Of a DNA stretch of 64,000 bases, positions 1-64,000 are shown in pieces. Below the pieces are notes generated by a model, which searched no databases, was not told the origin of the DNA, and saw only the letters and a program-made list of their open reading frames with translations. The stretch is from contig CALSFV010000046.1 in assembly GCA_943737045.1 (NCBI GenBank), forward strand, positions 186,001 through 250,000, read 5' to 3'. Each line of letters opens with the position of its first letter. Position 1 is the first letter of the stretch. The DNA comes from Parapristionchus giblindavisi. Lineage: Eukaryota > Nematoda > Chromadorea > Rhabditida > Diplogasteridae. The translations under genes and the position numbers were made by a program.

Positions 1-331
1 ATTTAGCATTTTGGCATATGTGACCTCTTTTCAGGAATGGAAAAGTGTATCGTATTCAGATTTTTTTGCTCTTTCACATGGTATACGACACGATAGGTAT
101 CGTTGCCATTTTCACATTTCACAAGTAATTTTTATCATATAAGAGTAAAAGCTACTTTTGTACTTCGGCCATTGTGTCGACCGTAAAATAATACGGTTCG
201 ACATGAGCTGAAGAGTGTACGATTCAGAATTTTTTTCTCTTTCACATGGTATATGACACGATTAGTATCGTTGATAATTTGACTTGTCATGAATTGTTTT
301 GAAGCGAAAATGCAAAGAGTACTGGAAGATA
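1..331 (+). repeat. Satellite reference monomer (dimeric, two ~165-bp halves)
   Basis: One unit described in detail; the next copy begins at 332. The unit is an old internal duplication. The box CTCTTTCACATGGTAT lies at 69 and again at 237, 168 bp apart, and the next copy starts 163 bp later. In half A it is followed by the dyad ACGATAGGTATCGT (90-103), in half B by ACGATTAGTATCGT (258-271). Both halves have a T-run before the box (CAGATTTTTTTG and CAGAATTTTTTTC). A second short dyad TGAC-TT-GTCA lies at 280-289. Positions 176-202 form an imperfect hairpin: GTCGACCGTA pairs with TACGGTTCGAC across a short A/T loop, with one bulged T. GTCGAC (a SalI site) recurs once per monomer. No match to the vertebrate CENP-B box consensus was seen. 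Confidence 0.9.
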
Positions 332-465
332 ATTTAGCATTTTGGCCTATGTGACCTCTTTTCAGGAATGGAAAAGTGATCGTATTCAGATTTTTTTTGC
401 TCTTTCACATGGTATACGACACGATAGGTATCGTTGCCATTTTCACATTTCACAAGTAATTTTTA

Positions 466-2780
466 TCATATAAAAGTAAAAGCTACTTTTGTACTTCGGC
501 CATTGTGTCGACCGTAAAATAATACGGTTCGACATGAGCTGAAGAGTGTACGATTCAGAATTTTTTTCTCTTTCACATGGTATCTGACACGATTAGTATC
601 GTTGATAATTTGACTTGTCATGAATTGTTTTGTAGCGAAAATGCAAAGAGTACTGGAAGATAATTTAGCATTTTGGCATATGTGACCGATTTCAGGAATG
701 GAAAAGTGTATCGTATTCAGATTTTTTTGCTCTTTCACATGGTATACGACACGATAGGTATCGTTGCCATTTTCACATTTCACAAGTAATTTTTATCATA
801 TAAGAGTAAAAGCTACTTTTGTACTTCGGCCATTGTGTCGACCGTAAAATAATACGGTTCGACATGAGCTGAAGAGTGTACGATTCAGAATTTTTTTCTC
901 TTTCACATGGTATATGACACGATTAGTATCGTTGACAATTTGACTTGTCATGAATTGTTTTGTAGCGAAAATGCAAAGAGTACTGGAAGATAATTTAGCA
1001 TTTTGGCCTATGTGACCGCTTTTCAGGAATGGAAAAGTGTATCGTATTCAGATTTTTTTGCTCTTTCACATGGTATACGACACGATAGGTATCGTTGCCA
1101 TTTTCACATTTCACAAGTAATTTTTATCATATAAGAGTAAAAGCTACTTTTGTACTTCGGCCATTGTGTCGACCGTAAAATAATACGGTTCGACATGAGC
1201 TGAAGAGTGTACGATTCAGAATTTTTTTCTCTTTCACATGGTATATGACACGATTAGTATCGTTGATAATTTGACTTGTCATGAATTGTTTTGAAGCGAA
1301 AATGCAAAGAGTACTGGAAGATAATTTAGCATTTTGGCCTATGTGACCTCTTTTCAGGAATGGAAAAGTGATCGTATTCAGATTTTTTTTGCTCTTTCAC
1401 ATGGTATACGACACGATAGGTATCGTTGCCATTTTCACATTTCACAAGTAATTTTTATCATATAAGAGTAAAAGCTACTTTTGTACTTCGGCCATTGTGT
1501 CGACCGTAAAATAATACGGTTCGACATGAGCTGAAGAGTGTACGATTCAGAATTTTGTTCTCTTTCACATGGTATCTGACACGATTAGTATCGTTGATAA
1601 TTTGACTTGTCATGAATTGTTTTGTAGCGAAAATGCAAAGAGTACTGGAAGATAATTTAGCATTTTGGCATATGTGACCTCTTTTCAGGAATGGAAAAGT
1701 GTATCGTATTCAGATTTTTTTGCTCTTTCACATGGTATACGACACGATAGGTATCGTTGCCATTTTCACATTTCACAAGTAATTTTTATCATATAAGAGT
1801 AAAAGCTACTTTTGTACTTCGGCCATTGTGTCGACCGTAAAATAATACGGTTCGACATGAGCTGAAGAGTGTACGATTCAGAATTTTTTTCTCTTTCACA
1901 TGGTATATGACACGATTAGTATCGTTGATAATTTGACTTGTCATGAATTGTTTTGAAGCGAAAATGCAAAGAGTACTGGAAGATAATTTAGCATTTTGGC
2001 CTATGTGACCTCTTTTCAGGAATGGAAAAGTGATCGTATTCAGATTTTTTTTGCTCTTTCACATGGTATACGACACGATAGGTATCGTTGCCATTTTCAC
2101 ATTTCACAAGTAATTTTTATCATATAAAAGTAAAAGCTACTTTTGTACTTCGGCCATTGTGTCGACCGTAAAATAATACGGTTCGACATGAGCTGAAGAG
2201 TGTACGATTCAGAATTTTTTTCTCTTTCACATGGTATCTGACACGATTAGTATCGTTGATAATTTGACTTGTCATGAATTGTTTTGTAGCGAAAATGCAA
2301 AGAGTACTGGAAGATAATTTAGCATTTTGGCATATGTGACCGATTTCAGGAATGGAAAAGTGTATCGTATTCAGATTTTTTTGCTCTTTCACATGGTATA
2401 CGACACGATAGGTATCGTTGCCATTTTCACATTTCACAAGTAATTTTTATCATATAAGAGTAAAAGCTACTTTTGTACTTCGGCCATTGTGTCGACCGTA
2501 AAATAATACGGTTCGACATGAGCTGAAGAGTGTACGATTCAGAATTTTTTTCTCTTTCACATGGTATATGACACGATTAGTATCGTTGATAATTTGACTT
2601 GTCATGAATTGTTTTGAAGCGAAAATGCAAAGAGTACTGGAAGATAATTTAGCATTTTGGCCTATGTGACCTCTTTTCAGGAATGGAAAAGTGATCGTAT
2701 TCAGATTTTTTTTGCTCTTTCACATGGTATACGACACGATAGGTATCGTTGCCATTTTCACATTTCACAAGTTATTTTTA
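466..2780. repeat. Five-monomer higher-order repeat, left edge
   Basis: The rare variant TAAAAGTAAA (usually TAAGAGTAAA) occurs at about 471 and again at 2125, 1654 bp or five monomers apart. The intervening monomer variants (TCTGACACG, ACCGATTTCAGG, GTTGACAATT) recur in the same order, so this is a five-unit higher-order repeat. A further copy of the marker at 2786, only two monomers on, shows that the register changes there. Confidence 0.7.
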
Positions 2781-5700
2781 TCATATAAAAGTAAAAGCTA
2801 CTTTTGTACTTCGGCCATTGTGTCGACCGTAAAATAATACGGTTCGACATGAGCTGAAGAGTGTACGATTCAGAATTTTTTTCTCTTTCACATGGTATCT
2901 GACACGATTAGTATCGTTGATAATTTGACTTGTCATGAATTGTTTTGTAGCGAAAATGCAAAGAGTACTGGAAGATAATTTAGCATTTTGGCATATGTGA
3001 CCGATTTCAGGAATGGAAAAGTGTATCGTATTCAGATTTTTTTGCTCTTTCACATGGTATACGACACGATAGGTATCGTTGCCATTTTCACATTTCACAA
3101 GTAATTTTTATCATATAAGAGTAAAAGCTACTTTTGTACTTCGGCCATTGTGTCGACCGTAAAATAATACGGTTCGACATGAGCTGAAGAGTGTACGATT
3201 CAGAATTTTTTTCTCTTTCACATGGTATATGACACGATTAGTATCGTTGACAATTTGACTTGTCATGAATTGTTTTGTAGCGAAAATGCAAAGAGTACTG
3301 GAAGATAATTTAGCATTTTTGCCTATGTGACCGCTTTTCAGGAATGGAAAAGTGTATCGTATTCAGATTTTTTTGCTCTTTCACATGGTATACGACACGA
3401 TAGGTATCGTTGCCATTTTCACATTTCACAAGTAATTTTTATCATATAAGAGTAAAAGCTACTTTTGTACTTCGGCCATTGTGTCGACCGTAAAATAATA
3501 CGGTTCGACATGAGCTGAAGAGTGTACGATTCAGAATTTTTTTCTCTTTCACATGGTATATGACACGATTAGTATCGTTGATAATTTGACTTGTCATGAA
3601 TTGTTTTGTAGCGAAAATGCAAAGAGTACTGGAAGATAATTTAGCATTTTGGCCTATGTGACCTCTTTTCAGGAATGGAAAAGTGTATCGTATTCAGATT
3701 TTTTTGCTCTTTCACATGGTATACGACACGATAGGTATCGTTGCCATTTTCACATTTCACAAGTAATTTTTATCATATAAGAGTAAAAGCTACTTTTGTA
3801 CTTCGGCCATTGTGTCGACCGTAAAATAATACGGTTCGACATGTGCTGAAGAGTGTACGATTCAGAATTTTTTTCTCTTTCACATGGTATATGACACGAT
3901 TAGTATCGTTGACAATTTGACTTGTCATGAATTGTTTTGTAGCGAAAATGCAAAGAGTACTGGAAGATAATTTAGCATTTTGGCCTATGTGACCGCTTTT
4001 CAGGAATGGAAAAGTGTATCGTATTCAGATTTTTTTGCTCTTTCACATGGTATACGACACGATAGGTATCGTTGCCATTTTCACATTTCACAAGTAATTT
4101 TTATCATATAAGAGTAAAAGCTACTTTTGTACTTCGGCCATTGTGTCGACCGTAAAATAATACGGTTCGACATGAGCTGAAGAGTGTACGATTCAGAATT
4201 TTTTTCTCTTTCACATGGTATATGACACGATTAGTATCGTTGATAATTTGACTTGTCATGAATTGTTTTGAAGCGAAAATGCAAAGAGTACTGGAAGATA
4301 ATTTAGCATTTTGGCCTATGTGACCTCTTTTCAGGAATGGAAAAGTGATCGTATTCAGATTTTTTTTGCTCTTTCACATGGTATACGACACGATAGGTAT
4401 CGTTGCCATTTTCACATTTCACAAGTAATTTTTATCATATAAGAGTAAAAGCTACTTTTGTACTTCGGCCATTGTGTCGACCGTAAAATAATACGGTTCG
4501 ACATGAGCTGAAGAGTGTACGATTCAGAATTTTGTTCTCTTTCACATGGTATCTGACACGATTAGTTTCGTTGATAATTTGACTTGTCATGAATTGTTTT
4601 GTAGCGAAAATGCAAAGAGTACTGGAAGATAATTTAGCATTTTGGCATATGTGACCTCTTTTCAGGAATGGAAAAGTGTATCGTATTCAGATTTTTTTGC
4701 TCTTTCACATGGTATACGACACGATAGGTATCGTTGCCATTTTCACATTTCACAAGTAATTTTTATCATATAAGAGTAAAAGCTACTTTTGTACTTCGGC
4801 CATTGTGTCGACCGTAAAATAATACGGTTCGACATGAGCTGAAGAGTGTACGATTCAGAATTTTTTTCTCTTTCACATGGTATATGACACGATTAGTATC
4901 GTTGATAATTTGACTTGTCATGAATTGTTTTGAAGCGAAAATGCAAAGAGTACTGGAAGATAATTTAGCATTTTGGCCTATGTGACCTCTTTTCAGGAAT
5001 GGAAAAGTGATCGTATTCAGATTTTTTTGCTCTTTCACATGGTATACGACACGATAGGTATCGTTGCCATTTTCACATTTCACAAGTAATTTTTATCATA
5101 TAAGAGTAAAAGCTACTTTTGTACTTCGGCCATTGTGTCGACCGTAAAATAATACGGTTCGACATGAGCTGAAGAGTGTACGATTCAGAATTATTTTCTC
5201 TTTCACATGGTATATGACACGATTAGTATCGTTGACAATTTGACTTGTCATGAATTGTTTTGTAGCGAAAATGCAAAGAGTACTGGAAGATAATTTAGCA
5301 TTTTGGCCTATGTGACCGCTTTTCAGGAATGGAAAAGTGTATCGTATTCAGATTTTTTTGCTCTTTCACATGGTATACGACACGATAGGTATCGTTGCCA
5401 TTTTCACATTTCACAAGTAATTTTTATCATATAAGAGTAAAAGCTACTTTTGTACTTCGGCCATTGTGTCGACCGTAAAATAATACGGTTCGACATGTGC
5501 TGAAGAGTGTACGACTCAGAATTTTTTTCTCTTTCACATGGTATATGACACGATTAGTATCGTTGACAATTTGACTTGTCATGAATTGTTTTGAAGCGAA
5601 AATGCAAAGAGTACTGGAAGATAATTTAGCATTTTGGCCTATGTGACCGCTTTTCAGGAATGGAAAAGTGTATCGTATTCAGATTTTTTTGCTCTTTCAC

Positions 5701-8700
5701 ATGGTATACGACACGATAGGTATCGTTGCCATTTTCACATTTCACAAGTAATTTTTATCATATAAGAGTAAAAGCTACTTTTGTACTTCGGCCATTGTGT
5801 CGACCGTAAAATAATACGGTTCGACATGAGCTGAAGAGTGTACGATTCAGAATTTTTTTCTCTTTCACATGGTATATGACACGATTAGTATCGTTGATAA
5901 TTTGACTTGTCATGAATTGTTTTGAAGCGAAAATGCAAAGAGTACTGGAAGATAATTTAGCATTTTGGCCTATGTGACCTCTTTTCAGGAATGGAAAAGT
6001 GATCGTATTCAGATTTTTTTTGCTCTTTCACATGGTATACGACACGATAGGTATCGTTGCCATTTTCACATTTCACAAGTAATTTTTATCATATAAGAGT
6101 AAAAGCTACTTTTGTACTTCGGCCATTGTGTCGACCGTAAAATAATACGGTTCGACATGAGCTGAAGAGTGTACGATTCAGAATTTTTTTCTCTTTCACA
6201 TGGTATCTGACACGATTAGTATCGTTGATAATTTGACTTGTCATGAATTGTTTTGTAGCGAAAATGCAAAGAGTACTGGAAGATAATTTAGCATTTTGGC
6301 ATATGTGACCGATTTCAGGAATGGAAAAGTGTATCGTATTCAGATTTTTTTGCTCTTTCACATGGTATACGACACGATAGGTATCGTTGCCATTTTCACA
6401 TTTCACAAGTAATTTTTATCATATAAGAGTAAAAGCTACTTTTGTACTTCGGCCATTGTGTCGACCGTAAAATAATACGGTTCGACATGAGCTGAAGAGT
6501 GTACGATTCAGAATTTTGTTCTCTTTCACATGGTATCTGACACGATTAGTATCGTTGATAATTTGACTTGTCATGAATTGTTTTGTAGCGAAAATGCAAA
6601 GAGTACTGGAAGATAATTTAGCATTTTGGCATATGTGACCTCTTTTCAGGAATGGAAAAGTGTATCGTATTCAGATTTTTTTGCTCTTTCACATGGTATA
6701 CGACACGATAGGTATCGTTGCCATTTTCACATTTCACAAGTAATTTTTATCATATAAGAGTAAAAGCTACTTTTGTACTTCGGCCATTGTGTCGACCGTA
6801 AAATAATACGGTTCGACATGAGCTGAAGAGTGTACGATTCAGAATTTTTTTCTCTTTCACATGGTATCTGACACGATTAGTATCGTTGATAATTTGACTT
6901 GTCATGAATTGTTTTGTAGCGAAAATGCAAAGAGTACTGGAAGATAATTTAGCATTTTGGCATATGTGACCGATTTCAGGAATGGAAAAGTGTATCGTAT
7001 TCAGATTTTTTTGCTCTTTCACATGGTATACGACACGATAGGTATCGTTGCCATTTTCACATTTCACAAGTAATTTTTATCATATAAGAGTAAAAGCTAC
7101 TTTTGTACTTCGGCCATTGTGTCGACCGTAAAATATTACGGTTCGACATGAGCTGAAGAGTGTACGATTCAGAATTTTTTTCTCTTTCACATGGTATCTG
7201 ACACGATTAGTATCGTTGATAATTTGACTTGTCATGAATTGTTTTGTAGCGAAAATGCAAAGAGTACTGGAAGATAATTTAGCATTTTGGCATATGTGAC
7301 CTCTTTTCAGGAATGGAAAAGTGTATCGTATTCAGATTTTTTTGCTCTTTCACATGGTATACGACACGATAGGTATCGTTGCCATTTTCACATTTCACAA
7401 GTAATTTTTATCATATAAGAGTAAAAGCTACTTTTGTACTTCGGCCATTGTGTCGACCGTAAAATAATACGGTTCGACATGAGCTGAAGAGTGTACGATT
7501 CAGAATTTTTTTCTCTTTCACATGGTATATGACACGATTAGTATCGTTGATAATTTGACTTGTCATGAATTGTTTTGAAGCGAAAATGCAAAGAGTACTG
7601 GAAGATAATTTAGCATTTTGGCCTATGTGACCTCTTTTCAGGAATGGAAAAGTGATCGTATTCAGATTTTTTTGCTCTTTCACATGGTATACGACACGAT
7701 AGGTATCGTTGCCATTTTCACATTTCACAAGTAATTTTTATCATATAAGAGTAAAAGCTACTTTTGTACTTCGGCCATTGTGTCGACCGTAAAATAATAC
7801 GGTTCGACATGAGCTGAAGAGTGTACGATTCAGAATTTTTTTCTCTTTCACATGGTATCTGACACGATTAGTTTCGTTGATAATTTGACTTGTCATGAAT
7901 TGTTTTGTAGCGAAAATGCAAAGAGTACTGGAAGATAATTTAGCATTTTGGCCTATGTGACCTCTTTTCAGGAATGGAAAAGTGTATCGTATTCAGATTT
8001 TTTTGCTCTTTCACATGGTATACGACACGATAGGTATCGTTGCCATTTTCACATTTCACAAGTAATTTTTATCATATAAGAGTAAAAGCTACTTTTGTAC
8101 TTCGGCCATTGTGTCGACCGTAAAATAATACGGTTCGACATGAGCTGAAGAGTGTACGATTCAGAATTATTTTCTCTTTCACATGGTATATGACACGATT
8201 AGTATCGTTGACAATTTGACTTGTCATGAATTGTTTTGTAGCGAAAATGCAAAGAGTACTGGAAGATAATTTAGCATTTTGGCCTATGTGACCGCTTTTC
8301 AGGAATGGAAAAGTGTATCGTATTCAGATTTTTTTGCTCTTTCACATGGTATACGACACGATAGGTATCGTTGCCATTTTCACATTTCACAAGTAATTTT
8401 TATCATATAAGAGTAAAAGCTACTTTTGTACTTCGGCCATTGTGTCGACCGTAAAATAATACGGTTCGACATGTGCTGAAGAGTGTACGACTCAGAATTT
8501 TTTTCTCTTTCACATGGTATATGACACGATTAGTATCGTTGACAATTTGACTTGTCATGAATTGTTTTGAAGCGAAAATGCAAAGAGTACTGGAAGATAA
8601 TTTAGCATTTTGGCCTATGTGACCGCTTTTCAGGAATGGAAAAGTGTATCGTATTCAGATTTTTTTGCTCTTTCACATGGTATACGACACGATAGGTATC

Positions 8701-9725
8701 GTTGCCATTTTCACATTTCACAAGTAATTTTTATCATATAAGAGTAAAAGCTACTTTTGTACTTCGGCCATTGTGTCGACCGTAAAATAATACGGTTCGA
8801 CATGAGCTGAAGAGTGTACGATTCAGAATTTTTTTCTCTTTCACATGGTATCTGACACGATTAGTTTCGTTGATAATTTGACTTGTCATGAATTGTTTTG
8901 TAGCGAAAATGCAAAGAGTACTGGAAGATAATTTAGCATTTTGGCCTATGTGACCTCTTTTCAGGAATGGAAAAGTGTATCGTATTCAGATTTTTTTGCT
9001 CTTTCACATGGTATACGACACGATAGGTATCGTTGCCATTTTCACATTTCACAAGTAATTTTTATCATATAAGAGTAAAAGCTACTTTTGTACTTCGGCC
9101 ATTGTGTCGACCGTAAAATAATACGGTTCGACATGAGCTGAAGAGTGTACGATTCAGAATTATTTTCTCTTTCACATGGTATATGACACGATTAGTATCG
9201 TTGACAATTTGACTTGTCATGAATTGTTTTGTAGCGAAAATGCAAAGAGTACTGGAAGATAATTTAGCATTTTGGCCTATGTGACCGCTTTTCAGGAATG
9301 GAAAAGTGTATCGTATTCAGATTTTTTTGCTCTTTCACATGGTATACGACACGATAGGTTTCGTTGCCATTTTCACATTTCACAAGTAATTTTTATCATA
9401 TAAGAGTAAAAGCTACTTTTGTACTTCGGCCATTGTGTCGACCGTAAAATAATACGGTTCGACATGAGCTGAAGAGTGTACGATTCAGAATTTTTTTCTC
9501 TTTCACATGGTATATGACACGATTAGTATCGTTGATAATTTGACTTGTCATGAATTGTTTTGAAGCGAAAATGCAAAGAGTACTGGAAGATAATTTAGCA
9601 TTTTGGCCTATGTGACCTCTTTTCAGGAATGGAAAAGTGATCGTATTCAGATTTTTTTGCTCTTTCACATGGTATACGACACGATAGGTATCGTTGCCAT
9701 TTTCACATTTCACAAGTAATTTTTA

Positions 9726-12700
9726 TCATATAAGAGTAAAAGCTACTTTTGTACTTCGGCCATTGTGTCGACCGTAAAATAATACGGTTCGACATGAGCT
9801 GAAGAGTGTACGATTCAGAATTTTTTTCTCTTTCACATGGTATCTGACACGATTAGTATCGTTGATAATTTGACTTGTCATGAATTGTTTTGTAGCGAAA
9901 ATGCAAAGAGTACTGGAAGATAATTTAGCATTTTGGCATATGTGACCGATTTCAGGAATGGAAAAGTGTATCGTATTCAGATTTTTTTGCTCTTTCACAT
10001 GGTATACGACACGATAGGTATCGTTGCCATTTTCACATTTCACAAGTAATTTTTATCATATAAGAGTAAAAGCTACTTTTGTACTTCGGCCATTGTGTCG
10101 ACCGTAAAATAATACGGTTCGACATGAGCTGAAGAGTGTACGATTCAGAATTTTGTTCTCTTTCACATGGTATCTGACACGATTAGTATCGTTGATAATT
10201 TGACTTGTCATGAATTGTTTTGTAGCGAAAATGCAAAGAGTACTGGAAGATAATTTAGCATTTTGGCATATGTGACCTCTTTTCAGGAATGGAAAAGTGT
10301 ATCGTATTCAGATTTTTTTGCTCTTTCACATGGTATACGACACGATAGGTATCGTTGCCATTTTCACATTTCACAAGTAATTTTTATCATATAAGAGTAA
10401 AAGCTACTTTTGTACTTCGGCCATTGTGTCGACCGTAAAATAATACGGTTCGACATGAGCTGAAGAGTGTACGATTCAGAATTTTTTTCTCTTTCACATG
10501 GTATATGACACGATTAGTATCGTTGATAATTTGACTTGTCATGAATTGTTTTGAAGCGAAAATGCAAAGAGTACTGGAAGATAATTTAGCATTTTGGCCT
10601 ATGTGACCTCTTTTCAGGAATGGAAAAGTGATCGTATTCAGATTTTTTTGCTCTTTCACATGGTATACGACACGATAGGTATCGTTGCCATTTTCACATT
10701 TCACAAGTAATTTTTATCATATAAGAGTAAAAGCTACTTTTGTACTTCGGCCATTGTGTCGACCGTAAAATAATACGGTTCGACATGAGCTGAAGAGTGT
10801 ACGATTCAGAATTTTTTTCTCTTTCACATGGTATCTGACACGATTAGTTTCGTTGATAATTTGACTTGTCATGAATTGTTTTGTAGCGAAAATGCAAAGA
10901 GTACTGGAAGATAATTTAGCATTTTGGCCTATGTGACCTCTTTTCAGGAATGGAAAAGTGTATCGTATTCAGATTTTTTTGCTCTTTCACATGGTATACG
11001 ACACGATAGGTATCGTTGCCATTTTCACATTTCACAAGTAATTTTTATCATATAAGAGTAAAAGCTACTTTTGTACTTCGGCCATTGTGTCGACCGTAAA
11101 ATAATACGGTTCGACATGAGCTGAAGAGTGTACGATTCAGAATTTTTTTCTCTTTCACATGGTATCTGACACGATTAGTATCGTTGATAATTTGACTTGT
11201 CATGAATTGTTTTGTAGCGAAAATGCAAAGAGTACTGGAAGATAATTTAGCATTTTGGCATATGTGACCGATTTCAGGAATGGAAAAGTGTATCGTATTC
11301 AGATTTTTTTGCTCTTTCACATGGTATACGACACGATAGGTATCGTTGCCATTTTCACATTTCACAAGTAATTTTTATCATATAAGAGTAAAAGCTACTT
11401 TTGTACTTCGGCCATTGTGTCGACCGTAAAATAATACGGTTCGACATGAGCTGAAGAGTGTACGATTCAGAATTTTTTTCTCTTTCACATGGTATCTGAC
11501 ACGATTAGTATCGTTGATAATTTGACTTGTCATGAATTGTTTTGTAGCGAAAATGCAAAGAGTACTGGAAGATAATTTAGCATTTTGGCATATGTGACCT
11601 CTTTTCAGGAATGGAAAAGTGTATCGTATTCAGATTTTTTTGCTCTTTCACATGGTATACGACACGATAGGTATCGTTGCCATTTTCACATTTCACAAGT
11701 AATTTTTATCATATAAGAGTAAAAGCTACTTTTGTACTTCGGCCATTGTGTCGACCGTAAAATAATACGGTTCGACATGAGCTGAAGAGTGTACGATTCA
11801 GAATTTTTTTCTCTTTCACATGGTATATGACACGATTAGTATCGTTGATAATTTGACTTGTCATGAATTGTTTTGAAGCGAAAATGCAAAGAGTACTGGA
11901 AGATAATTTAGCATTTTGGCCTATGTGACCTCTTTTCAGGAATGGAAAAGTGATCGTATTCAGATTTTTTTGCTCTTTCACATGGTATACGACACGATAG
12001 GTATCGTTGCCATTTTCACATTTCACAAGTAATTTTTATCATATAAGAGTAAAAGCTACTTTTGTACTTCGGCCATTGTGTCGACCGTAAAATAATACGG
12101 TTCGACATGAGCTGAAGAGTGTACGATTCAGAATTTTTTTCTCTTTCACATGGTATCTGACACGATTAGTTTCGTTGATAATTTGACTTGTCATGAATTG
12201 TTTTGTAGCGAAAATGCAAAGAGTACTGGAAGATAATTTAGCATTTTGGCCTATGTGACCTCTTTTCAGGAATGGAAAAGTGTATCGTATTCAGATTTTT
12301 TTGCTCTTTCACATGGTATACGACACGATAGGTATCGTTGCCATTTTCACATTTCACAAGTAATTTTTATCATATAAGAGTAAAAGCTACTTTTGTACTT
12401 CGGCCATTGTGTCGACCGTAAAATAATACGGTTCGACATGAGCTGAAGAGTGTACGATTCAGAATTTTTTTCTCTTTCACATGGTATCTGACACGATTAG
12501 TATCGTTGATAATTTGACTTGTCATGAATTGTTTTGTAGCGAAAATGCAAAGAGTACTGGAAGATAATTTAGCATTTTGGCATATGTGACCGATTTCAGG
12601 AATGGAAAAGTGTATCGTATTCAGATTTTTTTGCTCTTTCACATGGTATACGACACGATAGGTATCGTTGCCATTTTCACATTTCACAAGTAATTTTTAT

Positions 12701-13030
12701 CATATAAGAGTAAAAGCTACTTTTGTACTTCGGCCATTGTGTCGACCGTAAAATAATACGGTTCGACATGAGCTGAAGAGTGTACGATTCAGAATTTTTT
12801 TCTCTTTCACATGGTATCTGACACGATTAGTATCGTTGATAATTTGACTTGTCATGAATTGTTTTGTAGCGAAAATGCAAAGAGTACTGGAAGATAATTT
12901 AGCATTTTGCCATATGTGACCTCTTTTCAGGAATGGAAAAGTGTATCGTATTCAGATTTTTTTGCTCTTTCACATGGTATACGACACGATAGGTATCGTT
13001 GCCATTTTCACATTTCACAAGTAATTTTTA
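9726..13030. repeat. Four-monomer higher-order repeat (1322 bp)
   Basis: Four recognisable monomer types repeat in order. They are: a TCTGACACG plus ACCGATTTCAGG type (from 9726, 11048, 12370); a TCTGACACG plus CATATGTGACCTC type; a GATAATT plus GTGATCG type (10387, 11709); and a TTAGTTTCGTTG type. Equivalent points are exactly 1322 bp apart. The final round decays into a doublet carrying TTGCCATATG at about 12909 and 13240, which are adjacent monomers. Confidence 0.75.
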
Positions 13031-13361
13031 TCATATAAGAGTAAAAGCTACTTTTGTACTTCGGCCATTGTGTCGACCGTAAAATAATACGGTTCGACAT
13101 GAGCTGAAGAGTGTACGATTCAGAATTTTTTTCTCTTTCACATGGTATCTGACACGATTAGTATCGTTGATAATTTGACTTGTCATGAATTGTTTTGTAG
13201 CGAAAATGCAAAGAGTACTGGAAGATAATTTAGCATTTTGCCATATGTGACCTCTTTTCAGGAATGGAAAAGTGTATCGTATTCAGATTTTTTTGCTCTT
13301 TCACATGGTATACGACACGATAGGTATCGTTGCCATTTTCACATTTCACAAGTAATTTTTA

Positions 13362-16330
13362 TCATATAAGAGTAAAAGCTACTTTTGTACTTCGGCCATT
13401 GTGTCGACCGTAAAATAATACGGTTCGACATGAGCTGAAGAGTGTACGATTCAGAATTTTTTTCTCTTTCACATGGTATATGACACGATTAGTATCGTTG
13501 ATAATTTGACTTGTCATGAATTGTTTTGAAGCGAAAATGCAAAGAGTACTGGAAGATAATTTAGCATTTTGGCCTATGTGACCTCTTTTCAGGAATGGAA
13601 AAGTGATCGTATTCAGATTTTTTTGCTCTTTCACATGGTATACGACACGATAGGTATCGTTGCCATTTTCACATTTCACAAGTAATTTTTATCATATAAG
13701 AGTAAAAGCTACTTTTGTACTTCGGCCATTGTGTCGACCGTAAAATAATACGGTTCGACATGAGCTGAAGAGTGTACGATTCAGAATTTTTTTCTCTTTC
13801 ACATGGTATCTGACACGATTAGTTTCGTTGATAATTTGACTTGTCATGAATTGTTTTGTAGCGAAAATGCAAAGAGTACTGGAAGATAATTTAGCATTTT
13901 GGCCTATGTGACCTCTTTTCAGGAATGGAAAAGTGTATCGTATTCAGATTTTTTTGCTCTTTCACATGGTATACGACACGATAGGTATCGTTGCCATTTT
14001 CACATTTCACAAGTAATTTTTATCATATAAGAGTAAAAGCTACTTTTGTACTTCGGCCATTGTGTCGACCGTAAAATAATACGGTTCGACATGAGCTGAA
14101 GAGTGTACGATTCAGAATTATTTTCTCTTTCACATGGTATATGACACGATTAGTATCGTTGACAATTTGACTTGTCATGAATTGTTTTGTAGCGAAAATG
14201 CAAAGAGTACTGGAAGATAATTTAGCATTTTGGCCTATGTGACCGCTTTTCAGGAATGGAAAAGTGTATCGTATTCAGATTTTTTTGCTCTTTCACATGG
14301 TATACGACACGATAGGTATCGTTGCCATTTTCACATTTCACAAGTAATTTTTATCATATAAGAGTAAAAGCTACTTTTGTACTTCGGCCATTGTGTCGAC
14401 CGTAAAATAATACGGTTCGACATGTGCTGAAGAGTGTACGACTCAGAATTTTTTTCTCTTTCACATGGTATATGACACGATTAGTATCGTTGACAATTTG
14501 ACTTGTCATGAATTGTTTTGAAGCGAAAATGCAAAGAGTACTGGAAGATAATTTAGCATTTTGGCCTATGTGACCGCTTTTCAGGAATGGAAAAGTGTAT
14601 CGTATTCAGATTTTTTTGCTCTTTCACATGGTATACGACACGATAGGTATCGTTGCCATTTTCACATTTCACAAGTAATTTTTATCATATAAGAGTAAAA
14701 GCTACTTTTGTACTTCGGCCATTGTGTCGACCGTAAAATGATACGGTTCGACATGAGCTGAAGAGTGTACGATTCAGAATTTTTTTCTCTTTCACATGGT
14801 ATATGACACGATTAGTATCGTTGATAATTTGACTTGTCATGAATTGTTTTGAAGCGAAAATGCAAAGAGTACTGGAAGATAATTTAGCATTTTGGCCTAT
14901 GTGACCTCTTTTCAGGAATGGAAAAGTGATCGTATTCAGATTTTTTTGCTCTTTCACATGGTATACGACACGATAGGTATCGTTGCCATTTTCACATTTC
15001 ACAAGTAATTTTTATCATATAAGAGTAAAAGCTACTTTTGTACTTCGGCCATTGTGTCGACCGTAAAATAATACGGTTCGACATGAGCTGAAGAGTGTAC
15101 GATTCAGAATTTTTTTCTCTTTCACATGGTATCTGACACGATTAGTTTCGTTGATAATTTGACTTGTCATGAATTGTTTTGTAGCGAAAATGCAAAGAGT
15201 ACTGGAAGATAATTTAGCATTTTGGCCTATGTGACCTCTTTTCAGGAATGGAAAAGTGTATCGTATTCAGATTTTTTTGCTCTTTCACATGGTATACGAC
15301 ACGATAGGTATCGTTGCCATTTTCACATTTCACAAGTAATTTTTATCATATAAGAGTAAAAGCTACTTTTGTACTTCGGCCATTGTGTCGACCGTAAAAT
15401 AATACGGTTCGACATGAGCTGAAGAGTGTACGATTCAGAATTATTTTCTCTTTCACATGGTATATGACACGATTAGTATCGTTGACAATTTGACTTGTCA
15501 TGAATTGTTTTGTAGCGAAAATGCAAAGAGTACTGGAAGATAATTTAGCATTTTGGCCTATGTGACCGCTTTTCAGGAATGGAAAAGTGTATCGTATTCA
15601 GATTTTTTTGCTCTTTCACATGGTATACGACACGATAGGTATCGTTGCCATTTTCACATTTCACAAGTAATTTTTATCATATAAGAGTAAAAGCTACTTT
15701 TGTACTTCGGCCATTGTGTCGACCGTAAAATAATACGGTTCGACATGTGCTGAAGAGTGTACGACTCAGAATTTTTTTCTCTTTCACATGGTATATGACA
15801 CGATTAGTATCGTTGACAATTTGACTTGTCATGAATTGTTTTGAAGCGAAAATGCAAAGAGTACTGGAAGATAATTTAGCATTTTGGCCTATGTGACCGC
15901 TTTTCAGGAATGGAAAAGTGTATCGTATTCAGATTTTTTTGCTCTTTCACATGGTATACGACACGATAGGTATCGTTGCCATTTTCACATTTCACAAGTA
16001 ATTTTTATCATATAAGAGTAAAAGCTACTTTTGTACTTCGGCCATTGTGTCGACCGTAAAATGATACGGTTCGACATGAGCTGAAGAGTGTACGATTCAG
16101 AATTTTTTTCTCTTTCACATGGTATATGACACGATTAGTATCGTTGATAATTTGACTTGTCATGAATTGTTTTGAAGCGAAAATGCAAAGAGTACTGGAA
16201 GATAATTTAGCATTTTGGCCTATGTGACCTCTTTTCAGGAATGGAAAAGTGATCGTATTCAGATTTTTTTTGCTCTTTCACATGGTATACGACACGATAG
16301 GTATCGTTGCCATTTTCACATTTCACAAGT
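13362..16330. repeat. Second four-monomer higher-order repeat (1323 bp)
   Basis: A different four-unit cycle: GTGATCG type, TTAGTTTCGTTG type, GAATTATTTTCTC type, then a type with both CATGTGCTGAAG and CGACTCAG. The rare marker AAATGATACGG appears at about 14738 and 16061, 1323 bp apart, so at least two complete rounds are present. This differs from the preceding 9726-13030 cycle and marks an array-domain boundary near 13.3 kb. Confidence 0.7.
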
Positions 16331-19300
16331 AATTTTTATCATATAAGAGTAAAAGCTACTTTTGTACTTCGGCCATTGTGTCGACCGTAAAATAATACGG
16401 TTCGACATGAGCTGAAGAGTGTACGATTCAGAATTTTTTTCTCTTTCACATGGTATCTGACACGATTAGTATCGTTGATAATTTGACTTGTCATGAATTG
16501 TTTTGTAGCGAAAATGCAAAGAGTACTGGAAGATAATTTAGCATTTTGGCATATGTGACCGATTTCAGGAATGGAAAAGTGTATCGTATTCAGATTTTTT
16601 TGCTCTTTCACATGGTATACGACACGATAGGTATCGTTGCCATTTTCACATTTCACAAGTAATTTTTATCATATAAGAGTAAAAGCTACTTTTGTACTTC
16701 GGCCATTGTGTCGACCGTAAAATAATACGGTTCGACATGAGCTGAAGAGTGTACGATTCAGAATTTTTTTCTCTTTCACATGGTATATGACACGATTAGT
16801 ATCGTTGACAATTTGACTTGTCATGAATTGTTTTGTAGCGAAAATGCAAAGAGTACTGGAAGATAATTTAGCATTTTGGCCTATGTGACCGCTTTTCAGG
16901 AATGGAAAAGTGTATCGTATTCAGATTTTTTTGCTCTTTCACATGGTATACGACACGATAGGTATCGTTGCCATTTTCACATTTCACAAGTAATTTTTAT
17001 CATATAAGAGTAAAAGCTACTTTTGTACTTCGGCCATTGTGTCGACCGTAAAATAATACGGTTCGACATGAGCTGAAGAGTGTACGATTCAGAATTTTTT
17101 TCTCTTTCACATGGTATATGACACGATTAGTATCGTTGATAATTTGACTTGTCATGAATTGTTTTGTAGCGAAAATGCAAAGAGTACTGGAAGATAATTT
17201 AGCATTTTGGCCTATGTGACCTCTTTTCAGGAATGGAAAAGTGTATCGTATTCAGATTTTTTTGCTCTTTCACATGGTATACGACACGATAGGTATCGTT
17301 GCCATTTTCACATTTCACAAGTAATTTTTATCATATAAGAGTAAAAGCTACTTTTGTACTTCGGCCATTGTGTCGACCGTAAAATAATACGGTTCGACAT
17401 GTGCTGAAGAGTGTACGATTCAGAATTTTTTTCTCTTTCACATGGTATATGACACGATTAGTATCGTTGACAATTTGACTTGTCATGAATTGTTTTGTAG
17501 CGAAAATGCAAAGAGTACTGGAAGATAATTTAGCATTTTGGCCTATGTGACCGCTTTTCAGGAATGGAAAAGTGTATCGTATTCAGATTTTTTTGCTCTT
17601 TCACATGGTATACGACACGATAGGTATCGTTGCCATTTTCACATTTCACAAGTAATTTTTATCATATAAGAGTAAAAGCTACTTTTGTACTTCGGCCATT
17701 GTGTCGACCGTAAAATAATACGGTTCGACATGAGCTGAAGAGTGTACGATTCAGAATTTTTTTATCTTTCACATGGTATATGACACGATTAGTATCGTTG
17801 ATAATTTGACTTGTCATGAATTGTTTTGAAGCGAAAATGCAAAGAGTACTGGAAGATAATTTAGCATTTTGGCCTATGTGACCTCTTTTCAGGAATGGCA
17901 AAGTGATCGTATTCAGATTTTTTTTGCTCTTTCACATGGTATACGACACGATAGGTATCGTTGCCATTTTCACATTTCACAAGTAATTTTTATCATATAA
18001 GAGTAAAAGCTACTTTTGTACTTCGGCCATTGTGTCGACCGTAAAATAATACGGTTCGACATGAGCTGAAGAGTGTACGATTCAGAATTTTTTTCTCTTT
18101 CACATGGTATCTGACACGATTAGTATCGTTGATAATTTGACTTGTCATGAATTGTTTTGTAGCGAAAATGCAAAGAGTACTGGAAGATAATTTAGCATTT
18201 TGGCATATGTGACCGATTTCAGGAATGGAAAAGTGTATCGTATTCAGATTTTTTTGCTCTTTCACATGGTATACGACACGATAGGTATCGTTGCCATTTT
18301 CACATTTCACAAGTAATTTTTATCATATAAGAGTAAAAGCTACTTTTGTACTTCGGCCATTGTGTCGACCGTAAAATAATACGGTTCGACATGAGCTGAA
18401 GAGTGTACGATTCAGAATTTTTTTCTCTTTCACATGGTATATGACACGATTAGTATCGTTGACAATTTGACTTGTCATGAATTGTTTTGTAGCGAAAATG
18501 CAAAGAGTACTGGAAGATAATTTAGCATTTTTGCCTATGTGACCGCTTTTCAGGAATGGAAAAGTGTATCGTATTCAGATTTTTTTGCTCTTTCACATGG
18601 TATACGACACGATAGGTATCGTTGCCATTTTCACATTTCACAAGTAATTTTTATCATATAAGAGTAAAAGCTACTTTTGTACTTCGGCCATTGTGTCGAC
18701 CGTAAAATAATACGGTTCGACATGAGCTGAAGAGTGTACGATTCAGAATTTTTTTCTCTTTCACATGGTATATGACACGATTAGTATCGTTGATAATTTG
18801 ACTTGTCATGAATTGTTTTGTAGCGAAAATGCAAAGAGTACTGGAAGATAATTTAGCATTTTGGCCTATGTGACCTCTTTTCAGGAATGGAAAAGTGTAT
18901 CGTATTCAGATTTTTTTGCTCTTTCACATGGTATACGACACGATAGGTATCGTTGCCATTTTCACATTTCACAAGTAATTTTTATCATATAAGAGTAAAA
19001 GCTACTTTTGTACTTCGGCCATTGTGTCGACCGTAAAATAATACGGTTCGACATGAGCTGAAGAGTGTACGATTCAGAATTTTTTTCTCTTTCACATGGT
19101 ATATGACACGATTAGTATCGTTGACAATTTGACTTGTCATGAATTGTTTTGTAGCGAAAATGCAAAGAGTACTGGAAGATAATTTAGCATTTTGGCCTAT
19201 GTGACCGCTTTTCAGGAATGGAAAAGTGTATCGTATTCAGATTTTTTTGCTCTTTCACATGGTATACGACACGATAGGTATCGTTGCCATTTTCACATTT

Positions 19301-19861
19301 CACAAGTAATTTTTATCATATAAGAGTAAAAGCTACTTTTGTACTTCGGCCATTGTGTCGACCGTAAAATAATACGGTTCGACATGAGCTGAAGAGTGTA
19401 CGATTCAGAATTTTTTTCTCTTTCACATGGTATCTGACACGATTAGTATCGTTGATAATTTGACTTGTCATGAATTGTTTTGTAGCGAAAATGCAAAGAG
19501 TACTGGAAGATAATTTAGCATTTTGGCATATGTGACCGATTTCAGGAATGGAAAAGTGTATCGTATTCAGATTTTTTTGCTCTTTCACATGGTATACGAC
19601 ACGATAGGTATCGTTGCCATTTTCACATTTCACAAGTAATTTTTATCATATAAGAGTAAAAGCTACTTTTGTACTTCGGCCATTGTGTCGACCGTAAAAT
19701 AATACGGTTCGACATGAGCTGAAGAGTGTACGATTCAGAATTTTTTTCTCTTTCACATGGTATATGACACGATTAGTATCGTTGACAATTTGACTTGTCA
19801 TGAATTGTTTTGTAGCGAAAATGCAAAGAGTACTGGAAGATAATTTAGCATTTTGGCCTAT

Positions 19862-19867
19862 GTGACC
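19862..19867. repeat. Target-site duplication, left copy (GTGACC)
   Basis: The satellite reads CCTATGTGACC and then breaks off into AGTAGTATAGTACG. An uninterrupted monomer reads CCTATGTGACCGCTTTTC. GTGACC is repeated at 40417-40422, immediately after the other end of the insertion, where the satellite continues into GCTTTTCAGG. The two halves rebuild one normal monomer if one GTGACC is removed. Confidence 0.93.
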
Positions 19868-20300
19868 AGTAGTATAGTACGCAATGGAGGCCTCTTTTAC
19901 CGCACTACCAAGATCAAAGGATGCCGCCAGGTCATTAATCATTTTTTGACAGGTCATCAATCAAAAAGTGACAGAGCAGGGGGAGGGAAAGTGACAGGGT
20001 AGGGGGAGGGAAAGTGACAGGGTAGGGAGAGGGAAAGTGACAGGGTAGGGAGAGGGAGAAGTTAATTAATAAAGCTTATTGACAGCCTCATTAATCATAT
20101 CAGTTTATTATTTGTGACAGCATAGGGAGAGGCAAAAAACAAAAGCCTAGAGGGAGGGAGAAGCATAGAGGGAGGCAGAGTAAGTTAATCAACGGGGGAA
20201 ATGGTAGGGAGAGGCAGGGGAGGGAGACAGCCTAGACAGGAGAGAGGGAGAAGCATCTGGTGGCATCCCTAGTGCGGTAAAAGTAATCTCCACTGCGTAC
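19868..20300 (+). repeat. End module of left arm: ~430-bp mini-foldback
   Basis: The outer segment 19877-19929 (GTACGCAATGGAGG ... TTTTACCGCACTA ... GGATGCCGCCA) is repeated in inverted orientation at 20258-20300 (TGGTGGCATCCCTAGTGCGG ... TCCACTGCGTAC). The two differ by a few substitutions and about 10 extra bases in the outer copy. Between them are four 23-bp iterons and further purine-rich pieces of the kind TAGGGAGAGG, AGAGGGAGGGAGAAG and GACAGCCTAGACAGG. The module therefore looks like a MITE-like unit sitting at each end of the palindrome, or a double set of transposase-binding ends. Which enzyme would bind it is unknown. Confidence 0.75.
19968..20059 (+). repeat. Four 23-bp G-rich iterons
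   Basis: Units at 19968, 19991, 20014 and 20037, each starting GTGACAG and ending in a GGGAGGG or GAGAGGG run. They differ at 1-3 positions. Runs of three to five G in close succession (GGGTAGGGGGAGGG) could form a G-quadruplex on the + strand. Subterminal direct repeats of this kind often bind a transposase, but that is inference. A related AT-rich piece follows (TTAATTAATAAAGCTTATTG). Confidence 0.9.
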
Positions 20301-20337
20301 GGACAATATGAATAGCAAAAAACAACTGTATGATAAA

Positions 20338-20434
20338 GTGATTAGCCTTTTAATCGATCAGAGTTATAAGATCAAATGATATCTCATAGATCAAATGATA
20401 AGATCACCACAATCGATCAGCAAAAGGCAATCAC
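20338..20434 (+). repeat. Dyad-rich block inside left arm
   Basis: GTGATTAGCCTTTTAATCGA at 20338 is the imperfect reverse complement of the segment ending at 20434 (AATCGATCAGCAAAAGGCAA from 20411). Between them the motif AGATCAAATGAT occurs twice, at about 20370 and 20389. This gives a stem of about 20 bp with a repeat-containing loop. No gene is visible from 20300 to 20520. Confidence 0.6.
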
Positions 20435-20519
20435 GCACACGGACAGAGCAATAGAGAACACAACCACACGCGACACAAAAATAATAAAGAAATGAAGAGT
20501 AAGGGGCGGAGCCTAATTA

Positions 20520-20966
20520 TATCACATCTGAATCTCTAATGTCTCTCAATTTCCTATACTCTCTCCATTTCTCTGCATCTCTAATCTCTCTCAATGTCTC
20601 ATACTCTCTCTCCCTCTCTGTATCTCTAACCTCTCCATTTTTACATACTCTCTCTTCCTCTCTTTATCTCTAACCTCTCCTTCTTTTACATGCTCTCTCA
20701 CTTTTCGGCTCTCTTTCATATTGCATACTCTTTCTCTTTCTATAACCTCTCTCATTTTGCACACTATCTCTCTTTCTCTAACCTCTCTCAATCTCCCATA
20801 TTATCTCTCTCCTTCTTCGTATCACTAATCTCTCCATCATTACATACTCTCTCTCCCTTGCTCTGCATCTCTAACCTCGCTCAATCTCCCATATTCTCTC
20901 TCCCCTTCTTCGTACCGCTAACCTCTCCATCTATAACATACTCTCTCTCTCTCTCTCTCTCCCTCC

Positions 20967-21014
<48 letters not shown>

Positions 21015-22460
21015 GTTGCACCCCTCTACTCTACAACAACTCCATACTCTGTCTCTCTCTCTCGTTCTCTGCTTCTCTCTCAATCTCAATTTCTCATACT
21101 CTCTCACTTTTCATTACTCTTTCTTATTGTATACTCTTTTTATCTCTGCACTCTCTAATTTTTCACACTCTCTCCCTTTCTCTGCTACAATATCCTTTCT
21201 ACTCTTTCTCCTCCTCTGTCCTCTCTCAATTTCTCACACTATCTCTCTTTCTATAACCTCTTACTCTACCCTCTCTCACTTTACATACTATGTCTCTGTC
21301 TCTAACCTCTCTCATTTTTGCACACTCTCTCTCTCTTTCTCTGTGCTCTATCATTTTTGCATACTCTATTCTCTCCCGCTTCTGCTATTTCGCATTATCT
21401 GAAGGTTATGTCATTTGACCGTCTCTCTCTATGTACTCTCTCTATGGTACATACTCTATCACCACACCATATGGTCATGCGAAGGCTGTTCTACCTCTCT
21501 CTCTCTCTCTTTAGCAACAAAACATAACAAGAATCAGATACCAATTTGAATAGCTAAAAAGAACTAATACTAAGCATACAGTACTTGACCAGAGTTACAG
21601 TATACTTCCTACTCTTTCTGTACTATCTCATTTTCTCATACTCTCTCCCTTCCTCTGCATCTTTAATCTCTCTCATTCTCTCATACTCTCTTCTGCCGAG
21701 AGAAACGAAGGCCCCGTTCTCTGCTGCTCTCCCCTCTTCATCCTTTTCATACTCTCTCACTATCTCTGCATCTTTGTGCTCTCTTATCTACTAATGCTCT
21801 CTCTCCCACTTCTCTAATTCTCTGTTCTCTATCATTTTCACCCACTCTCGTCAAATATGAAATTTGAATTGCTACAGTAATCCCTCTCGAACTGTTTCTT
21901 AATATCCACATTTGAATAGCTAGCTCCAAACAGACCTTCTATCTCTCTGCTCTCTCTCTCTCTATTTTATACACTCTCTAATTTTCTCTACATCTTGTCA
22001 CTCTCCATCATTTGCATACTCTCTCCCTCTCTCTTGCTCGGCATCTCGGCATTCTTTAATTATATACTAATTACTCTCTTTCTCTGAACTCTCTCATCTA
22101 TACATGTCTTTGCCTTTGTGCTCTATCATTTTTGCATACTCTATCTCTGTCTCTCTTTATCTGTTTAGCATATGGCAATGGAAGCGCTGTTCTACCTCTC
22201 TATATCTTCTTTCTCTACATCTCTACTATCTCCATCTTTTCACAGTATCTCTCAGTCCCTGTGTCTTCACCCTAGCTTTTTTTATATATCTTTAGGAGAG
22301 ATTTGAACAAAAATAGTTAATCATTTTAGCTCTTCTACTCACTCTCTTCATCTATTTCGCAATATATACAAGCGATATGAATAGTGGGGCGAATGGATCA
22401 TCTCTCTTTCTCTTTCTTTACACTCTCAAATTTGCAAACACTCGCAAAACACCATATAGT
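20520..22460 (+). repeat. Pyrimidine-rich degenerate minisatellite, left arm
   Basis: Nearly 2 kb in which the + strand is mostly C and T. Loose units contain CATACTCTCTC, TCTCTAACCTCTC, TCAATCTCCCATATT and CTCTGCATCTCTAA. One clear pair of diverged copies starts at 20788 and 20881, 93 bp apart. Leucine/serine-rich open frames here exist because CT-rich sequence lacks stop codons; they carry no domain and are not called as genes. The tract can form purine-pyrimidine triplex structures in principle. Confidence 0.85.
20941..21011 (+). repeat. (CT)n microsatellite, left arm
   Basis: A 71-bp dinucleotide tract with a few C or CC interruptions. The partner in the right arm (39271-39343) is 73 bp, one of the few places where the arms differ, as expected from replication slippage. 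Confidence 0.95.
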
Positions 22461-22720
22461 CATGAAAAGGCTATTCGATCTGACCTCAGTAACAATAAGA
22501 AGTGGATGAAAATTAAATGGATATATACAAATTGCACATAATAAGCGATCTGCGCGATTGGATCAAGTGGTCAAATTAGGCGACTCCATATGAACCTTCT
22601 CCCTCTTGTACAAACACTCTCATCTACAACATATGGTTATGGAAAAGCTATTCAAATCAGCTCTCTTTAGCAACGAAAGAACTCTATGAATTTGGAATAG
22701 TCATTATATACAATAGTAGA
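21465..22720 (+). repeat. Four diverged copies of a CATATGG motif block
   Basis: CACCATATGGTCATGCGAAG (21465), CATATGGCAATGGAAGCG (22169), ACCATATAGTCATGAAAAGG (22451) and CATATGGTTATGGAAAAGC (22630) share the order CATATGGTNATG, then GGCTGTTC or AGCTATTC. In copies 1 and 4 this is followed by CTCTCTTTAGCAAC. A companion piece TTTGAATAGCT occurs at about 21548 and 21909. These are remnants of an older repeat inside the CT-rich region. Confidence 0.6.
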
Positions 22721-23112
22721 AACGATAATAATTATTGTAAACATAATTAATGATTATCCAATAAGATCAACGAACAAGTGATAAAATTACCCAATTGACA
22801 GTATTTGGCAATCAGTAGACTAACCTTTGAGGACCGCGACCGGTTGATTGTCTTATGGCAGAGCTTATTAATTATCCTTATCTCTAATTATCTATTTCAT
22901 ATAATTCTCTTATACTCGACATGTTCTCTCACAGGAAAGGAGCGCTGCTCTTAATTTACATTCTATACCATCTCTCTTTATCTCTATACTTCCTACTGTA
23001 GTTCTCTATATATTTCCTTCTCTTTCTACTCTTTTCTCTATCTATCTTAAATCTGTGACACTTTTTGATCTTCTATCCCTCTCTATCATACTCTCTCTCC
23101 TAGCATTTTTAA
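22721..23112. other. AT-rich stretch, nothing recognised (left arm)
   Basis: AT-rich to about 22915, then CT-rich again to about 23100 (CTCTCTCCTAGCATTTTTAAG at the end, which resembles a polypyrimidine tract plus AG). No gene, RNA or further repeat could be identified. The mirror region is about 37170-37561. Confidence 0.5.
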
Positions 23113-23398
23113 GCAGCCGACAAAAGGAAGACAAACGATCAGAAGGAGTCAGAGGTGAAACCTGCTGATGACACGAAGAATACAGACGCAAAACCACATA
23201 GTGACCCGACCACATAAAGGAGACAGATATTAAGGATACAGGCAATGCAAAGAAGCCAGAACCAGCAGACATAAAGAAGCCCAATGATGTCAAGAAAAGT
23301 CAGGCACTAAGGGCGTGAAGAAGAAGGAGGATACAATAACACACATTGAATCCACACAAACAGGCACAAAGGAACGAAAGAATACCTTCCAGAAGGGG
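23113..23398 (+). pseudogene. Lysine/acidic-rich coding-like fragment with frame breaks
   Basis: Three short open stretches follow each other in different + strand frames, all with the same charged, proline-containing composition. They are 23113-23214 (34 codons, containing KESEVKPADDTKNTDAKP), 23217-23315 (33 codons, containing NAKKPEPADIKKPNDVKK), and about 23288-23398 (containing TKGVKKKEDT, then stop). The shared composition across frame changes suggests a decayed low-complexity tail of a protein. The alternative is that A-rich DNA encodes K and E in any frame by chance. No family is recognised. It is preceded by a pyrimidine tract ending TTTTTAAG, which could be an old splice acceptor. 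The mirror copy is on the minus strand at 36884-37169. Confidence 0.25.
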
Positions 23399-24269
23399 TA
23401 AAGCAGTTACTAAACATTCATCTCCTAAATAAATGGAAGCGCTTAGGGGAACGTGGAACAATCATCAAAATTAGAATCTACACATTTTAGTCATATTATT
23501 ACTGACATAGGACATCCGCGCTAGCGTAATTCTACTGAAATAAAACGCTCAGAAGTAAAACAATTTTTGGCTCTGCCCCTAGCACTAGTTTTTACTGACA
23601 TAAGACAGTGCATACAGAAGCATAACTTACTCCTTTTCACGAAATTCTCAAAGATTGCATAGCGTTTGGTTATGATGATCAGTATGGTAGCATCTATTTA
23701 TACTATAAAGAGAATGCCAAAATCCTATAGTCTTCATCGAGATATGTGCGGTCTTTCATCGACTTAATAAAATTTCACCGTGCCTAATGATGACTCCATT
23801 CATATGTCTGATATTGTTTGATAGGGATCTCGTATATTAGATTCAATAGTTGCCAAAATACAATAAAAAGCGAGAAAATTGTTTTTGCATACTCTCTCAC
23901 TTTTTTCCTTTTCATTACTTTTGAACATCACATTAGCGATTAGATGATGGAGGGATTACATTATATTGCCGATTTTTCCTTCTTACAAATCCCGGTCACA
24001 TAATTCTGCAGACATAGAAATAGAGAGAGCCATGAAGGGGGGGAAATAGAGTTAGATAAAGATAGTTAAATAGAAACGTAAATCAAAGACAGATTCAGTT
24101 TTCCAGTCATCGATTACGCTTTTATACTTTTCTCATAAGATGATCATACCATTGAGAGGGATATGTAAGGATAGTAATAACAATAAAATAAAGAAGAAAA
24201 CCAAGTTAACGAATAAGGGAAGATGTAGTCTCACCAATTTGCTATCATAGCCGATCTCTGTATTGCCAC
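23399..24269. other. AT-rich non-coding stretch (left arm)
   Basis: No gene, RNA or clear repeat seen. It holds scattered stop codons in all frames and a short local GAGAGAG patch near 24020. The mirror region is about 36013-36883. Confidence 0.5.
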
Positions 24270-25025
24270 CTATGCGCGTTCATAAAGTCATTTCACGAAT
24301 GTTCCCATTGAGGGACTTTCCTGCAGATAATATGCTTGCGACGCGTAATCATAGAAACTCAGTTATGGGATTTTACCAATTGAATTTAACGAAATCAGAA
24401 GAAGGATGGTATTTCTAGGAAGAAGAAGGATGGTATTTCCAGATTGTTGAGAGTGCTCACATTCCACGTTAACCAAAATTTTAGAGTATTAGTACAGTGA
24501 AAAATATTAGCCACTCCATAAGCGTTGTTGGTTTGCAGTGCTACTTATATTGTCAAGGTTGGGCGTTCTATCCTCCTTTAGAGCAATGATTTTAAAATAA
24601 TGATTTTAACCATATTAACGATGCTTTCTCACTGTAGGCATAGTGTCACCAGCAAGAGTTATTTCTAGCCAACCGCAATACATATGATAAAGTGATACTA
24701 GTTGAATAAGATTCTTCTGAACTAGTATGTTTTAAAGTTATGCCGCTTTTTGGTTGATCTTTGGACAATTTGTATCTGATTAACACTGAAATTTAATTAT
24801 TTGATCATAGAACTATCTCACATGGTTTAAAAGGGATCTCTTATTCTTTGTTCAAAAGTTCTCACAGCATTGTACAGGAGAAGAAATGAGAGTCATTGAA
24901 GACTTTCGTAAATTGATTACACAAGTGTTTATATTGAGGGACTTTACAAGTCGAGAATATACTTGCAAATGAAGACGCGTAATCACGTCATGGAAGCTCA
25001 GTGATGGTATTTTAACAACTGAAGA
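24270..25025 (+). repeat. Pair of diverged direct repeats, about 625 bp apart
   Basis: The segment near 24280-24380 and the one near 24905-25020 share ordered blocks. These are ATTGAGGGACTTT (24308 and 24933), then AATATGCTTGC / AATATACTTGC, GACGCGTAATCA in both, CTCAGTTATGG / CTCAGTGATGG, and GGGATTTTACCAATTGAA / GGTATTTTAACAACTGAA. Similarity is roughly 70 percent by eye. A small tandem duplication of GAAGAAGGATGGTATTTC lies at about 24399-24440. The blocks are non-coding and of unknown origin. Confidence 0.7.
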
Positions 25026-26281
25026 AGAATCAAGGGTTTTTCCTCGTAATAGGCATGACTTTATTGTCTAAAATACTTTGTACCACGTTTTGAAATAGTT
25101 TCACTATTACTTTACGAATAGTCGCGCGAATTTCGTTCTCTGTACTTAAGAATTACTTAAGGCTCAATGATTGAAACATGCAGTTGATATCAACATGAAC
25201 ATGTTTCAAGGAAGATCCATTTTATTTATATTATACCAATAAACACTATTCATCATAACAAATGAAGTGCAAGAAAGAAAAAAAGGAAGATAATTATATA
25301 CGACTATCCCCTCAAAGTGAAGGATTAAATAAAACCAACCTACCATAAATCCCTGAAAAATTTGTAAAAGTGCCAAAAGAAGTCTGCTCGCGCGCTAACA
25401 CCACATATACTCTTGTGGTACAAGCCATTACTGTATTTTAAAACTTAGAAATTGAGTGGTAAGCCGGATCTCGCTGCTGGCCTTTATTATAAACAAATAG
25501 ATCAGGGGAATGATGCGCATACGTCTGAACGCACCAGCCAGCATATGTCGATTGTATTGATAAGTCGTTAGAAAGTAATTGAAGAATCTTACAGTTTCCA
25601 TTCATACGCAATGACAAAATACGAGCGAACATTCTATAGTCATTTTGGAAAGGAAGGAGCTGTCCAATATTAATGTATAAGATCAAGACAGCTGCTAAAC
25701 TCTGCTGTTTTACGTAAATGTTTGAGAATAAATGTAAATATGAAGTGAAATCAACAATGCTCCAAACGACAAAATAAGCGTTATCAACATTTTAACAGTT
25801 CGTATGGTTTGTATAAGTTGATTCATAGCATGACATTGTATCTCGAAGCAGATCGGCTTGACATTATAATGGAAGAATCATATGAAAATATTTATAACAA
25901 CGGCATATCTGCCATTTTGGTAATTTCATCCACTGGAATCTCATTGTATCTAACAAGAGGTGTTTGGCTAAAAACTGGCGATCTGGTCGAATACTTCCTT
26001 TGTTTTGTGATATGAGCTCATTAATTTTGGCTCATGAACATTGAAAAAACCTTAAATTCGCGTATTTGCAGCACTGCCTAGGTGTATATTCAAGGTGGTA
26101 TGTCTTCCTCTCGCTACAAAAGCTCTTTGAAATAACACTTCTTAACGCACTCATAGTATTCAGCATATAGTTGCCACCTTCCTCTACTTTCACATTTGGC
26201 TTGTAGATTGTGAGGTGCGAGTACAAACTATCTAAAACGGTTCCTATCGACGGAGTAAATCATGATATAAAATATAAACAG
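25026..26281. other. AT-rich non-coding stretch (left arm)
   Basis: Several open frames of 60-82 codons occur, but none has a recognisable domain or start context. An exact 25-bp sequence beginning CACTCATAGTATTCAGCATA at 26148 recurs at 26465. Nothing else is identified. The mirror is about 34000-35255. Confidence 0.45.
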
Positions 26282-27090
26282 ATTGATGAAAGGCTCACAA
26301 AGACACACATTAATAAAATAAAAGAACTTGCATTGAGTGTTCATTGCAGGACTTTTAGTGAGTGTTCACTACCATCATAAACAGATATGCACCTTAGGAA
26401 GCGTAGCCATGTAATAGGTTTCTTGGTCTTAAACATATTTTGGTTTATATGACTGTACACCAGACACTCATAGTATTCAGCATATAGTTAACAGCGTAGT
26501 ATTCTATAAGCAGATGTGTCATATCTGAATTACAGTACTGCCGTTACTGACAAAATACTGGGAGAGACAGAACAAGTGATCTAAGAAGCAACTAAAACAA
26601 GTGAGTTAGAATATATGCTCAGTGCACACTTGCCACCTCATGATATGTCTTAGTATTGCCATTAAAGTAATTGATTTCTGAATGATTGACAGTAAGAGGC
26701 ATAATATGGTCATACAGAAGAAATCAACGTTTAATGAGTGAATAAACATCTCTAACAAGAAGGACCATGTAGAACAAGGCAACCAAACAATTTTTTATCG
26801 AGCTCAAATTGATGAAAGCGTCGAAAGAGACATGCTTGAATAAAAATGTGGGTGATGTACCATGAAATCTTCACAAACAACGTTGCAGATGAGCCATATT
26901 TAGAAATACAAACAGCGGTGTGCGTTATGAAGCTTATTGTTAGTCATGAATTAGGTGGATGGATCTTGTGCATAATTGGGGTTATATGTCTGTACACCAT
27001 ACGCGAACTATTGAACAACATTGAATCGTTTATGCAGATCTGTTATATCTCTATTGTTGTACAGCCGTTTCTCATAAAAACACTTCTCAT
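26282..27090 (+). repeat. Pair of diverged direct repeats, about 530 bp apart
   Basis: Copy 1 (about 26280-26560) and copy 2 (about 26809-27090) share, in order: ATTGATGAAAG; AAACAG followed by GAAGCGTAG / GAAGCTTAT; GGTTTATATGACTGTACACC (26442) / GGTTATATGTCTGTACACC (26980); and GCAGATGTGTCATATCTG / GCAGATCTGTTATATCTC with TACTGCCGTT / TACAGCCGTT. Identity is about 65 percent. The GAAGCGTAG block also faintly resembles GACGCGTAA of the 24.3-25.0 kb pair, so all four may be one old repeat family. A 124-codon open frame at 26846-27220 lies in copy 2 and is not preserved in copy 1. Confidence 0.6.
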
Positions 27091-29441
27091 AAAAAGAACT
27101 TCTATTACTTTTGACGTATCACAACATATTTTTTTCTTTCTTATGAATCACAACACATTGCACCGTGTCCTATCTTTACATACAGCTAAACGTCGGACAA
27201 TGGAGAGGTACACATTATAAAGTGATATGATGCACATGATGGAAACTCCTTTTCCATAGATAATTGTGAGTATTGAATACAGTGACTTTTACCAAAGTTT
27301 AGAATTTATCCAAATTACGTAGATCTGATATCTTCAATGCATAGAGATATTACATATATATAAAAGTCTTGCATGTATTGATAATGTTGTGGCCATTTAT
27401 GGATCATTCTACCTTGGAGAGGTTTTAGGTAGCTCTATGAGTTGTATCTGACTGGAGAAATTGAGTAACTGAGCGCCTGAGATGATGGATAAAGGAGAAC
27501 GGGAAAGGGTTCAATGGAAATGATAGTTGAAAACACCGGTCTGTGGTGTGATAGATAGTATTGAATCGGTGTAGATCACAATGTGCGTGAAAACTCACAA
27601 TAGTGTATTTTGATAGGAATGCATAAGCGCAAGCATGCAGATGTTATAGTGTTATTCGTCAGCTCAGAATATCTAAAGTAGAATGGTATACATTTTCAAA
27701 TATCACATCACCTAGAAGTTATACTTTCCAATGTCCCAACTGTTCCTTTATATACTACTGGTCACTCAATCATTAGGTATTCGATGTACTGTCAAAAGAG
27801 ATATTTCCGTAAAAATCAGCAATCATTGTTTTGAGGCCTGATGTAAATATGCCTACTTTTGAATGGGGTAGGCTTAAGAGCTTTCTTTCTGTTATTTACC
27901 CGTTAGTCTCCTTCCTATTCTATTTGCAACTAGAAATCACTCTTTCTCTCAAACATCTATGTAGACATCCTAGATGACACATCAACGTCATCCAAATTTA
28001 TACAGCAATGAAATTTGTCCACAATGAGTAGCACAATCATACTTGAACATACTATAAACATTACAACGCTGATCATCTGAGAGCTTTTTTCGTCTTCTTT
28101 TCACACACTTCCAGTAGATAGCATCGAATAATAATTAGAATAGAATTACTGAAAACATGGAGGGATGTTCAATTTGTTGTTGTTATCTAAGAATGTAAAA
28201 ACCTTGACGACAGATTGATTATAGTAACGAGAGTATACACAGCCATATTCTAAGAGATTACAAATTTGATGATTACATGTCAAAAACTCTCTGGTGGTTG
28301 AATAGTTATGTTAAAGTATAACTTTCGATCGTATACAATATTGTAGTCTACCATTCGTATTCTCAATATAATGGTGTGATCTTTGATATTATGAGCTATG
28401 AGTGCATTTATCGAGACGAAACTAAATCGGCTGTGAGGTAAATCATAACGTGGACTATTTATGGTGTGATGCTAGACGGTTAACCATGCGAGATTTAGTT
28501 GTTTGCATGTGTATAATGAATCAAGTTGGCATCTCCTTTAGTCTATATTAGTAGCCATCCCTTATAAAAATGTCAGCTGAAAGACTTGTGAACTTATCTA
28601 TGTGTCTTCGTTGGGTACGCAACATGTGATGCAGCATGATCAATTACAATAAACGCCATATACAACATGTAATGTAATTGTAACAGTGAACATATGCTAA
28701 AATTGGAACCGTACAGAGAAGATTAACATCATACTGTTCGATGACGCAAATAGTGTCGTTAATTATATATTCAATATGTTCAAACATGAAACAAAAGATG
28801 GCATATGAAAATAGTTTAAAAATGGTTCAGTACATGCAATATAAGTACATCCAATCATTTATATGCTAATAATCGTGAAATAATTGTTGTTCTTTCTAGT
28901 CCTGACGAACGGAGGTCACCAATGTCTTGTCTAATTCCCTTATGAGAAGGGTATGCAGGCCCCAGTAAAAGAAATAGTCTCAGTACTGTCATACCATCGT
29001 ATCGGTGTGCATATCAACTTGTTGATAAAAAAATATCGGATTTGTGAATCTTCTTATTGCCCCTAGATAGAACCACTAAAATCGTATGGACAGGTGTTAA
29101 ATTGTGGGTGAGGTATCGCTGAATAAGAATCGTGTCAACATATTCGAAAATAATGAGGACTGAATCGGATGTGGTTGAGATGCTCTAGCCTTCTGTAGGA
29201 AGTACATCAATTCGAAATGCTTTGTTCAAGTGAATAGTATGTCAATGGTTACATGGATTTGTTCCAACATCTTCCAGTTCGTCTGTACATATTTACTCGA
29301 ATACTCGCCGTATGTGGCGCAATCGTAGTAGAGGAGAGATTCATCTCAGCATTACAAGCTTACAGAACACCACAGATTCATTGATTTCATGATATTTTGA
29401 GGTGCGCCCCTCACGTTTGAGAAGGACAACTATAGAGTCAT
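27091..29441. other. AT-rich non-coding inner part of left arm
   Basis: No gene, RNA gene or strong repeat is visible in these 2.3 kb. All frames are closed frequently. The phrase TGGTGTGAT recurs at about 27544, 28371 and 28462, near ATCGGTGT / ATCGGCTGTG, hinting at further diverged repeats, but I could not align them convincingly. The arm ends at 29441. Confidence 0.5.
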
Positions 29442-30841
29442 CTGTTTTCGTAAACTCATAGATGAGAAAATTGCTAGCTATTTCTTATTTTTCCTTCTCG
29501 GAGAGATATTTTTCTTCATTCAAGAAAACTCCAAATTGTTCATCGAAGTACAAATGAAAACGTTGTTACAGTCCACTTGGATTACCGAACTGTACCTCCA
29601 GACATTACAAACTCTTCCAAAAGAGTTTTACGATGTTGATCCTGTCTGTTGATAGAAAAGACGTGAGTGCAAGGACGAGAGTAGTCGAACCGACCACAGA
29701 TCGAAAAATATGCATACCACGACAATATGACAAGAGTAAAACTTGAATTTTAACGGTTGCTATTGTTTCGAAAATGTGAAACATCTCGAATTATTATTTT
29801 TTAAGCGTCTTATAAATGACCTAATGTATTCTTGAATATACAGATACTCAAGTTTATACACTCACGGTGAACTATCTCAAACAATCAGTGGCGAATTAAG
29901 GTCAGGCAATACGAGTTAATGGACAAATACATGCAAGTACAATCCACAAGACGCCCTACTTGCGCTACCTGGACATGATTTCACTCATTGTCTTTACTAC
30001 CTCCTTGTCCTTGTCCTTCATTGGGAGACGTGCAACCTCTGCCTTATTTGATTTTCTTACCTTGACACATTTTCTAAGAACGGCTTTAAGACTGCAACTG
30101 TCACACATATGAGACTCTCCAGTATGGTTCTCTCCGAAACAATTCAGCTAGATAATCACTATCTAAGTCGTTTGCCGTGATATTGCGTTTTGCCACGTTT
30201 TTCCTGATCTGCTAATCAACATTCTGTATACTAGATCAACGAAAACTTTATCAATCGAACAGCTAAACCACTTCTTCAACAGCACAGCTACTTAGATCAT
30301 AGTAACATTAATGTTTAGATTATTTTTGGGGTTTTCGTAAGTATGAAATACTGTAGCGCTTGACAAAATATAGGAATACTATCGCATGACATCATATTTT
30401 ATTACCTTGTTTACTCAAACTGAACATCTCAGATCAATGCTATGCCAGTAATAATTCAAGCCCACGGTCCTGAAGGCCTAATCTTTTCTTAGGACCTACT
30501 TTAATCATGTAGAAGTTAGTAGTTTAGTAACAAGGTGTAGTACATAAAGCATGATGCCTATAGCAAAGTATGAGGAGAGGAAAGAAGGATTAATATACAA
30601 AGAATCCCTACTCTTGTTGACACTCGATAGATGCATTGATATATTTCCTTACAAATCTTGAAAAAGAGTGTACAACTGCAAAACAAACGATCCAATCATT
30701 AGTTTTCTAGTCTAGATCGATAGAATGAATGCTTTAAAGACCATTCACTTGAGGTGTCCAAAATTAATTATTTGGTGAAATTTAGTATAATATATACAAA
30801 GGATTATTGTTTACACTCATCGTATGTGTTGTCTAAAACAT
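29442..30841. other. Central spacer of the palindrome (1.4 kb, unpaired)
   Basis: The only part of the element without an inverted partner. For about the first 25 bases (29442-29466 against 30820-30841) a weak inverted similarity continues (CTGTTTTCG against the complement of GTCTAAAACA, then CATAGATGAG against the complement of CTCATCG). After that the two sides are unrelated. One exon-like stretch lies on the minus strand at 29965-30211. Apart from that the spacer is AT-rich and closed in all frames. Confidence 0.8.
29965..30211 (-). pseudogene. Exon-like relic with HTGE...CxxC motif in the spacer
   Basis: Reading the minus strand, the frame 30147 to 29965 (60 codons and stop) contains HTGESHMCDSC, which recalls the HTGEKPYxCxxC linker and first knuckle of C2H2 zinc fingers. 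The expected F, L and two H of a full finger are absent. After the lysine codon at 30061-30063 comes GTAAGA, a good splice-donor consensus. A second frame, 30211 to 30101, is open for 36 codons and contains NDLDSDYLAELFRREPYWRV, which also looks protein-like; it begins just after TAGCAG. The two frames overlap, so at most one is right locally, or a frameshift separates them. This may be a decayed host or transposon exon, or chance. Confidence 0.25.
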
Positions 30842-33193
30842 ATGACTCTATAGTTGTCCTTCTCAAACGTGAGGGGCGCACCTCAAAATATCATGAAATC
30901 AATGAATCTCTGGTGTTCTGTAAGCTTGTAATGCTGAGATGAATCTCTCCTCTACTACGATTGCGCCACATACGGCGAGTATTCGAGTAAATATGTACAG
31001 ACGAACTGGAAGATGTTGGAACAAATCCATGTAACCATTGACATACTATTCACTTGAACAAAGCATTTCGAATTGATGTACTTCCTACAGAAGGCTAGAG
31101 CATCTCAACCACATCCGATTCAGTCCTCATTACTTTCGAATATGTTGACACGATTCTTATTCAGCGATACCTCACCCACAATTTAACACCTGTCCATACG
31201 ATTTTAGTGGTTCTATCTAGGGGCAATAAGAAGATTCACAAATCCGATATTTTTTTATCAACAAGTTGATATGCACACCGATACGATGGTATGACAGTAC
31301 TGAGACTATTTCTTTTACTGGGGCCTGCATACCCTTCTCATAAGGGAATTAGACAAGACATTGGTGACCTCCGTTCGTCAGGACTAGAAAGAACAACAAT
31401 TATTTCACGATTATTAGCATATAAATGATTGGATGTACTTATATTGCATGTACTGAACCATTTTTAAACTATTTTCATATGCCATCTTTTGTTTCATGTT
31501 TGAACATATTGAATATATAATTAACGACACTATTTGCGTCATCGAACAGTATGATGTTAATCTTCTCTGTACGGTTCCAATTTTAGCATATGTTCACTGT
31601 TACAATTACATTACATGTTGTATATGGCGTTTATTGTAATTGATCATGCTGCATCACATGTTGCGTACCCAACGAAGACACATAGATAAGTTCACAAGTC
31701 TTTCAGCTGACATTTTTATAAGGGATGGCTACTAATATAGACTAAAGGAGATGCCAACTTGATTCATTATACACATGCAAACAACTAAATCTCGCATGGT
31801 TAACCGTCTAGCATCACACCATAAATAGTCCACGTTATGATTTACCTCACAGCCGATTTAGTTTCGTCTCGATAAATGCACTCATAGCTCATAATATCAA
31901 AGATCACACCATTATATTGAGAATACGAATGGTAGACTACAATATTGTATACGATCGAAAGTTATACTTTAACATAACTATTCAACCACCAGAGAGTTTT
32001 TGACATGTAATCATCAAATTTGTAATCTCTTAGAATATGGCTGTGTATACTCTCGTTACTATAATCAATCTGTCGTCAAGGTTTTTACATTCTTAGATAA
32101 CAACAACAAATTGAACATCCCTCCATGTTTTCAGTAATTCTATTCTAATTATTATTCGATGCTATCTACTGGAAGTGTGTGAAAAGAAGACGAAAAAAGC
32201 TCTCAGATGATCAGCGTTGTAATGTTTATAGTATGTTCAAGTATGATTGTGCTACTCATTGTGGACAAATTTCATTGCTGTATAAATTTGGATGACGTTG
32301 ATGTGTCATCTAGGATGTCTACATAGATGTTTGAGAGAAAGAGTGATTTCTAGTTGCAAATAGAATAGGAAGGAGACTAACGGGTAAATAACAGAAAGAA
32401 AGCTCTTAAGCCTACCCCATTCAAAAGTAGGCATATTTACATCAGGCCTCAAAACAATGATTGCTGATTTTTACGGAAATATCTCTTTTGACAGTACATC
32501 GAATACCTAATGATTGAGTGACCAGTAGTATATAAAGGAACAGTTGGGACATTGGAAAGTATAACTTCTAGGTGATGTGATATTTGAAAATGTATACCAT
32601 TCTACTTTAGATATTCTGAGCTGACGAATAACACTATAACATCTGCATGCTTGCGCTTATGCATTCCTATCAAAATACACTATTGTGAGTTTTCACGCAC
32701 ATTGTGATCTACACCGATTCAATACTATCTATCACACCACAGACCGGTGTTTTCAACTATCATTTCCATTGAACCCTTTCCCGTTCTCCTTTATCCATCA
32801 TCTCAGGCGCTCAGTTACTCAATTTCTCCAGTCAGATACAACTCATAGAGCTACCTAAAACCTCTCCAAGGTAGAATGATCCATAAAATGGCCACAACAT
32901 TATCAATACATGCAAGACTTTTATATATATGTAATATCTCTATGCATTGAAGATATCAGATCTACGTAATTTGGATAAATTCTAAACTTTGGTAAAAGTC
33001 ACTGTATTCAATACTCACAATTATCTATGGAAAAGGAGTTTCCATCATGTGCATCATATCACTTTATAATGTGTACCTCTCCATTGTCCGACGTTTAGCT
33101 GTATGTAAAGATAGGACACGGTGCAATGTGTTGTGATTCATAAGAAAGAAAAAAATATGTTGTGATACGTCAAAAGTAATAGAAGTTCTTTTT

Positions 33194-33999
33194 ATGAGAA
33201 GTGTTTTTATGAGAAACGGCTGTACAACAATAGAGATATAACAGATCTGCATAAACGATTCAATGTTGTTCAATAGTTCGCGTATGGTGTACAGACATAT
33301 AACCCCAATTATGCACAAGATCCATCCACCTAATTCATGACTAACAATAAGCTTCATAACGCACACCGCTGTTTGTATTTCTAAATATGGCTCATCTGCA
33401 ACGTTGTTTGTGAAGATTTCATGGTACATCACCCACATTTTTATTCAAGCATGTCTCTTTCGACGCTTTCATCAATTTGAGCTCGATAAAAAATTGTTTG
33501 GTTGCCTTGTTCTACATGGTCCTTCTTGTTAGAGATGTTTATTCACTCATTAAACGTTGATTTCTTCTGTATGACCATATTATGCCTCTTACTGTCAATC
33601 ATTCAGAAATCAATTACTTTAATGGCAATACTAAGACATATCATGAGGTGGCAAGTGTGCACTGAGCATATATTCTAACTCACTTGTTTTAGTTGCTTCT
33701 TAGATCACTTGTTCTGTCTCTCCCAGTATTTTGTCAGTAACGGCAGTACTGTAATTCAGATATGACACATCTGCTTATAGAATACTACGCTGTTAACTAT
33801 ATGCTGAATACTATGAGTGTCTGGTGTACAGTCATATAAACCAAAATATGTTTAAGACCAAGAAACCTATTACATGGCTACGCTTCCTAAGGTGCATATC
33901 TGTTTATGATGGTAGTGAACACTCACTAAAAGTCCTGCAATGAACACTCAATGCAAGTTCTTTTATTTTATTAATGTGTGTCTTTGTCCTTTCATCAAT
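33194..33999 (-). repeat. Mirror copy of the ~530-bp diverged repeat pair
   Basis: Reverse complement of 26282-27090. This copy lacks three bases present in the left arm: it reads ...CTTTGTCCTTTCATCAATC near 33981-33999, where the left arm has GGCTCACAAAG. Confidence 0.6.
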
Positions 34000-35255
34000 C
34001 TGTTTATATTTTATATCATGATTTACTCCGTCGATAGGAACCGTTTTAGATAGTTTGTACTCGCACCTCACAATCTACAAGCCAAATGTGAAAGTAGAGG
34101 AAGGTGGCAACTATATGCTGAATACTATGAGTGCGTTAAGAAGTGTTATTTCAAAGAGCTTTTGTAGCGAGAGGAAGACATACCACCTTGAATATACACC
34201 TAGGCAGTGCTGCAAATACGCGAATTTAAGGTTTTTTCAATGTTCATGAGCCAAAATTAATGAGCTCATATCACAAAACAAAGGAAGTATTCGACCAGAT
34301 CGCCAGTTTTTAGCCAAACACCTCTTGTTAGATACAATGAGATTCCAGTGGATGAAATTACCAAAATGGCAGATATGCCGTTGTTATAAATATTTTCATA
34401 TGATTCTTCCATTATAATGTCAAGCCGATCTGCTTCGAGATACAATGTCATGCTATGAATCAACTTATACAAACCATACGAACTGTTAAAATGTTGATAA
34501 CGCTTATTTTGTCGTTTGGAGCATTGTTGATTTCACTTCATATTTACATTTATTCTCAAACATTTACGTAAAACAGCAGAGTTTAGCAGCTGTCTTGATC
34601 TTATACATTAATATTGGACAGCTCCTTCCTTTCCAAAATGACTATAGAATGTTCGCTCGTATTTTGTCATTGCGTATGAATGGAAACTGTAAGATTCTTC
34701 AATTACTTTCTAACGACTTATCAATACAATCGACATATGCTGGCTGGTGCGTTCAGACGTATGCGCATCATTCCCCTGATCTATTTGTTTATAATAAAGG
34801 CCAGCAGCGAGATCCGGCTTACCACTCAATTTCTAAGTTTTAAAATACAGTAATGGCTTGTACCACAAGAGTATATGTGGTGTTAGCGCGCGAGCAGACT
34901 TCTTTTGGCACTTTTACAAATTTTTCAGGGATTTATGGTAGGTTGGTTTTATTTAATCCTTCACTTTGAGGGGATAGTCGTATATAATTATCTTCCTTTT
35001 TTTCTTTCTTGCACTTCATTTGTTATGATGAATAGTGTTTATTGGTATAATATAAATAAAATGGATCTTCCTTGAAACATGTTCATGTTGATATCAACTG
35101 CATGTTTCAATCATTGAGCCTTAAGTAATTCTTAAGTACAGAGAACGAAATTCGCGCGACTATTCGTAAAGTAATAGTGAAACTATTTCAAAACGTGGTA
35201 CAAAGTATTTTAGACAATAAAGTCATGCCTATTACGAGGAAAAACCCTTGATTCT

Positions 35256-36012
35256 TCTTCAGTTGCTAAAATACCATCACTGAGCTTCCATGACGTGATT
35301 ACGCGTCTTCATTTGCAAGTATATTCTCGACTTGTAAAGTCCCTCAATATAAACACTTGTGTAATCAATTTACGAAAGTCTTCAATGACTCTCATTTCTT
35401 CTCCCTGTACAATGCTGTGAGAACTTTTGAACAAAGAATAAGAGATCCCTTTTAAACCATGTGAGATAGTTCTATGATCAAATAATTAAATTTCAGTGTT
35501 AATCAGATACAAATTGTCCAAAGATCAACCAAAAAGCGGCATAACTTTAAAACATACTAGTTCAGAAGAATCTTATTCAACTAGTATCACTTTATCATAT
35601 GTATTGCGGTTGGCTAGAAATAACTCTTGCTGGTGACACTATGCCTACAGTGAGAAAGCATCGTTAATATGGTTAAAATCATTATTTTAAAATCATTGCT
35701 CTAAAGGAGGATAGAACGCCCAACCTTGACAATATAAGTAGCACTGCAAACCAACAACGCTTATGGAGTGGCTAATATTTTTCACTGTACTAATACTCTA
35801 AAATTTTGGTTAACGTGGAATGTGAGCACTCTCAACAATCTGGAAATACCATCCTTCTTCTTCCTAGAAATACCATCCTTCTTCTGATTTCGTTAAATTC
35901 AATTGGTAAAATCCCATAACTGAGTTTCTATGATTACGCGTCGCAAGCATATTATCTGCAGGAAAGTCCCTCAATGGGAACATTCGTGAAATGACTTTAT
36001 GAACGCGCATAG
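35256..36012 (-). repeat. Mirror copy of the ~625-bp diverged repeat pair
   Basis: Reverse complement of 24270-25025. The substitution at 35266 (C, against A at 25015 on the left) lies inside it. The blocks AAAGTCCCTCAAT (about 35337 and 35963) and TGATTACGCGTC (about 35297 and 35931) mark the two copies. Confidence 0.7.
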
Positions 36013-36883
36013 GTGGCAATACAGAGATCGGCTATGATAGCAAATTGGTGAGACTACATCTTCCCTTATTCGTTAACTTGGTTTTCTTCTTTATTTTATT
36101 GTTATTACTATCCTTACATATCCCTCTCAATGGTATGATCATCTTATGAGAAAAGTATAAAAGCGTAATCGATGACTGGAAAACTGAATCTGTCTTTGAT
36201 TTACGTTTCTATTTAACTATCTTTATCTAACTCTATTTCCCCCCCTTCATGGCTCTCTCTATTTCTATGTCTGCAGAATTATGTGACCGGGATTTGTAAG
36301 AAGGAAAAATCGGCAATATAATGTAATCCCTCCATCATCTAATCGCTAATGTGATGTTCAAAAGTAATGAAAAGGAAAAAAGTGAGAGAGTATGCAAAAA
36401 CAATTTTCTCGCTTTTTATTGTATTTTGGCAACTATTGAATCTAATATACGAGATCCCTATCAAACAATATCAGACATATGAATGGAGTCATCATTAGGC
36501 ACGGTGAAATTTTATTAAGTCGATGAAAGACCGCACATATCTCGATGAAGACTATAGGATTTTGGCATTCTCTTTATAGTATAAATAGATGCTACCATAC
36601 TGATCATCATAACCAAACGCTATGCAATCTTTGAGAATTTCGTGAAAAGGAGTAAGTTATGCTTCTGTATGCACTGTCTTATGTCAGTAAAAACTAGTGC
36701 TAGGGGCAGAGCCAAAAATTGTTTTACTTCTGAGCGTTTTATTTCAGTAGAATTACGCTAGCGCGGATGTCCTATGTCAGTAATAATATGACTAAAATGT
36801 GTAGATTCTAATTTTGATGATTGTTCCACGTTCCCCTAAGCGCTTCCATTTATTTAGGAGATGAATGTTTAGTAACTGCTTTA

Positions 36884-37169
36884 CCCCATCTGGAAGGTAT
36901 TCTTTCGTTCCTTTGTGCCTGTTTGTGTGGATTCAATGTGTGTTATTGTATCCTCCTTCTTCTTCACGCCCTTAGTGCCTGACTTTTCTTGACATCATTG
37001 GGCTTCTTTATGTCTGCTGGTTCTGGCTTCTTTGCATTGCCTGTATCCTTAATATCTGTCTCCTTTATGTGGTCGGGTCACTATGTGGTTTTGCGTCTGT
37101 ATTCTTCGTGTCATCAGCAGGTTTCACCTCTGACTCCTTCTGATCGTTTGTCTTCCTTTTGTCGGCTGC
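36884..37169 (-). pseudogene. Mirror copy of the lysine/acidic-rich fragment
   Basis: Identical to 23113-23398 on the opposite strand except for the substitution at 36888, near the end of the last open stretch (CAGAAGGGG on the left, CAGATGGGG here, which changes a lysine codon to methionine). The same three frames and the same frame breaks are present, so the breaks predate the arm duplication or were copied between arms. Confidence 0.25.
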
Positions 37170-37821
37170 TTAAAAATGCTAGGAGAGAGAGTATGATAGA
37201 GAGGGATAGAAGATCAAAAAGTGTCACAGATTTAAGATAGATAGAGAAAAGAGTAGAAAGAGAAGGAAATATATAGAGAACTACAGTAGGAAGTATAGAG
37301 ATAAAGAGAGATGGTATAGAATGTAAATTAAGAGCAGCGCTCCTTTCCTGTGAGAGAACATGTCGAGTATAAGAGAATTATATGAAATAGATAATTAGAG
37401 ATAAGGATAATTAATAAGCTCTGCCATAAGACAATCAACCGGTCGCGGTCCTCAAAGGTTAGTCTACTGATTGCCAAATACTGTCAATTGGGTAATTTTA
37501 TCACTTGTTCGTTGATCTTATTGGATAATCATTAATTATGTTTACAATAATTATTATCGTTTCTACTATTGTATATAATGACTATTCCAAATTCATAGAG
37601 TTCTTTCGTTGCTAAAGAGAGCTGATTTGAATAGCTTTTCCATAACCATATGTTGTAGATGAGAGTGTTTGTACAAGAGGGAGAAGGTTCATATGGAGTC
37701 GCCTAATTTGACCACTTGATCCAATCGCGCAGATCGCTTATTATGTGCAATTTGTATATATCCATTTAATTTTCATCCACTTCTTATTGTTACTGAGGTC
37801 AGATCGAATAGCCTTTTCATG

Positions 37822-39267
37822 ACTATATGGTGTTTTGCGAGTGTTTGCAAATTTGAGAGTGTAAAGAAAGAGAAAGAGAGATGATCCATTCGCCCCACTA
37901 TTCATATCGCTTGTATATATTGCGAAATAGATGAAGAGAGTGAGTAGAAGAGCTAAAATGATTAACTATTTTTGTTCAAATCTCTCCTAAAGATATATAA
38001 AAAAAGCTAGGGTGAAGACACAGGGACTGAGAGATACTGTGAAAAGATGGAGATAGTAGAGATGTAGAGAAAGAAGATATAGAGAGGTAGAACAGCGCTT
38101 CCATTGCCATATGCTAAACAGATAAAGAGAGACAGAGATAGAGTATGCAAAAATGATAGAGCACAAAGGCAAAGACATGTATAGATGAGAGAGTTCAGAG
38201 AAAGAGAGTAATTAGTATATAATTAAAGAATGCCGAGATGCCGAGCAAGAGAGAGGGAGAGAGTATGCAAATGATGGAGAGTGACAAGATGTAGAGAAAA
38301 TTAGAGAGTGTATAAAATAGAGAGAGAGAGAGCAGAGAGATAGAAGGTCTGTTTGGAGCTAGCTATTCAAATGTGGATATTAAGAAACAGTTCGAGAGGG
38401 ATTACTGTAGCAATTCAAATTTCATATTTGACGAGAGTGGGTGAAAATGATAGAGAACAGAGAATTAGAGAAGTGGGAGAGAGAGCATTAGTAGATAAGA
38501 GAGCACAAAGATGCAGAGATAGTGAGAGAGTATGAAAAGGATGAAGAGGGGAGAGCAGCAGAGAACGGGGCCTTCGTTTCTCTCGGCAGAAGAGAGTATG
38601 AGAGAATGAGAGAGATTAAAGATGCAGAGGAAGGGAGAGAGTATGAGAAAATGAGATAGTACAGAAAGAGTAGGAAGTATACTGTAACTCTGGTCAAGTA
38701 CTGTATGCTTAGTATTAGTTCTTTTTAGCTATTCAAATTGGTATCTGATTCTTGTTATGTTTTGTTGCTAAAGAGAGAGAGAGAGAGGTAGAACAGCCTT
38801 CGCATGACCATATGGTGTGGTGATAGAGTATGTACCATAGAGAGAGTACATAGAGAGAGACGGTCAAATGACATAACCTTCAGATAATGCGAAATAGCAG
38901 AAGCGGGAGAGAATAGAGTATGCAAAAATGATAGAGCACAGAGAAAGAGAGAGAGAGTGTGCAAAAATGAGAGAGGTTAGAGACAGAGACATAGTATGTA
39001 AAGTGAGAGAGGGTAGAGTAAGAGGTTATAGAAAGAGAGATAGTGTGAGAAATTGAGAGAGGACAGAGGAGGAGAAAGAGTAGAAAGGATATTGTAGCAG
39101 AGAAAGGGAGAGAGTGTGAAAAATTAGAGAGTGCAGAGATAAAAAGAGTATACAATAAGAAAGAGTAATGAAAAGTGAGAGAGTATGAGAAATTGAGATT
39201 GAGAGAGAAGCAGAGAACGAGAGAGAGAGACAGAGTATGGAGTTGTTGTAGAGTAGAGGGGTGCAAC

Positions 39268-39317
<50 letters not shown>

Positions 39318-39764
39318 GGAGGGAGAGAGAGAGAGAGAGAGAGTATGTTATAGATGGAGAGGTTAGCGGTACGAAGAAGGGGAGAGAGAATATGGGAGAT
39401 TGAGCGAGGTTAGAGATGCAGAGCAAGGGAGAGAGAGTATGTAATGATGGAGAGATTAGTGATACGAAGAAGGAGAGAGATAATATGGGAGATTGAGAGA
39501 GGTTAGAGAAAGAGAGATAGTGTGCAAAATGAGAGAGGTTATAGAAAGAGAAAGAGTATGCAATATGAAAGAGAGCCGAAAAGTGAGAGAGCATGTAAAA
39601 GAAGGAGAGGTTAGAGATAAAGAGAGGAAGAGAGAGTATGTAAAAATGGAGAGGTTAGAGATACAGAGAGGGAGAGAGAGTATGAGACATTGAGAGAGAT
39701 TAGAGATGCAGAGAAATGGAGAGAGTATAGGAAATTGAGAGACATTAGAGATTCAGATGTGATA
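37822..39764 (-). repeat. Purine-rich degenerate minisatellite, right arm
   Basis: Reverse complement of 20520-22460, so the + strand is mostly A and G (GAGAGAGTATG, GTTAGAGATGCAGAG, AGAGAGGTTAGAG). The four CATATGG-motif copies lie inside or beside it at about 37640, 37820, 38107 and 38810. The open frames here are arginine/glutamate-rich and result from composition, not coding. Confidence 0.85.
39271..39343 (-). repeat. (AG)n microsatellite, right arm
   Basis: A 73-bp AG tract with a few GG interruptions, the partner of 20941-21011 and 2 bp longer. Confidence 0.95.
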
Positions 39765-39849
39765 TAATTAGGCTCCGCCCCTTACTCTTCATTTCTTTAT
39801 TATTTTTGTGTCGCGTGTGGTTGTGTTCTCTATTGCTCTGTCCGTGTGC

Positions 39850-39946
39850 GTGATTGCCTTTTGCTGATCGATTGTGGTGATCTTATCATTTGATCTATGA
39901 GATATCATTTGATCTTATAACTCTGATCGATTAAAAGGCTAATCAC
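39850..39946 (-). repeat. Dyad-rich block inside right arm
   Basis: Reverse complement of 20338-20434: TTGCCTTTTGCTGATCGATT at about 39854 faces AATCGATTAAAAGGCTAATC-type sequence near 39926-39946, with two copies of ATCATTTGATCT between. Confidence 0.6.
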
Positions 39947-39983
39947 TTTATCATACAGTTGTTTTTTGCTATTCATATTGTCC

Positions 39984-40416
39984 GTACGCAGTGGAGATTA
40001 CTTTTACCGCACTAGGGATGCCACCAGATGCTTCTCCCTCTCTCCTGTCTAGGCTGTCTCCCTCCCCTGCCTCTCCCTACCATTTCCCCCGTTGATTAAC
40101 TTACTCTGCCTCCCTCTATGCTTCTCCCTCCCTCTAGGCTTTTGTTTTTTGCCTCTCCCTATGCTGTCACAAATAATAAACTGATATGATTAATGAGGCT
40201 GTCAATAAGCTTTATTAATTAACTTCTCCCTCTCCCTACCCTGTCACTTTCCCTCTCCCTACCCTGTCACTTTCCCTCCCCCTACCCTGTCACTTTCCCT
40301 CCCCCTGCTCTGTCACTTTTTGATTGATGACCTGTCAAAAAATGATTAATGACCTGGCGGCATCCTTTGATCTTGGTAGTGCGGTAAAAGAGGCCTCCAT
40401 TGCGTACTATACTACT
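39984..40416 (-). repeat. End module of right arm: ~430-bp mini-foldback
   Basis: Reverse complement of 19868-20300, with inner inverted repeat 39984-40026 (GTACGCAGTGGAG ... GGATGCCACCA) and outer 40355-40407 (TGGCGGCATCC ... TCCATTGCGTAC). No difference from the left module was seen. Its last base, 40416, abuts the right target-site duplication. Confidence 0.75.
40225..40316 (-). repeat. Four 23-bp C-rich iterons, right arm
   Basis: Mirror of 19968-20059; on the + strand each unit reads CCCTACCCTGTCACTTT within a C-rich run. The G-rich strand here is the minus strand, so both element ends present the same strand polarity relative to their terminus. Confidence 0.9.
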
Positions 40417-40422
40417 GTGACC
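40417..40422. repeat. Target-site duplication, right copy (GTGACC)
   Basis: Follows directly after CGTACTATACTACT and is followed by GCTTTTCAGGAATGG, the normal continuation of the satellite monomer. It matches 19862-19867. The preceding T on both sides would allow a 7-bp reading, but the terminal symmetry of the element favours 6 bp. Confidence 0.93.
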
Positions 40423-43400
40423 GCTTTTCAGGAATGGAAAAGTGTATCGTATTCAGATTTTTTTGCTCTTTCACATGGTATACGACACGATAGGTATCGT
40501 TGCCATTTTCACATTTCACAAGTAATTTTTATCATATAAGAGTAAAAGCTACTTTTGTACTTCGGCCATTGTGTCGACCGTAAAATAATACGGTTCGACA
40601 TGAGCTGAAGAGTGTACGATTCAGAATTTTTTTCTCTTTCACATGGTATATGACACGATTAGTATAGTTGATAATTTGACTTGTCATGAATTGTTTTGAA
40701 GCGAAAATGCAAAGAGTACTGGAAGATAATTTAGCATTTTGGCCTATGTGACCTCTTTTCAGAAATGGAAAAGTGATCGTATTCAGATTTTTTTTGCTCT
40801 TTCACATGGTATACGACACGATAGGTATCGTTGCCATTTTCACATTTAACAAGTAATTTTTATCATATAAGAGTAAAAGCTACTTTTGTACTTCGGCCAT
40901 TGTGTCGACCGTAAAATAATACGGTTCGACATGAGCTGAAGAGTGTACGATTCAGAATTTTTTTCTCTTTCACATGGTATATGACACGATTAGTATCGTT
41001 GACAATTTGACTTGTCATGAATTGTTTTGTAGCGAAAATGCAAAGAGTACTGGAAGATAATTTAGCATTTTGGCCTATGTGACCGCTTTTCAGGAATGGA
41101 AAAGTGTATCGTATTCAGATTTTTTTGCTCTTTCACATGGTATACGACACGATAGGTATCGTTGCCATTTTCACATTTCACAAGTATTTTTTATCATATA
41201 AGAGTAAAAGCTACTTTTGTACTTCGGCCATTGTGTCGACCGTAAAATAATACGGTTCGACATGAGCTGAAGAGTGTACGATTCAGATTTTTTTTCTCTT
41301 TCACATGGTATATGACACGATTAGTATCGTTGACAATTTGACTTGTCATGAATTGTTTTGTAGCGAAAATGCAAAGAGTACTGGAAGATAATTTAGCATT
41401 TTGGCCTATGTGACCGCTTTTCAGGAATGGAAAAGTGTATCGTATTCAGATTTTTTTGCTCTTTCACATGGTATACGACACGATAGGTATCGTTGCCATT
41501 TTCACATTTCACAAGTAATTTTTATCATATAAGAGTAAAAGCTACTTTTGTACTTCGGCCATTGTGTCGACCGTAAAATAATACGGTTCGACATGAGCTG
41601 AAGAGTGTACGATTCAGAATTTTTTTCTCTTTCACATGGTATCTGACACGATTAGTATCGTTGATAATTTGACTTGTCATGAATTGTTTTGTAGCGAAAA
41701 TGCAAAGAGTACTGGAAGATAATTTAGCATTTTGGCATATGTGACCGATTTCAGGAATGGAAAAGTGTATCGTATTCAGATTTTTTTGCTCTTTCACATG
41801 GTATACGACACGATAGGTATCGTTGCCATTTTCACATTTCACAAGTAATTTTTATCATATAAGAGTAAAAGCTACTTTTGTACTTCGGCCATTGTGTCGA
41901 CCGTAAAATAATACGGTTCGACATGAGCTGAAGAGTGTACGATTCAGAATTTTTTTCTCTTTCACATGGTATATGACACGATTAGTATCGTTGACAATTT
42001 GACTTGTCATGAATTGTTTTGTAGCGAAAATGCAAAGAGTACTGGAAGATAATTTAGCATTTTGGCCTATGTGACCGCTTTTCAGGAATGGAAAAGTGTA
42101 TCGTATTCAGATTTTTTTGCTCTTTCACATGGTATACGACACGATAGGTATCGTTGCCATTTTCACATTTCACAAGTAATTTTTATCATATAAGAGTAAA
42201 AGCTACTTTTGTACTTCGGCCATTGTGTCGACCGTAAAATAATACGGTTCGACATGAGCTGAAGAGTGTACGATTCAGAATTTTTTTCTCTTTCACATGG
42301 TATATGACACGATTAGTATAGTTGATAATTTGACTTGTCATGAATTGTTTTGAAGCGAAAATGCAAAGAGTACTGGAAGATAATTTAGCATTTTGGCCTA
42401 TGTGACCTCTTTTCAGGAATGGAAAAGTGATCGTATTCAGATTTTTTTGCTCTTTCACATGGTATACGACACGATAGGTATCGTTGCCATTTTCACATTT
42501 AACAAGTAATTTTTATCATATAAGAGTAAAAGCTACTTTTGTACTTCGGCCATTGTGTCGACCGTAAAATAATACGGTTCGACATGAGCTGAAGAGTGTA
42601 CGATTCAGAATTTTTTTCTCTTTCACATGGTATATGACACGATTAGTATCGTTGACAATTTGACTTGTCATGAATTGTTTTGTAGCGAAAATGCAAAGAG
42701 TACTGGAAGATAATTTAGCATTTTGGCCTATGTGACCGCTTTTCAGGAATGGAAAAGTGTATCGTATTCAGATTTTTTTGCTCTTTCACATGGTATACGA
42801 CACGATAGGTATCGTTGCCATTTTCACATTTCACAAGTATTTTTTATCATATAAGAGTAAAAGCTACTTTTGTACTTCGGCCATTGTGTCGACCGTAAAA
42901 TAATACGGTTCGACATGAGCTGAAGAGTGTACGATTCAGAATTTTTTTCTCTTTCACATGGTATATGACACGATTAGTATCGTTGACAATTTGACTTGTC
43001 ATGAATTGTTTTGTAGCGAAAATGCAAAGAGTACTGGAAGATAATTTAGCATTTTGGCCTATGTGACCGCTTTTCAGGAATGGAAAAGTGTATCGTATTC
43101 AGATTTTTTTGCTCTTTCACATGGTATACGACACGATAGGTATCGTTGCCATTTTCACATTTCACAAGTAATTTTTATCATATAAGAGTAAAAGCTACTT
43201 TTGTACTTCGGCCATTGTGTCGACCGTAAAATAATACGGTTCGACATGAGCTGAAGAGTGTACGATTCAGAATTTTTTTCTCTTTCACATGGTATATGAC
43301 ACGATTAGTATCGTTGACAATTTGACTTGTCATGAATTGTTTTGTAGCGAAAATGCAAAGAGTACTGGAAGATAATTTAGCATTTTGGCCTATGAGACCG

Positions 43401-44900
43401 CTTTTCAGGAATGGAAAAGTGTATCGTATTCAGATTTTTTTGCTCTTTCACATGGTATACGACACGATAGGTATCGTTGCCATTTTCACATTTCACAAGT
43501 AATTTTTATCATATAAGAGTAAAAGCTACTTTTGTACTTCGGCCATTGTGTCGACCGTAAAATAATACGGTTCGACATGAGCTGAAGAGTGTACGATTCA
43601 GAATTTTTTTCTCTTTCACATGGTATATGACACGATTAGTATCGTTGACAATTTGACTTGTCATGAATTGTTTTGTAGCGAAAATGCAAAGAGTACTGGA
43701 AGATAATTTAGCATTTTGGCCTATGTGACCGCTTTTCAGGAATGGAAAGTGTATCGTATTCAGATTTTTTGCTCTTTCACATGGTATACGACACGATAGG
43801 TATCGTTGCCATTTTCACATTTCACAAGTAATTTTTATCATATAAGAGTAAAAGCTACTTTTGTACTTCGGCCATTGTGTCGACCGTAAAATAATACGGT
43901 TCGACATGAGCTGAAGAGTGTACGATTCAGAATTTTTTTCTCTTTCACATGGTATATGACACGATTAGTATAGTTGATAATTTGACTTGTCATGAATTGT
44001 TTTGAAGCGAAAATGCAAAGAGTACTGGAAGATAATTTAGCATTTTGGCCTATGTGACCTCTTTTCAGGAATGGAAAAGTGATCGTATTCAGATTTTTTT
44101 TGCTCTTTCACATGGTATACGACACGATAGGTATCGTTGCCATTTTCACATTTAACAAGTAATTTTTATCATATAAGAGTAAAAGCTACTTTTGTACTTC
44201 GGCCATTGTGTCGACCGTAAAATAATACGGTTCGACATGAGCTGAAGAGTGTACGATTCAGAATTTTTTTCTCTTTCACATGGTATATGACACGATTAGT
44301 ATCGTTGACAATTTGACTTGTCATGAATTGTTTTGTAGCGAAAATGCAAAGAGTACTGGAAGATAATTTAGCATTTTGGCCTATGTGACCGCTTCTCAGG
44401 AATGGAAAAGTGTATCGTATTCAGATTTTTTGCTCTTTCACATGGTATACGACACGATAGGTATCGTTGCCATTTTCACATTTCACAAGTATTTTTTATC
44501 ATATAAGAGTAAAAGCTACTTTTGTACTTCGGCCATTGTGTCGACCGTAAAATAATACGGTTCGACATGAGCTGAAGAGTGTACGATTCAGAATTTTTTT
44601 CTCTTTCACATGGTATATGACACGATTAGTATCGTTGACAATTTGACTTGTCATGAATTGTTTTGTAGCGAAAATGCAAAGAGTACTGGAAGATAATTTA
44701 GCATTTTGGCCTATGTGACCGCTTTTCAGGTATGGAAAAGTGTATCGTATTCAGATTTTTTTGCTCTTTCACATGGTATACGACACGATAGGTATCGTTG
44801 CCATTTTCACATTTCACAAGTAATTTTTATCATATAAGAGTAAAAGCTACTTTTGTACTTCGGCCATTGTGTCGACCGTAAAATAATACGGTTCGACATG
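40423..44900. repeat. Five-monomer higher-order repeat next to the insertion
   Basis: The marker AGTATAGTTGATAATT occurs at 40661, 42315 and 43967 (spacing 1654 and 1652 bp). ATTTAACAAGTAA and CAAGTATTTTTTATC recur at the same period (about 41186, 42838, 44490 for the latter). I saw none of these markers in 1-19867. Confidence 0.75.
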
Positions 44901-46730
44901 AGCTGAAGAGTGTACGATTCAGAATTTTTTTCTCTTTCACATGGTATATGACACGATTAGTATCGTTGACAATTTGACTTGTCATGAATTGTTTTGTAGC
45001 GAAAATGCAAAGAGTACTGGAAGATAATTTAGCATTTTGGCCTATGTGACCGCTTTTCAGGAATGGAAAAGTGTATCGTATTCAGATTTTTTTGCTCTTT
45101 CACATGGTATACGACACGATAGGTATCGTTGCCATTTTCACATTTCACAAGTAATTTTTATCATATAAGAGTAAAAGCTACTTTTGTACTTCGGCCATTG
45201 TGTCGACCGTAAAATAATACGGTTCGACATGAGCTGAAGAGTGTACGATTCAGAATTTTTTTCTCTTTCACATGGTATATGACACGATTAGTATCGTTGA
45301 CAATTTGACTTGTCATGAATTGTTTTGTAGCGAAAATGCAAAGAGTACTGGAAGATAATTTAGCATTTTGGCCTATGTGACCGCTTTTCAGGAATGGAAA
45401 AGTGTATCGTATTCAGATTTTTTTGCTCTTTCACATGGTATACGACACGATAGGTATCGTTGCCATTTTCACATTTCACAAGTAATTTTTATCATATAAG
45501 AGTAAAAGCTACTTTTGTACTTCGGCCATTGTGTCGACCGTAAAATAATACGGTTCGACATGAGCTGAAGAGTGTACGATTCAGAATTTTTTTCTCTTTC
45601 ACATGGTATATGACACGATTAGTATCGTTGACAATTTGACTTGTCATGAATTGTTTTGTAGCGAAAATGCAAAGAGTACTGGAAGATAATTTAGCATTTT
45701 GGCCTATGTGACCGCTTTTCAGGAATGGAAAAGTGTATCGTATTCAGATTTTTTTGCTCTTTCACATGGTATACGACACGATAGGTATCGTTGCCATTTT
45801 CACATTTCACAAGTAATTTTTATCATATAAGAGTAAAAGCTACTTTTGTACTTCGGCCATTGTGTCGACCGTAAAATAATACGGTTCGACATGAGCTGAA
45901 GAGTGTACGATTCAGAATTTTTTTCTCTTTCACATGGTATATGACACGATTAGTATCGTTGACAATTTGACTTGTCATGAATTGTTTTGTAGCGAAAATG
46001 CAAAGAGTACTGGAAGATAATTTAGCATTTTGGCCTATGTGACCGCTTTTCAGGAATGGAAAAGTGTATCGTATTCAGATTTTTTTGCTCTTTCACATGG
46101 TATACGACACGATAGGTATCGTTGCCATTTTCACATTTCACAAGTAATTTTTATCATATAAGAGTAAAAGCTACTTTTGTACTTCGGCCATTGTGTCGAC
46201 CGTAAAATAATACGGTTCGACATGAGCTGAAGAGTGTACGATTCAGAATTTTTTTCTCTTTCACATGGTATATGACACGATTAGTATCGTTGACAATTTG
46301 ACTTGTCATGAATTGTTTTGTAGCGAAAATGCAAAGAGTACTGGAAGATAATTTAGCATTTTGGCCTATGTGACCGCTTTTCAGGAATGGAAAAGTGTAT
46401 CGTATTCAGATTTTTTTGCTCTTTCACATGGTATACGACACGATAGGTATCGTTGCCATTTTCACATTTCACAAGTAATTTTTATCATATAAGAGTAAAA
46501 GCTACTTTTGTACTTCGGCCATTGTGTCGACCGTAAAATAATACGGTTCGACATGAGCTGAAGAGTGTACGATTCAGAATTTTTTTCTCTTTCACATGGT
46601 ATATGACACGATTAGTATCGTTGACAATTTGACTTGTCATGAATTGTTTTGTAGCGAAAATGCAAAGAGTACTGGAAGATAATTTAGCATTTTGGCCTAT
46701 GTGACCGCTTTTCAGGAATGGAAAAGTGTA
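44750..46730. repeat. Run of about six near-identical monomers
   Basis: Successive units starting near 45050, 45381, 45712, 46043 and 46374 read the same, at exactly 331-bp spacing, all of the CCGCTTTTCAGG / GTGTATCG / TATATGACACG / GTTGACAATT type. The markers GCTTCTCAGG, CAAGTATTTTTTATC and CAGGTATGG occur together at 44.39-44.73 kb and again at 47.04-47.38 kb, framing this run by about 2.65 kb (eight units). Confidence 0.65.
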
Positions 46731-49700
46731 TCGTATTCAGATTTTTTGCTCTTTCACATGGTATACGACACGATAGGTATCGTTGCCATTTTCACATTTC
46801 ACAAGTAATTTTTATCATATAAGAGTAAAAGCTACTTTTGTACTTCGGCCATTGTGTCGACCGTAAAATAATACGGTTCGACATGAGCTGAAGAGTGTAC
46901 GATTCAGAATTTTTTTCTCTTTCACATGGTATATGACACGATTAGTATCGTTGACAATTTGACTTGTCATGAATTGTTTTGTAGCGAAAATGCAAAGAGT
47001 ACTGGAAGATAATTTAGCATTTTGGCCTATGTGACCGCTTCTCAGGAATGGAAAAGTGTATCGTATTCAGATTTTTTTGCTCTTTCACATGGTATACGAC
47101 ACGATAGGTATCGTTGCCATTTTCACATTTCACAAGTATTTTTTATCATATAAGAGTAAAAGCTACTTTTGTACTTCGGCCATTGTGTCGACCGTAAAAT
47201 AATACGGTTCGACATGAGCTGAAGAGTGTACGATTCAGAATTTTTTTCTCTTTCACATGGTATATGACACGATTAGTATCGTTGACAATTTGACTTGTCA
47301 TGAATTGTTTTGTAGCGAAAATGCAAAGAGTACTGGAAGATAATTTAGCATTTTGGCCTATGTGACCGCTTTTCAGGTATGGAAAAGTGTATCGTATTCA
47401 GATTTTTTTGCTCTTTCACATGGTATACGACACGATAGGTATCGTTGCCATTTTCACATTTCACAAGTAATTTTTATCATATAAGAGTAAAAGCTACTTT
47501 TGTACTTCGGCCATTGTGTCGACCGTAAAATAATACGGTTCGACATGAGCTGAAGAGTGTACGATTCAGAATTTTTTTCTCTTTCACATGGTATATGACA
47601 CGATTAGTATCGTTGACAATTTGACTTGTCATGAATTGTTTTGTAGCGAAAATGCAAAGAGTACTGGAAGATAATTTAGCATTTTGGCCTATGTGACCGC
47701 TTTTCAGGAATGGAAAAGTGTATCGTATTCAGATTTTTTTGCTCTTTCACATGGTATACGACACGATAGGTATCGTTGCCATTTTCACATTTCACAAGTA
47801 ATTTTTATCATATAAGAGTAAAAGCTACTTTTGTACTTCGGCCATTGTGTCGACCGTAAAATAATACGGTTCGACATGAGCTGAAGAGTGTACGATTCAG
47901 AATTTTTTTCTCTTTCACATGGTATCTGACACGATTAGTATCGTTGATAATTTGACTTGTCATGAATTGTTTTGTAGCGAAAATGCAAAGAGTACTGGAA
48001 GATAATTTAGCATTTTGGCATATGTGACCGATTTCAGGAATGGAAAAGTGTATCGTATTCAGATTTTTTTGCTCTTTCACATGGTATACGACACGATAGG
48101 TATCGTTGCCATTTTCACATTTCACAAGTAATTTTTATCATATAAGAGTAAAAGCTACTTTTGTACTTCGGCCATTGTGTCGACCGTAAAATAATACGGT
48201 TCGACATGAGCTGAAGAGTGTACGATTCAGAATTTTTTTCTCTTTCACATGGTATATGACACGATTAGTATCGTTGACAATTTGACTTGTCATGAATTGT
48301 TTTGTAGCGAAAATGCAAAGAGTACTGGAAGATAATTTAGCATTTTGGCCTATGTGACCGCTTTTCAGGAATGGAAAAGTGTATCGTATTCAGATTTTTT
48401 TGCTCTTTCACATGGTATACGACACGATAGGTATCGTTGCCATTTTCACATTTCACAAGTAATTTTTATCATATAAGAGTAAAAGCTACTTTTGTACTTC
48501 GGCCATTGTGTCGACCGTAAAATAATACGGTTCGACATGAGCTGAAGAGTGTACGATTCAGAATTTTTTTCTCTTTCACATGGTATATGACACGATTAGT
48601 ATCGTTGACAATTTGACTTGTCATGAATTGTTTTGTAGCGAAAATGCAAAGAGTACTGGAAGATAATTTAGCATTTTGGCCTATGTGACCGCTTTTCAGG
48701 AATGGAAAAGTGTATCGTATTCAGATTTTTTTGCTCTTTCACATGGTATACGACACGATAGGTATCGTTGCCATTTTCACATTTCACAAGTAATTTTTAT
48801 CATATAAGAGTAAAAGCTACTTTTGTACTTCGGCCATTGTGTCGACCGTAAAATAATACGGTTCGACATGAGCTGAAGAGTGTACGATTCAGAATTTTTT
48901 TCTCTTTCACATGGTATATGACACGATTAGTATCGTTGACAATTTGACTTGTCATGAATTGTTTTGTAGCGAAAATGCAAAGAGTACTGGAAGATAATTT
49001 AGCATTTTGGCCTATGTGACCGCTTTTCAGGAATGGAAAAGTGTATCGTATTCAGATTTTTTTGCTCTTTCACATGGTATACGACACGATAGGTATCGTT
49101 GCCATTTTCACATTTCACAAGTAATTTTTATCATATAAGAGTAAAAGCTACTTTTGTACTTCGGCCATTGTGTCGACCGTAAAATAATACGGTTCGACAT
49201 GAGCTGAAGAGTGTACGATTCAGAATTTTTTTCTCTTTCACATGGTATATGACACGATTAGTATCGTAGACAATTTGACTTGTCATGAATTGTTTTGTAG
49301 CGAAAATGCAAAGAGTACTGGAAGATAATTTAGCATTTTGGCCTATGTGACCGCTTTTCAGGAATGGAAAAGTGTATCGTATTCAGATTTTTTTGCTCTT
49401 TCACATGGTATACGACACGATAGGTATCGTTGCCATTTTCACATTTCACAAGTAATTTTTATCATATAAGAGTAAAAGCTACTTTTGTACTTCGGCCATT
49501 GTGTCGACCGTAAAATAATACGGTTCGACATGAGCTGAAGAGTGTACGATTCAGAATTTTTTTCTCTTTCACATGGTATATGACACGATTAGTATAGTTG
49601 ATAATTTGACTTGTCATGAATTGTTTTGAAGCGAAAATGCAAAGAGTACTGGAAGATAATTTAGCATTTTGGCCTATGTGACCTCTTTTCAGGAATGGAA

Positions 49701-52700
49701 AAGTGATCGTATTCAGATTTTTTTTTGCTCTTTCACATGGTATACGACACGATAGGTATCGTTGCCATTTTCACATTTCACAAGTAATTTTTATCATATA
49801 AGAGTAAAAGCTACTTTTGTACTTCGGCCATTGTGTCGACCGTAAAATAATACGGTTCGACATGAGCTGAAGAGTGTACGATTCAGAATTTTTTTCTCTT
49901 TCACATGGTATCTGACACGATTAGTATCGTTGATAATTTGACTTGTCATGAATTGTTTTGTAGCGAAAATGCAAAGAGTACTGGAAGATAATTTAGCATT
50001 TTGGCATATGTGACCGATTTCAGGAATGGAAAAGTGTATCGTATTCAGATTTTTTTGCTCTTTCACATGGTATACGACACGATAGGTATCGTTGCCATTT
50101 TCACATTTCACAAGTAATTTTTATCATATAAGAGTAAAAGCTACTTTTGTACTTCGGCCATTGTGTCGACCGTAAAATAATACGGTTCGACATGAGCTGA
50201 AGAGTGTACGATTCAGAATTTTTTTCTCTTTCACATGGTATATGACACGATTAGTATCGTTGACAATTTGACTTGTCATGAATTGTTTTGTAGCGAAAAT
50301 GCAAAGAGTACTGGAAGATAATTTAGCATTTTGGCCTATGTGACCGCTTTTCAGGAATGGAAAAGTGTATCGTATTCAGATTTTTTTGCTCTTTCACATG
50401 GTATACGACACGATAGGTATCGTTGCCATTTTCACATTTCACAAGTAATTTTTATCATATAAGAGTAAAAGCTACTTTTGTACTTCGGCCATTGTGTCGA
50501 CCGTAAAATAATACGGTTCGACATGAGCTGAAGAGTGTACGATTCAGAATTTTTTTCTCTTTCACATGGTATATGACACGATTAGTATCGTTGACAATTT
50601 GACTTGTCATGAATTGTTTTGTAGCGAAAATGCAAAGAGTACTGGAAGATAATTTAGCATTTTGGCCTATGTGACCGCTTTTCAGGAATGGAAAAGTGTA
50701 TCGTATTCAGATTTTTTTGTTCTTTCACATGGTATACGACACGATAGGTATCGTTGCCATTTTCACATTTCACAAGTAATTTTTATCATATAAGAGTAAA
50801 AGCTACTTTTGTACTTCGGCCATTGTGTCGACCGTAAAATAATACGGTTCGACATGAGCTGAAGAGTGTACGATTCAGAATTTGTTTCTCTTCCACATGG
50901 TATATGACACGATTAGTATCGTTGATAATTTGACTTGTCATGAATTGTTTTGTAGCGAAAATGCAAAGAGTACTGGAAGATAATTTAGCATTTTGGCCTA
51001 TGTGACCGCTTTTCAGGAATGGAAAAGTGTATCGTATTCAGATTTTTTTGCTCTTTCACATGGTATACGACACGATAGGTATCGTTGCCATTTTCACATT
51101 TCACAAGTAATTTTTATCATATAAGAGTAAAAGCTACTTTTGTACTTCGGCCATTGTGTCGACCGTAAAATAATACGGTTCGACATGAGCTGAAGAGTGT
51201 ACGATTCAGAATTTTTTTCTCTTTCACAAGGTATATGACACGATTAGTATCGTTGATAATTTGACTTGTCATGAATTGTTTTGAAGCGAAAATGCAAAGA
51301 GTACTGGAAGATAATTTAGCATTTTGGCATATGTGACCGATTTCAGGAATGGAAAAGTGTATCGTATTCAGATTTTTTTGCTCTTTCACATGGTATACGA
51401 CACGATAGGTATCGTTGCCATTTTCACATTTCACAAGTAATTTTTATCATATAAGAGTAAAAGCTACTTTTGTACTTCGGCCATTGTGTCGACCGTAAAA
51501 TAATACGGTTCGACATGAGCTGAAGAGTGTACGATTCAGAATTTTTTTCTCTTTCACATGGTATATGACACGATTAGTATCGTTGACAATTTGACTTGTC
51601 ATGAATTGTTTTGTAGCGAAAATGCAAAGAGTACTGGAAGATAATTTAGCATTTTGGCCTATGTGACCGCTTTTCAGGAATGGAAAAGTGTATCGTATTC
51701 AGATTTTTTTGCTCTTTCACATGGTATACGACACGATAGGTATCGTTGCCATTTTCACATTTCACAAGTAATTTTTATCATATAAGAGTAAAAGCTACTT
51801 TTGTACTTCGGCCATTGTGTCGACCGTAAAATAATACGGTTCGACATGAGCTGAAGAGTGTACGATTCAGAATTTTTTTCTCTTTCACATGGTATATGAC
51901 ACGATTAGTATCGTTGACAATTTGACTTGTCATGAATTGTTTTGTAGCGAAAATGCAAAGAGTACTGGAAGATAATTTAGCATTTTGGCCTATGTGACCG
52001 CTTTTCAGGAATGGAAAAGTGTATCGTATTCAGATTTTTTTGTTCTTTCACATGGTATACGACACGATAGGTATCGTTGCCATTTTCACATTTCACAAGT
52101 AATTTTTATCATATAAGAGTAAAAGCTACTTTTGTACTTCGGCCATTGTGTCGACCGTAAAATAATACGGTTCGACATGAGCTGAAGAGTGTACGATTCA
52201 GAATTTTTTTCTCTTTCACAAGGTATATGACACGATTAGTATCGTTGATAATTTGACTTGTCATGAATTGTTTTGTAGCGAAAATGCAAAGAGTACTGGA
52301 AGATAATTTAGCATTTTGGCCTATGTGACCGCTTTTCAGGAATGGAAAAGTGTATCGTATTCAGATTTTTTTGCTCTTTCACATGGTATACGACACGATA
52401 GGTATCGTTGCCATTTTCACATTTCACAAGTAATTTTTATCATATAAGAGTAAAAGCTACTTTTGTACTTCGGCCATTGTGTCGACCGTAAAATAATACG
52501 GTTCGACATGAGCTGAAGAGTGTACGATTCAGAATTTTTTTCTCTTTCAAAAGGTATATGACACGATTAGTATCGTTGATAATTTGACTTGTCATGAATT
52601 GTTTTGTAGCGAAAATGCAAAGAGTACTGGAAGATAATTTAGCATTTTGGCCTATGTGACCGCTTTTCAGGAATGGAAAAGTGTATCGTATTCAGATTTT

Positions 52701-53149
52701 TTTGCTCTTTCACATGGTATACGACACGATAGGTATCGTTGCCATTTTCACATTTCACAAGTAATTTTTATCATATAAGAGTAAAAGCTACTTTTGTACT
52801 TCGGCCATTGTGTCGACCGTAAAATAATACGGATCGACATGAGCTGAAGAGTGTACGATTCAGAATTTTTTTCTCTTTCACATGGTATATGACACGATTA
52901 GTATCGTTGATAATTTGACTTGTCATGAATTGTTTTGTAGCGAAAATGCAAAGAGTACTGGAAGATAATTTAGCATTTTGGCCTATGTGACCGCTTTTCA
53001 GGAATGGAAAAGTGTATCGTATTCAGATTTTTTTGCTCTTTCACATGGTATACGACACGATAGGTATCGTTGCCATTTTCACATTTCACAAGTAATTTTT
53101 ATCATATAAGAGTAAAAGCTACTTTTGTACTTCGGCCATTGTGTCGACC

Positions 53150-55790
53150 GTAAAATAATACGGATCGACATGAGCTGAAGAGTGTACGATTCAGAATTTT
53201 TTTTCTCTTTCACATGGTATATGACACGATTAGTATCGTTGATAATTTGACTTGTCATGAATTGTTTTGTAGCGAAAATGCAAAGAGTACTGGAAGATAA
53301 TTTAGCATTTTGGCCTATGTGACCTCTTTTCAGGAATGGAAAAGTGATCGTATTCAGATTTTTTTTGCTCTTTCACATGGTATGCGACACGATAGGTATC
53401 GTTGCCATTTTCACATTTCACAAGTAATTTTTATCATATAAGAGTAAAAGCTACTTTTGTACTTCGGCCATTGTGTCGACCGTAAAATAATACGGATCGA
53501 CATGAGCTGAAGAGTGTACGATTCAGAATTTTTTTCTCTTTCACATGGTATATGACACGATTAGTATCGTTGATAATTTGACTTGTCATGAATTGTTTTG
53601 AAGCGAAAATGCAAAGAGTACTGGAAGATAATTTAGCATTTTGGCCTATGTGACCTATTTTCAGGAATGGAAAAGTGATCGTATTCAGATTTTTTTGCTC
53701 TTTCACATGGTATGCGACACGATAGGTATCGTTGCCATTTTCACATTTCACAAGTAATTTTTATCATATAAGAGTAAAAGCTACTTTTGTACTTCGGCCA
53801 TTGTGTCGACCGTAAAATAATACGGTTCGACATGAGCTGAAGAGTGTACGATTCAGAATTTTTTTCTCTTTCACATGGTATATGACACGATTAGTATCGT
53901 TGACAATTTGACTTGTCATGAATTGTTTTGTAGCGAAAATGCAAAGAGTACTGGAAGATAATTTAGCATTTTGGCCTATGTGACCTCTTTTCAGGAATGG
54001 AAAAGTGTATCGTATTCAGATTTTTTTGCTCTTTCACATGGTATACGACACGATAGGTATCGTTGCCATTTTCACATTTCACAAGTAATTTTTATCATAT
54101 AAGAGTAAAAGCTACTTTTGTACTTCGGCCATTGTGTCGACCGTAAAATAATACGGATCGACATGAGCTGAAGAGTGTACGATTCAGAATTTTTTTCTCT
54201 TTCACATGGTATATGACACGATTAGTATCGTTGATAATTTGACTTGTCATGAATTGTTTTGTAGCGAAAATGCAAAGAGTACTGGAAGATAATTTAGCAT
54301 TTTGGCCTATGTGACCGCTTTTCAGGAATGGAAAAGTGTATCGTATTCAGATTTTTTTGCTCTTTCACATGGTATACGACACGATAGGTATCGTTGCCAT
54401 TTTCACATTTCACAAGTAATTTTTATCATATAAGAGTAAAAGCTACTTTTGTACTTCGGCCATTGTGTCGACCGTAAAATAATACGGATCGACATGAGCT
54501 GAAGAGTGTACGATTCAGAATTTTTTTTCTCTTTCACATGGTATATGACACGATTAGTATCGTTGATAATTTGACTTGTCATGAATTGTTTTGTAGCGAA
54601 AATGCAAAGAGTACTGGAAGATAATTTAGCATTTTGGCCTATGTGACCTCTTTTCAGGAATGGAAAAGTGATCGTATTCAGATTTTTTTTGCTCTTTCAC
54701 ATGGTATGCGACACGATAGGTATCGTTGCCATTTTCACATTTCACAAGTAATTTTTATCATATAAGAGTAAAAGCTACTTTTGTACTTCGGCCATTGTGT
54801 CGACCGTAAAATAATACGGATCGACATGAGCTGAAGAGTGTACGATTCAGAATTTTTTTCTCTTTCACATGGTATATGACACGATTAGTATCGTTGATAA
54901 TTTGACTTGTCATGAATTGTTTTGAAGCGAAAATGCAAAGAGTACTGGAAGATAATTTAGCATTTTGGCCTATGTGACCTATTTTCAGGAATGGAAAAGT
55001 GATCGTATTCAGATTTTTTTGCTCTTTCACATGGTATGCGACACGATAGGTATCGTTGCCATTTTCACATTTCACAAGTAATTTTTATCATATAAGAGTA
55101 AAAGCTACTTTTGTACTTCGGCCATTGTGTCGACCGTAAAATAATACGGTTCGACATGAGCTGAAGAGTGTACGATTCAGAATTTTTTTCTCTTTCACAT
55201 GGTATATGACACGATTAGTATCGTTGACAATTTGACTTGTCATGAATTGTTTTGTAGCGAAAATGCAAAGAGTACTGGAAGATAATTTAGCATTTTGGCC
55301 TATGTGACCTCTTTTCAGGAATGGAAAAGTGTATCGTATTCAGATTTTTTTGCTCTTTCACATGGTATACGACACGATAGGTATCGTTGCCATTTTCACA
55401 TTTCACAAGTAATTTTTATCATATAAGAGTAAAAGCTACTTTTGTACTTCGGCCATTGTGTCGACCGTAAAATAATACGGTTCGACATGAGCTGAAGAGT
55501 GTACGATTCAGAATTTTTTTCTCTTTCACATGGTATATGACACGATTAGTATCGTTGACAATTTGACTTGTCATGAATTGTTTTGTAGCGAAAATGCAAA
55601 GAGTACTGGAAGATAATTTAGCATTTTGGCCTATGTGACCTCTTTTCAGGAATGGAAAAGTGTATCGTATTCAGATTTTTTTTGCTCTTTCACATGGTAT
55701 ACGACACGATAGGTATCGTTGCCATTTTCACATTTCACAAGTAATTTTTATCATATAAGAGTAAAAGCTACTTTTGTACTTCGGCCATTG
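53150..55790. repeat. Tandem duplication of a four-monomer block (1324 bp)
   Basis: Two successive blocks share CGGATCGAC, an eight-T run (GAATTTTTTTTCTC at about 53193 and 54519), GGTATGCGACACG and GACCTATTTTCAGG. Equivalent points are 1324 bp apart (for example 53434 and 54758). The only CGGTTCGAC monomer within the block (53821) has its partner at 55147. Confidence 0.75.
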
Positions 55791-56035
55791 TGTCGACCGT
55801 AAAATAATACGGTTCGACATGAGCTGAAGAGTGTACGATTCAGAATTTTTTCTCTTTCACATGGTATGCGACACGATAGGTATCGTTGCCATTTTCACAT
55901 TTCACAAGTAATTTTTATCATATAAGAGTAAAAGCTACTTTTGTACTTCGGCCATTGTGTCGACCGTAAAATAATACGGTTCGACATGAGCTGAAGAGTG
56001 TACGATTCAGAATTTTTTTCTCTTTCACATGGTAT
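55685..56035. repeat. Hybrid half-monomer: 1.5-unit repeat from half-site exchange
   Basis: The box CTCTTTCACATGG appears at 55685 (half A), 55852 and 56020, spacing 167 and 168 bp. The middle one starts as half B (GATTCAGAATTTTTTCTC) but continues as half A (GGTATGCGACACGATAGG). A half-length deletion or unequal exchange between the two halves of a monomer, at the shared box, explains it. The array is shifted by half a unit in length after this point. Confidence 0.85.
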
Positions 56036-59000
56036 ATGACACGATTAGTATCGTTGATAATTTGACTTGTCATGAATTGTTTTGTAGCGAAAATGCAAAG
56101 AGTACTGGAAGATAATTTAGCATTTTGGCATATGTGACCGCTTTTCAGGAATAGAAAAGTGTATCGTATTCAGATTTTTTTGCTCTTTCACATGGTATAC
56201 GACACGATAGGTATCGTTGCCATTTTCACATTTCACAAGTAATTTTTATCATATAAGAGTAAAAGCTACTTTTGTACTTCGGCCATTGTGTCGACCGTAA
56301 AATAATACGGTTCGACATGAGCTGAAGAGTGTACGATTCAGAATTTTTTTCTCTTTCACATGGTATATGACACGATTAGTATCGTTGACAATTTGACTTG
56401 TCATGAATTGTTTTGTAGCGAAAATGCAAAGAGTACTGGAAGATAATTTAGCATTTTGGCCTATGTGACCTCTTTTCAGGAATGGAAAAGTGATCGTATT
56501 CAGATTTTTTTTGCTCTTTCACATGGTATACGACACGATAGGTATCGTTGCCATTTTCACATTTCACAAGTAATTTTTATCATATAAGAGTAAAAGCTAC
56601 TTTTGTACTTCGGCCATTGTGTCGACCGTAAAATAATACGGTTCGACATGAGCTGAAGAGTGTACGATTCAGAATTTTGTTCTCTTTCACATGGTATCTG
56701 ACACGATTAGTATCGTTGATAATTTGACTTGTCATGAATTGTTTTGTAGCGAAAATGCAAAGAGTACTGGAAGATAATTTAGCATTTTGGCATATGTGAC
56801 CTCTTTTCAGGAATGGAAAAGTGTATCGTATTCAGATTTTTTTGCTCTTTCACATGGTATACGACACGATAGGTATCGTTGCCATTTTCACATTTCACAA
56901 GTAATTTTTATCATATAAGAGTAAAAGCTACTTTTGTACTTCGGCCATTGTGTCGACCGTAAAATAATACGGTTCGACATGAGCTGAAGAGTGTACGATT
57001 CAGAATTTTTTTCTCTTTCACATGGTATATGACACGATTAGTATCGTTGATAATTTGACTTGTCATGAATTGTTTTGAAGCGAAAATGCAAAGAGTACTG
57101 GAAGATAATTTAGCATTTTGGCCTATGTGACCTCTTTTCAGGAATGGAAAAGTGATCGTATTCAGATTTTTTTGCTCTTTCACATGGTATACGACACGAT
57201 AGGTATCGTTGCCATTTTCACATTTCACAAGTAATTTTTATCATATAAGAGTAAAAGCTACTTTTGTACTTCGGCCATTGTGTCGACCGTAAAATAATAC
57301 GGTTCGACATGAGCTGAAGAGTGTACGATTCAGAATTTTTTTCTCTTTCACATGGTATATGACACGATTAGTATCGTTGACAATTTGACTTGTCATGAAT
57401 TGTTTTGAAGCGAAAATGCAAAGAGTACTGGAAGATAATTTAGCATTTTGGCCTATGTGACCTCTTTTCAGGAATGGAAAAGTGATCGTATTCAGATTTT
57501 TTTTGCTCTTTCACATGGTATACGACACGATAGGTATCGTTGCCATTTTCACATTTCACAAGTAATTTTTATCATATAAGAGTAAAAGCTACTTTTGTAC
57601 TTCGGCCATTGTGTCGACCGTAAAATAATACGGTTCGACATGAGCTGAAGAGTGTACGATTCAGAATTTTGTTCTCTTTCACATGGTATCTGACACGATT
57701 AGTATCGTTGATAATTTGACTTGTCATGAATTGTTTTGAAGCGAAAATGCAAAGAGTACTGGAAGATAATTTAGCATTTTGGCCTATGTGACCTCTTTTC
57801 AGGAATGGAAAAGTGATCGTATTCAGATTTTTTTGCTCTTTCACATGGTATACGACACGATAGGTATCGTTGCCATTTTCACATTTCACAAGTAATTTTT
57901 ATCATATAAGAGTAAAAGCTACTTTTGTACTTCGGCCATTGTGTCGACCGTAAAATAATACGGTTCGACATGAGCTGAAGAGTGTACGATTCAGAATTTT
58001 TTTCTCTTTCACATGGTATATGACACGATTAGTATCGTTGATAATTTGACTTGTCATGAATTGTTTTGAAGCGAAAATGCAAAGAGTACTGGAAGATAAT
58101 TTAGCATTTTGGCCTATGTGACCTCTTTTCAGGAATGGAAAAGTGATCGTATTCAGATTTTTTTGCTCTTTCACATGGTATACGACACGATAGGTATCGT
58201 TGCCATTTTCACATTTCACAAGTAATTTTTATCATATAAGAGTAAAAGCTACTTTTGTACTTCGGCCATTGTGTCGACCGTAAAATAATACGGTTCGACA
58301 TGAGCTGAAGAGTGTACGATTCAGAATTTTTTTCTCTTTCACATGGTATATGACACGATTAGTATCGTTGACAATTTGACTTGTCATGAATTGTTTTGAA
58401 GCGAAAATGCAAAGAGTACTGGAAGATAATTTAGCATTTTGGCCTATGTGACCTCTTTCCAGGAATGGAAAAGTGATCGTATTCAGATTTTTTTTGCTCT
58501 TTCACATGGTATACGACACGATAGGTATCGTTGCCATTTTCACATTTCACAAGTAATTTTTATCATATAAGAGTAAAAGCTACTTTTGTACTTCGGCCAT
58601 TGTGTCGACCGTAAAATAATACGGTTCGACATGAGCTGAAGAGTGTACGATTCAGAATTTTGTTCTCTTTCACATGGTATCTGACACGATTAGTATCGTT
58701 GATAATTTGACTTGTCATGAATTGTTTTGAAGCGAAAATGCAAAGAGTACTGGAAGATAATTTAGCATTTTGGCCTATGTGACCTCTTTTCAGGAATGGA
58801 AAAGTGATCGTATTCAGATTTTTTTTGCTCTTTCACATGGTATACGACACGATAGGTATCGTTGCCATTTTCACATTTCACAAGTAATTTTTATCATATA
58901 AGAGTAAAAGCTACTTTTGTACTTCGGCCATTGTGTCGACCGTAAAATAATACGGTTCGACATGAGCTGAAGAGTGTACGATTCAGAATTTTGTTCTCTT

Positions 59001-62000
59001 TCACATGGTATCTGACACGATTAGTATCGTTGATAATTTGACTTGTCATGAATTGTTTTGAAGCGAAAATGCAAAGAGTACTGGAAGATAATTTAGCATT
59101 TTGGCCTATGTGACCTCTTTTCAGGAATGGAAAAGTGATCGTATTCAGATTTTTTTGCTCTTTCACATGGTATACGACACGATAGGTATCGTTGCCATTT
59201 TCACATTTCACAAGTAATTTTTATCATATAAGAGTAAAAGCTACTTTTGTACTTCGGCCATTGTGTCGACCGTAAAATAATACGGTTCGACATGAGCTGA
59301 AGAGTGTACGATTCAGAATTTTTTTCTCTTTCACATGGTATATGACACGATTAGTATCGTTGATAATTTGACTTGTCATGAATTGTTTTGAAGCGAAAAT
59401 GCAAAGAGTACTGGAAGATAATTTAGCATTTTGGCCTATGTGACCTCTTTTCAGGAATGGAAAAGTGATCGTATTCAGATTTTTTTTGCTCTTTCACATG
59501 GTATACGACACGATAGGTATCGTTGCCATTTTCACATTTCACAAGTAATTTTTATCATATAAGAGTAAAAGCTACTTTTGTACTTCGGCCATTGTGTCGA
59601 CCGTAAAATAATACGGTTCGACATGAGCTGAAGAGTGTACGATTCAGAATTTTGTTCTCTTTCACATGGTATCTGACACGATTAGTATCGTTGATAATTT
59701 GACTTGTCATGAATTGTTTTGTAGCGAAAATGCAAAGAGTACTGGAAGATAATTTAGCATTTTGGCATATGTGACCTCTTTTCAGGAATGGAAAAGTGTA
59801 TCGTATTCAGATTTTTTTGCTCTTTCACATGGTATACGACACGATAGGTATCGTTGCCATTTTCACATTTCACAAGTAATTTTTATCATATAAGAGTAAA
59901 AGCTACTTTTGTACTTCGGCCATTGTGTCGACCGTAAAATAATACGGTTCGACATGAGCTGAAGAGTGTACGATTCAGAATTTTTTTCTCTTTCACATGG
60001 TATATGACACGATTAGTATCGTTGATAATTTGACTTGTCATGAATTGTTTTGAAGCGAAAATGCAAAGAGTACTGGAAGATAATTTAGCATTTTGGCCTA
60101 TGTGACCTCTTTTCAGGAATGGAAAAGTGATCGTATTCAGATTTTTTTGCTCTTTCACATGGTATACGACACGATAGGTATCGTTGCCATTTTCACATTT
60201 CACAAGTAATTTTTATCATATAAGAGTAAAAGCTACTTTTGTACTTCGGCCATTGTGTCGACCGTAAAATAATACGGTTCGACATGAGCTGAAGAGTGTA
60301 CGATTCAGAATTTTTTTCTCTTTCACATGGTATCTGACACGATTAGTTTCGTTGATAATTTGACTTGTCATGAATTGTTTTGTAGCGAAAATGCAAAGAG
60401 TACTGGAAGATAATTTAGCATTTTGGCATATGTGACCGATTTCAGGAATGGAAAAGTGTATCGTATTCAGATTTTTTTGCTCTTTCACATGGTATACGAC
60501 ACGATAGGTATCGTTGCCATTTTCACATTTCACAAGTAATTTTTGTCATATAAGAGTAAAAGCTACTTTTGTACTTCGGCCATTGTGTCGACCGTAAAAT
60601 AATACGGTTCGACATGAGCTGAAGAGTGTACGATTCAGAATTATTTTCTCTTTCACATGGTATATGACACGATTAGTATCGTTGACAATTTGACTTGTCA
60701 TGAATTGTTTTGTAGCGAAAATGCAAAGAGTACTGGAAGATAATTTAGCATTTTGGCCTATGTGACCGCTTTTCAGGAATGGAAAAGTGTATCGTATTCA
60801 GATTTTTTTGCTCTTTCACATGGTATACGACACGATAGGTATCGTTGCCATTTTCACATTTCACAAGTAATTTTTATCATATAAGAGTAAAAGCTACTTT
60901 TGTACTTCGGCCATTGTGTCGACCGTAAAATAATACGGTTCGACATGTGCTGAAGAGTGTACGATTTAGAATTTTTTTCTCTTTCACATGGTATATGACA
61001 CGATTAGTATCGTTGACAATTTGACTTGTCATGAATTGTTTTGTAGCGAAAATGCAAAGAGTACTGGAAGATAATTTAGCATTTTGGCCTATGTGACCGC
61101 TTTTCAGGAATGGAAAAGTGTATCGTATTCAGATTTTTTTGCTCTTTCACATGGTATACGACACGATAGGTATCGTTGCCATTTTCACATTTCACAAGTA
61201 ATTTTTATCATATAAGAGTAAAGGCTACTTTTGTACTTCGGCCATTGTGTCGACCGTAAAATAATACGGTTCGACATGAGCTGAAGAGTGTACGATTCAG
61301 AATTTTTTTCTCTTTCACATGGTATATGACACGATTAGTATCGTTGATAATTTGACTTGTCATGAATTGTTTTGAAGCGAAAATGCAAAGAGTACTGGAA
61401 GATAATTTAGCATTTTGGCCTATGTGACCTCTTTTCAGGAATGGAAAAGTGATCGTATTCAGATTTTTTTTGCTCTTTCACATGGTATACGACACGATAG
61501 GTATCGTTGCCATTTTCACATTTCACAAGTAATTTTTATCATATAAAAGTAAAAGCTACTTTTGTACTTCGGCCATTGTGTCGACCGTAAAATAATACGG
61601 TTCGACATGAGCTGAAGAGTGTACGATTCAGAATTTTTTTCTCTTTCACATGGTATATGACACGATTAGTATCGTTGATAATTTGACTTGTCATGAATTG
61701 TTTTGAAGCGAAAATGCAAAGAGTACTGGAAGATAATTTAGCATTTTGGCCTATGTGACCTCTTTTCAGGAATGGAAAAGTGATCGTATTCAGATTTTTT
61801 TTGCTCTTTCACATGGTATACGACACGATAGGTATCGTTGCCATTTTCACATTTCACAAGTAATTTTTATCATATAAGAGTAAAAGCTACTTTTGTACTT
61901 CGGCCATTGTGTCGACCGTAAAATAATACGGTTCGACATGAGCTGAAGAGTGTACGATTCAGAATTTTGTTCTCTTTCACATGGTATCTGACACGATTAG

Positions 62001-64000
62001 TATCGTTGATAATTTGACTTGTCATGAATTGTTTTGAAGCGAAAATGCAAAGAGTACTGGAAGATAATTTAGCATTTTGGCCTATGTGACCTCTTTTCAG
62101 GAATGGAAAAGTGATCGTATTCAGATTTTTTTGCTCTTTCACATGGTATACGACACGATAGGTATCGTTGCCATTTTCACATTTCACAAGTAATTTTTAT
62201 CATATAAGAGTAAAAGCTACTTTTGTACTTCGGCCATTGTGTCGACCGTAAAATAATACGGTTCGACATGAGCTGAAGAGTGTACGATTCAGAATTTTTT
62301 TCTCTTTCACATGGTATCTGACACGATTAGTTTCGTTGATAATTTGACTTGTCATGAATTGTTTTGTAGCGAAAATGCAAAGAGTACTGGAAGATAATTT
62401 AGCATTTTGGCATATGTGACCGATTTCAGGAATGGAAAAGTGTATCGTATTCAGATTTTTTTGCTCTTTCACATGGTATACGACACGATAGGTATCGTTG
62501 CCATTTTCACATTTCACAAGTAATTTTTGTCATATAAGAGTAAAAGCTACTTTTGTACTTCGGCCATTGTGTCGACCGTAAAATAATACGGTTCGACATG
62601 AGCTGAAGAGTGTACGATTCAGAATTTTTTTCTCTTTCACATGGTATATGACACGATTAGTATCGTTGACAATTTGACTTGTCATGAATTGTTTTGTAGC
62701 GAAAATGCAAAGAGTACTGGAAGATAATTTAGCATTTTGGCCTATGTGACCGCTTTTCAGGAATGGAAAAGTGTATCGTATTCAGATTTTTTTGCTCTTT
62801 CACATGGTATACGACACGATAGGTATCGTTGCCATTTTCACATTTCACAAGTAATTTTTATCATATAAGAGTAAAAGCTACTTTTGTACTTCGGCCATTG
62901 TGTCGACCGTAAAATAATACGGTTCGACATGTGCTGAAGAGTGTACGATTCAGAATTTTTTTCTCTTTCACATGGTATATGACACGATTAGTATCGTTGA
63001 CAATTTGACTTGTCATGAATTGTTTTGTAGCGAAAATGCAAAGAGTACTGGAAGATAATTTAGCATTTTGGCCTATGTGACCGCTTTTCAGGAATGGAAA
63101 AGTGTATCGTATTCAGATTTTTTTGCTCTTTCACATGGTATACGACACGATAGGTATCGTTGCCATTTTCACATTTCACAAGTAATTTTTATCATATAAG
63201 AGTAAAGGCTACTTTTGTACTTCGGCCATTGTGTCGACCGTAAAATAATACGGTTCGACATGAGCTGAAGAGTGTACGATTCAGAATTTTTTTCTCTTTC
63301 ACATGGTATATGACACGATTAGTATCGTTGATAATTTGACTTGTCATGAATTGTTTTGAAGCGAAAATGCAAAGAGTACTGGAAGATAATTTAGCATTTT
63401 GGCCTATGTGACCTCTTTTCAGGAATGGAAAAGTGATCGTATTCAGATTTTTTTTGCTCTTTCACATGGTATACGACACGATAGGTATCGTTGCCATTTT
63501 CACATTTCACAAGTAATTTTTATCATATAAAAGTAAAAGCTACTTTTGTACTTCGGCCATTGTGTCGACCGTAAAATAATACGGTTCGACATGAGCTGAA
63601 GAGTGTACGATTCAGAATTTTTTTCTCTTTCACATGGTATCTGACACGATTAGTATCGTTGATAATTTGACTTGTCATGAATTGTTTTGTAGCGAAAATG
63701 CAAAGAGTACTGGAAGATAATTTAGCATTTTGGCATATGTGACCGATTTCAGGAATGGAAAAGTGTATCGTATTCAGATTTTTTTGCTCTTTCACATGGT
63801 ATACGACACGATAGGTATCGTTGCCATTTTCACATTTCACAAGTAATTTTTATCATATAAGAGTAAAAGCTACTTTTGTACTTCGGCCATTGTGTCGACC
63901 GTAAAATAATACGGTTCGACATGAGCTGAAGAGTGTACGATTCAGAATTTTTTTCTCTTTCACAAGGTATATGACACGATTAGTATCGTTGACAATTTGA

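What the first reader, a model, noticed from the sequence alone, without database searches (positions are those of the whole stretch)
19862..40422. A 20.5-kb palindrome inserted as a transposable unit into a satellite array
The sequence shows a discrete insertion with a 6-bp duplication (GTGACC) of satellite target and terminal inverted repeats that extend for ~9.6 kb, leaving only 1.4 kb unpaired. Deleting the insertion and one GTGACC restores a normal 331-bp monomer. A mobile element that is almost entirely inverted repeat, of this size, and with no visible transposition gene, is not a standard category. It may be an undescribed giant foldback or non-autonomous family.
Basis: partly seen in the sequence, partly recalled or inferred. 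Interest (0 to 1): 0.87.

Follow-up and report, generated by a model that had tools for sequence, protein, structure and literature searches.

The report
Giant palindromic Polinton-derived transposons
The 20.5-kb mirror-image insert in this satellite array is a real mobile element, one of a family of apparently gene-less giant palindromes related to Polintons (virus-like DNA transposons), and one relative in the same genome is half a Polinton copied back on itself, which suggests how such palindromes are born.

Summary
Confirmed. The insert (19868-40416, 20,549 bp) has a perfect 6-bp duplication (GTGACC); removing it plus one GTGACC restores satellite that matches another array position over 662/662 bp. 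Arms are ~9.6 kb, 99.9% identical, around a 1.35-kb loop.

It belongs to a family: at least 18 loci of this 251-Mb genome carry the palindrome. Of 17 palindromes whose ends I read (C37, of a second end class, included), 15 have a plain 6-bp duplication, one a displaced one, one none. An assembly artefact is very unlikely.

It is a non-autonomous Polinton/Maverick derivative: (AGT)2//(ACT)2 ends, 6-bp duplications, and outer ~835 bp partly matching the terminal repeats of a gene-bearing Polinton here. The rest looks non-coding.

The key relative, C45:663876-680811, is a palindrome (8.4-kb arms, 2 mismatches, 110-bp loop, duplication CGTATA) made of the right half of a Polinton, with protease and integrase genes in both arms. 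Snap-back copying of a displaced strand would leave exactly this.

Arms evolve together: 0-0.11% apart within seven elements against up to 18% between them. Two loci show arm-to-arm copying that ran 251 and 1,232 bp into host flank. Snap-back origin and trans-mobilisation are inferred.

The parts
19862..19867 (.). target site duplication GTGACC, left
40417..40422 (.). target site duplication GTGACC, right
19868..29466 (+). left arm of the palindrome (9,599 bp), begins AGTAGTATAG
29467..30815 (.). unpaired centre (loop, about 1.35 kb), related single-copy centres in other palindromes
30816..40416 (-). right arm of the palindrome (9,601 bp), ends CTATACTACT
19868..20038 (+). outer 171 bp, 88.5% identical to the end of the gene-bearing Polinton C163 (mirror copy 40246-40416)
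20253..20702 (+). second stretch matching the C163 terminal repeat, 85-86% (mirror copy about 39582-40031)
23614..23818 (+). short decayed remnant of a Polinton gene of unknown function (the 515/645-aa ORF of C163/C3); mirrored in the right arm
   Evidence: E 1e-7 and 1e-8
1..19867 (+). 331-bp satellite array, left of the insert
40417..64000 (+). 331-bp satellite array, right of the insert

Best explanation
A non-autonomous, palindromic derivative of a Polinton/Maverick. (1) Birth, inferred from C45: during linear, protein-primed replication a displaced strand carrying one end folds back, primes on itself and is copied, giving a palindrome of one half-Polinton with the same terminal repeat at both ends. 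(2) Insertion, shown by footprints: the palindrome inserts as a unit with a 6-bp duplication; that a Polinton integrase acts in trans is inferred from shared ends. (3) The genes decay and leave non-coding arms (inferred for the window copy). (4) Maintenance, supported by traces: one arm is copied onto the other in the chromosome, so arms stay nearly identical while copies diverge; the stretch next to the loop is homogenised least. The window copy is a member that inserted into a satellite array.
For: Ends and 6-bp duplications shared with gene-bearing Polintons C163 and C3. At least 18 palindromic loci; duplications at 15 of 17 read palindromes plus a displaced one at C231. C45: half-Polinton palindrome with duplication CGTATA, protease and integrase ORFs in both arms, turn-round with a 110-bp loop and about 1 bp shared. 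Equal-scoring inverted ORF pairs at six more places. Arms 0-0.11% apart within and up to 18% between elements; copying overshoot at C231 and C37; inner-arm mismatch excess 14/3,590 against 30/53,437; arm-specific variants shared by C218 and C91.
Against: The window's arms match Polinton genes only in one short remnant, and C660, C231, C348, C6 and C37 gave no such match, so its own origin from a half-Polinton is not shown directly. C45 is the only gene-bearing palindrome read as DNA. Homogenisation is not simply worst near the loop: in C660 the outer arm is the more diverged, and C91 alone shows no inner excess (1/592 against 8/8,872). No reads, expression, replication or particle data.
Confidence: 0.75

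Rival explanations
1. Assembly or fold-back sequencing artefact: one arm is real and the other is its mirror made in the library or assembler.
For: Fold-back chimeras are a known source of false palindromes (general knowledge); reads were not available.
Against: 15 of 17 read palindromes have matching 6-bp duplications; in the 14 of them that one search compared, the two flanks are not inverted copies of each other (35-60 of 150 positions). Arms carry real differences, some shared by separate loci C218 and C91; the restored satellite matches at 662/662.
Confidence: 0.03
2. A giant foldback element unrelated to Polintons (Foldback/Galileo type) that happens to make 6-bp duplications.
For: Non-autonomous, almost all inverted repeat; CT-rich internal repeats near the ends, as the long internally repetitive repeats of Galileo and Foldback (PMC3573991, passages).
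Against: Terminal sequence shared with gene-bearing Polintons in the same genome, 85-88% over the outer parts; C37 matches C3's ends at 84.5%; Polinton gene remnant; half-Polinton palindrome C45 with the same end class.
Confidence: 0.05
3. Each palindrome is made in place after insertion, by inverted duplication of one arm and its flank (break-induced copying), not inserted as a palindrome.
For: C37 and C231 carry inverted copies of host flank.
Against: In the other 15 of 17 the palindrome stops at the termini with a 6-bp duplication; centres and arms are shared across loci and end classes.
Confidence: 0.05
4. The palindrome is rebuilt from a single arm at every round of replication (snap-back each cycle), and no chromosomal arm-to-arm copying is needed.
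For: Within-element identity is much higher than between-element identity; mismatches sit mostly in the inner arm, which would act as primer stem.
Against: C231 and C37 record copying in the chromosome; inner-arm variants shared by C218 and C91 passed through transposition on both arms. It may still act beside conversion.
Confidence: 0.12

Closest known systems
Polintons/Mavericks (PMC8097293 passages; PMC6431247 passages)
   Same: (AGT)2//(ACT)2 ends, 6-bp target duplications, total size (12.7-24.6 kb for intact vertebrate Mavericks), ends shared with gene-bearing copies of this genome.
   Different: No genes in the window copy; terminal repeats of ~9.6 kb against 46-1,447 bp in intact vertebrate Mavericks; almost wholly palindromic.
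Snap-back (5' and 3') defective genomes of adeno-associated virus (PMC8235507, abstract and outline)
   Same: Half of a linear genome with one end, copied back on itself into a palindrome; both halves are found. C45 has this structure; the ORF pairs hint at the other half.
   Different: Those are packaged virus genomes of a hairpin-primed parvovirus; these are inserted in chromosomes, and packaging is unknown.
Foldback/Galileo elements of Drosophila (PMC3573991, passages)
   Same: Non-autonomous copies consisting mainly of long inverted repeats; repeat ends extended by inverted recruitment.
   Different: Galileo repeats are about 0.3-1.26 kb, its transposase is of the P superfamily; different ends.
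Chromosomal palindromes with arm-to-arm gene conversion (sex-chromosome palindromes; recalled, no paper read)
   Same: Arms kept nearly identical within a palindrome.
   Different: Those are not mobile and hold host genes.

Membership tests
Polinton/Maverick (as a non-autonomous derivative) | 6-bp target site duplication | tested here: met
   GTGACC at the window copy; 15 of 17 palindromes plain, C231 displaced, C37 none
Polinton/Maverick (as a non-autonomous derivative) | (AGT)2//(ACT)2 termini | tested here: met
   AGTAGT...ACTACT; motif from PMC8097293
Polinton/Maverick (as a non-autonomous derivative) | terminal repeat homologous to gene-bearing Polintons of the host | tested here: met
   C163: 1-171 at 88.5%, 386-835 at 85%
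Polinton/Maverick (autonomous) | protein-primed PolB, integrase, protease, ATPase and capsid genes | tested here: not met
   No long ORF or family match in the window element; so it is filed only as a derivative
Polinton/Maverick (autonomous) | short terminal repeats (46-1,447 bp in intact vertebrate copies) | tested here: not met
   ~9.6 kb; C163 and C3 have about 0.88 and 1.03 kb
Snap-back defective genome (mechanism) | one genome half as an inverted duplication with a short loop, same terminus at both ends | tested here: met
   Met by C45; the window's arms are too decayed to tell
Snap-back defective genome (mechanism) | replicates or is packaged with a helper | not testable with these tools
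   needs particle or extrachromosomal DNA data
Foldback/Galileo | P-superfamily transposase and its ends | not tested
   No transposase is present in the window element; ends match Polintons instead

The most novel reading that the evidence does not exclude
Palindromic half-Polintons are a recurrent and long-lived satellite class of Polintons: born repeatedly as snap-back genomes from either half, inserted by the helper's integrase, kept at about helper length (roughly 18-22 kb, possibly a capsid limit), and preserved for long periods by arm-to-arm copying although they encode nothing.
Probability: 0.4. Interest if true: 0.85.

Novelty: new variant of a known kind. Interest (0 to 1): 0.74.

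Why it matters
Protein-primed linear replication of Polintons is argued from their genes. A chromosomal insertion that is exactly one half-genome copied back on itself, with both outer ends usable for insertion, would be a physical trace of how such replication fails. The gene-less palindromes would be the Polinton equivalent of defective or satellite genomes, and they are natural measurements of gene conversion in palindromes of a size usually regarded as unstable (general knowledge). For annotation, some 'foldback' or 'unknown inverted repeat' calls may be Polinton derivatives.

Tried and rejected
Coding function of the arms: Pfam on 8 window ORFs gave nothing above cut-off. In a 3.6-kb arm segment of 6 elements the strongest codon-phase bias was p 0.006 among 163 overlapping windows, and 115 of 838 pairwise indels had a length that is a multiple of three. 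Rejected as coding.

A capsid-size limit: 12 of 16 palindromes of the window's end class in the table measure 20.4-21.9 kb; C79 and C216 (about 49 and 41 kb by the end positions) were not in it. The longer ones hold inserts where I looked (C660). Gene-bearing C163 of a similar end class is 21.6 kb; of the C3 end class, C3 is 18.8 kb and palindromic C37 18.6 kb; but palindromic C45 is 16.9 kb. Too few gene-bearing copies, and common descent explains it as well. Left as a possibility.

Capsid label: the 445/447-aa ORF of C3, C163 and C45 is called capsid from its place among Polinton genes, recalled; it has no Pfam, NCBIfam or PDB-sequence match.

Host identity: one attempt (PF00115) did not complete; the integrase search gave no informative names.

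Literature: searches returned 0 papers for six and five phrases for such elements; some searches listed 20 of 22, 6 of 6, 20 of 62, 2 of 2 and 10 of 22 papers, and I saw no title or abstract start about a palindromic or non-autonomous Polinton. The library is open-access only, without Repbase. PMC3573991 says that expansion of Polinton inverted repeats has been reported, citing papers I did not see, so priority is not claimed.

Dropped before counts: alignment blocks under 60-250 bp or outside symmetric pairing in the arm profiles; the last 40 bp beside the loop; C660 and C37 are not in the test. C79 and C216 ends were not read. The 10 further palindromic sets of other end classes, and the ORF pairs, rest on inverted match pairs only. 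The genome search scored 40 of 104, 40 of 84, 40 of 256, 40 of 927 candidates, so counts are lower bounds.
Full report
The insert 19868-40416 is 20,549 bp, flanked by GTGACC on both sides. The first 1,144 bp of its ends are exact inverted copies; the arms run to 9,599/9,601 bp with 99.9% identity by substitutions, and about 1.35 kb is unpaired. Removing the insert and exactly 6 bp restores the array: 80/80 around the join against 49-77/80 for the nine other drops tried, and the joined 662 bp matches another array position at 662/662. The array has a 331-bp period on both sides.

It is a family. The first 433 bp found 50 matches in the same 251-Mb genome, many of them in inverted pairs 20-49 kb apart. 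The terminal motif, with up to 2 mismatches, occurs 71 times forward and 66 reverse against 14 and 17 for the reversed control. A 1.8-kb piece of the arm occurs in inverted pairs at 17 places, the window's included (C46, C386, C268, C30, C20, C362, C218, C135, C91, C206, C79, C51, C6, C348, C232, C660, C216, 40 of 104 candidates scored); C231 makes 18. In the six I fetched nearly whole (C660, C231, C348, C6, C218, C91) the arms pair over almost their whole length, C660 with a 6.4-kb insert in one arm and a 91% outer kilobase. Not palindromic or not decidable: C483 and C266 show one arm, C484 runs off its contig, C247 and C651 match once. A second end class (GCGCTTTGG) has its own palindromes: C37 was read, and inverted match pairs mark ten further sets of other end classes or unread ends at C46:308934-328377, C57, C216 (two), C30:630-643 kb, C43, C33, C651, C245 and C37:61-72 kb.

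It transposes. The ends of 17 palindromes were read, the window's and C37's included. Fifteen have a perfect 6-bp duplication. C231 has it displaced: GCTGTA at 588040-588045 and 611206-611211, shown by three unoccupied copies of the repeat it entered (368 bp aligned across the joined site; 97.6%, 97.6% and 95.4%, with no gap in two and one gap opening in the third). C37 has none. C218 and C91 sit in relatives of the window's satellite (78-81%) and differ from each other by 0.11% over a 3.6-kb segment, so movement was recent; the other four of the six tested showed no such satellite.

It is Polinton-derived. Two elements with the same kind of ends and 6-bp duplications are gene-bearing and not palindromic: C163 (21,598 bp, terminal repeats about 880 bp, 97%) and C3 (18,764 bp, about 1,035 bp, 99.8%). 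C163 ORFs match Pox_A32, adenovirus endoprotease and rve integrase; short PolB_2 matches lie inside both (one of the two in C163 below the cut-off). The window element matches C163 over its outer 171 bp (88.5%) and positions 386-835 (about 85%); C37 matches C3's ends at 84.5%. Deeper in, the window's arms share only one short gene remnant (element 3747-3951, E 1e-7 and 1e-8), also seen in C483, C218 and C91 but not in C660, C231, C348, C6 or C37. Intact vertebrate Mavericks have (AGT)2//(ACT)2 or (AG)3//(CT)3 ends, 6-bp duplications and repeats of 46-1,447 bp (PMC8097293, passages). The window element meets the first two and exceeds the third several-fold.

How a palindrome may be born. The 445-aa ORF of C3 (capsid by recalled gene order; no family match) has 14 matches in the genome, among them one equal-scoring inverted pair, at C45. 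C45:663876-680811 is a 16,936-bp palindrome with duplication CGTATA, arms of 8,413 bp with 2 mismatches and a 110-bp loop. Its arms are the right half of a Polinton: 97.5% like C163 over 6.5 kb, 96% over 1 kb, 84-93% at the ends. The protease (Peptidase_C5) and integrase (rve) ORFs were checked in both arms, and the 447-aa ORF lies in both. C45 is absent from the matches of the PolB_2 and ATPase searches. Read from the right end, one strand runs to C163 position 24329, then turns to 24440 and runs back, with about 1 bp shared at the turn. Self-priming of a displaced strand would give this. Another Polinton ORF (64 matches) shows equal-scoring inverted pairs at C103, C150, C29, C281 and C226, and the ATPase (17 matches) at C211. 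Adeno-associated virus makes 5' and 3' snap-back genomes of this kind (PMC8235507, abstract).

How it is maintained. Over a 3.6-kb arm segment seven elements differ by 0-0.11% between their own arms and by 0.11-18.2% between elements. In the tree the two arms are sisters in six of seven elements; C91's arms lie in an unresolved fork with C218. An inner block is inverted in both arms of C348, C6 and C37 relative to the window, easier to reach by copying than by two parallel inversions. C231 keeps 13 bp of its old left end (one base off the usual terminus), then an inverted 251-bp copy of its right flank, then a second complete terminus. At C37 1,232 bp of flank are duplicated in inverted orientation at 100%; the right flank runs on past the break in register with many other copies of a repeat and the left flank differs there, so the left is the copy. 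Both look like arm-to-arm copying that ran past the element's end. Mismatches are concentrated beside the loop: 14/3,590 in the inner 600 bp against 30/53,437 outside, six elements pooled, p 2.8e-7; C91 alone does not show it. C51's inner arms differ in 29 of 856 columns, C79's in one of 702. C218 and C91 share three arm-specific differences in phase with the loop, so both arms pass through transposition; C51 shows two of those variants in the opposite phase, as exchange between arms would leave. Against a simple gradient: in C660 the outer arm, beyond its insert, is the more diverged, and at C37 the contrast of outer with inner arm is weak (1/7,276 against 4/2,378, p 0.015).

What remains inferred: that the window's own ancestor was a half-Polinton, that a Polinton integrase moves it, that replication is protein-primed, and any packaging. 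Verdict: a real, palindromic, non-autonomous variant of a known kind, with one relative that makes its origin testable.

Noticed in passing
window 1-19867 and 40417-64000: 331-bp satellite whose monomer is itself two diverged halves (period 168 at 66% matches); palindromes C218 and C91 inserted into relatives of it (78-81%).
   Followed up: partly
L009-L010, G000:C660:139178-145549: A second kind of palindrome, about 6.4 kb, nested in one arm of C660; ends TACAGTACAGCCC with an apparent TA duplication, as in Tc1/mariner elements (label recalled).
   Followed up: partly
L041 (G000:C37:200886-201902): High-copy repeat of about 1 kb with 87-91% inverted halves beside C37; a further palindromic repeat family.
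   Followed up: no
G000:C103, C150, C29, C281, C226 and C211: Equal-scoring inverted pairs of Polinton ORFs 4.5-12.7 kb apart, possible further half-Polinton palindromes, from the other half and from more distant Polintons.
   Followed up: partly
G000:C652:706730-706929, C76:313487-314060, C57:581013-582207: End pairs only 0.2, 0.57 and 1.2 kb apart: possible miniature elements with the same termini.
   Followed up: no
G000:C483:25824-37364: 11.5-kb element whose loop region starts within 0.1 kb of its left terminus and which shows one arm only: a palindrome that seems to have lost an arm.
   Followed up: no
G000:C203:2109355-2113396: Three copies of the terminus in one orientation about 1.9 kb apart.
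   Followed up: no
L029-L030, G000:C384:94463-96397: A PolB_2 match in a 1,207-aa open frame, another Polinton-like polymerase.
   Followed up: no
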